IMG/VR virus record: IMGVR_UViG_3300025093_000027
Coordinates: 1-52,875 of that record
Length of the DNA stretch: 52,875 nt
From: a virus
Strand: one strand, 5' to 3'
The notes below the pieces were generated by a model. It saw only the letters and a program-made list of their open reading frames with translations, was not told where the DNA came from and ran no database searches. Below, piece by piece: positions 1-52,875 of this stretch (position 1 is its first letter; the number at the start of each line of letters is the position of its first letter). The translations under genes were made by a program, and so were the position numbers.

Positions 1-3000
1 CTGCTGATGTTGGCAAAAATCCAGCGGTTAGTGAAGCATTAGCTAGACAAGGTGGTGGTAAAAAAGGTAAAAGTAGAGCTACAGGAAGAGGTTTTGGCTC
101 TTTAACATTTGCTAGTGGTGGAGAAGTACCAGTTAGAATCTCTAATGGTGAGATGGTTGTTACTGATCCTAAAGAAGTTGCGGCTAATAGGGGTAAACTA
201 CAATCTATTAATAAGCTTGCAACTGGAGGTTTTGCTTCTGGAACTATTGCAAGAGGACCGGGAACTGGAACATCTGATAGTATCCTTACTACTTTACCAG
301 AAGGTGCATTTGTTGTCAATGCTGCTTCCACTAAGAAGTACTTAGGATTGAGAAGAGGCGGTGGAGTTGGAAGAATAAAATCTTTCAGAGATGGTGGAAC
401 AAATATTAGTGATTTGACAGCGGCAAGAAGAGGTGCTGCTGCTGATTTAAGATTTGCACAATCTACGGGCGACTCAGCAGCTATTGTTAAAGCAGAACAG
501 CAAATTAAAAATTTAGATAAGGCACTTCAAAAGGCTAATAAGAATTTAAATCAAAATGCCATAGCTAATCAAAAAGCTTCTGTTGCATCCACAATTTCTG
601 GTAAAGCTGATTTAAACGAGGCTAAAGCAAGTAAAACTGCTGCAACAGCAAATCTACAAGCTGCCCAAGCTGCTGCCAAACAAGTTGCTGCTGGTAACAT
701 AGGTCCATTTGGTGCCAATGCTAGAACTGTTAATACATTAGCCCCTACTACTCAAACTCGGGGTCCAAATCTTGGTAATCCTCAAAATGTTCTTCCTCCC
801 GGCACTGATAACTCTAAGCTTGCCAATTTTGGGCAAAATCTATTAGGCGTGACATTCGCACTGCAAACCTTAACAAGTAGTGTATTTGAAGCGGATTCTG
901 CCGCTGCTGAATTGGTTCAATCTTTATCTAATACTATTTTAACTTTTAGTTTGTTAGGGTCTATTATTCCGCTAGGAAAAATTGGAGAGTTGATTGGTTT
1001 TCAAAGCAAATTTGCCGGTGTTCTTCCACAATTTGCTGGTGCTAGTGTTGGTAGTTTTGCTGCTGGTGGATTAGGGGTTGCAGGTGCTGGTCTCGCTGGT
1101 GGTTTAGTTGGTAGGCAGGTTGGTGATCAAGTTGCTAATCTTGTCATTGGTAAACAGCAAGAAGTTGCTGGATTGAAAGGAGACTCATCTCTTGCTGATG
1201 CACAAGAAAGAGAAGCATTTGGTTTCGGAGGTGCTGTATTGGGTGGTGCTGTTGCCGGTGCTGCGATTGGAAGTTTTGTGCCCGTTATTGGTACTGCCCT
1301 TGGTGCTGCTATAGGTGCGGGTTCTGGAGCTATTGTTGCTGCTGTTACGACACCATTAGACATAGCGGCTAAACAGGCAGCATTTGAGACAGCATCTAAA
1401 CTTAAAGCTTCTGGAACAGCTTTGTCTAAATCTTTAGCAGATATTCAAAAGGGCTTCACAACATTTAAATTTGATAAAGTAACTACAGCACTTGATAGGC
1501 AAACTACTAATGTGTTAGGCTCCTTGAATACTTTTGCAGATGGTATTCGTGGAGAAAGAGGGTTCTGGAAAAGAGCATTTACTAATAGTGCTACATTAGC
1601 CGGTGAAGACTTTACTAAAGCTTTTGAGACTGCTGGTAAGCTTCTCAGTGAGGACGCTGCTAAATTTGAAGAACAATATCAAAAAGCTCTTGAAAGATTT
1701 GTGAAGACCTTAAATCCAGATGTCTTAAAAGACACTGATAATTTTTCAAAAGCCTTACAAAAAGCTGCTGATAGCGGTAATTCGTTTGCTAGAGATATTA
1801 TAGAAGCTGGAGAAGCAGTTGTAAAATCAAGATTAGTAGCAGGATCTCAAACAGATGTGTTACGAGAAAGTATTTTATCTCAAATCAATGAAGGTGGTCC
1901 TACGGGATTAGATTCAAGAGTAATTAATGGATTAATTACAGGAACTCAGGCATTAATAGCATTTGCTTCTGCTGAAGCACAAAGAACTGGTGGTCAAATA
2001 GCAGATGTTGAAATAGATGCGGCACAATTAAGGCGTATTTTCGAGGCAAGAGGTGTTACTGCAACTACTTTAGGGATCAGTGAGGAGGAATTCGCTAATC
2101 TCTTAGACGCATCAATAGCTGCCTACAACGTACAAATTGAAACTCAGCAACAATATATAAAAGAACAACAAAAAGCAGTTTTAACACAACAGAATCTAAA
2201 TACTATTATAAGTGATGTATCTAGAGAGTTAAAAAGTTTTGTCTCAGAACTTCAACAAATCACTATAGGGCTTAATTTTGCATTAGATCGTACCAGTACA
2301 ACATTGGCTGAATTTGAATCAAACGTAAGTAATGTATTTAGTGGTTCTGGTGTTGCGAATCTTGGACAAATTACAAATCCATTTTCCGTCGATAGTGATC
2401 AAGGTCAAGCTAGTCAAGAGAACTTCTTTAGAAGAATAGAAACTCTGGGTGTGGATAGTACACAACTTAGACAATTTCAACAGCTTGCCGCACAGGGTCC
2501 ACAAATTATTAAAGATACTATCAGTGACTTATCTGCTCGCGGTTTAACCGCTGACGAGCTTATTTTCAAACTTCAACAAGCTTTTCAAGCACAGGGACTG
2601 AGACTGCCTCCGGGTATAGAGAGAGCTTTATTAGAAGGTGTTTCTAGACAAGGAGTAGAAGAGGGTGGAGTTATTCCAGCAGATGTACTAGAGAAATTAT
2701 TTGCATCTGGAGAACTTCAAAATGCCTTTGGAGAAATTTTTCAGCAAGCAGCAGCTACAGCAGATAATTTTGTAGAGGCATATAATAGAGCTATTAAAAT
2801 TACTGAACAAAGAACTAAGATAGAAGCTCAACTTTTACAAGAGCAAGTTAAATTTACTCAAGCAATCACTGAATCTATTATCGCTCAAGAAAAAAGAACT
2901 AAGCAAATTTTAGCTGGCAATCTTGGTACTGGAGTTGGAGATGGCATTAGTGCTGCTGAAAGAAATGTGAGACTCAGAGCAGAAGCACAGGCAGGTAGTG

Positions 3001-6000
3001 CAGATTCAGGAGTCCTATTAGCTAGAAGACAAGCAGCACTTGATAGACAGTTTGAGTTGCAGCGAGGAGTTAGAGAAGGTACTGTTGATCCATTTAGTGA
3101 TGCCTTTGTTAATGAAAGTGCTCAGTTACAAACAGAGATTAATAACACCACAAAAGCTTTAGAGGGATTAGCTAACGAAAGTGAGGTATTCCAAGCTATT
3201 TTAGAAAAAGCTGCCAAGATAGGTCAAAATATTAATGCTCTAGAGACTGGCCTAGATGATCTTATAGGAAAGGTTGCTTCTGGAGATGCTAGAGGAGTAC
3301 TACAAATTGCACAACAGCAGAGTGCTATTGGGGCAGCATTTAGTGGCACAGCGAATATACCACAAGCATTAACAGCTTTGACAGCCTTACAAAATGAAGG
3401 CAATCAGGCACTTGTAGATGTAGCCGCTGGTCAAGAGGGTGCAGGTAAGGAACTTAGAAGAGTATTGCTTAGACAGCTTGGTGGCAGATTAGCTGCTGGT
3501 GGTGGTATTGCTGGTCAATCTGCTAATAGATTTTTACAAGCAATTGCTTTCTCTGAGGAAAAGAAAGATCAGCTTGCCAAACTTGCAGAAGCTAGAGCCG
3601 CAAGACAAAGACAGATCAGAGAAGAGTTGTTACAACAAAACCAAAATCAAACACAACTTCTTAGAAAATTCTTAGAGTTAGGATTTGCTAAAACTTTTGA
3701 AGAGTCAGTAAGAGAATTTTCTGAGGCTGTAAAATTATTTGCTGGTGCTCCAGCAGAAGCTACAGATCCTTTTCCTCAAGAACGCCCAGATCTTTTTGAT
3801 CCTTTTGGTAGACCTAGAGGTTTTGATCCTCTTGATCCAGCAGGTCTTCTTGCCCCACCACAGGGGACAGATCCTGAAACTGGTCGTCCTGCTAGTGGTC
3901 CGTCAGGTCGATTTTTTGATCCAGCACTGGAGGAAAGTGTAAGTGATAATACGGAGTCTAATGAAAAACTCGATCAAAGTATAAGAGACTTAAATAAATC
4001 TATTGATAAACTTTCTACCGCAATTAATAATAGAAGAAGGGAAGAAAATGAAAGGCAGGAGCCGAATCCTGCCACATTTGATGATGGTTCACCAATTCAG
4101 GGGCTTAATTATCGTGGAGGTCTAATTAATTCCACTGGACCAGCTACATATAGAAATGCTGGAGGCACCATATTTGAACCTCGCGGAACTGATACCGTCC
4201 CAGCTATGCTTACTCCCGGTGAATTTGTCATTAAGAAATCTTCTGTTGATCAATACGGTCCCGGTGTAATGCAAGCTGTTAATCAAGGGAACGCTCAAAT
4301 TTTTGCAGCAAGCGGTGGAAGAGTTGGCAAGGGAGTGCTTTATAGAGCAGATGGTGGTGGTAGTGATGATAAACTTTTCGACGAAAGCAAATTCGGTGCT
4401 AAACCTCTTAATGATTTTGCTGAGTTTGTTGCGAAGCAAGGTGAAAGAATTGATCAAAACGCATCAGAGGTTGGATTTGGTGGAATCGGTCAGAAAGAAA
4501 CAGTTGATTTTGCTCGGCGTGCAGGTCTTGGATTCAAACAGGAAACATTAGAAGGTATTATTAATGAAACTCAAAATCCACTTGGCGGGGTGAGATCAGC
4601 AACAGGTAGACTTGCTGAGACTTCTGGATCTAGCAGCATATTTAGAGATGATCCTATAAGTAGTGATTTAAAAAATGCTGGAGTCCTTCCCGGCAGAAGA
4701 AAGTATCAAGCTCTTTATGAAGATACAGCACAATTGGGAAAAAGAGATCCTAATGCATCTAATCCTAATAATGTTACAAGATTTAACATAGATGACGCTA
4801 GACGATACGAAAGAGCATTAACAAATCCTTTAGCTGTAGCAAAAGAAATTTATGGTGAAGAGTTTTTAGAGGCAGCTAAAAGTAGAAAAAGTGTTAGCTT
4901 TAGAAGTAGAATCGCACGACCCGGAGAAGATAAACTTGTAGGTGCAAACAACTTTGGTGAATCTAGTATAGCTGAAGATGCTATTAATGCAGTTATCACA
5001 CAGGCACAGTCTATTGCTTTGGATAGTCCTCTTGTTCAAGAGTTAACTGATAGACCTGTTAGTCTTTATGATAGCAGATATGATGAGATTATAGCAGAGA
5101 TTAGAAATAATGCTGCTGGAAAACTTGGTTTTGATAGTGCTGAAGAAGCATTAAAAGCAGAATCTAAAGTTCAACAGTTTTTAGATACTAAAGGACGATT
5201 AGATGATTCAGCAGACCAGCTTGTTAAAAATGCAACTGGTGGGAAAGCTGATTTAAATGCTTTAGCTGGACAGCCCGGAATTGGAAATAGAACTGATTTT
5301 ATCAAAAGAGTTGACGATATTAATAAGCTTGAGGGAGATGCTCAAGAAGCAGCATTCCAACAACTTGATCAAGACATTGAGAAAGCACAAAGAATTTCTC
5401 AGAGAAGAGGTGGAGGCCGTCCAAGCGTTTTATCTGGTGGTTTACCTGCTAGTGTATTTGGCTCTGTCCCTACATTGGCGGCTGAACAAGAGCCGTTAGT
5501 AGACAGAAATGTCCCAGTTTTTGGTGGCGAAGGGCAGGGATCGCTGAATCTTAAACCATCTCTGCCAGCAGATGCCTTTACAAGTGATTTAACTATAGAG
5601 GAAATAAAAGCTAAGAATGCACAGCGAGAGGCAGAATTAAGACCTCTTGAATTTGAGTTTGGTCCAACTCCTTTAGAGCAAGCTCAGTTGGCAAACGAAG
5701 AAGCTGCGGCTAGAGTAGAGAGACTCAAAGCAGAAGGTGCAGAGTTAGAAGCGAGAGGGCAACAGTTAAGACAACAGCAAGCTGCTCAAACAGCCGCAAC
5801 TGACACATCTTCTGCTGTTAATGCCACTGCTCAACAACAAGAAACCGCAGCACAAAAAGCTAGAAGGAAACGTAATGAAGAATTAGAAGAAATAAGAAAG
5901 CTTAATCAAGCAAGAAGAAAAGCGGCAGATAAAGAGGCAGCGGATAGAAGAGCGGCAACTGGCGGTTTAAATCAACGAGCCGCAAGGGAAGCGGCAGATA

Positions 6001-7046
6001 AAGAGGCAGCGAAAAGAAGAGCGGCAACTGGTGGTTTAAATCAACGAGCCGCAAGGGAAGCGGCAGATGAAAAGGCAGCGAAAGAGAGACAGGCTAGAGA
6101 TCAAGAGCGTGCAAATCGTTTAGATGACATTAATAGTACTTCTGATCCTCTTGAAAGATCAGCAAAAAGAAGAAAGTATGATCAAGAGAGAAGGTCCAGA
6201 AATCAGGCAAGGGGCTTGCGTAGTTCATTAGCATTTTCATCTGATGGAACAAGTGGATTTGTATCTACTACAACTGAAGCACCAAGAGACAGAGGAGTAG
6301 AAGCACAAAAAAGAAAAGAAGATAGAGTTGTTGCACAGTTTAGGGCACAATATAACCAAGCTGTATTATCTAGAAACTTTGATGCGGCAAGAAGAATTGC
6401 ACAGAGATACTTTAGCTCTGGAGATATTTCTCCCGCAACTCAATCCATTATTAAGGGGCAAATTGAGGCTGGACGCAGAACTCTTGGTGTCGCTCAAAAC
6501 GTAGCCCTCTATGGCAGAGGCGGTAAGGTTAAAGGATTCTCCAATGGCGGTGATGTTCCAATTATGGCTCAAGACGGTGAGTTTGTAATGAACAGAAATG
6601 CCGTTAGTAGATTAGGAGTTGGAGCTTTAACTAGAATGAATAATGGTCTACCAAGTTTCCATAATGGTGGTCCGGTGTATAGACAATTAGGTGGAGGTAT
6701 AGCTCGTCGTCGTGGAGCTAATGGTCCTCAAACAGCAGTAGTTATTAATGGATCAGATGCAGCAAAAGAGTTAAATAACGCTATAATAACAGGAGGAGAG
6801 ACTGTTAAACAATCATGGCAAACATTGTTTGATACAGTTGCAGAAGGATTGAACACAGCATTGAGCCAAGTCAGTACTATACCAAATCAAATCAATGCGA
6901 CAATCGCTCCAGTTCAGATTGAAGGTGTTGGTAGCTTTACTGAAGCATTGGCAGCACAAATCGTTCCTAAGATTGTGGAGCAAATCGCACCACTTATCGG
7001 AGACAATACTAACGGTGGTACAACAGAACAAGGTGCAGGAGTATAA
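1..7046 (+). CDS. Tail tape measure protein (C-terminal ~2347 residues, 5' end outside window)
   Basis: The reading frame is open from the window edge (first full codon at base 3), so the ATG at 153 is internal. The product would set tail length and sit inside the tail tube. Support: very large size, low-complexity Ala/Gly/Gln-rich sequence, long helical stretches, and a hydrophobic Gly/Ala block (bases ~1020-1360) like the membrane-active segments of tape measures. Four copies of a Gly-Gly ... GE(F/M)V module recur (bases ~118-195, 225-348, 4162-4290, 6547-6650), as seen in other phage tape measures. A 69-bp tandem repeat lies near 5.9-6.1 kb. The gene ends in tandem TAA TAA and the next gene starts one codon later, so the two are probably co-transcribed. 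A lytic or peptidase domain was not recognised. Confidence 0.88.
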   Translation, partial: ADVGKNPAVSEALARQGGGKKGKSRATGRGFGSLTFASGGEVPVRISNGEMVVTDPKEVAANRGKLQSINKLATGGFASGTIARGPGTGTSDSILTTLPEGAFVVNAASTKKYLGLRRGGGVGRIKSFRDGGTNISDLTAARRGAAADLRFAQSTGDSAAIVKAEQQIKNLDKALQKANKNLNQNAIANQKASVASTISGKADLNEAKASKTAATANLQAAQAAAKQVAAGNIGPFGANARTVNTLAPTTQTRGPNLGNPQNVLPPGTDNSKLANFGQNLLGVTFALQTLTSSVFEADSAAAELVQSLSNTILTFSLLGSIIPLGKIGELIGFQSKFAGVLPQFAGASVGSFAAGGLGVAGAGLAGGLVGRQVGDQVANLVIGKQQEVAGLKGDSSLADAQEREAFGFGGAVLGGAVAGAAIGSFVPVIGTALGAAIGAGSGAIVAAVTTPLDIAAKQAAFETASKLKASGTALSKSLADIQKGFTTFKFDKVTTALDRQTTNVLGSLNTFADGIRGERGFWKRAFTNSATLAGEDFTKAFETAGKLLSEDAAKFEEQYQKALERFVKTLNPDVLKDTDNFSKALQKAADSGNSFARDIIEAGEAVVKSRLVAGSQTDVLRESILSQINEGGPTGLDSRVINGLITGTQALIAFASAEAQRTGGQIADVEIDAAQLRRIFEARGVTATTLGISEEEFANLLDASIAAYNVQIETQQQYIKEQQKAVLTQQNLNTIISDVSRELKSFVSELQQITIGLNFALDRTSTTLAEFESNVSNVFSGSGVANLGQITNPFSVDSDQGQASQENFFRRIETLGVDSTQLRQFQQLAAQGPQIIKDTISDLSARGLTADELIFKLQQAFQAQGLRLPPGIERALLEGVSRQGVEEGGVIPADVLEKLFASGELQNAFGEIFQQAAATADNFVEAYNRAIKITEQRTKIEAQLLQEQVKFTQAITESIIAQEKRTKQILAGNLGTGVGDGISAAERNVRLRAEAQAGSADSGVLLARRQAALDRQFELQRGVREGTVDPFSDAFVNESAQLQTEINNTTKALEGLANESEVFQAILEKAAKIGQNINALETGLDDLIGKVASGDARGVLQIAQQQSAIGAAFSGTANIPQALTALTALQNEGNQALVDVAAGQEGAGKELRRVLLRQLGGRLAAGGGIAGQSANRFLQAIAFSEEKKDQLAKLAEARAARQRQIREELLQQNQNQTQLLRKFLELGFAKTFEESVREFSEAVKLFAGAPAEATDPFPQERPDLFDPFGRPRGFDPLDPAGLLAPPQGTDPETGRPASGPSGRFFDPALEESVSDNTESNEKLDQSIRDLNKSIDKLSTAINNRRREENERQEPNPATFDDGSPIQGLNYRGGLINSTGPATYRNAGGTIFEPRGTDTVPAMLTPGEFVIKKSSVDQYGPGVMQAVNQGNAQIFAASGGRVGKGVLYRADGGGSDDKLFDESKFGAKPLNDFAEFVAKQGERIDQNASEVGFGGIGQKETVDFARRAGLGFKQETLEGIINETQNPLGGVRSATGRLAETSGSSSIFRDDPISSDLKNAGVLPGRRKYQALYEDTAQLGKRDPNASNPNNVTRFNIDDARRYERALTNPLAVAKEIYGEEFLEAAKSRKSVSFRSRIARPGEDKLVGANNFGESSIAEDAINAVITQAQSIALDSPLVQELTDRPVSLYDSRYDEIIAEIRNNAAGKLGFDSAEEALKAESKVQQFLDTKGRLDDSADQLVKNATGGKADLNALAGQPGIGNRTDFIKRVDDINKLEGDAQEAAFQQLDQDIEKAQRISQRRGGGRPSVLSGGLPASVFGSVPTLAAEQEPLVDRNVPVFGGEGQGSLNLKPSLPADAFTSDLTIEEIKAKNAQREAELRPLEFEFGPTPLEQAQLANEEAAARVERLKAEGAELEARGQQLRQQQAAQTAATDTSSAVNATAQQQETAAQKARRKRNEELEEIRKLNQARRKAADKEAADRRAATGGLNQRAAREAADKEAAKRRAATGGLNQRAAREAADEKAAKERQARDQERANRLDDINSTSDPLERSAKRRKYDQERRSRNQARGLRSSLAFSSDGTSGFVSTTTEAPRDRGVEAQKRKEDRVVAQFRAQYNQAVLSRNFDAARRIAQRYFSSGDISPATQSIIKGQIEAGRRTLGVAQNVALYGRGGKVKGFSNGGDVPIMAQDGEFVMNRNAVSRLGVGALTRMNNGLPSFHNGGPVYRQLGGGIARRRGANGPQTAVVINGSDAAKELNNAIITGGETVKQSWQTLFDTVAEGLNTALSQVSTIPNQINATIAPVQIEGVGSFTEALAAQIVPKIVEQIAPLIGDNTNGGTTEQGAGV
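5922..6083 (+). repeat. 69-bp tandem repeat inside the tape measure gene
   Basis: Units begin at 5922, 5991 and 6060, exactly 69 bp apart. The first two are full length with a few substitutions and the third is partial. Each encodes 23 residues beginning AADKEAA and ending LNQRAARE, a charged helical coil. The period is a multiple of three, so the reading frame is kept and the helix length can change by unit gain or loss. Confidence 0.9.
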
Positions 7047-7049
7047 TAA

Positions 7050-8444
7050 ATGGCTGGTAGCATTTTAGTAACATATGGCAGTTTTACTTTTTCTGGTATA
7101 AATCAGCCTAATCCCGGTGTTTCTATTTCCAGAAGAGGAGAAAGAAGTCCCGGTAATTATGATACGTTATTTACTCCTTTAGAGGTTACTCTAGAAGGTA
7201 ACATTATCACTAGTGGTTTTCAACCAGTTGTTAGTGGCATTCGTGCTATTGAAAATGCTTTTTCGCCAGAGCTTGGTTGCCAAACTTTTAAAATTCAATG
7301 TGATAGTAATACTCCACTTATTGATAGCTCTGGTGTTGTTACCAATATTAGTTTTCAGCCTAGAAATGATGGTGATTTATTTGCACAAAATGCTGCTTAT
7401 AACATTACCCTAGAAATACCTTCTTTATCTGGTGATGCTCCTATTGCAAGTGGTATTACTGCCATCTCAGAAGAATGGTCTATTCAACACTTAGATGAAA
7501 AGGCTGGTGGAACTGCTTTTGGTGGTGCATTGATGGATACTGCTTTTACAGTTTCTCATAATGTTTCTTTACAGGTTGATGGCTGTGCTACTAATGGTTT
7601 ATCAACCGCAGAAACTTATTTAAATACATTGTATGGTTCATCAACTCCATCTGATGCAGATGTTGCTAACATTTTTGACATCTCTTCTGTTAGTTATTAT
7701 AACCATTTTAGAATTGTCAATAAAAATGTTCAAGAGGGTTCAATCTCTATGAATGAATCTTGGGTTGCATCTACTGGTGCTGCCCTTGAAGACTTTGAAG
7801 TTACAAGAGAAAAGAATTTAGATTCAGATCAAACTACTGTTACTGCTAATGGAACAATCCAAGGATTGGCAAGTATCGGTTATCCTGCCGCAACTGCATC
7901 AACAAGTAAAATGGAAAATGCCATTACACATTGGACAGGTGTTGTTTCTGGCAATTTATACTCTAGAGCAAATGCACTTTATGATGGAGATTATACTTTA
8001 AATCCAACAGGGTTTGCTAGTAGTCTTGGATACAATGGTGGTGCTGGAACTGTAAGTTATAACTTTGTTTATAATGATAGACCAGCAAACTGTGTTGCTT
8101 CTGCTAAGAGCGAGATTATAAATATTAATGAAACAAATCCCAATGATGTATTTGCATCTCTTACAGTACTTGGAAGATTAGCAGGTCCATTATTCCAAGA
8201 GGTAGGAACTAGTGGGGCTAGAACAAGAGAGATTTCTATTGAAGCCATTTTGCCTAGAAGCGGTGCATGTGATTTTGCTGATTTTACAGCACCTTCAGAC
8301 TATAATAGTTTAGTAAATACTTATGAGGCAGGATTGATTGCTGCTTATAGTCAAGTGTTTGTTAATAATGATACAAAAACTTGGAGTCCAAAGGATGGAA
8401 GATTCACATGGACGAAGGGTTGGACAGTAGGTAACTGTTCATAA
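7050..8444 (+). CDS. Putative distal tail / tail-tip structural protein
   Basis: 464 residues, beta-rich, Ser/Thr/Asn/Gly-rich, with no signal peptide or membrane segment. A ribosome binding site AGGAG stands 8 nt before the ATG. Its place directly after the tape measure and before a very large tail-tip gene is where distal tail or baseplate proteins are found in siphophage- and myophage-like genomes, and that context is the main reason for the call. No enzymatic motif is visible. The C-terminal part contains aromatic and Trp-rich strands (TWSPKDGRFTWTKGWTVGNC). It could instead be a tail-tube or baseplate wedge subunit; the exact role is inferred. Confidence 0.55.
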   Translation: MAGSILVTYGSFTFSGINQPNPGVSISRRGERSPGNYDTLFTPLEVTLEGNIITSGFQPVVSGIRAIENAFSPELGCQTFKIQCDSNTPLIDSSGVVTNISFQPRNDGDLFAQNAAYNITLEIPSLSGDAPIASGITAISEEWSIQHLDEKAGGTAFGGALMDTAFTVSHNVSLQVDGCATNGLSTAETYLNTLYGSSTPSDADVANIFDISSVSYYNHFRIVNKNVQEGSISMNESWVASTGAALEDFEVTREKNLDSDQTTVTANGTIQGLASIGYPAATASTSKMENAITHWTGVVSGNLYSRANALYDGDYTLNPTGFASSLGYNGGAGTVSYNFVYNDRPANCVASAKSEIININETNPNDVFASLTVLGRLAGPLFQEVGTSGARTREISIEAILPRSGACDFADFTAPSDYNSLVNTYEAGLIAAYSQVFVNNDTKTWSPKDGRFTWTKGWTVGNCS

Positions 8445-8458
8445 AATAGGAGATAAGA

Positions 8459-11400
8459 ATGCCACCTAAGAATAGCTGCACTCCACAATCTGTATTCGGG
8501 GGTTATACTCAAACATTGTTTTTGGGTATGTCAGTCCTTGATTTCAGTGCTACTGCTGGTTGGAATGAACAGGCATCTACAGTTACAATTAAGTTAGTCA
8601 AAGATGAATGTGCTGGTCCCAGAGATTATTTTGACGATAATTTTAATTGGCAAACTTCTGTAAACTTTCCTGCTGGTGATCCCGGCTTCAATAATGCACC
8701 TATTGGTTCTGCTGCATTTTTTAAAGTAGAAGACTTTGAGTTCGCTGGTATCATTCAGTCTTTTAACATAACAGAAGATCCCGGTGGATTTCCTATCCTG
8801 ATTGTCAATCTTATTAGCCCAAACATTTTGTTAGATGGTGCTCAAGTCATTACCGATGAATATCAAGGTAGTGTTTTGAGTATGCCTAATGTTTTTAATG
8901 TTTATGGATGGTTAGAATCTAGAACTAATAATTGTCCCCAGATTGGGGGATTTGGTGCTCCTGCCGGTGGATTTGGAAATGCCAGAAGAAACGAACGTGG
9001 TATTCCATGGTATTTTGCTAAAGGTGCTTTACAGGTTTTACTTGGTGGTGCCGAAACTAGTGATTATAGTTGGCATGGAGGAATCACCTATAAACAAGGT
9101 TTAACTGCTGGTAAATATGGTAGCATTAGAAGTGAAGGCTATGTAGTTGACATTACTGATTTACCAACTACAACAGACATCTATTATAGATTAACAAATG
9201 GAAACTATACCCTATCTGAGCTTATCTCAGAGATATGTAAAGATGGTGGTTATGAGTACTATGTAGATTTAGTTCCTTGTAAAGGTGGTGTAACTCCACC
9301 TATTACTAATGTTATTAAAATCAGGACTGTATCTAGAAGGTCACAACCTGCACTGGGAGAAATCTCTACTTTTATTACAGATCAAAATACTGGTCCTGCT
9401 GGTAAGATTATTACACAAGATTCAATAGGTGAAGAGCTTAGAAATGATTCTCCAAACTCTGCATTTATTGTTGGTGCTAAAAAGAAACAAACATACGAGC
9501 AAACAAGTGCTAGTTTTATAACTCCTTTCTGGGGCTTCAATGATAGTGGTGGATTTAATACTGCTTCATTTACTGCTGGTCAATGGCAGATTACTGTAGA
9601 TGTTAGAGCACTTAACTTATCATTAAATACAACTACTGGTAGTAATACAATTACATTTTCAGAGAGTGCATTGCTTGCAGCTATGGGCTATTCTCAAGAT
9701 GCATTCTTATCTTGGCTACAGGCAAATGAACCATCCAGTAATTTGAGTACATATTTCTTTACTAACTTGTCTCTTAATGCACCATTTGACATAAAACTTG
9801 GTGCTGCTCTTGGCAAGCCTGCTATTGATGCAGCAAGACCTGCTGGTCAAGGTAGTAGAGATCCACAAACTACACAAGCTAAAGATGCACAAACATTTTT
9901 TAGTTGGTTAAAATCTTATGGTGATCAGGTATACGGTAAGCAATGGCTTGTTGCAGTGCCATGGGTATGTTATACAAATGATCCTGAAACAAATCAGTTA
10001 TTATTAAGTGATGAGCCATCTACTGATGGTGCTTGGCCTAATACTCTTACTGCTGTATTGGGAATGACTTTCCCATCTAGTTATACAGATTTCTTTGCTG
10101 ATGAGCAAGGTAAACTGCAAACTATTATGAGATTCAATGGTGCTATTAATACTTCTTTATTATCAGATGAAGACTATGTAACTGATGGCACAAATGTTTG
10201 GGTTAAAGGTGAAATTAATGAAAAGTGGGCATTGTTACCATCAACTTTCTTTGGTGCTCAATACGCTGCTGCTTTAGTTACTATTCCTAACAGAGTTACT
10301 ATCTCTCCGACACTTGCTCTGTCTCAAACTATGTATGGTGGTGCTAATTTTAGAGTACCTAGTGTTGGTGCAGATTTTAATCCAAATGCAAATCCGGGTG
10401 CTGTTGCTGGTCCTGCTGCTCTTCCATTTTTTGCTCCAGTATCCGCTGCACTTCCAGTAAAAAGTAATACAACTACTTACGGTCCTTGGTTGGCTACGGC
10501 ATCAAGCCTTATTGTTAATGGTCATCCTTTTGGTGGTAAGGTTTATTATGAGCAAGATGACGGTCTAGCACCATGGGAATATGGTGGATTTACATTTATG
10601 AATCTTGGTGCAGCAGCTAAGATTGATAACTCTATTACAAATGAAACAGTATCTGAAAGAGGTTCTGTAACTTTAGCTGGTTATCCAGAAAAAACTCTAG
10701 GTTTAGCTATTACAGATAGTCCCTCTTTAGTTGCTAGTAGAGTACTACAAAATGGTCTTTATCAAGGTTCAAATTATTACTATGTAAATACAGGTGGAGT
10801 TTCCACCAAAGCTGCACAGATTACTAACATTCAAGTAACTGTTAATGGTTCTGCTATTACAACTCAGTATCAGATTTCAAGCTTCACTCCAGTATTTGGT
10901 AGATTTACTAAAGATAATGCGGAGAGAGTTAAACAGATTGGTCAGCAAAGACTTGAGTTTGGTAGAAAAGTCCGAGCAGCATTAGCAAGAGAGGCTAGAC
11001 TTGCTGCTGGTCAAAGGAAAGCTGCATTACAACAATTTGCAAGTATGCTTAATCAGTCAGATTCAGATTCTGGTGCTTCAGCATATTTAACTGGTAAAAG
11101 ACTTACAAATAGAAGTAAAAATAATTATGTAGTAAGTAATACCTTACAAGGCACATCTAACACTGATGACTATGATAATAGTGCTAATGTTAGTATGGAT
11201 GGAATGCAATCACCAGTTCAAAAAAGAGCCGGTTCATCAAACTTATCTAAAGAGGTTGCAGATCCTAATAATCCAACTACATCAGATCAACCTAACTTTA
11301 GCGAAGCTGCACCTCCTCCCTTAAATGAGTACACTCCTATTAGGGTTAGCACTGATTATTTAGATTTTCTAGCTACTCCTGCTAGTGATGTTGCACAAAG

Positions 11401-13417
11401 ATCTAATGCTCCTTATTCGGGACATAATGTTATTGATGTAGCAAGAGGCACCTCAAGTGATTTTGATACTTATACAGGAACAACATCTCTACCCGCCATT
11501 GATGATGCTGGTGGAGATCCTTATGCTCAAACTGATTATAGATACATAGCACATAGAGGTCCATTAGTAGTCCATGGATGGGGTTATGACTTAGCTGGAA
11601 AACCAGTTCCAAACTCTGGTGGTGCAGACGTTGAAGATAGCTGGCAAGATAATTATGACGGGCTTGCCGATGGGTTTAAAGAGGGTTGGTTGCAAAATGA
11701 TAAATTGTGGCCTACTGCTCCAGTAGATTTAAGATATGATAGAAGAAGGGGTGTATGGACTACTCCACCTAGCTTTAGAATGTATAAGGTGACTGGTAGC
11801 CCCATATCTGCTGGTGCTAGCGGTCCAGTTGTAGTTTTAAATGCTAATGATGTGTATGATGCTAATGGTGATGTGATCAACACTAAAACTGTTAATGTTA
11901 CTAACATCACTGATAGTACGACACCATCTGGTCAGGATTACATGGCTTATTATGATAATGTTAATAATCAATATTGGCCTATCTTCCCCGGAAGTGGAGG
12001 AGGTGGTGGTGGATTAAGTGGTATCTGTATTGAGTTTGATGCACAGTATGAATGTGGTAATGTATCTAGTATTTCAGATATTCAACAAATTAAAATTGGT
12101 AATGGTATAGCTGCAATCGGTTATGAATCTGCTGCTTGTAATGGAACTAATCAATCTGGTGTGCAATTATCAACAATACATAAAGTATCAGCCCTAAATC
12201 TTTGTCTTCCTAGTGATACTACTAGTGCAGCGGCTACTCCACTAGATAGAAAAACTTTTGGAAACTTAGAATTTGGTAATGGTCTTGTTGTTTTAGAATA
12301 CAATGGAGAAGATGATGGTTCTCCTTCTGCTCCTGACGGTGCTGGTGCCGGTGGTAGTTTATGTGAGTATAAAATAGAAGCACCTTTATTGGTTACTGGT
12401 AGAAGAACTAGTGCATCACAGAGTGATCCAGCGTTTGGTCAGGGTTGCGTGCCTGCATCAGCATCAGATCAACCTAATTCTTTTTCTAAAGCAAAGACTT
12501 TTCACTTAGAGTTTGCTGGTGCTATAGCATTGTATAAAAAGCCTGTTGGAACCGCAGGCAATCTTGGTCCTAATTTAGATTTATGTGAAACTTTTGTAGC
12601 CAAAGTTTGCACTCCTACTATGTTTTATAAGAGTTGTGGTTTATCTTCAACAGTACTCGCTGCATCGACATATACTTCTGGACTAGCGGTTCATCAATAT
12701 GATGGTTTATTTTTTGAAGGTTTTCGTGCAGAGCCATTTCAGTCTTTAGCAGGTAGAAGCTTACTGATTCAGCATAGTCATCGAATTGAAGGCGGTTGTT
12801 CAACACATCCAGATGGCATTGGTCCTGTAGATCCGTCTATAAATCAAACTAATGGACGAAGGTTTCAAGACATACGGCTTAGTGAGGCATTTTTTGTAAA
12901 AGAGAGTTCATCACAAGGCTATCCTCCTCAACCGGGAAATTTTGGAACTTGCTTATTAGATCTACACATATGTGGAAAAACTGCCGATGTTGAGCTAGTA
13001 TGTGATGTCTCATGTAATAATAATGTTTTGACCAAGTTTACTCAGACTTTGAAATTTGAAGAAGGTGTTCTTCAAGACCCCGGAGAATGTGCTGGCAATA
13101 ATGTAACTCAAACAACCAGTATGAGTATGACTTATGCTAATAACGTAGACGCTGTTAGCAACTATACTTCTCCTGATAACATGTCAAGTGTAATTAGAGT
13201 TAATGCTTCTACATCTTCGTATACAGTAACATTGCCAGATGCTAGTACTATGATTGCCTATACAAATACAGTTATGAAAGTAGATAATACAGTCAATACA
13301 GTTACAGTTCAAGGTGCTGGTGGTGCAACTATTAATGGTGCTGCAAGTCAGACACTGACAAATCAGTATGAATCAATAACCGTTCATACAGATGGCACTA
13401 ACTGGTTTATAAACTAA
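8459..13417 (+). CDS. Large tail-tip / baseplate hub protein with fibre-like C-terminus
   Basis: 1652 residues behind a good AGGAG site. The first ~350 residues resemble a tail hub region (an opening SVLDFSATAGWNE segment followed by alternating strands). The middle is long and Tyr/Asn/Gly-rich. A run of six glycines at about residue 1180 (GSGGGGGGLSG) looks like a hinge before a separate Cys-containing C-terminal domain. The last ~80 residues (repeated TVT strands ending TDGTNWFIN) match the style of fibre or tail-needle C-termini in many phages. The gene overlaps the oppositely oriented gene at 13414 by four bases. Most likely it joins the tail tip to host recognition; which domain binds the host is inferred. 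Confidence 0.6.
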   Translation: MPPKNSCTPQSVFGGYTQTLFLGMSVLDFSATAGWNEQASTVTIKLVKDECAGPRDYFDDNFNWQTSVNFPAGDPGFNNAPIGSAAFFKVEDFEFAGIIQSFNITEDPGGFPILIVNLISPNILLDGAQVITDEYQGSVLSMPNVFNVYGWLESRTNNCPQIGGFGAPAGGFGNARRNERGIPWYFAKGALQVLLGGAETSDYSWHGGITYKQGLTAGKYGSIRSEGYVVDITDLPTTTDIYYRLTNGNYTLSELISEICKDGGYEYYVDLVPCKGGVTPPITNVIKIRTVSRRSQPALGEISTFITDQNTGPAGKIITQDSIGEELRNDSPNSAFIVGAKKKQTYEQTSASFITPFWGFNDSGGFNTASFTAGQWQITVDVRALNLSLNTTTGSNTITFSESALLAAMGYSQDAFLSWLQANEPSSNLSTYFFTNLSLNAPFDIKLGAALGKPAIDAARPAGQGSRDPQTTQAKDAQTFFSWLKSYGDQVYGKQWLVAVPWVCYTNDPETNQLLLSDEPSTDGAWPNTLTAVLGMTFPSSYTDFFADEQGKLQTIMRFNGAINTSLLSDEDYVTDGTNVWVKGEINEKWALLPSTFFGAQYAAALVTIPNRVTISPTLALSQTMYGGANFRVPSVGADFNPNANPGAVAGPAALPFFAPVSAALPVKSNTTTYGPWLATASSLIVNGHPFGGKVYYEQDDGLAPWEYGGFTFMNLGAAAKIDNSITNETVSERGSVTLAGYPEKTLGLAITDSPSLVASRVLQNGLYQGSNYYYVNTGGVSTKAAQITNIQVTVNGSAITTQYQISSFTPVFGRFTKDNAERVKQIGQQRLEFGRKVRAALAREARLAAGQRKAALQQFASMLNQSDSDSGASAYLTGKRLTNRSKNNYVVSNTLQGTSNTDDYDNSANVSMDGMQSPVQKRAGSSNLSKEVADPNNPTTSDQPNFSEAAPPPLNEYTPIRVSTDYLDFLATPASDVAQRSNAPYSGHNVIDVARGTSSDFDTYTGTTSLPAIDDAGGDPYAQTDYRYIAHRGPLVVHGWGYDLAGKPVPNSGGADVEDSWQDNYDGLADGFKEGWLQNDKLWPTAPVDLRYDRRRGVWTTPPSFRMYKVTGSPISAGASGPVVVLNANDVYDANGDVINTKTVNVTNITDSTTPSGQDYMAYYDNVNNQYWPIFPGSGGGGGGLSGICIEFDAQYECGNVSSISDIQQIKIGNGIAAIGYESAACNGTNQSGVQLSTIHKVSALNLCLPSDTTSAAATPLDRKTFGNLEFGNGLVVLEYNGEDDGSPSAPDGAGAGGSLCEYKIEAPLLVTGRRTSASQSDPAFGQGCVPASASDQPNSFSKAKTFHLEFAGAIALYKKPVGTAGNLGPNLDLCETFVAKVCTPTMFYKSCGLSSTVLAASTYTSGLAVHQYDGLFFEGFRAEPFQSLAGRSLLIQHSHRIEGGCSTHPDGIGPVDPSINQTNGRRFQDIRLSEAFFVKESSSQGYPPQPGNFGTCLLDLHICGKTADVELVCDVSCNNNVLTKFTQTLKFEEGVLQDPGECAGNNVTQTTSMSMTYANNVDAVSNYTSPDNMSSVIRVNASTSSYTVTLPDASTMIAYTNTVMKVDNTVNTVTVQGAGGATINGAASQTLTNQYESITVHTDGTNWFIN

Positions 13418-14166
13418 CATCCAGCAGCATTTCCTACTGCTGTTTTAGCTGTTGGGCAAGCTGTTTGATCAAATGTAATCTTGATAACCATCTCATCCCC
13501 TTGGGCACAGCAGTTACATCCACCGGGAAAACTTGGATTTTGTCTAGGAGAATCTACTAAAAAGTAAATCTCTAATGTGCCTTTGTTTGGGCATGAACTA
13601 CCTGTATCTTCTTCGCATGTAGTTGGCCCATATTCAGTGCCGCAATAATCAAATGTTCCAACTTGATTAATGTAGAAAAAAGTATCGTATCTTTCTTTAT
13701 TATCAGAATTGCTATCACAAGCTGAATTACTGTATTGCATTTGCAAGACCCACCTAGCACCATCACAGTTATTTAATGTGCTTTCGGCTGTGGTGCCGCC
13801 CGGATCTGCGGCACACCTTAATATAAGCCTTAGATTAACATTAGCACACTGTCCAGTGCTACCATTAATTCTAGGACTATTTGGGCTTGCCCACTCTAAA
13901 GCGTCTATACAATAATCTGAATCAGGTCCAAAAGATCCGGGGGACATGCATCCAGTTTTTGCATCAAACTCTCCAGCACTACTGCATGGGGTGGATGCTA
14001 AACATTGTTTATCAATAATCTCATATTTTAGACTATGTTCAGCGGACCAATAGATTTTGTCAGTGGGATAAAGCCAGTCACAACAACAAGTTTGTTCTCC
14101 ACATCCACAACACTCACAATATTCTGTTGTCGCATTTGGAATTTCATGCCCATCAACAATACCCAT
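13414..14166 (-). CDS. Cysteine-rich protein of unknown function
   Basis: 250 residues with 23 cysteines (about 9%), including clusters YCECCGCGEQTCCCDW near the N-terminus and GGCNCCAQG near the C-terminus. No signal peptide or membrane segment is visible. The Cys spacing suggests several small metal-binding or disulfide-stabilised knots separated by beta-like Ser/Gly/Asn-rich sequence similar in tone to the tail proteins opposite. It starts one base inside the stop of the upstream gene (TAATG coupling) and its stop overlaps that of the tail gene on the other strand. It could be a virion decoration or adhesin protein. No family was recognised. Confidence 0.7.
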   Translation of the reverse strand: MGIVDGHEIPNATTEYCECCGCGEQTCCCDWLYPTDKIYWSAEHSLKYEIIDKQCLASTPCSSAGEFDAKTGCMSPGSFGPDSDYCIDALEWASPNSPRINGSTGQCANVNLRLILRCAADPGGTTAESTLNNCDGARWVLQMQYSNSACDSNSDNKERYDTFFYINQVGTFDYCGTEYGPTTCEEDTGSSCPNKGTLEIYFLVDSPRQNPSFPGGCNCCAQGDEMVIKITFDQTACPTAKTAVGNAAGC

Positions 14167-14402
14167 TATTCACCCTTTTGCTCATCTGGATTTGGTTGTG
14201 ATGCTTGAGCTATTTCATTTAATAACTCCACACAAGACCTATTATGTTCCATCGCTTCAACGTGCTTGATGCCTTCCTCTACAAGATCACCATGCTCACC
14301 AACACCAACAGCATTAGTAAGATAAATATTCAAATTTGCCCTAGCTCTAAGAAACTTAGCATGGAAGTGTGCTTGTAGTGTGTTCAATAGATCTTCATTC
14401 AT
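14166..14402 (-). CDS. Small conserved-looking hypothetical protein
   Basis: 78 residues, mostly helical (ALQAHFHAKFLRARANLNIYL, then a segment with several His and Glu residues). No known motif. The start overlaps the stop of the upstream 79-residue gene by four bases and the stop overlaps the next start, so it is translated as part of the chain. Phage genomes often carry proteins of this type beside structural genes, but no function can be assigned. Confidence 0.65.
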   Translation of the reverse strand: MNEDLLNTLQAHFHAKFLRARANLNIYLTNAVGVGEHGDLVEEGIKHVEAMEHNRSCVELLNEIAQASQPNPDEQKGE

Positions 14403-14638
14403 TCCTTATTCTCCTTGTTAGAACTTAAAACCCCATTAAGAAACTTCTGTCTCTTTTTACATCCACATTCATCAATACCTAGCCATTTCTGTACTGTATC
14501 AGGTGTGATACCAAAAAGACCAAATACTTTAGAAACCTTATCGCCAATACCTTGGCTTTCTACAGAATCTGTAGCAGAGACACCTTCCTGTTCTAGTGCC
14601 TCCACTACTTCATCTAGTTTTTCCTCTTCATTAGACAT
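14399..14638 (-). CDS. Small protein with ECGCKKRQ(K)FLN-type C-terminus
   Basis: 79 residues. The ATG at 14638 is chosen over an upstream ATG at 14698 because the region 14639-14698 codes for another gene in a different frame, and the two overlap here in an 8-base ATGTCTAA junction. The N-terminal half is acidic. The C-terminal half holds a compact helix then ECGCKKRQKFLN, a Cys-Gly-Cys-Lys-Lys-Arg pattern that recurs in small phage proteins of unknown role. It is probably a small DNA- or metal-binding protein; this is inference. Confidence 0.65.
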   Translation of the reverse strand: MSNEEEKLDEVVEALEQEGVSATDSVESQGIGDKVSKVFGLFGITPDTVQKWLGIDECGCKKRQKFLNGVLSSNKENKE

Positions 14639-14912
14639 GCGATACCTTGCAATGATGTTTAAACTGTTTTTGCTTAATCCTTCTTGACTTATCATCAAGA
14701 GGTAAGTATTCTCCCTTATTCCACATTTTAAATCTATCTGATTTATCGTCTACTTGAGAGATACTCATACAACGACATGGAAACTCAACTTGAACTGTTT
14801 CATCAGTGTCAACATGGACAACCTGCCCAAAAGCAAACTGATGTCAGTCAAAGGCTGGGAATCCGGGTAGTGGTTCTCTAGTTCTATGAACCCAATCGCC
14901 AAGCTTTACCAT
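14631..14912 (-). pseudogene. 93-codon gene interrupted by an in-frame TGA at codon 23
   Basis: Starting from the ATG at 14912, one base after the stop of the upstream gene, the frame reads MVKLGDWVHRTREPLPGFPA..D, meets TGA at 14844-14846, and then continues in the same frame for 70 protein-like codons with segments GQVVHVDTDETVQVEFPCRC and MWNKGEYLPLDDKSRRIK, ending at TAA 14631. The downstream half is hydrophilic, well balanced and overlaps the next start by 8 bases as other genes here do, so the whole stretch looks like one gene. A tryptophan at the TGA would fit the context (FD-W-HQF). It may be a nonsense mutation, a mixed-population assembly position, or a read-through stop (TGA followed by C). 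Confidence 0.65.
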
Positions 14913-14913
14913 A

Positions 14914-15294
14914 TTAACTCTCCCGTTGAAAATTAAACCATCCATTATGAGGAAGATAACCGTAATGCTTTTCAGCATAAGCCTGCTCATTAGCACGCTG
15001 TTCTTGTTGCTTCTCAGAAAGCTGATCCCATCTAATCTTAGGATAGATAACACCACCTTTTTTAGCCCTACCAAAGATAACTTTAGCACGACATTCCTGA
15101 CAAACAACTTCTAACCAATCGTTTTCATCTTTGTCTAGTCTGCACACATACTTTGTATGCTCGCTACCACATTTGCCACACTTATTATGGTCAAAAACTT
15201 CTTGGACTCTAGCGATCTGTTTAAAGATTTCATACTCGCTATCGCCCTCTACTTCAAACGATACCTTACCGTCTGGACCTACAACTGCTTTCAT
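14914..15294 (-). CDS. Zinc-ribbon protein
   Basis: 126 residues. A four-cysteine zinc site is visible (CGKCGSE at about residues 39-45 and CQEC at about 70-73), flanked by an N-terminal strand region (PDGKVSFEVEG) and a basic/aromatic C-terminal helix (QAYAEKHYGYLPHNGWFNFQ). The layout suggests a nucleic-acid-binding or single-strand-binding accessory factor, but no family was recognised. It lies between a possible annealing protein gene and the TGA-interrupted gene. Confidence 0.7.
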   Translation of the reverse strand: MKAVVGPDGKVSFEVEGDSEYEIFKQIARVQEVFDHNKCGKCGSEHTKYVCRLDKDENDWLEVVCQECRAKVIFGRAKKGGVIYPKIRWDQLSEKQQEQRANEQAYAEKHYGYLPHNGWFNFQRES

Positions 15295-15306
15295 AATAAT
15301 GCTCCT

Positions 15307-16035
15307 TTAGAAAGAACTTTGCCAACTCGCATCATAACCTAAAAGTTCTTCTGGGATTGACTTTTCCCTTTGATAAGAAGTGATCTTATCCATCAGAACA
15401 GATGCTTCCAAGTTAGTCAATTGCTTTAAAGTCTTTGCATTATTATATACACTTTTGGTAACTTTTTCGACATTTAAATCATGTTTTCTGCAAACTGCAT
15501 TAATAGCCATAATTTGCTGATCATTAATGTGATCTTGTGCCGTAAGGACTTCTTCTTCACCAACCTGTGTCTGTGCTTCTTCAGCAGTAACAACACGAAG
15601 TTTCAATGCACGACGAAGAGCCTTTCCTTCTGCTCTGGTATCAGCGGTAGCAACAACGTGACGATTAAATGGATGAGGAACACCACGATAATCCACATCA
15701 ATACAAGCATCGCACTCTGCTAAAGTCCCTGTTTTGTATTTGCGAATCAATAATGTATGTCTTACAGTACATCTCAAGCCATTACCATCATGCTCTGTAT
15801 CAATGACATCGCTTTTAGATTTTACAATCTCACCATAGAACCTTTCGGTAAGTCTTCTTAAACCATCAGTGGTTGGATTACCTTGAACAAGTTCATTTTC
15901 GTATAGATTGTCAATCAGGAAATCATACCAACCTTCATCAGTTGGTTCTGGTGCTGCCATAGCTTCTTCAGAAATACCATACTCTTCTGCTTCACTAATC
16001 TCATCAATCATGCCTACAAAATCATCATTCTTCAT
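15307..16035 (-). CDS. Possible single-strand annealing / recombination protein
   Basis: 242 residues. The central segment ATADTRAEGKALRRALKL resembles the A-(E/D)TRA-GRALR-AL signature common to phage annealing proteins of the Rad52/ERF-like groups. The C-terminal part (AINAVCRKHDLNVEKV and a Gln-Leu-Thr-Asn-Leu-Glu-Ala helix) is like the small helical tails of such proteins. The N-terminus is acidic. The gene overlaps the upstream endonuclease gene by four bases. The call rests on one motif and phage context; a profile search against RecT/Rad52/ERF/Sak families would settle it. Confidence 0.35.
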   Translation of the reverse strand: MKNDDFVGMIDEISEAEEYGISEEAMAAPEPTDEGWYDFLIDNLYENELVQGNPTTDGLRRLTERFYGEIVKSKSDVIDTEHDGNGLRCTVRHTLLIRKYKTGTLAECDACIDVDYRGVPHPFNRHVVATADTRAEGKALRRALKLRVVTAEEAQTQVGEEEVLTAQDHINDQQIMAINAVCRKHDLNVEKVTKSVYNNAKTLKQLTNLEASVLMDKITSYQREKSIPEELLGYDASWQSSF

Positions 16036-16790
16036 AGTTCAAAGTACCTTTCATTTTCAGGTGGATAACTTTTCTCAATCCTATTTAACAAGTCTAATAA
16101 ACTATCTAGGGTATCTCTCATAACCTTTTGTGATAGTCTTTTAGTCTGTTTTACTCTAACCATAACCATTCCTTGTCGTAATACTAGACCATCCTTTTGC
16201 ATATCAGATAGTTGATTACGAGCGAGATTCTCATGACCCCATACTGGCTCAAAATGTGAAGGTCCATCAACTTCAATAACAGTTTTTAAATCTGGAACAT
16301 ACAAGTCGATTTCCAACTCTGAGTTTTGCAACCAATGGGTCTTATGAAATTCTACCCTGAAACCCTCACTAATCAAGGCTTCAAGTAAAAATTTTTCCAT
16401 CTTTGAACCAGTTTTAGCAGCATGACGAATAGCATCGCCTGCCTTTTGTAGAAACACAGATTTCTCTTCTAGTGTTTTTTTATTCCATGACTCCTTACCA
16501 ATCAAAGACCTTTGTAATCTTTCCTCATTAGATAGATTATCCCATACCTTTGCTTGTGACTCGCTAATCTTGAGTTTAGTTTTCTCAGACCTTTTCTTAC
16601 CTTTAGTAGGATGTGCTGCTATACCTTGCTTTAATGCATTCTTTTGTGCTGCACTTTTATCCTTCATCTCGCACCCATTCTTTATAAGGATACGACGAAT
16701 CTTATTAGGATAAGTATCAAACTCTTTAGCTATTTCGTATGTACTTTTATTCTGATTCTTGTACATATCTATAATCTGATTTTCATTCAT
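16032..16790 (-). CDS. Free-standing mobile endonuclease (NUMOD3-like repeats plus Vsr/DUF559-type nuclease)
   Basis: 252 residues with three parts: an N-terminal helix-turn-helix (STYEIAKEFDTYPNKIRRIL), a NUMOD3-like DNA-binding segment at about residues 60-80 (GKKRSEKTKLKISESQ), and a C-terminal PD-(D/E)XK-type domain with ELEIDLYVPDLKTVIEVDG and a following His (residues ~140-160), as in Vsr-like/DUF559 nucleases and the EDxHD homing endonucleases. Such enzymes cut a specific site and copy themselves into intron- or gene-free relatives. It overlaps its neighbours by 8 and 4 bases, so it is embedded in the operon rather than in an intron. Confidence 0.75.
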   Translation of the reverse strand: MNENQIIDMYKNQNKSTYEIAKEFDTYPNKIRRILIKNGCEMKDKSAAQKNALKQGIAAHPTKGKKRSEKTKLKISESQAKVWDNLSNEERLQRSLIGKESWNKKTLEEKSVFLQKAGDAIRHAAKTGSKMEKFLLEALISEGFRVEFHKTHWLQNSELEIDLYVPDLKTVIEVDGPSHFEPVWGHENLARNQLSDMQKDGLVLRQGMVMVRVKQTKRLSQKVMRDTLDSLLDLLNRIEKSYPPENERYFEL

Positions 16791-17214
16791 CTGCTATTTG
16801 CCTCAAAACATTTACATCCCAATTGCTCATGATGTAGTTGACTTTCTTGTTACTAATTTCTTCTATAAGTTTCACTTGATTTGGATTCTCTACAATAATT
16901 TCAGTATTAGGATGAAGTAGCGTATTCTTCATAATTCTGTAGGTCATCCTTTGAGCATTATTCCACTCATAGTTTCTCACATAATAAAATCTCTTTTTAC
17001 AATACCCTAGATGGGGTAGTTGTTGAGACAATCTAAAACTAGAGGTAATAATTTTTCCATTAAAGTGAAATGCCTCGTATCTTTGCAATACGTTTGTTTT
17101 GACATCAGGAATCAAAGCTCCAGCGAATATGTGACATAGATGATCTTTCGCAAGTTCTTCAACGCTCGCCAGCATCTGCCTGTCTTTACCACCATCTGTT
17201 AAAAATCCTATCAT
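16783..17214 (-). CDS. Unknown protein of the glycosyltransferase cluster
   Basis: 143 residues, mixed alpha/beta, no membrane segment. It opens MIGFLTDGGKD, which resembles a nucleotide- or sugar-binding beta-strand/loop, and its end (NYIMSNWDVNVLRQIADE) is Rossmann-like. It overlaps the upstream gene by four bases. Because every upstream neighbour up to 21.1 kb is sugar-related, a role in glycan synthesis or modification is likely, but no family was recognised. Confidence 0.6.
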   Translation of the reverse strand: MIGFLTDGGKDRQMLASVEELAKDHLCHIFAGALIPDVKTNVLQRYEAFHFNGKIITSSFRLSQQLPHLGYCKKRFYYVRNYEWNNAQRMTYRIMKNTLLHPNTEIIVENPNQVKLIEEISNKKVNYIMSNWDVNVLRQIADE

Positions 17215-17993
17215 TGTACTATCTCCTGAATAATGCTATTTATCATTGCAGCTTGCTGACTGAATCCTAGCTGTGTTAGCATGTCTGCCACATAAGTAAA
17301 GTTGTTCTTCTGTTTAAATTCATCAATCACTATTTGTAGATCATTTTTCATCTTATCAGTTACGCCAGATGCTAGTAAATCATCCATACATTCCATTAGA
17401 GATGTTATACCAGTAAAGGTCTGTAATACTAAGTTATCTTTGCAATAACTGATAGGGTATGTACCCAGAGCAGCACTTCTTTGTGCATCTTCAACATTAA
17501 ATACTATAGATACTTTAGATTTGTTTAGGATCTCAAACATGTCTACATCTGAAATCATACCAAGATATCTAGGCGAATTAATTTTGACTGGCCCATAGGC
17601 TTTTACATTATAGTTTTCACATAAGAATGATGCCAAGAATACATGATCGGGATTCTCACAAAAAACTGAGATGTCTGTTTTTTCAACATCTTCTTTAAAT
17701 CCAAAAGTTTCAAGACTAGCTCTAGGAACATCTGTCTCCACAGGAATACTAATGTCTGCTTTATCGCTCTCACCTAAAGAGATAATCTTTAAGCCGTTTT
17801 GATCACGGTAAGCTTCGACGATACCATTGATATACTGTTTCTCCACAATTAATAAGTCTGGGCCATAATCGTTTAAAGCCTTAGCTATTTGGCTCATGTC
17901 TTGGACAGATGCGATTGGTCCAAGTCTACTGATTACCTTAGTTAAATCACTAGATGCATTGTATTGCATCCCGCCTTGTATTAGTACTTTCAT
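17211..17993 (-). CDS. Putative glycosyltransferase-like (CgeB-type) protein
   Basis: 260 residues. The N-terminal half is a Rossmann-like domain (GPDLLIVEKQYINGIVEAYR). The second half has YNVKAYGPVKIN, then FEILNKSKVSIVFNVEDAQRS, followed by a Gly-Ile-Thr-Ser segment, an arrangement like the acceptor/donor half of CgeB-type glycosyltransferases, in which a short helix precedes the sugar-nucleotide site. The typical E-x7-E motif is not obvious, so activity is uncertain. The gene overlaps its upstream neighbour by one base (TAATG). Confidence 0.45.
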   Translation of the reverse strand: MKVLIQGGMQYNASSDLTKVISRLGPIASVQDMSQIAKALNDYGPDLLIVEKQYINGIVEAYRDQNGLKIISLGESDKADISIPVETDVPRASLETFGFKEDVEKTDISVFCENPDHVFLASFLCENYNVKAYGPVKINSPRYLGMISDVDMFEILNKSKVSIVFNVEDAQRSAALGTYPISYCKDNLVLQTFTGITSLMECMDDLLASGVTDKMKNDLQIVIDEFKQKNNFTYVADMLTQLGFSQQAAMINSIIQEIVQ

Positions 17994-18703
17994 TAAATAA
18001 ACTCCTGTGCTTTTTGTAAATCCTTAGATGTATCTATGTCCATTATTTTTATGTCATCATTTTTGATACATTTAAATTTTCCACCACTATTTATTACATC
18101 GTTAATTACTTCAAAACAAAATTTCTTATCGGTCTGCTTAGACCAAACAAATTTTTTAAAAAGTGTCAATTCTCTGCTTGTTAGATACATTACATGTCCC
18201 CATTTATTAGGGAGGTCAAACATCATATACTCTAAATTCCCAGCATTGTTTATGTTGCACCCGACTTCATTATCTGACATGTGATCTGAAATAAGTACAC
18301 AAGAATGGTTATAGTCTATAGACTCTAATGCTTTTTCATTTAATAATAAATCGCCAAAGATAATCAATACATGATCGTTTTCTTTTATAGCTCTCAAGCC
18401 CATTCCAATACTTCTAACTACATTACTTTCATAGTATCTTTCATTTTCTATTTTAATTATATTATCTGGAGAATTGTTCATTAGGCGATCTGAATCGAAT
18501 CCAGTAACAAGAACAATCTCTTTGTTTGGTATAGAATCATTTATAAGATTAAGTTGTAGACTTATCAATGAATTATTTTTTATGTTTAATAAAGATTTGC
18601 AACCATAAGACTTCATCCTTCTTCCTATACCGGCAGACGGTATAATGACATGCACTAACATTTCATTGAGATTTTGACGGATTGGTTTTATGTGCTTCTT
18701 CAT
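17993..18703 (-). CDS. Sugar-phosphate nucleotidyltransferase (NTP-transferase fold)
   Basis: 236 residues. The signature loop HVIIPSAGIGRRMKSYGCKS (residues ~18-37) matches the G-x-G-x-R...K nucleotide-binding motif of NTP transferases that activate sugars or small alcohols as NDP derivatives. A metal-binding Asp follows in LIIFGDLLLNE (about residue 117), and a second Asp occurs in IMDIDTSKDL near the end. Length fits the short MobA/choline-phosphate cytidylyltransferase-like members. A 4-base overlap with the upstream stop supports the annotated ATG. It would supply the donor for the glycosyltransferases beside it. The sugar cannot be read from the sequence. Confidence 0.75.
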   Translation of the reverse strand: MKKHIKPIRQNLNEMLVHVIIPSAGIGRRMKSYGCKSLLNIKNNSLISLQLNLINDSIPNKEIVLVTGFDSDRLMNNSPDNIIKIENERYYESNVVRSIGMGLRAIKENDHVLIIFGDLLLNEKALESIDYNHSCVLISDHMSDNEVGCNINNAGNLEYMMFDLPNKWGHVMYLTSRELTLFKKFVWSKQTDKKFCFEVINDVINSGGKFKCIKNDDIKIMDIDTSKDLQKAQEFI

Positions 18704-19473
18704 TGTAAATCTTCATGATTAAGTAAGAGAGCAATACTACTTTCCTTTTTAATTTTTGTCTCTAACGCCTCATTCTTATTACCCTCATACTTTATATGTG
18801 CAACCTTACTAACTATCATACCATGTAGTAAGTCTTCATCTTTTATAACAGAGTATTGCATCATGTTATCAATCACATTGTTATACAACTTATCATACAA
18901 ATCATTAGGAACATCTTTATTAGATTCAAACACGGCATAGAAGACAAACCTATCCTTCTTAAATTTATTAAACAGGTAGTCTATGTAATACCTTGTATTT
19001 TCTGTCCCAGACTCAATGCTCCACCTAACACCTTTTTCATTGAGATAATCAATAATCCAATAGACATCTAGGTCAGTATTTTGATTAATAATACCAATCC
19101 ATTTAGGAGGATTACTTTGACTAAGGATTTCTTCTAGTCTTTTTTGAACCCTAGACATGTCATTAAGAGGTTCATCTTTTAGTACTAGAATAGCACCCCA
19201 ACTCATCTTAATCTCTTCTCTGACTAGGTTCTTCATGTTTTCAAGTGTTTCATTATCATGAACCCAACCAGCTACCCTTTGTTGTAAGCATAGATGATAG
19301 TTTAAAACATAAAAGTTTTTTACATTATCCGTTGCCTCTACAAGTTCATAGACAGGATGATTAGATATCTTTTCAATCTTACCCAATTCGCAATCTACCT
19401 GAGTATCTCCAACATACTTTGCAAACAAACAATCTTTACATGTAGTAGATACAACACTAACTTTATTTTCCAT
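18700..19473 (-). CDS. Cys-containing protein of the glycan cluster, possible glycosyltransferase
   Basis: 257 residues from the ATG at 19473, which has GAGG 7 nt upstream. The longer frame begins with TTG at 19485 and is less likely. The first 40 residues hold CKDCLFAKY...C, a possible metal or Fe-S site. The middle has MSWGAILVLKDEPL and KWIGIINQNTDLDVYWIIDYL, which resembles the first half of a GT-A glycosyltransferase, where the donor is positioned by an acidic motif. No clear DXD is present. It overlaps the preceding glycosyltransferase by 11 bases. Function is inferred from context only. Confidence 0.5.
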   Translation of the reverse strand: MENKVSVVSTTCKDCLFAKYVGDTQVDCELGKIEKISNHPVYELVEATDNVKNFYVLNYHLCLQQRVAGWVHDNETLENMKNLVREEIKMSWGAILVLKDEPLNDMSRVQKRLEEILSQSNPPKWIGIINQNTDLDVYWIIDYLNEKGVRWSIESGTENTRYYIDYLFNKFKKDRFVFYAVFESNKDVPNDLYDKLYNNVIDNMMQYSVIKDEDLLHGMIVSKVAHIKYEGNKNEALETKIKKESSIALLLNHEDLQ

Positions 19474-21103
19474 TTGCAACCTCAATAAATTTATCTGGAG
19501 ATAAAGAAGCCATACCAGTTCTAAGTTGTTCAGTTAACAATTTATTCTCACCTCTATTTTTAAATTGCTGAAAAATCTTTTCCCGGTCAATAGGATCAAC
19601 AATACCATGTTCAACGACTGCACCAATGTTCAAGTCTCTTACAAGCTTCGTAGCCTCATAGCCAAACGCACTATCTGGCTCATTAATAACACTGTAGAAT
19701 AAAAATTCAACAAATGATTCATTATCCAAATTGGGAGGCATCTCTTTAGGGATCTCGAAAAGATTAGGAGAAGCATTCCATTTTCCTTGAAATAGCTTTG
19801 GTTTGTATGTGTCAATGTAGTCCATCCACACTTTAGCACAATCATCCCAATCATATCTCGCCACAGTAGCTTCACGAACTTCTTGACTCTTTGCTGCCTT
19901 TTCTTCTGGCGAAAGCATCAAGTGTTTAATCATGATTTCTACTAGATGATCGTTATCAGGAAATACTCTTTCTGCATTTGTCTCTAGTTCGCGATACATT
20001 TTTTGAATCTTGACAGGATAACCCTTAGTCCATTCTAGAACATCTTCCATAGCACTATAGTTTGTAGATGCAATAGGAACACCACATGCAGTTGCTTCTA
20101 CTTGAGGCATACCAAAACCTTCACAGATAGCATACTGAACATACAAGTCCATAGCATTATAAATCTTAACAAGATCTGGCACTTCCAGCCCAAAAGCTAC
20201 AGATGGCATTACACATGAAAGACTTTTGCAAGAATCACAATAGTTTAAAGTGTCTCTGAACAAATCAACTTTAAATTTCTTACAACTTCGACAGACATAG
20301 GTTGTCAAAACCTTACCCCCAACCTCTTCTTCAGCAATGTGATAGCCGAGATTCCAACCTTGTTTTTCTGGGTAGGAAGTATGAAGAAGCAAGTAAGTGT
20401 TATCTTTAATTTCTGGAGGTGCAGTTTTTAGAAACTTAGAGAAAGACTTGATAAGTTCTGGAAATAGCTTTCTCTTTTGATTTCTCATCACAGTTCCAAC
20501 AATATTTGCATTAGGATCTAATCCTAACTCTTGTCGAATCTGTTTCTTGTCGTATGGCTTATAAATCTTAGGGTCAATGCCCGGAGAGGCACAGCCAATT
20601 ACATTCAATAAATGACCTGCATCTTTTTCTAAAGTTTTTTCGCCAAACTCTGAATAACAAAGAATAGCATCTGTTTTAGCGAATCCTTCAATCCAAGATT
20701 GCTTCTGAGGATCAGAGTCAACTGTGGGCATCCATACCCAATGAAAGAATGGTAGCAGAGGACTTTTAGAGATAAACATGTCCATCCAAGGATCACGATA
20801 AGACAAAACAATATCTGGTTTAAAGTCAAGAACTACCTTATCGAATCTCCAAGCACCGAATTGATTATTAGGATTGGCATTATACATATCCTTAAAATTT
20901 TGAGGATCATCCTCATCTGGTGCATTTGCGTAGAACTTCCAAGGAACTTCCTTAGCCATTGATGTATTGGCATAGATACCAAACTCGGCTAGTTCATATT
21001 TATCACTAGCATGTAATCTTTCTAAAAGGTTCTTTGCATAAGTACCAAATCCAGATGCCAACTTATGATTCTCTGCTACTACCAGAACTTTCTTTTTACT
21101 CAT
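19463..21103 (-). CDS. Family-4-like glycosyltransferase with inserted zinc ribbon
   Basis: 546 residues. It opens with a GT-B start (KVLVVAENHKLASGFGTYAK) and has the GT4 retaining motif EGFGMPQVEATACGVPIAST near residues 335-355, where two glutamates spaced as E-x7-E bind the nucleotide sugar. A four-cysteine zinc ribbon (CRSCKKF ... CDSCKSLSC, residues ~267-297) is inserted between the donor-binding half and the catalytic loop. The long C-terminal part is helical. It could glycosylate phage DNA, virion proteins or a host glycan; neighbouring nucleotidyltransferase and glycosyltransferase-like genes support a small pathway. The gene begins 8 bases inside the sigma-factor gene. Confidence 0.85.
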   Translation of the reverse strand: MSKKKVLVVAENHKLASGFGTYAKNLLERLHASDKYELAEFGIYANTSMAKEVPWKFYANAPDEDDPQNFKDMYNANPNNQFGAWRFDKVVLDFKPDIVLSYRDPWMDMFISKSPLLPFFHWVWMPTVDSDPQKQSWIEGFAKTDAILCYSEFGEKTLEKDAGHLLNVIGCASPGIDPKIYKPYDKKQIRQELGLDPNANIVGTVMRNQKRKLFPELIKSFSKFLKTAPPEIKDNTYLLLHTSYPEKQGWNLGYHIAEEEVGGKVLTTYVCRSCKKFKVDLFRDTLNYCDSCKSLSCVMPSVAFGLEVPDLVKIYNAMDLYVQYAICEGFGMPQVEATACGVPIASTNYSAMEDVLEWTKGYPVKIQKMYRELETNAERVFPDNDHLVEIMIKHLMLSPEEKAAKSQEVREATVARYDWDDCAKVWMDYIDTYKPKLFQGKWNASPNLFEIPKEMPPNLDNESFVEFLFYSVINEPDSAFGYEATKLVRDLNIGAVVEHGIVDPIDREKIFQQFKNRGENKLLTEQLRTGMASLSPDKFIEVANGK

Positions 21104-21554
21104 TAGTGTCCCTCAATTTTTCTACAGCACTCATAAAGAGTTTCTTGGTATAATGTCTTCCTCTGCCTATTTCTTTACAAATCTCTGTAAAGTTGTGGCC
21201 CATACATCTCAATTCTATAACTTTTCTTTCTTCATTGGTTAGGATGTCTGGAATATATTCCCAGAAATCGTCATCGCTACAGACCTCTAAAAAACCTACA
21301 ATAACATTGTTAAGGTCTGCTTGATTGTTGTATTTTTTAGCACTATTTATTGTTTTAATGATTTCCCAACGGATAGGATTCCTAGCAAATGGACTAAACT
21401 TACAGCCCCTATCAGGGTCATACTTTTGTATCGCCTTCCATAAACCTATCCTACCCGCTTGAATGTATTCATCTCTTTCCTCATCGCTTTTAGGATTGAA
21501 TGTATTGACAACCGATACAACCAATCCCATATTCGCCTCTATTTTATCTTCCAT
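21096..21554 (-). CDS. Phage-encoded RNA polymerase sigma factor (sigma70 family)
   Basis: 152 residues from the ATG at 21554, which has AAGGA in front; the longer frame needs a TTG. Region 2 is recognisable (DEYIQAGRIGLWKAIQKYDP, then Gly-Cys-Lys-Phe-Ser-Pro-Phe-Ala-Arg and a Trp-Glu-Ile helix) and contains the -10 recognition and core-binding helices. Region 4 follows (TNEERKVIELRCMGHNFTEI, then a Gly-Arg-Gly-Arg-His helix-turn-helix). Regions 1.1 and 3 are missing, so it resembles T4 gp55-type or ECF-sized sigma factors that turn on late genes. A TATAAATA sequence, the T4 late core, is found before the virion-like gene at 40222. Confidence 0.85.
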   Translation of the reverse strand: MEDKIEANMGLVVSVVNTFNPKSDEERDEYIQAGRIGLWKAIQKYDPDRGCKFSPFARNPIRWEIIKTINSAKKYNNQADLNNVIVGFLEVCSDDDFWEYIPDILTNEERKVIELRCMGHNFTEICKEIGRGRHYTKKLFMSAVEKLRDTNE

Positions 21555-21585
21555 AAGTATCCTTATTATAGCTATAGTATCCAAA

Positions 21586-23208
21586 CTAACTTCTTAGGGG
21601 TAAGACATTTTTTACTAAAAATCCCTTCTTTTCTTTTTGTCTCATTCCCCTAAACAACATCACCGCTTTTTCCTGTAATTTATTTTTATGCTTCTCATAA
21701 TCTTCAGAGAACATAACTACATTATCCAAATTGCAAGTAGAGTCACTAAGAGTAATAAACGCCATCTTCTTACCCTTAGATTCTCCTCGTTTAATAGTCC
21801 ATTCCCTAATACTTTTGAGTTCTGCGGCAATAGCGATACCATTAGTAGATTGGAATCCATCTAGGAACTCTTTACAAGTGCAGTTCGCGTGACTTGTATC
21901 ATATTCATCTACTTTAGAACATGTAAGAGCGACCCCTAAGTATTCCTGTTCATTTTTAGCTCTCCATGCAGGACTATCTTCTAAATTATACCCCGGATTT
22001 TCTAAACTATCTATCAGTCCATCAATAATCTCTACCCTGTCTCTTTTAAAGATAGGACGTTTTTTATCTGACCAGTCATTAGTAAGCAACATTTTATTTA
22101 GTGTTTCAAGTAATGTTTCCTCCATGTTCTTTTGGACCCATTCTATTTCTCTCTTGCTCAACTCTTTGTACTGTTCATAGATGTGCTTCATTTCTAATCT
22201 ATTAATGTAAAAGCAATCACAAGCACCAGACAGAATAAGTGCAAGCATAGAATCCTTTTTGATACAATGACCATACATCATCAAGCATTGATCAAAGTTC
22301 ATGTCATCTACATTTTTATTACCATTCTCTTTGATGCAACTAATAAGTTTATCATAAACAGAACTACCAACTTTCTTTACATTTGTCATGCCGAAGGTTG
22401 GACAATCCCCTACAAGTTGAAAGTCTTTTTGTAACTTCTTAATGTTTGGAGGTTGAACATGGATGTTCATTAGGCGAGCATTGTTCACCAGTTCATTAAT
22501 CTCTTCAAATGTATCTGGCTTGCCAATAGCATGTTTCAAATAAGAAGTAAAGAACTCATGAGGGAAATGTGCTTTAGCATAAGCAGTAAGATAACCATTA
22601 GTAGCATAAGCATAAGAGTGAGATTTGTTGAACGAGTATCTTTGTGATGCCTCAATCCACGAGAAGATTTCTGATGCTTCTTCTTCATTCACGATACCAT
22701 GCTCAATGGCTTTACTGATAAACTCGCCTTTGATTTTACCCATCAACTCTACATTCTTTTTACCAATAGCTTTACGAAGAACATCTGCTTCCTGCAAAGA
22801 GAAACCAGCAAGTTCTTTAGCAATTGCCATCGCTTGCTCTTGATAAACAAGGATACCTTGAGTAGGGGCAAGAATAGGTTCAAGGGCGGGATGCAGATAC
22901 TCCACATCCTCACGCCCATGCTTCCTATCAATATAATGGTTGGTAAGATTTTTACCTTTGATAAAACTCTCTGTACAACCGGGACGAATAATAGCAATCA
23001 AGTCAGATAGTTCATCAATGCTACGAGGTTGTACTTTCTCTGCATTAGACCCTTGGATTTCCAACTGGAACACACCTTTAGTATTACCCTCACAAATCAA
23101 GTCCCAAGTAGCAGAGCAGTCTTTTGGCAACTTCTCTACATCAGGATCAAAGATAATACGACCATTACTATCAGTTTCAAATGTACATCCACAGGGAAAA
23201 GTTCTCAT
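21586..23208 (-). CDS. dnaE: DNA polymerase III alpha subunit, C-terminal part (split dnaE)
   Basis: 540 residues containing the second half of a bacterial DnaE. After a short Cys-bearing N-terminus it continues with NTKGVFQLEIQG, LIAIIRPGCTESFIKG, LAPTQGILVYQEQAMAIAKE and YSFNKSHSYAYATNGYLTAY, all conserved fingers/palm blocks downstream of the third catalytic aspartate. Later come the helical little-finger region and an OB-like segment (KGKKMAFITLSDSTCNLDNV). It starts ATGA, overlapping the exonuclease stop. With the N-terminal part it totals about 1171 residues, close to a full bacterial DnaE, so nothing appears lost. No intein motifs occur at either end. Confidence 0.9.
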   Translation of the reverse strand: MRTFPCGCTFETDSNGRIIFDPDVEKLPKDCSATWDLICEGNTKGVFQLEIQGSNAEKVQPRSIDELSDLIAIIRPGCTESFIKGKNLTNHYIDRKHGREDVEYLHPALEPILAPTQGILVYQEQAMAIAKELAGFSLQEADVLRKAIGKKNVELMGKIKGEFISKAIEHGIVNEEEASEIFSWIEASQRYSFNKSHSYAYATNGYLTAYAKAHFPHEFFTSYLKHAIGKPDTFEEINELVNNARLMNIHVQPPNIKKLQKDFQLVGDCPTFGMTNVKKVGSSVYDKLISCIKENGNKNVDDMNFDQCLMMYGHCIKKDSMLALILSGACDCFYINRLEMKHIYEQYKELSKREIEWVQKNMEETLLETLNKMLLTNDWSDKKRPIFKRDRVEIIDGLIDSLENPGYNLEDSPAWRAKNEQEYLGVALTCSKVDEYDTSHANCTCKEFLDGFQSTNGIAIAAELKSIREWTIKRGESKGKKMAFITLSDSTCNLDNVVMFSEDYEKHKNKLQEKAVMLFRGMRQKEKKGFLVKNVLPLRS

Positions 23209-23882
23209 GCAAAACTTCCTTTAAACTTATCAACACTAACTTGACGACGAGCAAACTTCAAAAACCTAACCAAGATTTTAGCAGTATCAACAACATCAGA
23301 AATAGCACTATGGGCTTGACCATGAGATTGTAATCCAAAGAACTCTTTCAATGTATCCATCTTATAGTTTTCTGGTTCTGGCATATTCTCAAACCAGTAG
23401 GTAATGTAATGAAGTAAATCCATGTTGCCCATCTTGGCGAATGGATAATCCAACTTATGCTTATCACACATGTTACGAATAATGATGTCATCAAATCCAT
23501 CTACATTATAACCACTGTATGCTGGTTCTGTAAAGTAGATTCTTCTCATTGGATCTTTCTCAATGTGATACTTCTGCAAATAAGAACAGAAGTTTTTCAT
23601 AGCAACCTTTTGTGATTTACCTTTCTTCCAAGTACTTACAATGTCTTCAGAAGAACATCCTCTTGTTGAAGCGTGCCAATCAATAGTCTTCTGCACACCT
23701 GTTGTAAAATACTCATCCTTATCAATACCCGGAGGTTTAACTGTAACCTCAAAGGTATCATCCATTTTAATTTCCAAAGTTCTAGGATTAACTGGGACCG
23801 CTGCAATCTCTACTGGATTAGCAGTAGTAGGGTCAGGTCCATCAGTTTCCAAATCATAAACAATAATCCAACGATGATTCAT
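23205..23882 (-). CDS. DnaQ-type 3'-5' proofreading exonuclease (DEDDh)
   Basis: 225 residues. The DEDDh family signature is intact: motif I YDLETDGPDP gives D10 and E12; motif II lies in YSGYNVDGFDD (about residue 124); motif III reads HSAISDVVDTAKIL, with His and Asp spaced five apart (about residues 192-197). The enzyme removes misinserted nucleotides. It sits between the two halves of the split polymerase gene, with TAATG and ATGA overlaps on the two sides, so all three are translated as one coupled set. Confidence 0.9.
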   Translation of the reverse strand: MNHRWIIVYDLETDGPDPTTANPVEIAAVPVNPRTLEIKMDDTFEVTVKPPGIDKDEYFTTGVQKTIDWHASTRGCSSEDIVSTWKKGKSQKVAMKNFCSYLQKYHIEKDPMRRIYFTEPAYSGYNVDGFDDIIIRNMCDKHKLDYPFAKMGNMDLLHYITYWFENMPEPENYKMDTLKEFFGLQSHGQAHSAISDVVDTAKILVRFLKFARRQVSVDKFKGSFA

Positions 23883-25777
23883 TATTCAACTCCTGCTAAA
23901 ATGTCTGCAACGGACATAACTTTGTCCAACATTGTAATACCCAAAACGTCAATTTTCAATAGTCCAACTTCCTCACAACTTGGTCCTTCAAATCCAGCGA
24001 TGTAACCTTTATCATTTGCATCAGTAGATCTAACCATAGGACAGGTTTGTGAAATCTTGTATGGTGAAACAACAACACCAGCAGCATGTTTAGATTGGAT
24101 AATCTTAGTTCCTTCTAAACGAATCGCTTGTTTGAAGATCTCTGCTTTATCGCCAACCATCTCTCCTTCTTCATTAATTTGAACCCAATCTTTAAACCTA
24201 TTAGGATTGTTCTCAATGCACCATCTAATGATAGAAGAGGTTCCAAGTTCCTCTTTCATCTCTTGGAGTTCATCAGCAATCTTTGCTTCATCCAAGATGT
24301 GTTTAGTCATAGCATTTTGTTCTGCAAAAGAAATACCACCTACGGCGTGCATAACCCTTTTCAATGCAGAACGACCTTTTAGAGTTGTATAAGTAACGAT
24401 TTGAGCAACATTCTCTTCACCATACTTATTTCTAATGTATTCAATAACTTTAGGTCTTGCTTCCTTTGGAACATCAATATCAATATCCGGCCAACTAATT
24501 TTACCCGGAGAGTTACGACCTGCGTTATAAAATCTTTCAAAGAGTAGGTCTGATGGAATAGGATCAATCTGCGTGATATCAATCAGATAAGATACCATAC
24601 AACCAGCAGCACTACCACGACCGGGACCAGTAATGTATCCGTTCTCATGACAGAACTTAATAATGTCACGAACGATAAGAAAGTAACTGCTCAATCCACA
24701 AGACGTAAAAACTTCCAACTCATGATTGACTCTTTCACCATAAACTTGAAATTGTTCAGGGTCATTGTCCATACTAATATGAGCCATCTTCTTTTTCCAT
24801 CCATCACGGCACAACTTACGAAGATAATCTTCATCGCTCATGCCGCCGGGACATGGAAACTGTGGAGGATTAGGAGCAGATAGAATACTATAATCATCAC
24901 ACATGTCTGCAATTTTATTAGTATTCTCAATCTCCTCTGCTGTATGCCATTGTTTCATTTCTTCAAAAGAAGGAATATGAAAGTTGTCTGATTCAAAGAA
25001 ACATTGTAATCCAACACTATTACCTTGCTTGATGTCCATTTGGATTTGACCCAGAGTTTTCTTCAATGAAGTACATAAAAGAACTCTTTGATCAATCGCA
25101 TCTTCTCTACGAGCATAATGTGCATCTGGAGTAGCAACACATGGGATACCAGTAACTTTAGATACTTGACGCAAACAGTTAGCAATAGTTTTAGCTAGAG
25201 GGTTTCTCTGACTATCAATCATTTGAATCTCAATAAAGAAGTTACCTTCTCCATAAAGCTGTTGTAGATAGTTTGCCCATTCACAACCTTTCTGTAACCA
25301 ATCAGGATCAAGCCTTTCCTCGCTTTCATCCATCATTTTGTATTGAAGGATAGAGCCAAGATGACCACTAAATGTCACTAAGTTTTTACCACTAATAGCA
25401 AAACCAACATCTTGCATAGAAATTCTAGGTTTATGATAAAATCTATCTGGGTGATTTGAAAGAGCAACTAATCTTAAAATCTCTTTCCAACCTTCTAGAT
25501 TCTTTGCTAGAATAACTTGATGGAGAAGTTTCCTGTTGTCAGGATTCTTATCAGTTGACTCGCCAAAGCAGAAATAAAACTCGCAACCTAAGATAGGTTT
25601 GAGTCCATTGTTTTTCATTGTTTTAACAAAATCAACAGCACCACTAACTGTGCCATGATCTGTCAAGGCACAAGCTGTAGAACCAATCTCTTTGATGCGA
25701 GATGCAATCTGTGAAGTCTTTGAAAGTCCATCGAGCAAACTATATTCAGAATGGACATGTAGTGGCGTATAACTCAT
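23882..25777 (-). CDS. dnaE: DNA polymerase III alpha subunit, N-terminal part (PHP plus palm)
   Basis: 631 residues. An N-terminal PHP domain is visible (LHVHSEYSLLDGLSK, ALTDHGTVSGAV, TPDAHYARRED) with its metal-binding His and Asp residues present. The polymerase core follows: TGPGRGSAAGCMVSYLIDIT, then WPDIDIDVPKE near residue 430 with two catalytic aspartates, and KIDVLGITMLDK near the end with the third. The protein stops about 16 residues past that site, and the rest of the enzyme is encoded after the exonuclease gene. The fork polymerase must be assembled from two chains. Confidence 0.9.
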   Translation of the reverse strand: MSYTPLHVHSEYSLLDGLSKTSQIASRIKEIGSTACALTDHGTVSGAVDFVKTMKNNGLKPILGCEFYFCFGESTDKNPDNRKLLHQVILAKNLEGWKEILRLVALSNHPDRFYHKPRISMQDVGFAISGKNLVTFSGHLGSILQYKMMDESEERLDPDWLQKGCEWANYLQQLYGEGNFFIEIQMIDSQRNPLAKTIANCLRQVSKVTGIPCVATPDAHYARREDAIDQRVLLCTSLKKTLGQIQMDIKQGNSVGLQCFFESDNFHIPSFEEMKQWHTAEEIENTNKIADMCDDYSILSAPNPPQFPCPGGMSDEDYLRKLCRDGWKKKMAHISMDNDPEQFQVYGERVNHELEVFTSCGLSSYFLIVRDIIKFCHENGYITGPGRGSAAGCMVSYLIDITQIDPIPSDLLFERFYNAGRNSPGKISWPDIDIDVPKEARPKVIEYIRNKYGEENVAQIVTYTTLKGRSALKRVMHAVGGISFAEQNAMTKHILDEAKIADELQEMKEELGTSSIIRWCIENNPNRFKDWVQINEEGEMVGDKAEIFKQAIRLEGTKIIQSKHAAGVVVSPYKISQTCPMVRSTDANDKGYIAGFEGPSCEEVGLLKIDVLGITMLDKVMSVADILAGVE

Positions 25778-26835
25778 TCAACACTCCCCGGTGCTTTATA
25801 AGAAGCGAAATTAAACTCTGGTGCATTGTAGTTTTGGACAACCCATTCAACACCCTTTTTCTTGATCATGTATTTGATCTGTTCACACTTTGTCATATCT
25901 CTATTATACCTTACGTTTTTAATAGGTTCAATGTGTGTCCCTTCAAAACTTGTCATTCCAGCATGACACAACTTCCTACACTTCCAAGATTGAGATGGAT
26001 CTGTCTCTTTAATAAGTGTCGGCTGTTGAGTTGCCTTAATGAACTCAAACTTCTTTTGTATCATCTCTTTTGTCTTTGGCAAGTCTTTATCTTGAAAATG
26101 GACAGTAAAAGGACCACCATCATTAATAAAGTAAATAGTAATTAAAAATGTTTTAGCTTCAGGAAATCTATTAGCCATAGCAAGGTGATACATGCGTAGT
26201 TGTGCATCTCTCCAAAGTTTTCTTTGGTCCTTAGTCTCTCCTGTGGCCCAATCTAACCGCTTCCCAGTCTTCCAGTCAATAATCTCATACACACCGTCTC
26301 CGAGGTCTGTAACGAGGTCTACGGTGCCTTTCATGGACAAATAACCGTCTAGTTTAGTTCCATCTGGAAGTTCGTGCTCATACTTAGCCCAATCTTCTTT
26401 TATTTCAAAATCAAAGTGAGGTTCAGCAGCAACAACATTCATATTTCTAGGATCAAACATACCTCCGTTGATCTCTAGTGCCTTCCATGTCCACTTTTTA
26501 CAATCTTTTAAATCTTTATCAGTCCATTCATGATGACTAAATGCTTTTGTATAGTAGTTATAAACTTTTTCAATAAGCTCTTCTAGATACGCTTCTCTAT
26601 AATCAGCAGTTTTAGTTTCACCTACTACATCATCAACAAAGGTTTTATGTCCATCCTGTGCTGCTTTTTTAGCAAGTGCTGCTACTTCTAGTACTTTATG
26701 AACAATAGTTCCCTTATCTGCCTTCTTATTACTTGGACCTCTCCATCCAAGAAAGTATTCTACCAAGTATTGTTGTGGGCAGAATCTATGACAGTTAAAA
26801 GAACTACTTCTAAAATAAACGATTGGAATACCCAT
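25774..26835 (-). CDS. Cas4/RecB-like PD-(D/E)XK nuclease with probable Fe-S cluster
   Basis: 353 residues. N-terminal cysteines (FNCHRFCPQQYL, positions 15 and 19) and C-terminal cysteines in SWKCRKLCHAG (about residues 285-290) are spaced as in Cas4/AddB-type Fe-S nucleases. The catalytic core is EIIDWKTGKRLDW near residue 188 (D-x11-E-x-K-like, with the Lys), preceded by GTVDLVTDLGDG. Such phage proteins resect DNA ends for recombination or degrade host DNA. It overlaps dnaE by four bases and the kinase by one. Confidence 0.8.
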   Translation of the reverse strand: MGIPIVYFRSSSFNCHRFCPQQYLVEYFLGWRGPSNKKADKGTIVHKVLEVAALAKKAAQDGHKTFVDDVVGETKTADYREAYLEELIEKVYNYYTKAFSHHEWTDKDLKDCKKWTWKALEINGGMFDPRNMNVVAAEPHFDFEIKEDWAKYEHELPDGTKLDGYLSMKGTVDLVTDLGDGVYEIIDWKTGKRLDWATGETKDQRKLWRDAQLRMYHLAMANRFPEAKTFLITIYFINDGGPFTVHFQDKDLPKTKEMIQKKFEFIKATQQPTLIKETDPSQSWKCRKLCHAGMTSFEGTHIEPIKNVRYNRDMTKCEQIKYMIKKKGVEWVVQNYNAPEFNFASYKAPGSVE

Positions 26836-27638
26836 TAACTCACCTTTGATCTAAAGGGATGAATGTTATTTTTTATAATAGTTTTATACAACTCTTTAGT
26901 TGTGGTATCAATATCTCCTTCTGGTAATACATAATCACATAGGGGCAAATCTACTTGTTCGCTTTTATGTGAATCATTAAATAGGTCTCTTGGTAGTCCA
27001 AATACAACACCACCTTCATCCTGTACTCCCTTGATCTCATTAGAGAATCTTACATCAGAAATAAGTGCAAGCTCTGGCTTATCTTTTCTGATCCTACGAA
27101 TACAAGCATCAAACCATACATTCTCATACATCTTTCTACAGATGTCAGAACCAAAGTATTGTAAAACTTCTCTACCAGTCATTGGTCCGGGTTCATGGTA
27201 TGTAATACCAGTTATTTCATCTTCATAACCAAAATAACTTTTTTGTGTGAAAACTTTCTTTGTTACAATTCCGGGCATGTTCTCCCATCGTAAATGAGTA
27301 GGAGAATTCTTTTCCTCATTAGTTCCATAGACTTGATTATGCTCAAGTCCTAACACATCAATCGCAAACTCTTTCAATACATCTGCAAAAGCATAAATCT
27401 TACAAGGTCCAAAATTTGCTAGAAGTTGAGAAATATCAACATAGTCTTCAGTCAATGGTATCCAATCAACACCAGATACAGTTTCTCCAAAAAGATCTGA
27501 AACAATAATCTGCCCTTGCTCATTTAAGCTTGCATGTTTACAAACTCCATGCTCATGGAACTTTAAAGCAAGTAAAAAGTTACAGCATGTATTTTTACCG
27601 CTCTGTTTCTTTCCAGCGAATCCTATAATCTTTGTCAT
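26835..27638 (-). CDS. Deoxynucleoside monophosphate kinase (T4 gp1-like)
   Basis: 267 residues, starting with a P-loop (GFAGKKQSGKNT, residues 6-17). An internal block (GREVLQYFGSDICRKMYENV) and the lid-like end match the phage dNMP kinases that phosphorylate dNMPs to dNDPs for replication. It overlaps the primase by four bases and the nuclease by one, within the replication block. Confidence 0.8.
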   Translation of the reverse strand: MTKIIGFAGKKQSGKNTCCNFLLALKFHEHGVCKHASLNEQGQIIVSDLFGETVSGVDWIPLTEDYVDISQLLANFGPCKIYAFADVLKEFAIDVLGLEHNQVYGTNEEKNSPTHLRWENMPGIVTKKVFTQKSYFGYEDEITGITYHEPGPMTGREVLQYFGSDICRKMYENVWFDACIRRIRKDKPELALISDVRFSNEIKGVQDEGGVVFGLPRDLFNDSHKSEQVDLPLCDYVLPEGDIDTTTKELYKTIIKNNIHPFRSKVS

Positions 27639-28780
27639 TTATAATAATCCTTCGCTTCTAATACATAAGGTAAGATTAAACTACGAATGTCACTAAGATC
27701 CATTTCACCAATGTCATTTGTATTGATAACTGGCTTATAAATCCTGTATTGACTTGAACATGTTTCAATGATTTTATTAGCAGCATTTTCTCCTGCTTCA
27801 TCATTGTCCATGAGAATAATTAAAGACATAGCACCAAGACCATCTAATAAATCCTTTTGAGATTGATTGAGTGCTGTTCCAAATATCGCAACTGAGTTAT
27901 GAATGCCTGCTTCTTCTAATCTCCAAACATTTCCCGGCGACTCCACAATTACAGCAACGCCGTTTTTGGAGATATGTTCTTTTGCATACCAGTAATTATA
28001 CAACCATTTTTCTTTTTGGAAACCTTTTGAGTGTCGCCATTTAGGAAAAAACTTACACCTTTCCTCTGGATCGTGATAAAACTTACATTTTTTACATTGT
28101 CCAAAAATACTCCTACCACTGAATCCAACGATGTAATCCATATTGTGAGAATAAATAGGGACAATGCAGCGGTTATACATCTGCTTGCCCCTAGTTGAAC
28201 AGAAACCAACATCATACTTATCTAAGATCTCGGCAGAATATCCTCTATTTAAATAGTATTGTGCAGGGATTTCTGTCTTGGACCTATAGAAGTCTCTAGT
28301 GATGATAGTTTCTGGTTTATCTTCTTCCTCTCCAAACATAGTCCAAACCATAGTGTTGAACTGTTTCATCTCTAATACAGCATTACTTTTCTGTTTGATT
28401 TCACCAAACTTCTGTCCAGTAATCTCTAGCAGAAAATCAACTGTTTCTTTGAATGTTGCCTCTCTATCGCCAGACTTTTCCCAATCGTATCTAGCTCTGG
28501 ATAAGCAACCCTTGATAAAACCAATCATGGTCTTACCAAAGTGGTCTTCACAACTGTGAGTCCTGCACTTCCAGTGAACTACATGATCTCCAGCAGGATA
28601 AAAGTTACAAGCAACTGGATTATCACCACCATGAACTGGACAAGAAGATTTAATTAACTGATCATTTCTGTACTTGATGTCAATACCAAAATGCTCATAG
28701 ATGTTATCTATGTAATCTACTGCGTCCCAACATAGTTGCTCTAGTTTTGCTTGATCATTGTAATCATTAGAATGGGACAT
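27635..28780 (-). CDS. dnaG: DnaG-type primase
   Basis: 381 residues from the ATG at 28780; longer starts exist in the helicase overlap but are unlikely. The N-terminal zinc-binding domain reads SCPVHGGDNPVACNFYPAG followed by CRTHSCEDHFG (residues ~43-72). The TOPRIM catalytic fold is at about residues 278-335, with the acidic site VIVESPGN and LMDNDEAGENA. An extra Cys cluster (QCKKCKFYHDPEERC) lies between them. It starts inside the end of the DnaB gene, as expected for a coupled primase-helicase pair. Confidence 0.88.
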   Translation of the reverse strand: MSHSNDYNDQAKLEQLCWDAVDYIDNIYEHFGIDIKYRNDQLIKSSCPVHGGDNPVACNFYPAGDHVVHWKCRTHSCEDHFGKTMIGFIKGCLSRARYDWEKSGDREATFKETVDFLLEITGQKFGEIKQKSNAVLEMKQFNTMVWTMFGEEEDKPETIITRDFYRSKTEIPAQYYLNRGYSAEILDKYDVGFCSTRGKQMYNRCIVPIYSHNMDYIVGFSGRSIFGQCKKCKFYHDPEERCKFFPKWRHSKGFQKEKWLYNYWYAKEHISKNGVAVIVESPGNVWRLEEAGIHNSVAIFGTALNQSQKDLLDGLGAMSLIILMDNDEAGENAANKIIETCSSQYRIYKPVINTNDIGEMDLSDIRSLILPYVLEAKDYYK

Positions 28781-30212
28781 CTTCTTTGTCACCTTGGAAT
28801 TCTTCATCGTCATCGACATAGTTACCACCGTCCTCTAGTTCTTTAGCAGTAAGACCTTCTTCTAAGTGGGCAAAGTGCCCTTTCATTTTTACGTTAATGT
28901 AATCTTTATCTTCTAGACCCTGACCATGACGGGCGATAATCGGAACCAACTTACGATTCCCATGCTCTTCGCCATCCTGTGCGATTTCTTCATCTGACTT
29001 AACCTTATAGATAGTAAAGTTAGAGCATAGCCAAATGATTCTATCTGATCCCGAAGCTGCATCCGTACTCTCCTTTGTAATACCATCACGATTCAACTGA
29101 ATAAATGATAGTATAGGAACAGAATATTTCAAGGCAAAATTGTGAAGTGCTGTCATCATAAATCCAAGAGCTTGAAACTCTGCAACATCTTTAATGTCTG
29201 CACTATTCATTAACTTCAAGTAGTCATAAATAATAACGCATTGCTTTGCAGTGCCATCAGGATTAAGACCTACATGTCTAGCCAACCATCTTCTCATGAT
29301 TGCTAACTGATCCTCAAATGGTTTACCACCAATGTTGATGTGATAATAAGGGACACCTTTTACTGCTTGTGTTTTATTATAAACTCTATTCTTACATACT
29401 GCATCACTATCAAACTGACCTGATTCAATAGCATTGATAGCGACTTGTGACTCAGAAGCAATAGCACGATTGCGGAAGTCATTGAACATCATTTCTGTAT
29501 CAAGGTCCAACACAGGAACGCCTTGCTTGGCGATATTCATTCCCATGTTTTGAGCCAAGAGTGTTTTTCCAGTCTTTGGCCTTGCACCAATGACATTAAC
29601 AGTGCCACGGCGAAGCCCACCACCAATAGCAAAATCATAGCGTGCAAAACCAGTTGGGACTCCCACTTGTTCGACTTTGTTTTCTGCAAGCTCATCTAAG
29701 TACTCATCAATGTCTTCAAATAGTTGTTTAGGATTCTCATCGCCACCGTTTAGCAATGACATAAAATCAAAGATAGACTCTTCAGCAATACCTAAGATGT
29801 GAGATAGTGGCTCATGACCTTTTAGATGTAAATACTTTTCTCTTGTAATCTCTAACTGATCATAAATCTTCTTAGCAACTTCTAGCTTACCAACGATCTG
29901 TGCAAAACTTCTTAAGTTTGTTTGATCTACAGGAAACTTGATGATACTTGCTAAGTGTTGCTGCTCTGACTTGCTAGACAGAAACTCAGAAACACCAATA
30001 GCTTTGGCAGCAGAAAGAATAGATGCTAAGTCTACAGTGGTCTTTTCTTCTACTGTAAAAATATGTTGAAGACATGAGTAGATAATCTGATTAGAATCTA
30101 ACGAGAAACTATTAGGTTCAACCAAATCTGCTACATCATAATATGCATCAATACCATACCTACAAACACCAGCAAGGATTGCTCTCTCTGCTGCTACATC
30201 TTGAAACGGCAT
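28767..30212 (-). CDS. dnaB: Replicative DNA helicase (DnaB family)
   Basis: 481 residues. The N-terminal DnaB domain begins FQDVAAERAILAGVCRYG. The ATPase core holds GARPKTGKTLLAQN (Walker A, residues ~210-222), VIIYDYLKLMNS (Walker B) and the loop PILSFIQLNRDG typical of DnaB hexamers. The C-terminus is acidic and may bind the primase or polymerase. It encircles the lagging strand and unwinds the fork. The primase gene overlaps its 3' end by 14 bases. Confidence 0.93.
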   Translation of the reverse strand: MPFQDVAAERAILAGVCRYGIDAYYDVADLVEPNSFSLDSNQIIYSCLQHIFTVEEKTTVDLASILSAAKAIGVSEFLSSKSEQQHLASIIKFPVDQTNLRSFAQIVGKLEVAKKIYDQLEITREKYLHLKGHEPLSHILGIAEESIFDFMSLLNGGDENPKQLFEDIDEYLDELAENKVEQVGVPTGFARYDFAIGGGLRRGTVNVIGARPKTGKTLLAQNMGMNIAKQGVPVLDLDTEMMFNDFRNRAIASESQVAINAIESGQFDSDAVCKNRVYNKTQAVKGVPYYHINIGGKPFEDQLAIMRRWLARHVGLNPDGTAKQCVIIYDYLKLMNSADIKDVAEFQALGFMMTALHNFALKYSVPILSFIQLNRDGITKESTDAASGSDRIIWLCSNFTIYKVKSDEEIAQDGEEHGNRKLVPIIARHGQGLEDKDYINVKMKGHFAHLEEGLTAKELEDGGNYVDDDEEFQGDKEDVPF

Positions 30213-30221
30213 AACCTACCT

Positions 30222-30515
30222 CTACCAAAGTTTGACTTTAAACAATAAGATGTCTCGAAACATCATCCAATCAGAAATCTTAGCGTACAACGGATTCTTA
30301 AATGCTGCTGGTTCATTCTTCTCAAAGAAATAGTGACCTGACCATGCGAATGGATAAACCACAAATGGAATCAATGGAATCAAATACCACAGCCAAAAGT
30401 ATAAAACACAAAACGTAAATCCTATTGTAGCAAGCTGACCAACAAAATGCAATAGCCTACATGTTGGATTTTGATGTAAAGTCAAATAATATTGATAATA
30501 CTCTTTAATGTTCAT
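30222..30515 (-). CDS. Mpo1-like (DUF962) membrane protein
   Basis: 97 residues with two or more hydrophobic segments. The family pattern is present: HQNPTCRLLHFVGQLA near the start and AWSGHYFFEKNEPAAFKNPL after the membrane region, with the conserved His, Asn-Pro, Gly-His, Phe-Glu and Pro-Ala-Phe. Yeast Mpo1 of this family is an Fe2+-dependent dioxygenase that shortens 2-hydroxy fatty acids by alpha-oxidation; bacterial members are mostly uncharacterised. The length is about half that of typical members, so it may be a minimal form. It lies between helicase and a zinc-ribbon gene and has no obvious link with replication. Confidence 0.75.
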   Translation of the reverse strand: MNIKEYYQYYLTLHQNPTCRLLHFVGQLATIGFTFCVLYFWLWYLIPLIPFVVYPFAWSGHYFFEKNEPAAFKNPLYAKISDWMMFRDILLFKVKLW

Positions 30516-30517
30516 TT

Positions 30518-30934
30518 CTACCCCGGACTACAAGAACATTTATTACACTTATAACGAAAACCATCTTCATCTTTAACAATTAGTGCTGGCGAAACCTTTT
30601 CAGTTTTACCACAACTTCTGCATCTCACTTCAATTCTACCAGAAGGTCTGCGTCTTGTCAACCTATCTCTTTGAACATGTACATTATTTTGCTGATCTGA
30701 CTTTGATGCTTGAGACAACTCTTTTCTCTCAGCAGCAGTTAAGTCTAATGCACCAACATCAAATCCATTAGCTTCTTTCTCTTTTTGTTTTCTACGACGA
30801 TACTTTTGTTTCTTCTCTGTCTTTTGTTCACTCTTAGTAGTAATCTTATCTAGTTTCTCATCTACCTTTGCCATGATAGAAGCTTCTAGTCCACTCAGCA
30901 TGTTTTTTAGTTCATTTAAATCTGATTTATCCAT
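30518..30934 (-). CDS. Zinc-ribbon protein with basic coiled-coil N-terminus
   Basis: 138 residues. The first half is a charged helix with Lys/Arg runs (KQKYRRRKQKEKEANGF); the C-terminal end has a four-Cys ribbon (CRSCGKTE ... YKCNKCSC). The arrangement suggests a nucleic-acid-binding protein that may bridge DNA and a partner. It starts 8 bases inside the previous gene. No family was recognised. Confidence 0.65.
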   Translation of the reverse strand: MDKSDLNELKNMLSGLEASIMAKVDEKLDKITTKSEQKTEKKQKYRRRKQKEKEANGFDVGALDLTAAERKELSQASKSDQQNNVHVQRDRLTRRRPSGRIEVRCRSCGKTEKVSPALIVKDEDGFRYKCNKCSCSPG

Positions 30935-31424
30935 TGTTAGCCACCTTTGCTCGTTGAAGGTTAATGAACAGATCGGACATATTTTTAGTTGAAGTTGCTA
31001 AATATGTTAATCTATCAATTCTTTGTTGACAATACTTTTGTATCTCATGCAGTTTTCTACTTGCATCATTATCCAAAGTTGCTTGCATGTCTTGATTGCC
31101 CCAAGCACCACTATACTGTGCTGACTTCTTACAAATAATCTCCTTTATAGTTGATTTTGCCCAGTTCAACCTTGCGGTTTCTCTGTTGATTGACCTTTGC
31201 AGATGAAAAGATAGACTGCCAAGAATGTAGGCCGCTTCAGCACAGCCCTCAATATCCATCTTCTCAATCTGATCCCTAGACATATTCATGTATGCATAAG
31301 CAGTATTAGAGTTGGGGAAGTCTCTATTATAGGCAGACAGGCCAATACTGCTCTCGTATTCATCAAGAATAGTATCAATCCTGTCCATCTTATCTACTAA
31401 CGCATGTTTATTTTGTTGATCCAT
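30927..31424 (-). CDS. Hypothetical helical protein
   Basis: 165 residues, almost wholly helical, no zinc site and no membrane segment. Central sequences (LSFHLQRSINRETARLNWAK, RKLHEIQKYCQQRIDRLTYL) look like a helical bundle. It overlaps the upstream nuclease by 28 bases; an alternative ATG at 31388 would remove the overlap but has no better ribosome binding site. Position next to a RecA-like protein suggests, but does not prove, a recombination role. Confidence 0.6.
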   Translation of the reverse strand: MDQQNKHALVDKMDRIDTILDEYESSIGLSAYNRDFPNSNTAYAYMNMSRDQIEKMDIEGCAEAAYILGSLSFHLQRSINRETARLNWAKSTIKEIICKKSAQYSGAWGNQDMQATLDNDASRKLHEIQKYCQQRIDRLTYLATSTKNMSDLFINLQRAKVANNG

Positions 31425-31807
31425 TCTTCTGGTTTCTCATCATAACGTAGTTCAATGTAAGTAAAGTTATTCAACTCACACCATTCTTTTAGATCGGCAT
31501 CTCTCTTCTTCTGCTTGATAAAATCTTGAGCAGAAGCATGAAACATTGGAGTAAATTTATAGTGTTGTTGACCATGCACCTCAATAACTATTCTAAACTG
31601 ACTAATGAAAAAGTCAAGCGAAATATTCTTACCTCTTCTCAAAGTTACTGGCACTTCTTCCAATACCTGAACAGTAGGAAACAGTTGCTTTATAATACCT
31701 CTAGCATTTAGATGATAAGTAGAACGAGGTCTAGTATCACCTGCTTTAACAACTCTATTTCTTAGATTGAGAGTACATTCATTAAAATCTAAATCTCTTA
31801 CTTTCAT
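31397..31807 (-). CDS. Small Vsr/DUF559-like endonuclease
   Basis: 136 residues. The C-terminal two thirds fit a PD-(D/E)XK fold: ISLDFFISQFRIVIEVHGQQ with the acidic residues and a following His, then QKKRDADLKEWCELN and a YIELRYDE strand. Such small nucleases occur in many phages next to recombination genes and may act as junction or mismatch endonucleases. It overlaps the RecA-like gene by four bases (ATGA). Confidence 0.65.
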   Translation of the reverse strand: MKVRDLDFNECTLNLRNRVVKAGDTRPRSTYHLNARGIIKQLFPTVQVLEEVPVTLRRGKNISLDFFISQFRIVIEVHGQQHYKFTPMFHASAQDFIKQKKRDADLKEWCELNNFTYIELRYDEKPEEWINKINMR

Positions 31808-32802
31808 CGTTCCATGCCTACAGTGTCAAAAATTTCTTTTTCTAATTCAATACATCGCTCAGGGTTTTCTTCTAGATACTGTGCAAAGTTAGGCATTCCT
31901 TGGAACTTCTCTGTATCAGACACAGTAATCCAAGCACCTTTCTTTGAAGCAATACCAAAATCACATGCTAGTTCTGCGATTTCAAACTCTCGCCAAACCC
32001 CTCTTCCGTATTTAATTATACTCTGAACTTTCTGACCCGGAGGACCAATAGCAGAAGTCACAACTTTCCAGTTAATCTTCTGACCGATTTGAGTATCACC
32101 TTGCATTACTGGTTCTGAATGGCTCGCTTCAAGTTTTACATCTACTTGATACTTTAAAGATGTGCCACTCTTTTCAGTTTTAGTTTTTCTACTTCCAAAA
32201 GATGATACATTCGCCATCATGTGAGTAATACCAACAACGGTAACATTATTGATTGGTAGAACATTGCCAATACGACGACACCATTTTGCCTGTGTCTTTT
32301 GAATACTCATAACTTGAATATCTTTAAGTTCACCAGCAAGTTCTGCTTCAGCGGCAAGTGCAGAGAAAGAATCTACGACTGCAACTGCTTTAGGATGACC
32401 ATGAACTACCTTATCAAAGATCCCAAGATAGTCTTCTCCAGACAGGATATGTCCTTCAGAGCTACCAACCATCTGGAACTCTTCAGGTCCAAGTTGTAGC
32501 TCTCGAATACCTTCTAGATCTCTCTTTTTCAATCGACCTTCAATGTTGCCGTAATAAACAAATCTTTCCTGTGCCTGTGCATTAGCACAAAAAGACAATG
32601 CTGTAACGGTCTTACCAATCTTTTCAGGCCCAGTCATAATGAATAATGAACCTTCAGGAACACCACCACCAAGAGCAAGGTCAATCTTTGGTGACACAGA
32701 AATAATCTGCTTTGGTTTCTCTGTAATAAATGCAGCATCATGCAATGCATCGCCAAACTGTTTTACTAAATCTTTATATAACGGATTCTCTGCCACTGTC
32801 AT
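31804..32802 (-). CDS. RecA/UvsX-like recombinase
   Basis: 332 residues. It has a Walker A GPEKIGKTVTALSFC (residues ~52-66), a RecA-like core ending in AVAVVDSFSALAAEAEL (Walker B), and a second block NVTVVGITHMMANVSSFG with a Gly-Ser-Arg-Lys loop matching the DNA-binding L2 position. The N-terminus is short, as in T4 UvsX rather than bacterial RecA. It forms filaments on single-stranded DNA and drives strand exchange, presumably for replication restart. An AGGAG site lies upstream. Confidence 0.85.
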   Translation of the reverse strand: MTVAENPLYKDLVKQFGDALHDAAFITEKPKQIISVSPKIDLALGGGVPEGSLFIMTGPEKIGKTVTALSFCANAQAQERFVYYGNIEGRLKKRDLEGIRELQLGPEEFQMVGSSEGHILSGEDYLGIFDKVVHGHPKAVAVVDSFSALAAEAELAGELKDIQVMSIQKTQAKWCRRIGNVLPINNVTVVGITHMMANVSSFGSRKTKTEKSGTSLKYQVDVKLEASHSEPVMQGDTQIGQKINWKVVTSAIGPPGQKVQSIIKYGRGVWREFEIAELACDFGIASKKGAWITVSDTEKFQGMPNFAQYLEENPERCIELEKEIFDTVGMER

Positions 32803-32810
32803 ACAATCTC

Positions 32811-33251
32811 CTAATCAAATTTGTCATATAAGCTTTTCTTCTTAACTCTGTCAGTACTCCAAGTAGGATTCTCTTTGTACTTAACAGGAGTATCATCTGT
32901 ATCAGGTTTAATAACTTTAGGAATCTGATACTGGTCCAACTTATCTTTTACCCACTTGGGAGTTAAAGAATAAATGTTTCTATTGTTTCTTACAAACTGC
33001 AATACTTTATCATCGCCGTATTGATCAATAAGTCTATAAGCAGTATACACTTGGCGTTTGAGATAAGGTTGCCACTTTTTATAAGACTCTTTATCTTTAT
33101 GCTTTTCGATCCAGAATCTGCGTGGCAGTTCCTTATTCTCATCTGCCTGTGCTTTTCTCTCGCACATCAACTCAGCCATCCATTGTCCAAGCGTAACTTT
33201 TTTGCCCGGATTATGTCTTGACTGGTATTTGCTTTCGTATTTTTTACTCAT
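32811..33251 (-). CDS. Basic hypothetical protein
   Basis: 146 residues from the ATG at 33251, picked because it forms the same 8-base ATGAGTAA overlap with the upstream stop seen at 51261; the longer frame is coding for the other gene. Lys/Arg/Tyr-rich, with KKYESKYQSRHNPGKKVTLG at the start and RVKKKSLYDKFD at the end, and otherwise helical (RQVYTAYRLIDQYGDDKVLQ). It may bind DNA, perhaps assisting the recombinase encoded next, but no family was recognised. Confidence 0.6.
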   Translation of the reverse strand: MSKKYESKYQSRHNPGKKVTLGQWMAELMCERKAQADENKELPRRFWIEKHKDKESYKKWQPYLKRQVYTAYRLIDQYGDDKVLQFVRNNRNIYSLTPKWVKDKLDQYQIPKVIKPDTDDTPVKYKENPTWSTDRVKKKSLYDKFD

Positions 33252-33597
33252 GGATTTTATGCGTATAACCTGCATTTTTAGCGGTGTGAATGCCCCTGCC
33301 TTTTCTGTTAGCATCAGATCTTTCTGACATAACAGGAGTCATAGCAACAATACCCTTATTCCCCTTTGCAGTTTTATTAATAACATGTGTAGTTTTTGGG
33401 GCTTCTTGTACTGGTGCCTCCTGTGTCTCTACAGACTCCTCTTCAGGTTTGAGATCTTCCATAAAGCCTTGTACCAATTCTGGTTCTCTATCGAGATACT
33501 TTGCAATATCTTCTACAGAGTTACTTTCAGCAACCATACCCTGAATAATAAACTTCTCTTGCTTACTCAGTCCTTTTGTATTTGCAAACTTCGCCAT
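33244..33597 (-). CDS. Hypothetical protein with N-terminal helix-turn-helix-like region
   Basis: 117 residues. The N-terminal half (LSKQEKFIIQGMVAESNSVE, then DIAKYLDREPELVQGFME) has the spacing of a small sigma/DNA-binding helical fold. A Glu/Pro/Gln-rich linker leads to a basic C-terminal tail (SERSDANRKGRGIHTAKNAG). This pattern fits a transcription-linked protein, but that is only suggestive. Confidence 0.55.
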   Translation of the reverse strand: MAKFANTKGLSKQEKFIIQGMVAESNSVEDIAKYLDREPELVQGFMEDLKPEEESVETQEAPVQEAPKTTHVINKTAKGNKGIVAMTPVMSERSDANRKGRGIHTAKNAGYTHKIHE

Positions 33598-34004
33598 TAG
33601 ATAATCTCCCTTTCCGCATTCTTTAAGAATACTTCGTTCTTAGTTGTTAAGAACTTTACATAGTTCCTAAAATTGCTTTCGTTAGTAGTAATAAATTTCC
33701 AAGTAGGTCTACCAACTCTTTGTTTAGTTTCCATACCCTCACTATAAAGTCCATAAGGATTAAACAATCTACCATTCTGCCCAACCTTTACCATAAATCT
33801 ATTAGCAGTTTTAATAGCATGAACGTATGGATGTTCTTTTGCTTTTTGCAAATCCATAGGTGCTATTCTAAAGTTTCCTTCCTGATCCTTATAATCCTCT
33901 CTACTACTGATGGTATACAGAAAGATAGTATCAGAATGTACTATTTCCACATCTTCTGGTTTTGGCATGACATGTTTGTCTTGCCTAATTACATGCTCAC
34001 TCAT
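33597..34004 (-). CDS. Hypothetical alpha/beta protein
   Basis: 135 residues from the ATG at 34004, which overlaps the upstream stop by four bases; the frame can be read longer to 34028. It contains two strand-rich halves (EIVHSDTIFLYTISSREDYK; NRFMVKVGQNGRLFNPYGLY) and a Trp-Lys-Phe-Ile-Thr-Thr-Asn segment near the end. No motif recognised. Confidence 0.55.
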   Translation of the reverse strand: MSEHVIRQDKHVMPKPEDVEIVHSDTIFLYTISSREDYKDQEGNFRIAPMDLQKAKEHPYVHAIKTANRFMVKVGQNGRLFNPYGLYSEGMETKQRVGRPTWKFITTNESNFRNYVKFLTTKNEVFLKNAEREII

Positions 34005-34372
34005 TTGGCTTTCCCTTTCTTTTTCCAATCTGCTTTTGTATAGTTATCTGTCATGTCACTGGCAGAATTAATTCTACTCATACCTTTAGGTAGTTGTTTC
34101 ATACCCTCTTTACGTTTGGTCTTATGCTCCTCTCTCATTTTAGCCGTAAGCTCTTTACCATACTTCTTTTCATTAGCTTCAGCAAGCTGCATCATTGTCT
34201 TAATTTCTTTTACAGAACAATAAGTATTGTCATCCTCGTAAGACCTCACAACTTTTTTACTTTTACAATGTGGGCATTTATACGCAGCAAGTGACTTATC
34301 ATATTCTGAAATAGAGGAAACCATCTCAGAATACTCTCCACAATCTTCACATACAAATGTATATCTAGGCAT
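34001..34372 (-). CDS. FmdB-like zinc-ribbon protein
   Basis: 123 residues. The N-terminal 45 residues match the FmdB regulatory zinc ribbon: MPRYTFVCEDCGEYSEMV and YKCPHCKSKKVVRSY, giving four cysteines. The rest is a lysine-rich helix. FmdB-type ribbons are found in phages as possible transcription or DNA-binding modules, but their target is unknown. Confidence 0.75.
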   Translation of the reverse strand: MPRYTFVCEDCGEYSEMVSSISEYDKSLAAYKCPHCKSKKVVRSYEDDNTYCSVKEIKTMMQLAEANEKKYGKELTAKMREEHKTKRKEGMKQLPKGMSRINSASDMTDNYTKADWKKKGKAK

Positions 34373-34583
34373 CTTCGTCTCCTACATAATCCTTTGGATT
34401 TAAACATTTAGAACAATAGACTTTCATTGCTCTAGTAGTCAAAGAGTATTTAGATAACTTCAAATGCATGGTATCTTCTTCTGCTATTTTAGTAGATGCC
34501 TCTACATTTGGAATGATGACAGTAACTTTATCTTTGTTACTTATTTTTCTTTGACAGTTATCACAAACGTCTTTTCGCTTCAT
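34365..34583 (-). CDS. Small two-CxxC zinc protein
   Basis: 72 residues with CDNCQRK near the N-terminus and YCSKCLNP near the C-terminus, separated by a strand-rich stretch. Such arrangements form one zinc site. It starts one base inside the HNH gene stop and overlaps the FmdB-like gene by 8 bases. Confidence 0.65.
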   Translation of the reverse strand: MKRKDVCDNCQRKISNKDKVTVIIPNVEASTKIAEEDTMHLKLSKYSLTTRAMKVYCSKCLNPKDYVGDEDA

Positions 34584-35113
34584 TAATTATACCCTAAAAA
34601 CTCTTCCCATTCTGGTAGTTTCTTAAAACCCCAGAAGTTGTAAGCGTTTGGTTCGTATGGTTTATTTATTAAAGGCATCCCTGCCTGACTCGGAGTTCTG
34701 CCACCTTTCCTAATATTGCAAGATTTACAAGCAATAACTACATTTTCCCAGATGTGACAGTCCGCTTTCCTATTATACATCCTCTTAGGGATAACATGGT
34801 CGATAGTAGAGATACTCTCAGGTAACTTCTCATAGCAATACTGACATCGACCCTTATCTCTTACCATAAGATTATGTTTAGTAAGTGGTATTTTTTTATT
34901 AACATTTATATATCTATTAGTCATACCAACTGCTGGGACTTGTATAGTTAAGCCACCAGCAGATTGCACATAATCATCATAGTACTTTATAACTGTAATA
35001 CCTTCCTCTGGTATCTCTTTTCCTAGAATATCTAAACAAATCGCCCTTTTCCAACTAATAACCCTTAATGGAAGCCCGTCTGTATTCAAAACCAGTGCGG
35101 GTTGGTGATTCAT
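34583..35113 (-). CDS. HNH endonuclease
   Basis: 176 residues. The HNH core is clear: CQYCYEKLPESISTIDHVIP followed by ENVVIACKSCNIRKGGRT, with the Asp-His pair, the Asn of NVV, and two CxxC zinc pairs. The N-terminal 90 residues resemble the usual extension of this phage group (LNTDGLPLRVISWKRAICLD). It may act as a packaging nick or homing enzyme. It lies one base after the previous stop. Confidence 0.85.
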   Translation of the reverse strand: MNHQPALVLNTDGLPLRVISWKRAICLDILGKEIPEEGITVIKYYDDYVQSAGGLTIQVPAVGMTNRYINVNKKIPLTKHNLMVRDKGRCQYCYEKLPESISTIDHVIPKRMYNRKADCHIWENVVIACKSCNIRKGGRTPSQAGMPLINKPYEPNAYNFWGFKKLPEWEEFLGYN

Positions 35114-35114
35114 A

Positions 35115-35423
35115 TTAAACTCCCAAGAATCGTGCCACCAATGCTGTGACTAAACCGACAGTAACAAGGCCACTATAAATAGCCCACCAAAGATTACAGG
35201 TTGGAACCTCTTTATCAGCAGGAATCTGACGTTCAATATCATCATGATTCTTTTGAACTCTATACATTGCTTTTTCTAAATCTTTGTCAGTAAACAACAA
35301 ATGCACTTTTTGCTTTTTATAAAAAACCCTAATGTGATTGTAGGTTTTCTCTGCATTAAAATGTGCCTTTCCATTTTCTATGGTAGTTACATGCCCAACT
35401 TCTGGGACTTCTCTCATGAACAT
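35115..35423 (-). CDS. Hypothetical protein with C-terminal membrane anchor
   Basis: 102 residues. The last 25 residues (LWWAIYSGLVTVGLVTALVA) form one membrane span; the rest is soluble, with a basic strand pair (HIRVFYKKQKVHLLFTDKDL). A strong GAGGTG ribosome site is present. Function unknown. Confidence 0.6.
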   Translation of the reverse strand: MFMREVPEVGHVTTIENGKAHFNAEKTYNHIRVFYKKQKVHLLFTDKDLEKAMYRVQKNHDDIERQIPADKEVPTCNLWWAIYSGLVTVGLVTALVARFLGV

Positions 35424-35431
35424 ACTTCACC

Positions 35432-36493
35432 TCACAGACTCATATCATCAAAACTTAAATCATCTAAATCATTTTTAGATGCACCAATTTTATAAGATGT
35501 AATCTCGCTCTCTTGAGGAGCAACTTGGACTGCTTCACTATTCATAAATGCATCTGACCAACCCTTGATAGGATTCTTCTTTGCATTATAAATCTTGTCA
35601 AATCCAAGTGCGTCAAGACGAGAGTCAACTAACCACTCAATGTAACCATGTAGAGTAGTTTCATTCAAACCAATCAATGATCCATCCTTAAATAGGTAAG
35701 ATGCCCATTCCTTTTCCTCATTTGCTGCTCTCTCAAACATACCAATAACATCATCGTGACACTTCTTAATAACTTCTTGGAACCCTTCAGATTTTTCTTC
35801 TTTTAGGATGTTCAAGATAGTTTGAGTGTTGTAAAGATGCACTGCCTCATCCCTCTTGATTAGACGAATGATGTCCGCATTACCAATCATCTTTTTATTC
35901 TTTGCAAAAGAGAAAGAACAAATAAATGAAACATAAAAGCGAACCGCTTCTAGGATATTGATACTAATCAAGGTCATATAAAGTTGCTCTTTTACATCCT
36001 TATATGTGCCATATCCTAGCTTATTGTAATCTTCAATAGCACTTTCGGCTCTCTTGAGGATCTCTTTATCTTCTAATGTAGAATCAAATACAGCACTTGG
36101 GTCTGCATATACATTTTTAATGATGTAACTGTATGATGTGCTATGAATTTGCTCAAAGAAACCCCATACATTTAGACATGCTTCCAGTTCAGGATTACTA
36201 ACGTATTCAAGCAGTGTAGGAACACCACGGCAGATAACACTGTCAAGCATCGTTTGATACTTTAAGTTAGAAGTAAAAATAAACTTCTCATTATCTGTTA
36301 GTGTTTGGAAATCTGCTCTATCTTTTTTAAGCTCAATCTCTTCTGGTCGCCAAAAGAATTCTACTTGTTTATTGTATAGATCCCAGAAAATTGGATATTT
36401 AAACCTATCATATCTTTGCAAACCTAAAGGCTCACCTAGAAACAAAGGTTGAGTTGTAGTATCTACGTTTTTTTTATTTAATACAGTCATCAT
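35432..36493 (-). CDS. nrdB: Ribonucleotide reductase class Ia, beta subunit
   Basis: 353 residues from the ATG at 36493, which overlaps the nrdA stop as ATGATGA; the longer frame needs a TTG. The radical site is intact: FFEQIHSTSYSYII gives the Glu/His ligands and the tyrosyl radical Tyr; LIKRDEAVHLYNTQ supplies the second Glu-His pair. It houses the diferric-tyrosyl cofactor and pairs with NrdA to make dNDPs. Confidence 0.93.
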   Translation of the reverse strand: MMTVLNKKNVDTTTQPLFLGEPLGLQRYDRFKYPIFWDLYNKQVEFFWRPEEIELKKDRADFQTLTDNEKFIFTSNLKYQTMLDSVICRGVPTLLEYVSNPELEACLNVWGFFEQIHSTSYSYIIKNVYADPSAVFDSTLEDKEILKRAESAIEDYNKLGYGTYKDVKEQLYMTLISINILEAVRFYVSFICSFSFAKNKKMIGNADIIRLIKRDEAVHLYNTQTILNILKEEKSEGFQEVIKKCHDDVIGMFERAANEEKEWASYLFKDGSLIGLNETTLHGYIEWLVDSRLDALGFDKIYNAKKNPIKGWSDAFMNSEAVQVAPQESEITSYKIGASKNDLDDLSFDDMSL

Positions 36494-38727
36494 ACCGAGC
36501 AACCTCCACCATCACAACCACTAGTAGCATCAACATCACCATCTGGACTATTTGCGTAATACAAAGTTTTTACTCCCACCTTGTAAGCATAAACTAAATC
36601 TTTAATAATAACACTCAATGGAATACTACCACCCTCATGATGAGCATAGTTATAATAACTATTAGTTGAAATAGACATGTCTAACCATTTCTGTAAAGTT
36701 GCAATCATGTCCATCAAAGGTTTATTGGTCTGGAAATCAAATGCCAGATCGTAGTATTTTCTATTTTTATGGAAAGAAGGAACTAACTGCTTTAACATTC
36801 CATTCTTTGCTTTTTTGTATGTCAATAATCTTCTAACTGGTTCAACTCCATTAGTACTATTCTGAATGACACTTGATGATTCACAAGGCATTATAGCACT
36901 AACAGTAGAGTTTTTCAACCCATGCTCCTTGATTCTTTTCTTTAAACCCTTCCAATCCATAGAGGGTTTTCTTTTTACAATCTTTTTTGCATTATCGTTT
37001 GCCCAATCATAAGGACATAATCCTTTGGCATATTTTGTCTCATCAAACTTTGGACAAGCACCACTTTCTTCTGCCATCTTACAAGAAGCATCAAGTAAAT
37101 AATACTGTATCTTCTCCATCCATTCATCAACAACTTCTAAACTTTCTGGAGCATAGTAAGACAGTTTATTCTTCGCCAAGAATCCTGCAAGATTAGTAAT
37201 ACCAACTCCTAATGATCGACGATTGAGAGTAAAAGTTTCTCCTGCCTTAATAGGATAATCCTGATAATCAATCAGTGCATTGAGCAATCTAATAGTAATC
37301 TCACAAGCCTTTTGCAACTCATCATCATTATTAATCTCAATCAAGTTAATAGCAGATAAGATACAAATACCAATCTCTGCTTCTGGGTCATCAATGTGAT
37401 TTAATGGCTTAGTTGGATGCGTAATCTCTACACAAAGATTTGTCATCTTTACATCTACATCCCAGCTACCATTTTGATTGCAATGGTCTACATTCATCGC
37501 ATAGATACGACCAGTCTCTAATCTTTCTCTAGCGAACAGTTCTGCGAGCTTCCTCGCTTTGATTTTCTTACTAAACTGTAGATTGCTACGAGACTCGTAT
37601 TCCAAATATAAATCATCAAACTCTTCATGACCGAAAGCATCATACAAACCTTCACATTCTGCCGGAGACAGCAAAGTAATCTCTTCATCCTTAATCAATC
37701 GTTCATAAAATACCTTGGAAAACTGAATGCAATAATCAAGCTTCCTAACCCTGTTATCATCAGTCCCACCATTATTTTTCAACACCATTACATCTTCGAT
37801 TTCATAGTGCCAAAAGGGGATATTCACAGTAGCACTACCACCACGAATACCATTCTGACTTGTAGCCTTTACTGCCGACTCAAACAGTTTTAAGTATGGA
37901 ATCACTCCAGTGTGAATAACCTCACCCCCTCGAATAGGGGAGTTGAGAGGTCTAATCCTACCAAAGTTCAAACCAATACCAGCACGACGAGCAGTATACT
38001 TAGCAACACTAGCAACAGAAGAAGTGATACTGTCTAAACTATCTCCTACATCAACAAGAACGCAAGATGCAAACTGACGAATCTTAGTTCTAACTCCTGC
38101 CATAACTGGAGTTGGCAAGTTGATTTTAAATGTAGAGAAGTAATCATAAGCCTCTTTTACTCTTCTAATCCTGTCATCACCATAATCCATAAACAAGACC
38201 ATAGCGATTAGCATATAAGCGAATTGAGGACTCTCATAAAGTACTCCAGTATTCCTATTCTTCAAGAGATACTTATCAACCATCTGCTGCAAACCAGAAT
38301 AAGTAAATAAATAATCTCTATCATGTTTAATGTATTCGCCAAGCTTATTAATCTCTTCTTTAGTATAAGCTGACTTTACAGATGGATCATACAAGTCTAA
38401 CTTTACTAAATCTTTAATGTGATCAAACAAACGAGGAGGATTATAACCGCCCCATACATCTTTACGAAGTTTAAAGTTAAGAAGTTTCGCCGCAACGAAC
38501 TGATAGTTAGGTTCCTCTTCAGAGATCAAATCATTTGCAGAGTCGATAAGGATATCATGAATCTCTGTAGACGGGATCTTGTCATGTAGGGCGAGTTCAG
38601 CGTTCAGTTCAATGTCAGATAAACTAACTCCATTTACTCCCTTACATGCCCAATCCACAACCTGATGGATTTTTTCAACATTAAACTCTTCTAATCTTCC
38701 ATTACGCTTCTTAACTCTTATATTCAT
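36490..38727 (-). CDS. nrdA: Ribonucleotide reductase class Ia, alpha subunit
   Basis: 745 residues. An N-terminal ATP-cone (MNIRVKKRNGRLEEFNVEKI, residues 1-95) indicates allosteric activity control. Conserved catalytic blocks are present: NLCVEITHPTKPL, TLNRRSLGVGITNLA and AIMPCESSSVIQNSTNG, and the C-terminal redox pair is in GCDGGGCSV. A GAGGAAA ribosome site lies 6 nt before the ATG. It catalyses NDP to dNDP. It follows directly on a structured leader and a terminator, so its expression is likely regulated. Confidence 0.95.
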   Translation of the reverse strand: MNIRVKKRNGRLEEFNVEKIHQVVDWACKGVNGVSLSDIELNAELALHDKIPSTEIHDILIDSANDLISEEEPNYQFVAAKLLNFKLRKDVWGGYNPPRLFDHIKDLVKLDLYDPSVKSAYTKEEINKLGEYIKHDRDYLFTYSGLQQMVDKYLLKNRNTGVLYESPQFAYMLIAMVLFMDYGDDRIRRVKEAYDYFSTFKINLPTPVMAGVRTKIRQFASCVLVDVGDSLDSITSSVASVAKYTARRAGIGLNFGRIRPLNSPIRGGEVIHTGVIPYLKLFESAVKATSQNGIRGGSATVNIPFWHYEIEDVMVLKNNGGTDDNRVRKLDYCIQFSKVFYERLIKDEEITLLSPAECEGLYDAFGHEEFDDLYLEYESRSNLQFSKKIKARKLAELFARERLETGRIYAMNVDHCNQNGSWDVDVKMTNLCVEITHPTKPLNHIDDPEAEIGICILSAINLIEINNDDELQKACEITIRLLNALIDYQDYPIKAGETFTLNRRSLGVGITNLAGFLAKNKLSYYAPESLEVVDEWMEKIQYYLLDASCKMAEESGACPKFDETKYAKGLCPYDWANDNAKKIVKRKPSMDWKGLKKRIKEHGLKNSTVSAIMPCESSSVIQNSTNGVEPVRRLLTYKKAKNGMLKQLVPSFHKNRKYYDLAFDFQTNKPLMDMIATLQKWLDMSISTNSYYNYAHHEGGSIPLSVIIKDLVYAYKVGVKTLYYANSPDGDVDATSGCDGGGCSV

Positions 38728-38747
38728 TCTGTTTCCTCATAGTAGAT

Positions 38748-38781
38748 AAAAAAACCCGTCAAAGATAAAACTTCAACGGGT
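38748..38781 (-). terminator. Rho-independent terminator 20 nt before nrdA
   Basis: Reading the - strand: stem CCCGTTGAAG / CTTTGACGGG (10 bp, two G-T wobbles, extendable by one A-T), loop TTTTAT, then seven T. It ends about 20 nt before the nrdA start codon, leaving room only for the ribosome site. With the structured RNA immediately upstream it may act as an attenuator. Confidence 0.85.
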
Positions 38782-38791
38782 GTAATTTTCA

Positions 38792-38949
38792 TAAGCGACA
38801 CAGGGTATGTTGTTAGTGTTGAACATATGTCAATTACTTTACTTTAAAATATACAACAAGGTTAAATTGTATGTTCTAAACTAACATCGAGTATTTACTG
38901 GAAAGTGTCGCTTTAGCTCATAAATAGCGTCTTTATGCTCCAGTAAATA
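38792..38949 (-). ncRNA. Structured non-coding RNA / nrdA leader with pseudoknot potential
   Basis: In this gene-free stretch four inverted repeats stack in order. P1: perfect 11-bp arms 38892-38902 and 38939-38949. Within its loop a short hairpin (38916-38924 with 38932-38938) and the sequence AAGCGACAC in complement (38905-38913). P3: 7+7 bp arms (38811-38817 with 38880-38886; 38821-38827 with 38870-38876) around a small hairpin (38851-38856 with 38867-38872). The P1-loop sequence pairs 9 of 9 with 38793-38801, after P3, which makes an H-type pseudoknot. A terminator follows after about 10 nt. This looks like a riboswitch-style aptamer plus expression platform, or a discrete small RNA. No known family was recognised. 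Confidence 0.6.
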
Positions 38950-38976
38950 ATTATACACCCAGAAATTACACTTCAA
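38950..38976 (-). promoter_or_regulatory. Candidate sigma70 promoter for the nrdA leader
   Basis: TATAAT (38950-38955) with TTGAAG (38971-38976) 15 bases upstream on the - strand. The -10 is perfect; the -35 matches 4 of 6 and the spacing is short. Transcription would begin about base 38944, inside the first arm of P1, which would shorten that stem. So either the start is further upstream or P1 only forms in read-through RNA. Confidence 0.4.
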
Positions 38977-38981
38977 ATTTT

Positions 38982-39188
38982 TTACGAGTATTTTTTCATT
39001 TTTTTATAGACACAACTACAGAATTGCAGATACTTATCAGTTGGTCTTTGCTTATCAATCATATCTAATAAATAGTATCCTCTTCCATTACAGTCCTTGC
39101 ATTTTTTCTTTGCATAAATCTTAGCAGTTTCTATTTGATTTTCCATCTCTGCTTGACGAGCGATTTCATCTCTTTCAATTTGATCCAT
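38982..39188 (-). CDS. Small DnaJ-type zinc-finger protein
   Basis: 68 residues, first half a charged helix, second half CKDCNGRGYYLLD and CSCVYKKMKK. The CxxCxGxGY pattern resembles one repeat of the DnaJ central zinc finger. It stands alone between a terminator and the nrdA leader. Role unknown, perhaps a folding accessory. Confidence 0.65.
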   Translation of the reverse strand: MDQIERDEIARQAEMENQIETAKIYAKKKCKDCNGRGYYLLDMIDKQRPTDKYLQFCSCVYKKMKKYS

Positions 39189-39201
39189 AAGATAACTCCA
39201 T

Positions 39202-39248
39202 AAAAAAACCGTGAACCCAATGATAAATTATACCACCGAGTCCACGGT
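39202..39248 (-). terminator. Rho-independent terminator before the 68-residue gene
   Basis: - strand stem ACCGTGGACTC / GGGTTCACGGT (11 bp with two wobbles) followed by seven T, ending about 13 nt before the next ATG. The loop contains TATAAT (39227-39232) but no acceptable -35 box is visible, so a promoter is not claimed. Confidence 0.8.
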
Positions 39249-39266
39249 ATTCTACACAAAACTATG

Positions 39267-39599
39267 CTATTTTTCTGACATTTTCTTAACTTGTTCTAAG
39301 ATAGAATCAAGCTTTTGATCTCTGTCATGTAATACCATTTTGCAACTGTTGACATTCGTGGCGATGTCATTAATGAGCTTATGATTCTCATCAACTTTAT
39401 TATTGACATCATCCATTCTTTCTTCAAGGTTGCTCAATCTGGTTGTAATAGTCTCGTTCACACGCTCCTCCAAAAGAATAATCTTTTTAGAGTGATTGTT
39501 CAAAGTAAATAACATCCATCCCAAAATCGGCAAAAATATCATCCCTAAAACTTCGGCTACATGTCGTATCATTTCCCATGATTCTAGCATCAAATGCAC
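39267..39599 (-). CDS. Membrane protein with cytoplasmic coiled coil, possible holin-like
   Basis: 110 residues. One membrane span near residues 14-33 (VLGMIFLPILGWMLF) is followed by a long coiled coil (RLSNLEERMDDVNNKVDENH, LDSILEQVKKM). This resembles haemolysin XhlA or small phage membrane proteins, though XhlA normally has its span at the other end. It could also be a sensor or tether. Starting point uncertain because MHLM offers two Met. Confidence 0.5.
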   Translation of the reverse strand: MHLMLESWEMIRHVAEVLGMIFLPILGWMLFTLNNHSKKIILLEERVNETITTRLSNLEERMDDVNNKVDENHKLINDIATNVNSCKMVLHDRDQKLDSILEQVKKMSEK

Positions 39600-39619
39600 C
39601 TCCGCTTAGGAAATTAAGT

Positions 39620-40222
39620 TTACCAGAGATAACGTGGCTTGTATTCATCTTGGGTAGGCTCTGCACCTGATCCGTAATGGTAAACAAGCTCACCGGGAGC
39701 ATCTTGAGTTGGATTGGCAGCATTATCTGTACCAGAAGCAACGAGTGTTGTAGAGTTATCAACACCTGCACTAAGATTCCAACCACCAGATTGTGCAACT
39801 GTAACAGCAGGATCGAAGACACCACTAACAGCATTCCACTGATTGTTTCTAAACGCTGTTTTATAGAGTTTAGTTTCAATAACAGCGGCTTGATTGATAG
39901 CAGGATCTTCTGCACTGTTAGAATCACCACCAAGGAGTACAGTGTTAGAAAGAGCAGCAATTTCATCTGTTACTCTCACAATAACTTGTGTACCACCGTT
40001 GAATCTAGAAGATAATCCATTAGCTGGGTCAATGTAATCCACACCAGAAACGATAGTGATTACAGGATTTCCTTCACCCAAAGCAACATTTGTAAACTTT
40101 GTAGTTTCTGCAATGTTACCAGCATAACGGATTGAGCCTTGGTCAACATCTGTACCAGTAGCAAAACCATTACTATCAAAGGAGGTATTTTCAAAACCTC
40201 CTACAATGTTCCAAAATGCCAT
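39620..40222 (-). CDS. Putative virion protein (strongly expressed, beta-rich)
   Basis: 200 residues, strand-rich, rich in Ala, Asn, Gly and Thr, no Cys, no signal peptide. Its ribosome site is near-perfect (GAGGTGAT) and a T4-late-type box TATAAATA stands about 75 nt upstream, so high late expression is likely, as for a capsid decoration or tail protein. Repeated TTLVASGTDNAAN-like loops suggest an exposed surface. No family was recognised; the role rests on composition and expression signals. Confidence 0.5.
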   Translation of the reverse strand: MAFWNIVGGFENTSFDSNGFATGTDVDQGSIRYAGNIAETTKFTNVALGEGNPVITIVSGVDYIDPANGLSSRFNGGTQVIVRVTDEIAALSNTVLLGGDSNSAEDPAINQAAVIETKLYKTAFRNNQWNAVSGVFDPAVTVAQSGGWNLSAGVDNSTTLVASGTDNAANPTQDAPGELVYHYGSGAEPTQDEYKPRYLW

Positions 40223-40295
40223 AATATCACCTCATAAGTTAGCATTTGGACAAAAGTTCCAAAAAAAATCCAACAATGTAAATCCTAATCCTAAT

Positions 40296-40940
40296 CTATT
40301 TATACACCATCTTATAGTTAGATGGATATAATCTCATACCAAATACCTCTGCCTTACCAAGAGCATCTAAATGTTTTTCTAAATGTAAATATCCATTACA
40401 AATAGTAGGAACTTTAGCATCTTCTTGAGTAACATGAGAGATAACTAGATTATCTATAAAGTCATCATTATAATAGCCAAGAGAGGGGATAAAAATGTCA
40501 GCACCATACTCTTGTAATAACTTTGCTATCTGAACAATAATCTCACCACTCTTGTCATCTTGCCAGTTGATCATAATCCTTAATGTAGCATTGTAATCTT
40601 TACAGATTTCTGCCATACATTCTACGTCAACTTTAAGTGGTATCCAATCACTATTTAGCAGATAATGCCTGTGACATACTAAATCAAGGGCATTAGCACC
40701 AGATTTAAGCAATGTTAGTGCTTCGTGCTGACGAACCTTTCTATCAGACTTTCCAAGAGGATAATCTACAGGTCCAGAAAGAACAAATCCTTCTGGCAAA
40801 AACTTTGCAATCTCTCTCATTTGGAAAATGTCTGTGCAAAATCCATTCAAACCCATGTCAAGCATCTTGAATACTTTTTTCATTTCATCTTTAGTATTCA
40901 ATACATCTTGGGTATTATAGTTACAATATTCGTAGTACAT
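40296..40940 (-). CDS. TIM-barrel aldolase-like protein (DeoC-related), lysine absent
   Basis: 214 residues from the ATG at 40940 with AAGGA 7 nt upstream. Sequence blocks resemble class I aldolases of the deoxyribose-phosphate aldolase group: GPVDYPLGKSD, ALTLLKSGANALDLVCHRHY and ATLRIMINWQDDKSGEIIVQ. In DeoC the Schiff-base lysine is in a KTSTGF block; the matching stretch here is IFIPSLGYYNDDF, so the lysine is missing. It may be a non-catalytic or differently acting relative. It overlaps the ClpP-like gene by 20 bases. Confidence 0.5.
   Translation of the reverse strand: MYYEYCNYNTQDVLNTKDEMKKVFKMLDMGLNGFCTDIFQMREIAKFLPEGFVLSGPVDYPLGKSDRKVRQHEALTLLKSGANALDLVCHRHYLLNSDWIPLKVDVECMAEICKDYNATLRIMINWQDDKSGEIIVQIAKLLQEYGADIFIPSLGYYNDDFIDNLVISHVTQEDAKVPTICNGYLHLEKHLDALGKAEVFGMRLYPSNYKMVYK
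40297..40304 (-). promoter_or_regulatory. T4-late-like promoter core TATAAATA
   Basis: The - strand reads TATAAATA across the last two codons and the stop of the aldolase-like gene (TAT AAA TAG). This octamer is the recognition core of T4 late promoters read by gp55, and the phage encodes a sigma factor of that size. Such an octamer is expected several times by chance in a sequence this AT-rich, so its position upstream of a virion-like gene with a strong ribosome site is the main support. Confidence 0.4.
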
Positions 40941-41556
40941 CTTGGTATCCTTCATCACCTAGAACTCCATCCGCAAATCCATACCATACAGCATCTCTTC
41001 CATTAAATATCCAATCTTCTTTGGTGTTTAGTTGGTATTGGATGTGTTTCTTTACTTGAGATTTATTTTTATCGCTAAAGAACTCACCATCATTACAAGC
41101 ATCTGTATAAATATCATACATTGTTTTAAGTGCTATTTTACTATGATTAATACCAGAAATAACCTGCTTGTGAGTTCCAGAAACATTACTGCTTCCATCA
41201 TGTATCAACCATTCACAGTTCTCTGATGTTACCCTCAAACCTTTACCTAATACTGCTTGTGGAATAATACTTCCCATAGAAGCAGCAATACCATAGCATA
41301 CATAAACAAATTGACATGGACTATTACGAATAGCATCATACATAGCCATACCAGCATTCCAGTCTCCACCAATGCTATACTGGTGAATAATAATGGGGTC
41401 TTTAGACTTATTCTCTAAAATGCGTAAGTTCTTCAAGAACCCCATTGTAAGTTTTTCGTCAACCTCTCCATCGTTACCACACAAATAGATTTCTCTAGTA
41501 CTAACAGAAAGGTTATTATCAAAAATATCATTCAGATCCTGATTCTTGTTCGTCAT
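40921..41556 (-). CDS. ClpP-like serine protease
   Basis: 211 residues from the ATG at 41556, with AAGGG 8 nt upstream; longer starts use TTG or a badly placed ATG. Serine nucleophile block CYGIAASMGSIIPQAVLGKG (Ser at about residue 94) and His block CEWLIHDGSS (about 117) match ClpP (GxASMG and MIH). The neighbouring acidic protein and a virion-like protein suggest it may be a head-maturation protease, as ClpP-fold proteins are in other phages, but it could also degrade host proteins. Confidence 0.78.
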   Translation of the reverse strand: MTNKNQDLNDIFDNNLSVSTREIYLCGNDGEVDEKLTMGFLKNLRILENKSKDPIIIHQYSIGGDWNAGMAMYDAIRNSPCQFVYVCYGIAASMGSIIPQAVLGKGLRVTSENCEWLIHDGSSNVSGTHKQVISGINHSKIALKTMYDIYTDACNDGEFFSDKNKSQVKKHIQYQLNTKEDWIFNGRDAVWYGFADGVLGDEGYQDVLRIL

Positions 41557-42028
41557 TCTCATTACCCTTGACAAAGGCAACTAATCGCTTCTTAACATTA
41601 TCCATTACATCTCTATCCTTAAACATCTTACCAATAGCGATTCTAAATCTATAAGATGTCAATACATCAACTGTCTCTACACCTAGAACACTACCGATAA
41701 GTTTCTCAAACTCTTCAGTTCCAGTTTTATTTCCATCTCCCAACATAAAGTTAGTGTGTCCAACCCAGAACTTAAAATGCCTACTGGCAAGAGACTGTTC
41801 TGTAAGAGGTAGTATTCCAAATGGAGTCATAATGGACCTAATCATAGGTTGCATCTGACCAAAACCTTCGTTGAGTCCGAGTGCTTCTAAATCTTCCGGG
41901 TCAAGCTCTTCATCATCAAAATCATCTGAATCCAATATATCATCTTCTTCTAATGTCTGATCATAAGCATCAACCCACTTTTCCCATCCAATATCATAAT
42001 CATCAGAGTATTTCATGTCATCACTCAT
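41528..42028 (-). CDS. Acidic hypothetical protein
   Basis: 166 residues from the ATG at 42028 behind AGAGGTG; the longer frame starts with GTG. The first 50 residues are very acidic (EEDDILDSDDFDDEELDPED); the rest is compact with FGILPLTEQSLASRHFKFWV and a basic helical end. It overlaps ClpP by 29 bases. The acidic head could be a partner-binding tail for a protease or a scaffold. Confidence 0.55.
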   Translation of the reverse strand: MSDDMKYSDDYDIGWEKWVDAYDQTLEEDDILDSDDFDDEELDPEDLEALGLNEGFGQMQPMIRSIMTPFGILPLTEQSLASRHFKFWVGHTNFMLGDGNKTGTEEFEKLIGSVLGVETVDVLTSYRFRIAIGKMFKDRDVMDNVKKRLVAFVKGNENDEQESGSE

Positions 42029-42467
42029 TTTTTTCACCTCTTATATTAAATATTTTGGTGGGGTCTATTTTACGTTTCTTTTCTTTTTCTAGAACTCTAA
42101 CTTGCTGTTGTAATGACTCAAGTATTTGTTCTTCGTATCCCTTCCAGAATTCAAGAGTTGCTGCTACAAATGTTGTTTCTGCTATCTTGTCTGGATCTGG
42201 GAAGTTTTGAATAGCATCAATGAGTACTGTATTAAGCTCACCATGCACAAGATTGCATAGCAAGGTCGCTGCCATTTCTGCACTTTCTATACTTTTATCA
42301 TTAGCATCTATCGCAAAAACATATTCTCCCGTCTCTTGATTAAGTTGTAGTAATAAAGAAAACGAAGGGTCATCCATTAACGCCTTCTCTTGTCTAAAAT
42401 TTACTGACTTTGGAACTTCTACTTTATTCTCTTCAAGTTTTTCTTTTTTTCTAAAAAAGTTGAACAT
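42021..42467 (-). CDS. Hypothetical protein with basic N-terminus
   Basis: 148 residues with MFNFFRKKEK at the start, then a mixed fold (LLQLNQETGEYVFAIDANDK, AAT-Leu-Leu-Cys and Trp-Lys-Gly-Tyr segments) and a Lys/Arg-rich C-terminal helix. AGGAG ribosome site present. It is the first gene after a promoter-terminator pair. No family recognised. Confidence 0.6.
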   Translation of the reverse strand: MFNFFRKKEKLEENKVEVPKSVNFRQEKALMDDPSFSLLLQLNQETGEYVFAIDANDKSIESAEMAATLLCNLVHGELNTVLIDAIQNFPDPDKIAETTFVAATLEFWKGYEEQILESLQQQVRVLEKEKKRKIDPTKIFNIRGEKNE

Positions 42468-42480
42468 ATATACTCCTAAT

Positions 42481-42508
42481 AAAAAAGGGGATATACAATT
42501 ATACCCCC
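42481..42508 (-). terminator. Rho-independent terminator 13 nt before the 148-residue gene
   Basis: - strand stem GGGGGTATA / TATATCCCC (9 bp, one G-T), loop ATTG, then six T. It sits about 30 nt downstream of the predicted start of the strong promoter at 42539-42566 and ends 13 nt before the next ATG, with the ribosome site between. Confidence 0.85.
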
Positions 42509-42538
42509 TAAAGTAGTTCCTATTGCTGTTTTTTTGAC

Positions 42539-42566
42539 ATTATACGGCTTATCCTATGTCTGTCAA
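42539..42566 (-). promoter_or_regulatory. Near-consensus sigma70 promoter TTGACA-16-TATAAT
   Basis: - strand TTGACA (42561-42566) and TATAAT (42539-42544) with a 16-base spacer. The -35 lies in the last codons of the DUF1501 gene and the -10 just after its stop. It points at the 148-residue gene, but the terminator is only ~30 nt into the transcript. Confidence 0.85.
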
Positions 42567-43781
42567 GATGTTCTTTGCCTCCTCTTTTACTATATACATT
42601 GGACGACCTTCTATTGACGACCATGACATTTTTTTATCAATACCAAGATGATCAAAGATAGTCCATTTCAAGTCTTCTGGTTCACACAAACCATCATCTG
42701 GTGCTTCAGCATTCTTATCAGAAGTCCCAACAACTCTACCCATATCATAACTACCACAACTAATCATGAGCGGAGCAAGTCTTGCCCAGTGGTCACGACC
42801 ACCATTAGCATTGACTTTAGGAGTTCTACCAAACTCTGATGTAACAACCAGCATAACCCTTTCATATAGTCCACGTTTCTCTAACGTATCAATAAGTTTA
42901 GCAAGATAAGCATCAAGTTGGACTTGTCTATTATTTAGACTAGCCTCAATGTTCTGATGCATGTCCCAGCCACCATAATTGATAGTAATAAACTTTGATC
43001 CAGTTTCTATCAATCTCACAGCAGTTAATAGATCTTTGCCAAAACTTGTCTCTTTATAATCTTCGTATTCAGCATCCTGCTCTACCTTGAAAGCTTTAGA
43101 TGCTTCACCCAAGATTACTTCTACTGCTTGACCTCTTAACTCTTTCCATGATTTAGCGAGCAAATCATTGTTATGAAAATTAGATTCGACTTTATTTAGC
43201 ATAGCAATACGAGCAGCAAACCTTTTATCGGGTACTCCAAGTTGTAGGTCTTTTCTGCCTTCTCTAGTAGCATCATATCCAGTGTATCTACCACCCATCC
43301 AAGCAGCATCATCATGTTGAATACTGTTTACTTTAATGTAAGTTGGTAAACCATTAGGAGCATTTGTACCATGAGCACCAGAGATAACACTTCCATAACT
43401 GGGCCATTTTTGCGTAGTTCCAGCACCAAAGTTTGGTTCTCCGGTCATGACCCAATGCGTAGCACTTGCGTGATTAGCATCCCTATGATGGAAGGCACGA
43501 AAGAGCGATACTTTGTCTCCCCTTTTTGCAAGATCCTTAAATAAACCACCGAACTCCATACCAGCAATGTTACTACGAACAGCACCAGTAACAGACCGAT
43601 AATTAGATGGAGCCAAAGGGATTGGATTAAAAGTTTCAATATGAGTTGCACCACCACCAAGAAAAACATAAATAACTGCATTTTTATCTTTATCTTTTGT
43701 ATCTTGTGCAAACGAAACATTCCCTTGTGTCAACATGCCACCCATGGCACCAGTAGTCAATAAAAAGTTTCTTCTGTCCAT
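42549..43781 (-). CDS. DUF1501 protein (sulfatase/alkaline-phosphatase fold) with twin-arginine signal
   Basis: 410 residues. The start MDRRNFLLTTGAMGG has the Arg-Arg, hydrophobic stretch and small-residue pattern of a Tat signal that exports folded protein; AQ at about residue 25-26 is a plausible cleavage point. DUF1501 signatures follow: VIYVFLGGGATHIETFNPIP, HHRDANHASATHWVMTGEPN, VMLVVTSEFGRTPKVNANGG and RDHWARLAP, with the Asp/His residues. The family is very abundant in Planctomycetes, Verrucomicrobia and Bacteroidetes, and its substrate is generally unknown. The gene is colinear with its neighbours and has no bacterial flanks, so it looks like a phage-carried auxiliary gene. It could act on host cell-envelope sulfated or phosphorylated glycans; that is inference. 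Confidence 0.88.
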   Translation of the reverse strand: MDRRNFLLTTGAMGGMLTQGNVSFAQDTKDKDKNAVIYVFLGGGATHIETFNPIPLAPSNYRSVTGAVRSNIAGMEFGGLFKDLAKRGDKVSLFRAFHHRDANHASATHWVMTGEPNFGAGTTQKWPSYGSVISGAHGTNAPNGLPTYIKVNSIQHDDAAWMGGRYTGYDATREGRKDLQLGVPDKRFAARIAMLNKVESNFHNNDLLAKSWKELRGQAVEVILGEASKAFKVEQDAEYEDYKETSFGKDLLTAVRLIETGSKFITINYGGWDMHQNIEASLNNRQVQLDAYLAKLIDTLEKRGLYERVMLVVTSEFGRTPKVNANGGRDHWARLAPLMISCGSYDMGRVVGTSDKNAEAPDDGLCEPEDLKWTIFDHLGIDKKMSWSSIEGRPMYIVKEEAKNILTDIG

Positions 43782-43790
43782 AATAATCTC

Positions 43791-45110
43791 CTACCAAGCT
43801 CTACAAGACCAATAACGTGCTTTCCATTTTGGACCGGGATTGTCACAATTATGTCTTGCTCTAAAGCTTTTTCTGCGTTCAGGAATATTCTTTTTGATCT
43901 TCATGTTAGGATCACCAAATCGAACAATAACTACATTACCACTCTCATTTTTAGTATAAACAGCAAACTTTTTAGGTCCACCGGGAGTTCTGAAAGGTTT
44001 ATTGAGAGTAACTTTTCTACCTTTGTATTCAGCAGCAAATGTAGATGCTTTAGCTCTTGGATGACCCTTTGGCAAAAGATCATTATCTGTAGTATAGGCA
44101 GAGTTAGATGGTCTTCCAGTTCTCAATAGAGTAAGAAATGCATTTACTCTAGCCATAGCCCATCCGTCTCTAGACATTTTAGGAGCATGACTTGATGAAT
44201 AAGCTCCTGCACCACGACGATAAACAGCTTTAAGCATACCTAAAGTTGCTTTTGAACCCTTACCTTTTGCATTATGCTCTGCTACTTTCTTTGACAATTT
44301 TGCAGTAGTTTCTTTGCTAAAAGTAATCTTACCTGACTTATCTTTAGCACTATCAGGTTTGTTCTTTTTAGATCCTTTCTTTTGATCTTTTTTAGGAGCA
44401 GGAGTTCTTCTAGGGTCTTTTGGTCCCGGTTTATCTGCCTCTGCATAATCTGCCTTACCCTTAATTGCTTTCATGTACTCTGCATGATCTTTACCGGGCA
44501 TGAAGACATTTTTACCATCTTCACTTTTATGAGAATGAACATCATCTAATCCAAGTTCTTTTGCTCTTTCCATAGCTTCACCGGGATTATCAAATACATC
44601 TTTAGAAAGTTCTTCTGCTGTAGCACCTTGCCAAGTCATAGTTGGAGGAGCAGTTACCTGATGTTTGCCTACAAAAGAAGTATCTTTCTTTTTAGGATCT
44701 TTCTCTTCATAGATTGGATCTGGCTCATCCAAATCTGCTTTAGAAACAAAAGACAACATTCTACCATTCTTCTTGTAGTTGCCCATCCTTTCAAAGTAGA
44801 ATAGCTCTCCGGTCACAGGATCTCTATACTTAAATGCTCCCTGTGCCCTTTTTAAAGCCTCTTGAGAGGGTCTATCTTTATCTCCCGGTTTAGCAGGACG
44901 ATAGTTTTTACCTTCTCTTTCCTTCTTTTTACGAATATTTTCCCAAAGGCCAGCAACATCGACCTCTTCTGTTTCTTCTCCAAAATCAACATAATCTGAC
45001 TCTTCAGGAATAACAAAGTTTGCCTCTGTCAATTCTTCAGTATCACCTAAATCTGCTGCCTTGGACTCAAAATGTTCTGATAAGCTATTAAATAAATCTT
45101 CTTGTTTCAT
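43791..45110 (-). CDS. Basic virion/scaffold-like protein with conserved phage C-terminal domains
   Basis: 439 residues. The N-terminal third is acidic, the rest strongly basic (KKDQKKGSKKNKPDSAKDKS). A middle segment ATLGMLKAVYRRGAGAYSSS leads to a Ser-Arg-Asp-Gly-Trp-Ala block, and the last 60 residues contain RFGDPNMKIKKNIPERRKSF then CDNPGPKWKARYWSCRAW. I recall these two blocks from uncharacterised proteins of tailed phages and giant viruses (DUF-type), often near head genes. It could be a scaffold or core protein. AGGAG lies 8 nt before the ATG. Confidence 0.6.
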   Translation of the reverse strand: MKQEDLFNSLSEHFESKAADLGDTEELTEANFVIPEESDYVDFGEETEEVDVAGLWENIRKKKEREGKNYRPAKPGDKDRPSQEALKRAQGAFKYRDPVTGELFYFERMGNYKKNGRMLSFVSKADLDEPDPIYEEKDPKKKDTSFVGKHQVTAPPTMTWQGATAEELSKDVFDNPGEAMERAKELGLDDVHSHKSEDGKNVFMPGKDHAEYMKAIKGKADYAEADKPGPKDPRRTPAPKKDQKKGSKKNKPDSAKDKSGKITFSKETTAKLSKKVAEHNAKGKGSKATLGMLKAVYRRGAGAYSSSHAPKMSRDGWAMARVNAFLTLLRTGRPSNSAYTTDNDLLPKGHPRAKASTFAAEYKGRKVTLNKPFRTPGGPKKFAVYTKNESGNVVIVRFGDPNMKIKKNIPERRKSFRARHNCDNPGPKWKARYWSCRAW

Positions 45111-45149
45111 TAGTAGAACTCCTAATAAATGTAGTAGAAATACTATCTA

Positions 45150-45782
45150 TTATACACCACTTATTCGTTTCCAAATAGTATCTAATGTGTGCTTGAAAGG
45201 CTCACCATCAATAGTAGCGACTAAATCCCACATTTGCTGGGCGATCTCTCTAATCTCTACCTGTGCATGTTCAGAGTTACGAAGTTTGATAAAGTTTGCA
45301 AAACTTCTCATGTTTAACATAATATCTGCTTGGATTTGACTATTATAAGTTTTGAAGAATCGTGCTGACTCTTTTGCTCGTTTTCTACCTAATACTGGTT
45401 CAAGGTCTGCAATACATTCATGATACAGTTGATTACCTTCTTGAGTATAAAGAGAAAGTTTCCTTGCCCACTCATCAGACCAATCTTCTGGAATATAATA
45501 CTTATCTTCTTTTAACTCTTTATAACGAGCGGATTCGGCATTAAGGCTTGATACACGATGCTTGAGAAGATGTATATGAGAAGCGATATCAGTATCAACC
45601 AAGAAATGAACAACGCCCTTTTCAAAAGGGGTTTCATGGCCGTTGGACCAGAGCATGTCAATGAGTGCCCCAACTCTTTTACGTTTTTCATCTGTCAAGT
45701 CCCTAGATGTAGATGTCCAAGCAGAACATGCAATAACCTCATCGCTACCATAGTAGCCCAATAGTTCTACACTATTTTTCAT
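45150..45782 (-). CDS. thyX: Flavin-dependent thymidylate synthase
   Basis: 210 residues. The ThyX signature is KHRVSSLNAESARYKEL (residues ~74-90), differing from the usual RHRxxSxNxxSxRY by Lys for the first Arg. Later parts match FAD- and dUMP-binding positions (IQADIMLNMRSFANFIKLRN). The enzyme methylates dUMP to dTMP using methylene-tetrahydrofolate and reduced flavin. Lys at that position occurs in some family members, so activity is likely. It overlaps the HAD gene by four bases. Confidence 0.92.
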   Translation of the reverse strand: MKNSVELLGYYGSDEVIACSAWTSTSRDLTDEKRKRVGALIDMLWSNGHETPFEKGVVHFLVDTDIASHIHLLKHRVSSLNAESARYKELKEDKYYIPEDWSDEWARKLSLYTQEGNQLYHECIADLEPVLGRKRAKESARFFKTYNSQIQADIMLNMRSFANFIKLRNSEHAQVEIREIAQQMWDLVATIDGEPFKHTLDTIWKRISGV

Positions 45783-46147
45783 ACATCCACCTCATAAATG
45801 CCTACATTTCTTTCTAAATTAATACCTTCAGCAGTTAGAGTTCCATCTGGTTTAATATCATTAATAAGAACCCTTGGACCTGCTGGAAGTCCCATAACTA
45901 ATTGGTCATAAAAAACACCAGCATTACGAAGTTGGTCTATTGTTGCGGCACGACAACCTTCTGGTCTTGCCGTTGTAAGTACAATGTGATATTCCTTCAT
46001 TCTCCACTCAAGGAGTTTTTCAATAGTTCCATCAAGTAGAATAGGCACATCCTTTGCCATGTGATATAGATTATCTTTATGATGAAAAATAGTTCCATCA
46101 ATATCCATCAAAATAGTTTTTCTTCTAGCAGGCATCTCTTGTTTCAT
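45779..46147 (-). CDS. HAD-family phosphatase
   Basis: 122 residues. Motif I ILMDIDGTIFHH contains the nucleophile and acid Asp; motif II is the Thr of VLTTARPEG; motif III/IV is LINDIKPDGTL. The short length without a cap domain matches small phage HADs acting on nucleotides or 3'-phosphates. An AAGGAG site in the end of the upstream gene precedes the ATG. The substrate is not evident. Confidence 0.8.
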   Translation of the reverse strand: MKQEMPARRKTILMDIDGTIFHHKDNLYHMAKDVPILLDGTIEKLLEWRMKEYHIVLTTARPEGCRAATIDQLRNAGVFYDQLVMGLPAGPRVLINDIKPDGTLTAEGINLERNVGIYEVDV

Positions 46148-46614
46148 TATAACTCCTTCTGGTAAACTCTAGCAATACATTGACAATCTTTATCACAATG
46201 AGGACAACTATGTTTAAAACGACTATAGTATCCGTTTAGTTCATCTATTACTTCAAAACCATTCTTTTCTAAAATACCACAACTTGGGCAACTACCATCT
46301 GGTCTAACCCAAGCATATGATTTAACAAACTTACAACCCTGATCTTTTAGGTATGCCAATCTAATTTTTGTCAGTTCTTTAGCAATACCTTCTCCTCTAT
46401 ACTGTGGATGAACAACAACACATTTAAGTATACCCACATAACCATCAACTACAACAGATGCCCAAGCAACTAATTCACCACTAAATGACATCCATGCATG
46501 ATCAATAACTTCTAGATGCTCACTAAAATAACCTTCTCCAAGTTCTGCATCAACTAGCTCTCTGGCATTATTGTATCTATGAAGAAACTTACAATTGATG
46601 TAGTCTAAATGCAT
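46147..46614 (-). CDS. GNAT acetyltransferase with extra cysteine sites
   Basis: 155 residues. The GNAT acetyl-CoA loop is KCVVVHPQYRGEGIAKELTK (Arg/Gln-x-x-Gly-x-Gly/Ala). Two Cys groups, SCPSCGILEKNGF and SCPHCDKDCQC, lie in the C-terminal half and could bind zinc. GNATs acetylate small molecules, proteins or antibiotic-like compounds; the target is unknown. The start codon has AGGAG 9 nt upstream. Confidence 0.8.
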   Translation of the reverse strand: MHLDYINCKFLHRYNNARELVDAELGEGYFSEHLEVIDHAWMSFSGELVAWASVVVDGYVGILKCVVVHPQYRGEGIAKELTKIRLAYLKDQGCKFVKSYAWVRPDGSCPSCGILEKNGFEVIDELNGYYSRFKHSCPHCDKDCQCIARVYQKEL

Positions 46615-46616
46615 CT

Positions 46617-47684
46617 TTAAACACTCCTGTCATGATGCGTTCTATTTACTCTTACAAACATAGCAGTTTTAGGTAAATCTTTTAGTGTTGTAGCACCAGT
46701 ATAAGTGCAACCACTTCTAATGCCACCATCAATGTCTCTAAGAACATCAGCAACTGCACCCTTATAAGGTACTTTCATGACTCTTCCTTCACTACTTCTG
46801 TAATCCTTCAATCCAGTCCCATGCTTCTCTTGTGCTTTTTTAGATGACATACCATAGAAGACAAGGTTTTTCTTTTCCTTTGTTTCTTGACTGTATTCCC
46901 ACTCGCCATCACATTCATCTGTTCCAGCAAGCATACCACCAAGCATCATAAAGTCAGCACCAGCGGCGAAACCTTTTACTATGTCAGCAGGTAATCGACA
47001 TCCACCATCACCACATACAAGACCATGCCTCTTGTCTTCTGACTTCAATCCATGTGCAGCATGAACACATTCATCAATAGCAGAAAGCTGTGGATAACCA
47101 ACACCAGTTTTAAGTCGAGTTGTACAGGCAGAACCGGGACCAATTCCAACCTTTACAATGTCAACTCCACCATGAAGAATAAGTTCTTGAACCATTTCTG
47201 GAGTAGCAACATTACCTGCCATAATAATAGACTTTCTAAAGTCCTTCCTGACCATTCTACAGAAGTCTACAAATCCTTCGCTATAACCATTTGCTACATC
47301 AATACAAATGTTTGGTTGAAGACCACTGTCAGTATGAAACTGTTTTAGTTTGATAAACTCAGTAGGCTTCATGCCCATAGAATACCAAATGTATTGTAGA
47401 GCAGCGAGATTATGTTGATCATAAAATCCAACAAGATCTCTAACATCATAATGTTTATGCAGACAACAGATGTGTCCGATTCTCGCCATTGCTTCTGCCA
47501 TAGCGAAAGTTCCAGTAGTATCCATGTTCGCCGCCATGATAGGAACACCATTCCATTCACGATGAGAATGATAGAATAGATACTTCTTTTGAATATCTAC
47601 TTGTTTTCTACTCGCCGTTCTTGATCTTTGAGGCACAAGTAGAACATCATCAAAGTCAAGCTTCGTCTCGTTTTGTATTTTCAT
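46617..47684 (-). CDS. guaC: GMP reductase
   Basis: 355 residues of the IMPDH/GMPR TIM-barrel. DFDDVLLVPQRS opens the barrel, the catalytic loop GIGPGSACTTRLKTGVGYPQ places Cys near residue 189, and the lid KDYRSSEGRVMKVPYKGAVA is the GMPR rather than IMPDH type (no CBS domains). It converts GMP to IMP with NADPH, releasing ammonia. It is uncommon in phages; with RNR, MazG and dCMP deaminase it suggests remodelling of the purine pool. It starts 28 bases inside the small upstream gene. Confidence 0.9.
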   Translation of the reverse strand: MKIQNETKLDFDDVLLVPQRSRTASRKQVDIQKKYLFYHSHREWNGVPIMAANMDTTGTFAMAEAMARIGHICCLHKHYDVRDLVGFYDQHNLAALQYIWYSMGMKPTEFIKLKQFHTDSGLQPNICIDVANGYSEGFVDFCRMVRKDFRKSIIMAGNVATPEMVQELILHGGVDIVKVGIGPGSACTTRLKTGVGYPQLSAIDECVHAAHGLKSEDKRHGLVCGDGGCRLPADIVKGFAAGADFMMLGGMLAGTDECDGEWEYSQETKEKKNLVFYGMSSKKAQEKHGTGLKDYRSSEGRVMKVPYKGAVADVLRDIDGGIRSGCTYTGATTLKDLPKTAMFVRVNRTHHDRSV

Positions 47685-47847
47685 TTTTTACAAACTTATA
47701 ATTTCTGAGTAAGTGAGGAGGGATTAGCCAAGTTATTTTTCCCTCTGCCCTGCTAAACAAATGTTCTCCCTCATCGGTTCCATGATATGTCCACAAAAAA
47801 TAATCGGGAGGGTAAATTCTATACTGTTCTCCAAGTTCAAAAATCAT
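47656..47847 (-). CDS. Small hypothetical protein
   Basis: 63 residues, aromatic and charged (YRIYPPDYFLWTYHGTDEGE, then a Trp-Leu-Ile-Pro-Pro segment). Its ATG overlaps the MazG-like stop by four bases and its end overlaps guaC, typical of a translated gene in this operon. No family recognised. Confidence 0.6.
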   Translation of the reverse strand: MIFELGEQYRIYPPDYFLWTYHGTDEGEHLFSRAEGKITWLIPPHLLRNYKFVKNENTKRDEA

Positions 47848-48260
47848 AGATCTTCTTCTTTCACAAAAATACCATCAACCATTTTACCCTTACGGTCTTT
47901 GATGTCATCCCATGCCCTTGCTAGACATTCAGACAAGGTAATTCCATTGCGAGTAGTTATGTTGAGCATTACCACTAGCATGTCACCAATGTCATCCTTA
48001 ATATCTTTACCCTTACAAACGCTATCAGATAACTCGCCAAGTTCTTGCAGTAGTTTCAAAGTCTGATCTTTATCAGTACTTCCATCAATAAGATTCCTAT
48101 CATGATGCCACTGAACAACATTATCAATAAATAAAGACAATGTGGGTTCTGGCTTCTCTTCTTCGTTTATGTAAATAATATCATCCTCAACAAAAGCTCG
48201 TAATACAGTATCTTTTTCCAACATTTGCATTCTCGCATTATGATCATCTAATCCACTCAT
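47844..48260 (-). CDS. MazG-like nucleotide pyrophosphohydrolase
   Basis: 138 residues. The helical MazG metal site is KLLQELGELSDSVCKGKDIK then DDIGDMLVVMLN (E-x-x-E ... D-x-x-D pattern). Such proteins hydrolyse (d)NTPs to (d)NMPs. The phage version may remove unwanted dNTPs or ppGpp-type signals. It overlaps the dCMP deaminase by four bases. Confidence 0.82.
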   Translation of the reverse strand: MSGLDDHNARMQMLEKDTVLRAFVEDDIIYINEEEKPEPTLSLFIDNVVQWHHDRNLIDGSTDKDQTLKLLQELGELSDSVCKGKDIKDDIGDMLVVMLNITTRNGITLSECLARAWDDIKDRKGKMVDGIFVKEEDL

Positions 48261-48781
48261 TTATTAATCTCCCTTATACACTCGTTCAGAAAAGAAATGT
48301 CTAAATGTGACTTATCAACAAACACAAGCTCTGGACCACCAAAATCCAAAGCCTCTCTTATTGTATCAAACGCTTCACAGTTGTCAATCATTTTTGGTTT
48401 AGAAACATTAGTATAAACTATTTCATCAATACCGCACTGATGCATCATCTGATAACAAGAGGCACAAGGTCTACCAGTAACGTAGACCCTCATGCCTTGT
48501 GTAGATTTACCTTGACGAACAGCATTATAAATAGCATTCGCTTCAGCATGAATCATAAATGGATACTTATCAGGTCTAGTATTGGGAAGTTTACCATCAT
48601 CAATACCTCTAACAAATCCATTATACCCATGAGAAATAGGAGTGTTATCCATAGGGTTTACGATAACACACCCACACTGAGTTTCAGGATCGTGACTTCT
48701 TCTAGACCAATAAACTGCATCTACAAGATAAGTATTATCCCAACGTCTCGCTCTCAAAGGTCTTACCTCTTGCCAACTCAT
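48257..48781 (-). CDS. dCMP deaminase
   Basis: 174 residues from the ATG at 48781, which overlaps the upstream stop (ATGA); a longer frame to 48817 has no such coupling. Zinc ligands: HAEANAIYNAVRQ (His and catalytic Glu, about residue 79) and GRPCASCYQMM (two Cys, about residue 105). It converts dCMP to dUMP, feeding ThyX. The N-terminal TQCGCVIVNP region is conserved in this family. Confidence 0.92.
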   Translation of the reverse strand: MSWQEVRPLRARRWDNTYLVDAVYWSRRSHDPETQCGCVIVNPMDNTPISHGYNGFVRGIDDGKLPNTRPDKYPFMIHAEANAIYNAVRQGKSTQGMRVYVTGRPCASCYQMMHQCGIDEIVYTNVSKPKMIDNCEAFDTIREALDFGGPELVFVDKSHLDISFLNECIREINK

Positions 48782-49851
48782 ACAACACCCAATAGTTTTT
48801 CTGCCGAATGTGCCCAAGTAAACTTTTTACCAGTTTCAATACCTGCTGGATTTACAACTTTTCCATTGGCTTTCCACATCTCATAAACATTTCTCATATG
48901 TTTTGCAAGTTGTTTAACTTGGTCTTGACCTAAACTTGCCCATTCGCCAACCTTACCATCAAACCAAACACCATCAAATGCTGCCTCTGTATTTTCAACA
49001 TTAACTAAGGCACAGTTTTCAGAATTACAAAATTGTGTATGACCAGAATAATTTGTAGCAATAACTGGCTTACCCATACTCATCATTTCAAGTAGTTCTA
49101 AATTCCAACCTTCACCTCTCGCCGGAAATACACCACAATCAACCTGCCCCATAATCTGTGCTACCTCTTCAGAAGTATTTACTCTTGGGATCAGTTTAAC
49201 CCTAATGTCAGACGCATACATGTTCTTGAACTGTTCAGATTGCTGCTGTGCTTGAGGAAAAGGATTTTCGCACATCATAAAAAGTTTTACATCTCGGATG
49301 TCATCTGGGAAAGCCATTTTAAATGCTCTAAGCAAAACATCATGACCTTTGCGAACTTCCCATTTTCCGCAATTAAAAAATACAAACTGATTATCAGAAA
49401 CATTATTTTTATCTTCACTGAAAATAGCTCTGTCTACCCCAAGTGGAACTGTATGAACTTCATTCTCTGGTCTTCCAGTTTGCTCTAAAACCACATCTCT
49501 TGCCCAGTTGCTACACACAAGAATTTCATCGCAGCATTCTAGATTCTTCAATCTACGCACATCAAACTTATTGAGTTCAAAAATTGGGAATCCATAATAC
49601 TTTCCTCTACCAATTCTTTCAGCAAGACTATGCTCATGCCAAATCTTGACACATGGAGCAGTAGGATCAAAATCACTTTGCTTATTATGAAGTTTACCTA
49701 CAAGATCTGCATCTTCCTGCGTAGTTGGTTGTGGTTGACCAATAGGAAACAATGCTACATCAGCAATCTTATCTAGTTCCTTTAAGATATTCAATCCGGC
49801 AACACCGTAACCTAAAGGATTCACTGCTGCCATAACATTAATCTTTTTCAT
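48778..49851 (-). CDS. Family-4-type glycosyltransferase
   Basis: 357 residues from the ATG at 49851, after a Lys/Arg-rich leading frame that probably is not translated. GT-B fold: VNPLGYGVAGLNILKELDKI near the start, EILVCSNWARDVVLEQTG, then FFNCGKWEVRKGHDVLL and the retaining motif RGEGWNLELLEMMSMGKPVI (E-x7-E, ~residues 245-265). It uses an NDP-sugar. The acceptor is unknown; it could be DNA or a virion protein. It is far from the second glycosyltransferase cluster at 16.8-21.1 kb. Confidence 0.85.
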   Translation of the reverse strand: MKKINVMAAVNPLGYGVAGLNILKELDKIADVALFPIGQPQPTTQEDADLVGKLHNKQSDFDPTAPCVKIWHEHSLAERIGRGKYYGFPIFELNKFDVRRLKNLECCDEILVCSNWARDVVLEQTGRPENEVHTVPLGVDRAIFSEDKNNVSDNQFVFFNCGKWEVRKGHDVLLRAFKMAFPDDIRDVKLFMMCENPFPQAQQQSEQFKNMYASDIRVKLIPRVNTSEEVAQIMGQVDCGVFPARGEGWNLELLEMMSMGKPVIATNYSGHTQFCNSENCALVNVENTEAAFDGVWFDGKVGEWASLGQDQVKQLAKHMRNVYEMWKANGKVVNPAGIETGKKFTWAHSAEKLLGVV

Positions 49852-50299
49852 ACCATCCATCCTCTCTCTTTTCATAAAGTTCACACATCGACATGTGTAT
49901 TTCGTAACAAGGTTTATTATAATAAGTCTTACCTTCACTTTCCTGATTGCGGAAGATAAGATTATCCTTTTGTACTAAATCTTCTCTCTTACAAATAAAT
50001 GCTTGGTCACATTTCTTATTTAGAAAAACGAAGTAATCAACTTCAGTGTTTATGTCATAGTTAATATAGTCATCATGAGCAGAAGTAATGATGGTGCTAT
50101 ATCTAATTTTACCACCTCTTTTCCAAAGTTCGTCTTTTATTTCTGCTCTTACAGCAAATTCATTATCTTCAAAGTCTTTTAGGAAAAGAAACTCATCTAG
50201 AAAAATAGATTTTTGGTCTTCGTCAGTTGTCCAACCAAATTGATTTTGAAACAAATCTAGGGTATTTAGGACAACCTTTTTATTTATAACTTTATCCAT
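49838..50299 (-). CDS. Hypothetical protein, possible nuclease-fold
   Basis: 153 residues. A segment VDYFVFLNKKCDQAFICKRE resembles the second half of PD-(D/E)XK fold endonucleases, with the strand-turn arrangement, preceded by FAVRAEIKDELWKRGGKIRY. Catalytic acidic residues are not obvious, so this is a weak resemblance. It follows a strong terminator by 10 nt and has a poor ribosome site. Confidence 0.45.
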   Translation of the reverse strand: MDKVINKKVVLNTLDLFQNQFGWTTDEDQKSIFLDEFLFLKDFEDNEFAVRAEIKDELWKRGGKIRYSTIITSAHDDYINYDINTEVDYFVFLNKKCDQAFICKREDLVQKDNLIFRNQESEGKTYYNKPCYEIHMSMCELYEKREDGWYEKD

Positions 50300-50309
50300 A
50301 ATAATACCT

Positions 50310-50347
50310 AAAAAAACCCACCAGCGAACGGCATCACTGATGGGTTT
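50310..50347 (-). terminator. Rho-independent terminator after ssb
   Basis: - strand 13-bp stem AAACCCATCAGTG / CGCTGGTGGGTTT (two wobbles), loop ATGCCGTT, then seven T. It lies between the ssb stop (50366) and the next ATG at 50299, only about 10 nt from that start. Confidence 0.9.
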
Positions 50348-50365
50348 CTATAAAAAAGAAATCAA

Positions 50366-50761
50366 CTAAAATGGAGTGGAACCTACAGGTTCATCGAAGT
50401 TCACTTCTGGTTCCTTTGCAGGAGTAGTATTTACAACCTTTGGAGGAAGGTCAATCTTGTCTGCACGAAGAGAAAGCTTTGATCGTTTCTGACCATCAGT
50501 TTCCCAACTCTCACGACGAAGGCGACCAGTCACCATAACATAATCTCCCTTCTTTAGATTGTTACCAAAATACTCTGCCTGCTTACCCCATAGATCAACG
50601 TCTACAAAAACAGTCTCTTCCTTCTTTTCACCATTACGATCATTCCAGATTCGATTAGATGCGACAGAAAGTTCTGCAACACTAGATCCAGAAGAAAGAG
50701 TCTTCAAAGAAGCATCCCTAGTCAAGCGACCACTAATAATAACTTGATTCAAATCACTCAT
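50366..50761 (-). CDS. ssb: Single-stranded DNA-binding protein
   Basis: 131 residues with the OB fold: NQVIISGRLTRDASLKTLSS, FVDVDLWGKQAEYFGNNLKK and GDYVMVTGRLRRESWETDGQ. The acidic tip ends EVNFDEPVGSTPF, like the partner-binding tail of SSB. It coats single-stranded DNA at the fork and sits with the promoter for its operon nearby. Confidence 0.92.
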   Translation of the reverse strand: MSDLNQVIISGRLTRDASLKTLSSGSSVAELSVASNRIWNDRNGEKKEETVFVDVDLWGKQAEYFGNNLKKGDYVMVTGRLRRESWETDGQKRSKLSLRADKIDLPPKVVNTTPAKEPEVNFDEPVGSTPF

Positions 50762-50773
50762 ACAAAAAATCTC

Positions 50774-51004
50774 CTAAACAACATCATAACCACGATAACG
50801 TAAAGCCTTACGAGCAAGGCGACGAGCGTACTGTGCTCCATTGGAGCGAAGCAAATTGCGGAACTGACCAGCAGCATCAGTAAATGACAGTGCTTCAGTA
50901 GTTGCATTTGCAGAAACGTCGTTAAAGGCGAAATCTGCTACTGCCTGCAAAGTGGTATCGCTACCCAACAAAACATTCCAATCTGTAGTTTCACTAGTTC
51001 TCAT
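50774..51004 (-). CDS. Small unknown protein behind a strong promoter
   Basis: 76 residues. N-terminal half neutral, C-terminal half basic helical (FRNLLRSNGAQYARRLARKA). It is the first gene after a near-consensus promoter with GAGG about 8 nt upstream, so it is probably made early and in quantity. It may bind DNA; no family was recognised. Confidence 0.6.
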   Translation of the reverse strand: MRTSETTDWNVLLGSDTTLQAVADFAFNDVSANATTEALSFTDAAGQFRNLLRSNGAQYARRLARKALRYRGYDVV

Positions 51005-51052
51005 GAAACAGTCCTCTATAAAAAGTGAAGAAACACTAAAAACGCATGTTTA

Positions 51053-51080
51053 ATTATACGTCAAATTCACTAACTGTCAA
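51053..51080 (-). promoter_or_regulatory. Near-consensus sigma70 promoter TTGACA-16-TATAAT
   Basis: - strand TTGACA (51075-51080) and TATAAT (51053-51058) with a 16-base spacer. The -35 lies at the stop codon of the upstream gene. It directs the 76-residue gene and ssb. Confidence 0.88.
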
Positions 51081-51261
51081 CTATAATCTTGATCTTTTTG
51101 AGATTAATTTCTATGACTGTAGAGTTTCCGACTTCGCTAACTTCAACTTTATCTACAATCGACTTTACTTTGTCAATATCTTTAGGCGTAATATTATACT
51201 TCGCCAAAATATTATTGACTACATTTTCTACAATACTACCACCAAACTTTTTCTTACTCAT
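51070..51261 (-). CDS. Small basic hypothetical protein
   Basis: 63 residues from the ATG at 51261, chosen because it overlaps the upstream stop as the 8-base ATGAGTAA junction. MSKKKFGGSIVENVVNNILA then a strand-helix part (SEVGNSTVIEINLKKIKIIV). No family recognised. Confidence 0.55.
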   Translation of the reverse strand: MSKKKFGGSIVENVVNNILAKYNITPKDIDKVKSIVDKVEVSEVGNSTVIEINLKKIKIIVDS

Positions 51262-51775
51262 GCCAGAGTTCCCATGAAATAGCTGCAAGTATTTTAGCAA
51301 GATCATCTCGATTGTCAACATCTAGTTCGACATTTTCTAAACCAATCTGATCTGAGATAGCTTGATCAATAGCTTGACCAAGGCCCGGATACTTACCTTT
51401 CAGAGATAATCCAGCATAGTTAATCTGTCCAGCAGTAGAATTATACTCTCTAAACTGACCTGTTGTTTGTATAAATCCCGGTTCATTTCTAACAACATGT
51501 GATAACTGTGCATAGAACTGTGCTAATCTGATTCTGTCATCATCAGCTTCGCGAATAGTTTCCGCAGTATCACCAATAACAAAATCACGAATACCAGCAA
51601 CTTCTTCTTTCAAGGCATCAGATGGTTCATCAACCTTTTCAAAAATCACATTTACTGTAGAAGAACCGAAAGTATCATCAGGTAAGTTTTTTAGAACCTC
51701 TTCTTTGATTTTAGGCCAAAATAAACCAAGAGCTACAATAAGTAACCCAATACTTAGTTTAGTAGAATCTTTCAT
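51254..51775 (-). CDS. Secreted or membrane-anchored hypothetical protein
   Basis: 173 residues. An N-terminal hydrophobic helix (SIGLLIVALGLFWPKI) could be a signal anchor. The rest is soluble, with a helical region (EEVAGIRDFVIGDTAETIRE) and a Gly/Tyr strand section. It belongs to a row of small membrane proteins that may form a lysis or envelope cassette. Confidence 0.6.
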   Translation of the reverse strand: MKDSTKLSIGLLIVALGLFWPKIKEEVLKNLPDDTFGSSTVNVIFEKVDEPSDALKEEVAGIRDFVIGDTAETIREADDDRIRLAQFYAQLSHVVRNEPGFIQTTGQFREYNSTAGQINYAGLSLKGKYPGLGQAIDQAISDQIGLENVELDVDNRDDLAKILAAISWELWHE

Positions 51776-51778
51776 GAT

Positions 51779-52159
51779 TTAACCTCTTGGGTAATTATAA
51801 TGAACTCCTGTAATAGCAATAGGCTCTCCTCCTGTAGGAGTTCCATCAGATAAAACTCCAGAATGTTTTTCTGGCTGATTCAACAAAGGAAATACATCTG
51901 TATCAAGCACTTTACATACCTCATGCAATCCCTGTTCATGAGCACATGCTTTTAGATCATGCCATTTTTGCACTAAACACATAAAGTCATGACCATTATC
52001 TACAGGCTCAACCGGAAGTGGTTCAACAGTTGGCGGCACAACTGGAGGAGGAACTACAGGATCAGGTTTCTTTTCATCAGACTTCAAGAATACAGAAGCG
52101 ACAATAACAATTCCTAATCCAATCAAGATTACCTGAACAATATCTAGATTTTCAAACAT
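51779..52159 (-). CDS. Membrane-anchored proline-rich hypothetical protein
   Basis: 126 residues from the ATG at 52159. One membrane span (VILIGLGIVIVASVFL) is followed by a proline-rich linker (PDPVVPPPVVPPTVEPLPVE) and a soluble C-terminus with two Cys. The layout (anchor, rigid linker, soluble domain) is spanin-like, but no lipobox or partner gene is identified. Confidence 0.6.
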   Translation of the reverse strand: MFENLDIVQVILIGLGIVIVASVFLKSDEKKPDPVVPPPVVPPTVEPLPVEPVDNGHDFMCLVQKWHDLKACAHEQGLHEVCKVLDTDVFPLLNQPEKHSGVLSDGTPTGGEPIAITGVHYNYPRG

Positions 52160-52163
52160 TATA

Positions 52164-52337
52164 CTACTCCGTCTTTCGTAGTGAGTCACCAACGATCCAA
52201 GAAGCTGCTAAAAGAACAACATACTGAACAGTCTCTGGATCAACTTCAACTCCAAGGCTATTTGCACATGCTACAGCAACACCAGCAACTGCAACCCAAA
52301 CACGACGACTTTTCCAAATACTTTGCAATTTATCCAT
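52164..52337 (-). CDS. Small holin-like membrane protein
   Basis: 57 residues. Two hydrophobic segments (VWVAVAGVAVACANSLGV; VQYVVLLAASWIVGDSL) are separated by a short acidic turn (VEVDPET), and there are basic ends. I recall this size and pattern from small phage membrane proteins suggested to be holins. A GGGAG-type ribosome site precedes the ATG. It is too short for common ORF cut-offs. Confidence 0.65.
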   Translation of the reverse strand: MDKLQSIWKSRRVWVAVAGVAVACANSLGVEVDPETVQYVVLLAASWIVGDSLRKTE

Positions 52338-52350
52338 AACTTTTCTCCCA

Positions 52351-52698
52351 TTATCTAATTGAGGAAACTAAATCTTTAAATTCGCTTTCTCCATAGTCAC
52401 GAACTACATTACCAATAGAAGAGATAACAGCATCTCTTTCATCATCAGTATATTCTTGTAATTCTTTTCTAGCCTCTCTTCTCATTAATATCCTCATCAT
52501 CAAACCACGTTTTCTCATGAATTTATGAATGCTTGTAGGAGACCTAGAAAAGTAAATAACATTTATCGCTTTGATAAGATTAATAATAATGTTAGCGATT
52601 GCAACAATCAATAATGGATCAAATCCATACTTATCATTATCAATGTCATCAAATACTTTATTAGTAAAATCTATAACTTGTTTAGATGGCTCGCTCAT
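52351..52698 (-). CDS. Hypothetical membrane protein
   Basis: 115 residues. A hydrophobic stretch near residues 28-50 (LLIVAIANIIINLIKAINVI) is followed by a basic part (FMRKRGLMMRILMRREARKE) that is amphipathic. It is one base downstream of the previous stop, with AGGAG upstream. Role unknown, part of the membrane-protein row. Confidence 0.6.
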   Translation of the reverse strand: MSEPSKQVIDFTNKVFDDIDNDKYGFDPLLIVAIANIIINLIKAINVIYFSRSPTSIHKFMRKRGLMMRILMRREARKELQEYTDDERDAVISSIGNVVRDYGESEFKDLVSSIR

Positions 52699-52699
52699 T

Positions 52700-52875
52700 T
52701 TATCTCCTAAAAATTCTTTTTAACAATCCCGGTCTGGACGAACTTGATTTAGACTTTGTTTTGCATGAACCGTCTGGGCAATCATCATCTGGTTGCGGTG
52801 GTTCTGGTTCTGCTGGTTTATTTACACAGCCACACTCACCATTATCACATGGACATTGAGTTTTATGACCATCAC
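52700..52875 (-). CDS. C-terminal end of a Cys/Pro-rich protein (5' end outside window)
   Basis: About 58 codons are visible. The readable part begins with CPCDNGECGCVNKP, goes through a Pro-Glu-Pro repeat, CPDGSCKT, and ends with a basic tail (SSSSRPGLLKRIFRR). Four or more Cys suggest a metal or disulfide knot. Its main part lies beyond base 52875, so no function can be given. Confidence 0.6.
   Translation of the reverse strand, partial: DGHKTQCPCDNGECGCVNKPAEPEPPQPDDDCPDGSCKTKSKSSSSRPGLLKRIFRR

Follow-up and report, generated by a model that had tools for sequence, protein, structure and literature searches.

Several described systems resemble, each in part, the phage RNA considered here. 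The preQ1-II and SAM-II elements are transcription-attenuating riboswitches with pseudoknot aptamers. In bacteria, ribonucleotide reductase (RNR) genes are controlled by AdoCbl and 2′-deoxyguanosine (2′-dG) riboswitches. The late leader of phage lambda (pR′-tR′, 6S RNA) follows the order promoter, ~200-nt transcript, terminator and genes, with Q-dependent antitermination.

A 2′-dG-sensing element is the subject of PMC12268651. For lambda, the Q-engaging signal is a DNA site in the late promoter (PMC6606751). The put RNA of phage HK022 suppresses termination over early phage genes (PMC9378689). Structured RNAs from phage genomes have also been proposed as regulators of metabolic genes, as with the manA and wcaG motifs, which come from marine metagenomes and cyanophages (PMC2864571).

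Our analysis concerns a structured RNA directly upstream of nrdA in a phage record of 52,875 nucleotides (52.9 kb), the whole of which is referred to as the window. This record also encodes a DNA polymerase, a DnaB-like helicase, a RecA-like protein and ThyX. The DNA polymerase consists of two ORFs split by a 225-aa RNase_T exonuclease-like ORF (21586-25777, minus strand).

Like preQ1-II and SAM-II, the phage RNA forms an H-type pseudoknot with conserved loop nucleotides in the leader of a metabolic gene, here followed by a terminator. It differs from them as a phage RNA with no Rfam match and no demonstrable antiterminator, found so far only in phages. With the AdoCbl and 2′-dG riboswitches it shares a position as leader RNA upstream of RNR genes, but these are functional analogues only, unrelated to it in fold and sequence (no Rfam match), and the phage RNA serves B12-dependent and B12-independent RNRs alike. 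The lambda late leader, also a functional analogue only, has the same order of promoter, ~200-nt transcript, terminator and genes; its Q-engaging signal is a DNA site (PMC6606751), whereas in the RNR leader an RNA fold is conserved by covariation. HK022 put is likewise a phage RNA made just past its promoter, and it acts on downstream terminators (PMC9378689); its structure is different, and in the RNR leader, which fits a put-type RNA in position, the terminator comes directly after the RNA. It too is a functional analogue only. The manA and wcaG RNAs are other motifs with other gene associations, and the paper reporting them among 104 motifs makes no mention of ribonucleotide reductase (PMC2864571).

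Architecture and conservation of the RNA

The RNA region is bounded on the minus strand by the end of a 68-aa ORF at 38982 and the nrdA start at 38727. Its features and neighbours are as follows.

38982 to 39188, minus strand: upstream gene for a 68-aa CxxC protein, syntenic in RNA-plus phages
38950 to 38959, minus strand: GGTGTATAAT, -10-like promoter element, 5 nt upstream of P1
38748 to 38944, minus strand: structured RNA including terminator and U-tract, ~197 nt (13 distinct homologues in 21 viral contigs)
38939 to 38944, minus strand: P1 5′ strand, ACUGGA (78/78 standard pairs, 13 sequences)
38916 to 38928, minus strand: P2 hairpin, GCU/AGC, within the P1 loop (39/39 standard pairs)
38905 to 38913, minus strand: pseudoknot strand 1, AAGCGACAC (116/117 standard pairs, 13 sequences)
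38897 to 38902, minus strand: P1 3′ strand, UCCAGU, pairing with 38939 to 38944
38811 to 38886, minus strand: P3 hairpin, between P1 and pseudoknot strand 2 (13/13)
38793 to 38801, minus strand: pseudoknot strand 2, GUGUCGCUU, partner of 38905 to 38913
38748 to 38781, minus strand: intrinsic terminator, 11-bp stem (38781-38754) and U-tract (same place in 13/13)
36490 to 38727, minus strand: nrdA, class Ia RNR large subunit, presumed target (NCBIfam NF006578, 915 bits, cut-off 813; also Pfam)
35432 to 36502, minus strand: nrdB, small subunit, downstream in the same operon (NCBIfam NF006576, 392 bits, cut-off 346)

The elements follow one another as P1, P2, P3, a 9-bp pseudoknot joining the P1 loop to a segment past P3, and the intrinsic terminator. 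The topology is that of an H-type pseudoknot, with P1 and the pseudoknot helix as its stems and P2 and P3 in its loops.

All the elements that an earlier note on this DNA had named upstream of nrdA are present between 38944 and 38748, and the conserved 3-bp helix P2, missing from that list, is added. The perfect 11-bp first helix that it described contracts to the conserved 6-bp core of P1; its five outer A-U pairs are partly paired in relatives (44/65 cells) and overlap the -10/discriminator region. Its second helix with an inner helix is P3 (38886-38811), for which a hairpin is found at the equivalent place in every sequence, and its crossing 9/9 pairing, 38913-38905 with 38801-38793, is kept across the 13 sequences. 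The strong terminator that it placed after the fold begins 11 nt past the pseudoknot strand. The covariation in relatives to which it had looked was found, as compensatory changes among 13 distinct homologues.

Each of the six P1 pairs varies among the 13 sequences and pairing is never lost, the variants including GCUGGA/UCCAGC, GCCAGA/UCUGGC and GUCGAG/CUCGAC. The third pair of P2 is U-A, G-C or U-G, and two pseudoknot positions are compensated, C-G becoming U-A in L023 and G-C becoming A-U in L246/L250. Before these pairs were counted, P1, P2 and the pseudoknot had been positioned manually, sequence by sequence; P3 and the terminator were folded or scanned. P3 starts 9-14 nt past P1 in all 13 sequences and has 8-17 outer pairs made of largely different bases; its energy alone is not always significant (z from -0.5 to -3.3 per sequence). 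The terminator stem, too, differs in sequence from homologue to homologue while keeping its position. In L004 and L005 the terminator loop carries an insertion of ~35 nt relative to the window, and the stem is kept with different bases.

Conservation extends to unpaired nucleotides. P2 is flanked by AUAAAGA on its 5′ side (AUUAAG in two sequences) and by UAAAG, and a conserved unpaired U(A) precedes the pseudoknot strand. The 9/9 length of the pseudoknot in the window is matched by 1/1000 shuffles of the downstream sequence; across the homologues a nine-base pairing arises by chance in 0-6/1000 shuffles per sequence, and the 7 bp of L004 in 12/1000. Compared with dinucleotide shuffles, the region has a folding-energy z of -3.6, which becomes -3.3 when the terminator is left off the RNA. 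We judge the comparative evidence to be much stronger than the folding energy.

Homologues and linkage to RNR genes

Thirteen distinct versions of the RNA were found in 21 viral contigs, eight before class Ia nrdA (the window, L001, L002, L004, L085, L023, L031 and L051) and five before class II nrdJ (L245, L246, L248, L250 and L253). L001, L002 and L004, with NrdA identities of 90-95%, and L085 carry the RNA in the equivalent position. In L023, L031 and L051 (63-65% NrdA identity) it was found upstream of nrdA by a descriptor (ATAAAGA, gap, TAAAG) in a scan of 80 loci. A degenerate pattern led to L225/L245; there the gene that follows the RNA encodes 846 aa and was recognised as class II nrdJ (NCBIfam TIGR02504, 463 bits, cut-off 400); L246, L248, L250 and L253 were reached through relatives of this NrdJ.

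A first covariance model scored its eight building members at 51-69 bits and the later nrdJ members at 19-38 bits, with noise at or below ~18 bits. In a second model, built from 12 sequences, members reach ~50-60 bits and the best non-member 19.5; the cmsearch score of the window copy is 56.9 bits. Since building sequences match by construction, such scores do not by themselves amount to proof. Independent evidence comes from the pseudoknot, P3 and the terminator, none of which is contained in the covariance models.

Rfam 15 gave no match above the gathering threshold for the window and seven homologue loci, and a permissive Rfam search returned sub-threshold chance matches only. A DNA similarity search of annotated phage records found no homologue. 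A looser loop pattern hit 14 further contigs and another pattern four more, all chance matches. A scan of genome contigs yielded 14 pattern matches, none with the flanking structure, and thus no evidence of a host-encoded version. The RNA is absent from two huge-phage records with close NrdJ relatives.

Each of the 16 RNA-plus records searched whole (up to 131 kb) holds one copy, adjoining the RNR gene, and none away from it; in RNA-less relatives of up to 173 kb, no copy above noise was found anywhere. In the NrdA tree, RNA-plus rows are scattered among RNA-less ones, with at least three presence changes on well-supported branches, and L051 clusters with phages that lack the RNA. Nearly all RNA-plus loci share three genes upstream of the RNA, which in the window encode 200, 110 and 68 aa, and a dCMP deaminase gene lies directly upstream in L023, L031, L051, L248 and L253. 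In L225, the interval from the CxxC ORF to the RNA has ~400 nt, mostly non-coding, ahead of an apparent dCMP deaminase C-terminal end; this gene looks broken, as by an intron-like insertion.

The scattered tree and the common upstream genes indicate that RNR genes have been exchanged beneath one RNA. Because RNRs of different origin and class thus lie below one RNA and terminator that keep their position, we infer action in cis on the RNR gene. This argument is somewhat weakened by the upstream synteny common to RNA-plus phages, as part of the RNR linkage could be plain synteny.

Probable promoter and transcript start

The -10-like element GGTGTATA is invariant in 13/13 sequences, with 5-7 nt separating the end of its hexamer from the P1 core, so that P1 should form the 5′ end of the transcript. 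In several RNA-less relatives, nrdA promoters have the related (G)GTGTATAAT as their -10. The RNA has a conserved -10-like element at its 5′ end and a terminator at its 3′ end; -35 elements are weak or absent, and the promoter is accordingly deduced mainly from the conserved -10 and its spacing. In the 100 nt that precede the RNR start, a sigma-70-like promoter is present at 0/12 RNA-plus vs 44/84 RNA-less loci, which are mutually related and do not amount to 96 independent cases.

Two further elements lie upstream. In L023, L031, L245, L248 and L253, a near-perfect dyad (AAAAGTTGACAGCAACTTTT and variants) is located ~27 nt before the -10 element and centred near -42 from the presumed start, a typical activator-site position; the clade of the window itself did not show it. 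At 39208-39248 on the minus strand of the window, upstream of the 68-aa ORF, the stem-loop of a strong terminator-like hairpin (18 pairs) contains an extended -10-like element, TGGTATAAT, and L085 is similar.

Proposed mechanism and alternatives

Taken together, the RNA is likely to be a cis-acting 5′ leader of the phage RNR transcript that gates transcription at the terminator. It is probably a built-in switch for the RNR gene, because it stays although the type of enzyme has been replaced. Transcription would start at the promoter overlapping GGTGTATAAT, placing P1 at the very 5′ end. The first ~165 nt, as the covariation shows, fold into the H-type pseudoknot with the P2 hairpin in one loop and P3 in another, before RNA polymerase reaches the intrinsic terminator, visible in the sequence 20-45 nt before the RNR start codon. 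As no recognisable promoter lies past the terminator, RNR must come from read-through, the dose of which is most plausibly set by the pseudoknot.

The trigger may be a small molecule from nucleotide metabolism, a protein of the phage or the host, or the RNA itself acting directly on polymerase. A pseudoknot acting on polymerase, one recruiting a protein and one with a ligand bound close to the terminator would agree equally well with the findings. B12 is an unlikely trigger, since the class Ia enzyme does not use it, and a B12 riboswitch was rejected given the class Ia targets and the lack of an Rfam match.

Phage RNR may be gated by read-through in more cases than those with the pseudoknot RNA. 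A plain terminator lies 19-40 nt before the nrdA start in nine RNA-less loci (L006, L009, L017, L026, L044, L047, L062, L063 and L064), several of which have an upstream promoter and short leader.

One special case of the cis leader would be a classical transcription-attenuating riboswitch, as the earlier note had proposed, in which a metabolite aptamer competes with the terminator by pairing. The order of promoter, conserved pseudoknot, terminator and nucleotide-metabolism gene bears out that layout, and the conserved loop nucleotides are in keeping with it. The pairing step is where the proposal falters: for the terminator 5′ arm no upstream partner exceeds chance in the 13 sequences (13-88/100 upstream shuffles are as good), so a simple base-pair switch is not evident, and in the window the pseudoknot strand and the terminator arm do not overlap but lie 11 nt apart. 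We therefore regard this form as rather unlikely. A candidate GGUGUA/UACACC antiterminator in the window was rejected, its pairing not being kept in L023, L031 and L051; GGTGTA is better explained as promoter.

A second special case, which we hold to be similarly doubtful, is polymerase-directed antitermination by the nascent RNA, alone or with a phage protein. It makes a base-pair switch unnecessary in an RNA that would begin at its promoter with a terminator directly after, and HK022 put offers the precedent of a phage RNA acting alone (PMC9378689). Against it, the H-type pseudoknot and hairpin are not known as the put fold, and no phage antiterminator was identified.

Outside the cis-leader reading, an independent ~200-nt small RNA, the alternative offered in the earlier note, appears unlikely. 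Such an RNA would act in trans from a promoter and terminator of its own and only happen to lie before the RNR gene, with RNR expressed by general late-infection read-through. It would account for the conserved -10-like element right before P1, the strong terminator at the end, the lack of antiterminator pairing above chance, and the unpaired AUAAAGA and UAAAG, which could contact a target or protein. However, no record, of up to 131 kb, has a copy that is not beside an RNR gene, the RNA is kept at the junction despite changes of RNR class and nrdA lineage, and the RNR promoter that many relatives possess is missing from RNA-plus loci; the strict linkage and the missing promoter make this explanation the less likely one.

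A leader-peptide attenuator, using a short ORF that starts at AUGAAAAUUAC and runs through the terminator to overlap the nrdA start, is highly improbable and was rejected: a 22-23-codon ORF (MKITPVEV..) whose UGA overlaps the nrdA AUG does occur in the window, L001, L002 and L085, but its start codon is not conserved (AUG is absent in L004, L051, L245, L246, L248 and L250), it has no ribosome-binding site, and the covariation pattern is that of RNA helices. The 22-codon ORF of the window (MKITPVEVLSLTGFFIYYEETE; 38791-38724, minus strand, through the terminator) is open in close relatives only.

Implications

Few metabolic genes are as common in phages as that for ribonucleotide reductase. In the literature covered, mainly open-access papers, no description of this RNA or of any RNA controlling phage RNR was found; a prior description elsewhere is possible. 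The family is small and defined, which makes it directly amenable to experiment. Tentatively, it may represent a novel class of regulatory RNA in phages, one that responds to the infected cell's nucleotide state, or to a phage factor, by releasing RNR expression at the terminator whatever the RNR class. That selection has kept one fold before two RNR classes with different cofactors suggests that the reaction, and not one particular enzyme, is under control.

Follow-up and report, generated by a model that had tools for sequence, protein, structure and literature searches.

We found that the 52,875-nt IMG/VR record analyzed here over its whole length (hereafter the window) carries a DUF1501 gene of a kind that phages have repeatedly taken up, up to four close to one another, probably as a means of altering the surface of the infected cell. 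In the reading that we favor, to which we assign a probability of about 0.5, phages of Planctomycetota/Verrucomicrobiota (PVC) bacteria captured the gene, its product would leave the cytoplasm through the Tat system, and it would hydrolyze phosphate or sulfate esters at the envelope for surface remodeling or nutrient release. The evidence is strong for the DUF1501 identity of the protein, its origin and its export signal; its enzymatic role, its benefit and the host are deduced. A sequence-only reading of the locus is confirmed in what it observed and partly supported in how it interpreted the observation.

The open reading frame is intact, with an ATG start and an AGGAG 5' of it, and its first residues form a Tat-type signal.

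42549..43781, minus strand: DUF1501 gene, 410 aa, with a Pfam match and an AF2 model (pLDDT 86.8, pTM 0.85)
43707..43781, minus strand: Tat-type signal region, residues 1-25 (MDRRNFLLTTGAMGGMLTQGNVSFA), read from the sequence and the aligned RR pair; putative cleavage site

The Pfam model of DUF1501 (PF07394) matches residues 34-405 of the protein with an E-value of 3.6e-63, spanning profile positions 2-386 of 390 and scoring 214.5 bits against a curated cut-off of 27. This full-length match bears out the family assignment made from the letters, and by every sequence test the protein is a new member of DUF1501. PHROG, NCBIfam and single-sequence PDB searches with the protein returned no match. 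A twin-arginine motif and a hydrophobic stretch are present in the N-terminus, MDRRNFLLTTGAMGGMLTQGNVSFA-QD, along with a plausible site for signal peptidase. When only rows reaching the N-terminus are counted, the RR pair of the RR-x-F motif is present in 33/33 phage rows of the same clade, 15/15 other phage rows and 13/13 cellular DUF1501 rows, and the long phage copies have RR in 123 of 125 cases and KR in the other two. The Tat signal claimed earlier stands and is not undone by re-calling the N-terminus. A Tat motif has been reported for DUF1501 in another setting (PMC5122149).

A gap of 9 nt separates the gene from the phage gene ahead of it, within an uninterrupted phage operon. The run around it contains IMPDH-like, GNAT, HAD, ThyX, ClpP-like and ribonucleotide reductase (RNR) genes, and DnaB, primase, UvsX, dNMP kinase, a split DNA polymerase III alpha and a glycosyltransferase are encoded elsewhere in the window. 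Its immediate surroundings are as follows.

43791..45110, minus strand: directly upstream gene, 439 aa, C-terminus phrog_7595, weak DUF5824
42021..42467, minus strand: directly downstream gene, 148 aa, no family; same order in contigs L002 and L003
42486..42509, minus strand: terminator-like (intrinsic) hairpin and T run, identical in three relatives
42539..42566, minus strand: perfect TTGACA-16-TATAAT promoter-like site over the DUF1501 3' end; hexamers and spacing kept in L002

Of 81 clustered loci, 45 have a member of the upstream gene's family near DUF1501. Two other IMG/VR contigs from other metagenomes, the 81-kb L002 and L003, which starts inside the DUF1501 gene, encode a 93% identical protein with the same neighbors on the sides that each contig holds. 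Since two independent metagenome contigs share the gene order at this identity, the locus is no chimera, and with phage genes on both sides and an order conserved in relatives, the proposed seat in a phage operon holds. Comparison with L013, which is the same contig as L002, gave a dN of 0.039 and a dS of 0.66 (ratio about 0.06, NG86), and on this sequence measure the window gene is under purifying selection.

An assembly artefact or passenger host DNA would be a natural suspicion for a family that is typical of PVC cells and hugely expanded in planctomycetes, with 65 homologues in one genome, all the more as bins and databases do hold misassigned contigs. That explanation is already contradicted, and we give it practically no weight: three independent contigs have a common gene order with phage genes on both sides, dN/dS is 0.06, the base composition of the gene is that of the window, and DUF1501 is present in 50/50 re-examined viral records. 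Nor does the protein fall inside one bacterial strain with bacterial flanks, as the contamination or chimera envisaged earlier would have it; the flanking DNA is phage.

The scarcity of described phage examples remarked on before holds for characterized records. A tblastn search of INPHARED (50,697 records, 1e-5) found no genuine DUF1501 relative; the sole weak match, MT837425 (MT837425.1, L012; 'Bacteriophage sp.'), looks actinobacterial, with pyruvate kinase-like and response-regulator genes, and was set aside. In the literature naming DUF1501 we found no paper on a phage DUF1501, and the sole phage paper found to name it (PMC5418858) lists only a 61-aa weak CDD match, for which it was discarded. 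UniProt holds one entry, from an uncultured Caudovirales phage, already named DUF1501 and uncharacterized, so a bare phage DUF1501 annotation is not unprecedented. In the virome search that had been suggested as a check, a profile scan of IMG/VR gave 197 contigs matching DUF1501, which makes the window gene one of many and not a single oddity; the matching contigs fall into several lineages. From the best 80 of these 197, which were retrieved, 50 records were searched again with the Pfam model, and DUF1501 was found in all 50.

Nearly all of the closest relatives (48-93% identity) have one DUF1501 copy, a group at 36-40% identity has mostly four, e.g., in contigs of 122 and 110 kb, and the remaining re-searched records have one or two. 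The four differing genes lie close together on each contig (L054, L055, L056, L057, L059, L060, L061, L063 and L064), and the copies on such contigs mostly come from different DUF1501 subfamilies. Among phages sharing a PD-(D/E)XK-like (cluster-6 nuclease) gene with the window, only 2 of 24 long records, some of the records being fragments, carry DUF1501; the low proportion indicates that the gene is accessory there. The genes around phage DUF1501 copies are mainly replication and nucleotide genes. In group C, the gene upstream of DUF1501 (cluster 42) was considered as a tail-tube gene and dropped for want of support.

The best 80 loci listed in a scan of GTDB species genomes are almost all from Planctomycetota or Verrucomicrobiota, and among these matches the nearest cellular relatives of the window protein are from Planctomycetota, followed by Verrucomicrobiota. 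The phylogeny against planctomycete DUF1501 that had been proposed was built from 94 rows under a mixture model by a quick search without bootstrap, for which reason single deep joins in it are not dependable. In this tree, the window protein lies within a 13-row phage-only clade (97, starred), whose sister is a set of 14 cellular rows (95, starred), nearly all Planctomycetota; the union of the two has 100 (starred). The PVC affinity claimed from the sequence thus agrees with the closest cellular rows, which are Planctomycetota. The phage label changes 14 times on the tree, at least 12 of these being forced by starred branches, and constraining all phage rows to a single clade lowers the log-likelihood by 1812 units (AU p 1e-30). 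For the sampled phage copies, these alignments reject a single origin.

The age of the captures differs. The window protein is only about 41% identical to its closest cellular relative among the matches listed, from which we take its capture to be old. Judged by the same kind of comparison, two others are recent: the L071 copy shares 88% identity with a cellular Opitutales gene, and copy 2 of L055 shares 78% with a planctomycete gene. The Opitutales contig is cellular by content, encoding SufS-like, sulfatase-like and multihaem cytochrome-like proteins as read from the sequence, and has a DUF1549-like gene just before DUF1501, as in the phage contig L071. The neighbors of the nearest cellular DUF1501 subfamily were variable, and we found no functional lead among them. 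Apparent archaeal and Chloroflexota homologues, L093 and L094 from a 'Lokiarchaeota' MAG and L130 (VFHP01000007.1) from a 'SAR202' MAG, all lie in phage clades; reading two of these contigs showed phage neighbors, and all three are best regarded as misbinned phage contigs. By sequence, then, the window gene has a cellular origin and sits in genuine phage genomes, which is what defines a host-derived auxiliary gene.

DUF1549 and DUF1559 genes are typical of PVC bacteria. Among the phage contigs, a DUF1549+DUF1553 pair is directly upstream of DUF1501 in L071, L081 and L082 and adjoins it in L087, and L077 has a DUF1559 pilin-like gene. PSCyt2/PSD1 (DUF1549/DUF1553) gene clusters have been described in PVC bacteria (PMC5615132), and their position next to DUF1501 is credited in PMC4452313 to Kamneva 2012. 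With the recent captures, the Opitutales match and the DUF1549 and DUF1559 partners, a PVC host is likely for the phage group as a whole, and we infer one for the window phage itself. Window DUF1501 stands alone in comparison with this PVC module: its neighbors match other families or none, with no DUF1549/DUF1553 beside it, and PF07583 was not found in the 81-kb relative. A 133-aa fused remnant at 10381-10782 of L083 corresponds to the DUF1549-DUF1501 pair that is intact in its close relative L082 (7149-10167).

Other relatives have different partners. In L026, L027, L029 and L034 (at 9227), the DUF1501 stop codon is also where a PAP2-family phosphatase gene begins, and a small His/Pro/Tyr-rich protein takes its place in others; no PAP2 partner was seen beside the window gene. 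Small secreted-looking proteins of this His/Pro/Tyr-rich type occur beside DUF1501 in L016, L019, L020, L032, L033 and L035 (cluster 23) and in L054-L060 (cluster 32). A second small RR-signal protein (cluster 52) is encoded just before DUF1501 at L019 7558, L028 7579, L032 7124 and L033 1770.

To consider what the protein may do, we turned to its predicted structure. The AF2 model has a mean pLDDT of 86.8 and a pTM of 0.85, with residues 1-29 as its low-confidence part. Foldseek and VIA-align place this predicted model in the alkaline-phosphatase superfamily, with Z up to 20.2; it matches NPP, sulfatase and PafA structures at Z 19-20 over about 250 residues, NPP-type phosphodiesterases and sulfatases being the best matches. 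The conserved blocks of the protein map as follows.

43470..43472, minus strand: H104, invariant; putative superfamily nucleophile position by spacing (H-x8-[TS]-G)
42957..42965, minus strand: D273-M-H275, invariant D and H, putative metal ligands
42822..42836, minus strand: E316-F-G-R-T320 block, where solved sulfatases have D-H-G
42789..42794, minus strand: D330-H331, invariant, putative metal ligands

The His/Asp blocks pointed out previously are real, H104, D273/H275 and D330/H331 being invariant in 73 phage and cellular sequences. The full invariant set across phage and cellular rows is H104, D273, H275, E316, F317, R319, T320, N324, G328, R329, D330 and H331, and the window keeps the residues invariant in cellular DUF1501 (H104, D273, H275, E316, R319, T320, N324, D330 and H331). 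The canonical D-H-G metal motif is replaced: in a profile match, EFG aligns with the DHG of a solved sulfatase, with EF invariant in 73 rows and G in all but one of them. The Asp after strand 1 is absent in DUF1501. H-x8-[TS]-G is exact in 69/73 rows, and we take the H104-x8-T-G spacing to be that between the nucleophile and the conserved TG of sulfatases and NPPs; by spacing, the nucleophile site would hold His. Across DUF1501, both the metal and the nucleophile residues canonical for the superfamily appear to be substituted, and we infer a remodeled metal site in which His takes the nucleophile position. With these catalytic residues apparently replaced, catalysis may differ or be absent. 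DUF1501 has been described as being without biochemical characterization (PMC4452313).

From these observations, a course of events can be proposed in which a DUF1501 gene of a PVC host was captured by phages infecting these bacteria. The gene would be expressed among replication and nucleotide-metabolism genes, probably before lysis; expression ahead of the late phase is suggested because genes of these two kinds are the main neighbors of phage DUF1501. The protein would fold in the cytoplasm and then be carried by the host Tat system to the periplasm or surface. There it would act like host DUF1501. Its likeliest role is that of a metal-dependent hydrolase belonging to the alkaline-phosphatase superfamily, whose targets would be the phosphate or sulfate esters carried by envelope glycans or glycolipids. 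As an outcome, the infected cell surface may be remodeled (receptor change, exclusion or easier release), or phosphate or sulfate may be freed. The sulfated or phosphorylated glycan chemistry suggested by the sequence-only reading fits the predicted fold, though canonical residues appear substituted in DUF1501.

The fold would also serve an exported protein that frees phosphate or sulfate for phage synthesis, with surface remodeling not its purpose. Such scavenging is consistent with the nucleotide-metabolism neighbors in the window and, in several relatives, with the coupling of DUF1501 to a PAP2 phosphatase gene, but the window gene has no PAP2 neighbor and several differing copies per phage fit diverse targets better than bulk supply, and we consider it unlikely. 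About equally doubtful is an envelope binder that has lost the ancestral chemistry and holds a glycan or partner, the phage copy competing or masking, e.g., as a receptor block. The family-wide EFG in place of DHG and the missing first Asp argue for it, whereas the remaining His/Asp/Glu/Arg set is strictly invariant in phages and cells, as expected for an active site. Far less probable is a virion component, packaged or carried on the particle and acting on entry. In the 203-kb L083, a T4-type portal gene lies downstream of DUF1501 at a distance of a few kb; in the window and groups A-C, however, DUF1501 is surrounded by RNR, ThyX, helicase, primase and polymerase genes, and a Tat signal would be useless to a protein that is built into virions while still in the cytoplasm.

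Envelope ester hydrolysis by a captured, exported DUF1501 protein can be extended, tentatively and with more doubt than the proposal itself, to an exported cassette of PVC phages. It would comprise between one and four DUF1501 proteins that differ from each other, sometimes accompanied by DUF1549/DUF1553, a PAP2 phosphatase or small secreted His/Pro/Tyr-rich proteins, recruited many times from hosts, and might rebuild the PVC envelope through a His-centered site of the alkaline-phosphatase type.

The planctomycete DUF1501 subfamily (L095-L138), at about 41% identity and in the sister clade, resembles the window protein in its full domain, Tat N-terminus and invariant residues. In contrast to it, the window protein is phage-borne, is encoded with phage replication and nucleotide genes, and reads ETFNPIP at the (D/E)TFDPKP motif, in which its clade has changes of its own. 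In comparison with NPPs, sulfatases and PafA-type enzymes, the predicted fold is alike over residues 28-410 (Z about 20), while the protein has EFG for DHG, no strand-1 Asp and a His at the apparent nucleophile position. As with host-derived phage auxiliary genes (AMGs/morons), there is capture from a host, accessory distribution and purifying selection, but the usual AMGs/morons are cytoplasmic metabolic enzymes, unlike an exported envelope protein with up to four differing copies nearby. An exported envelope protein would be added to the host gene types domesticated by phages. The repeated uptake of this host gene by phages points to what matters at the host envelope; phage DUF1501 may also mark the host of otherwise hostless uncultured phage contigs, and the phage copies single out a small number of conserved, compact DUF1501 proteins for testing. 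DUF1501 has no known function despite its expansion in planctomycetes.

Some further features of the window were noticed. Two very long plus-strand ORFs (3-7046 and 8459-13417) have almost no PHROG match. At 21586-25777, DNA polymerase III alpha is encoded in two ORFs, which flank a distinct exonuclease-looking gene of 225 aa. The hairpin downstream of DUF1501 lies 30-60 nt beyond the promoter-like site (42486-42566), both elements are kept in L002, and the pair could, from its sequence, give rise to a short transcript or to a regulated leader of the gene that follows. A second perfect TTGACA-16-TATAAT site is found at 51053-51080, and its counterpart in L002 (2681-2708) has an identical spacer.
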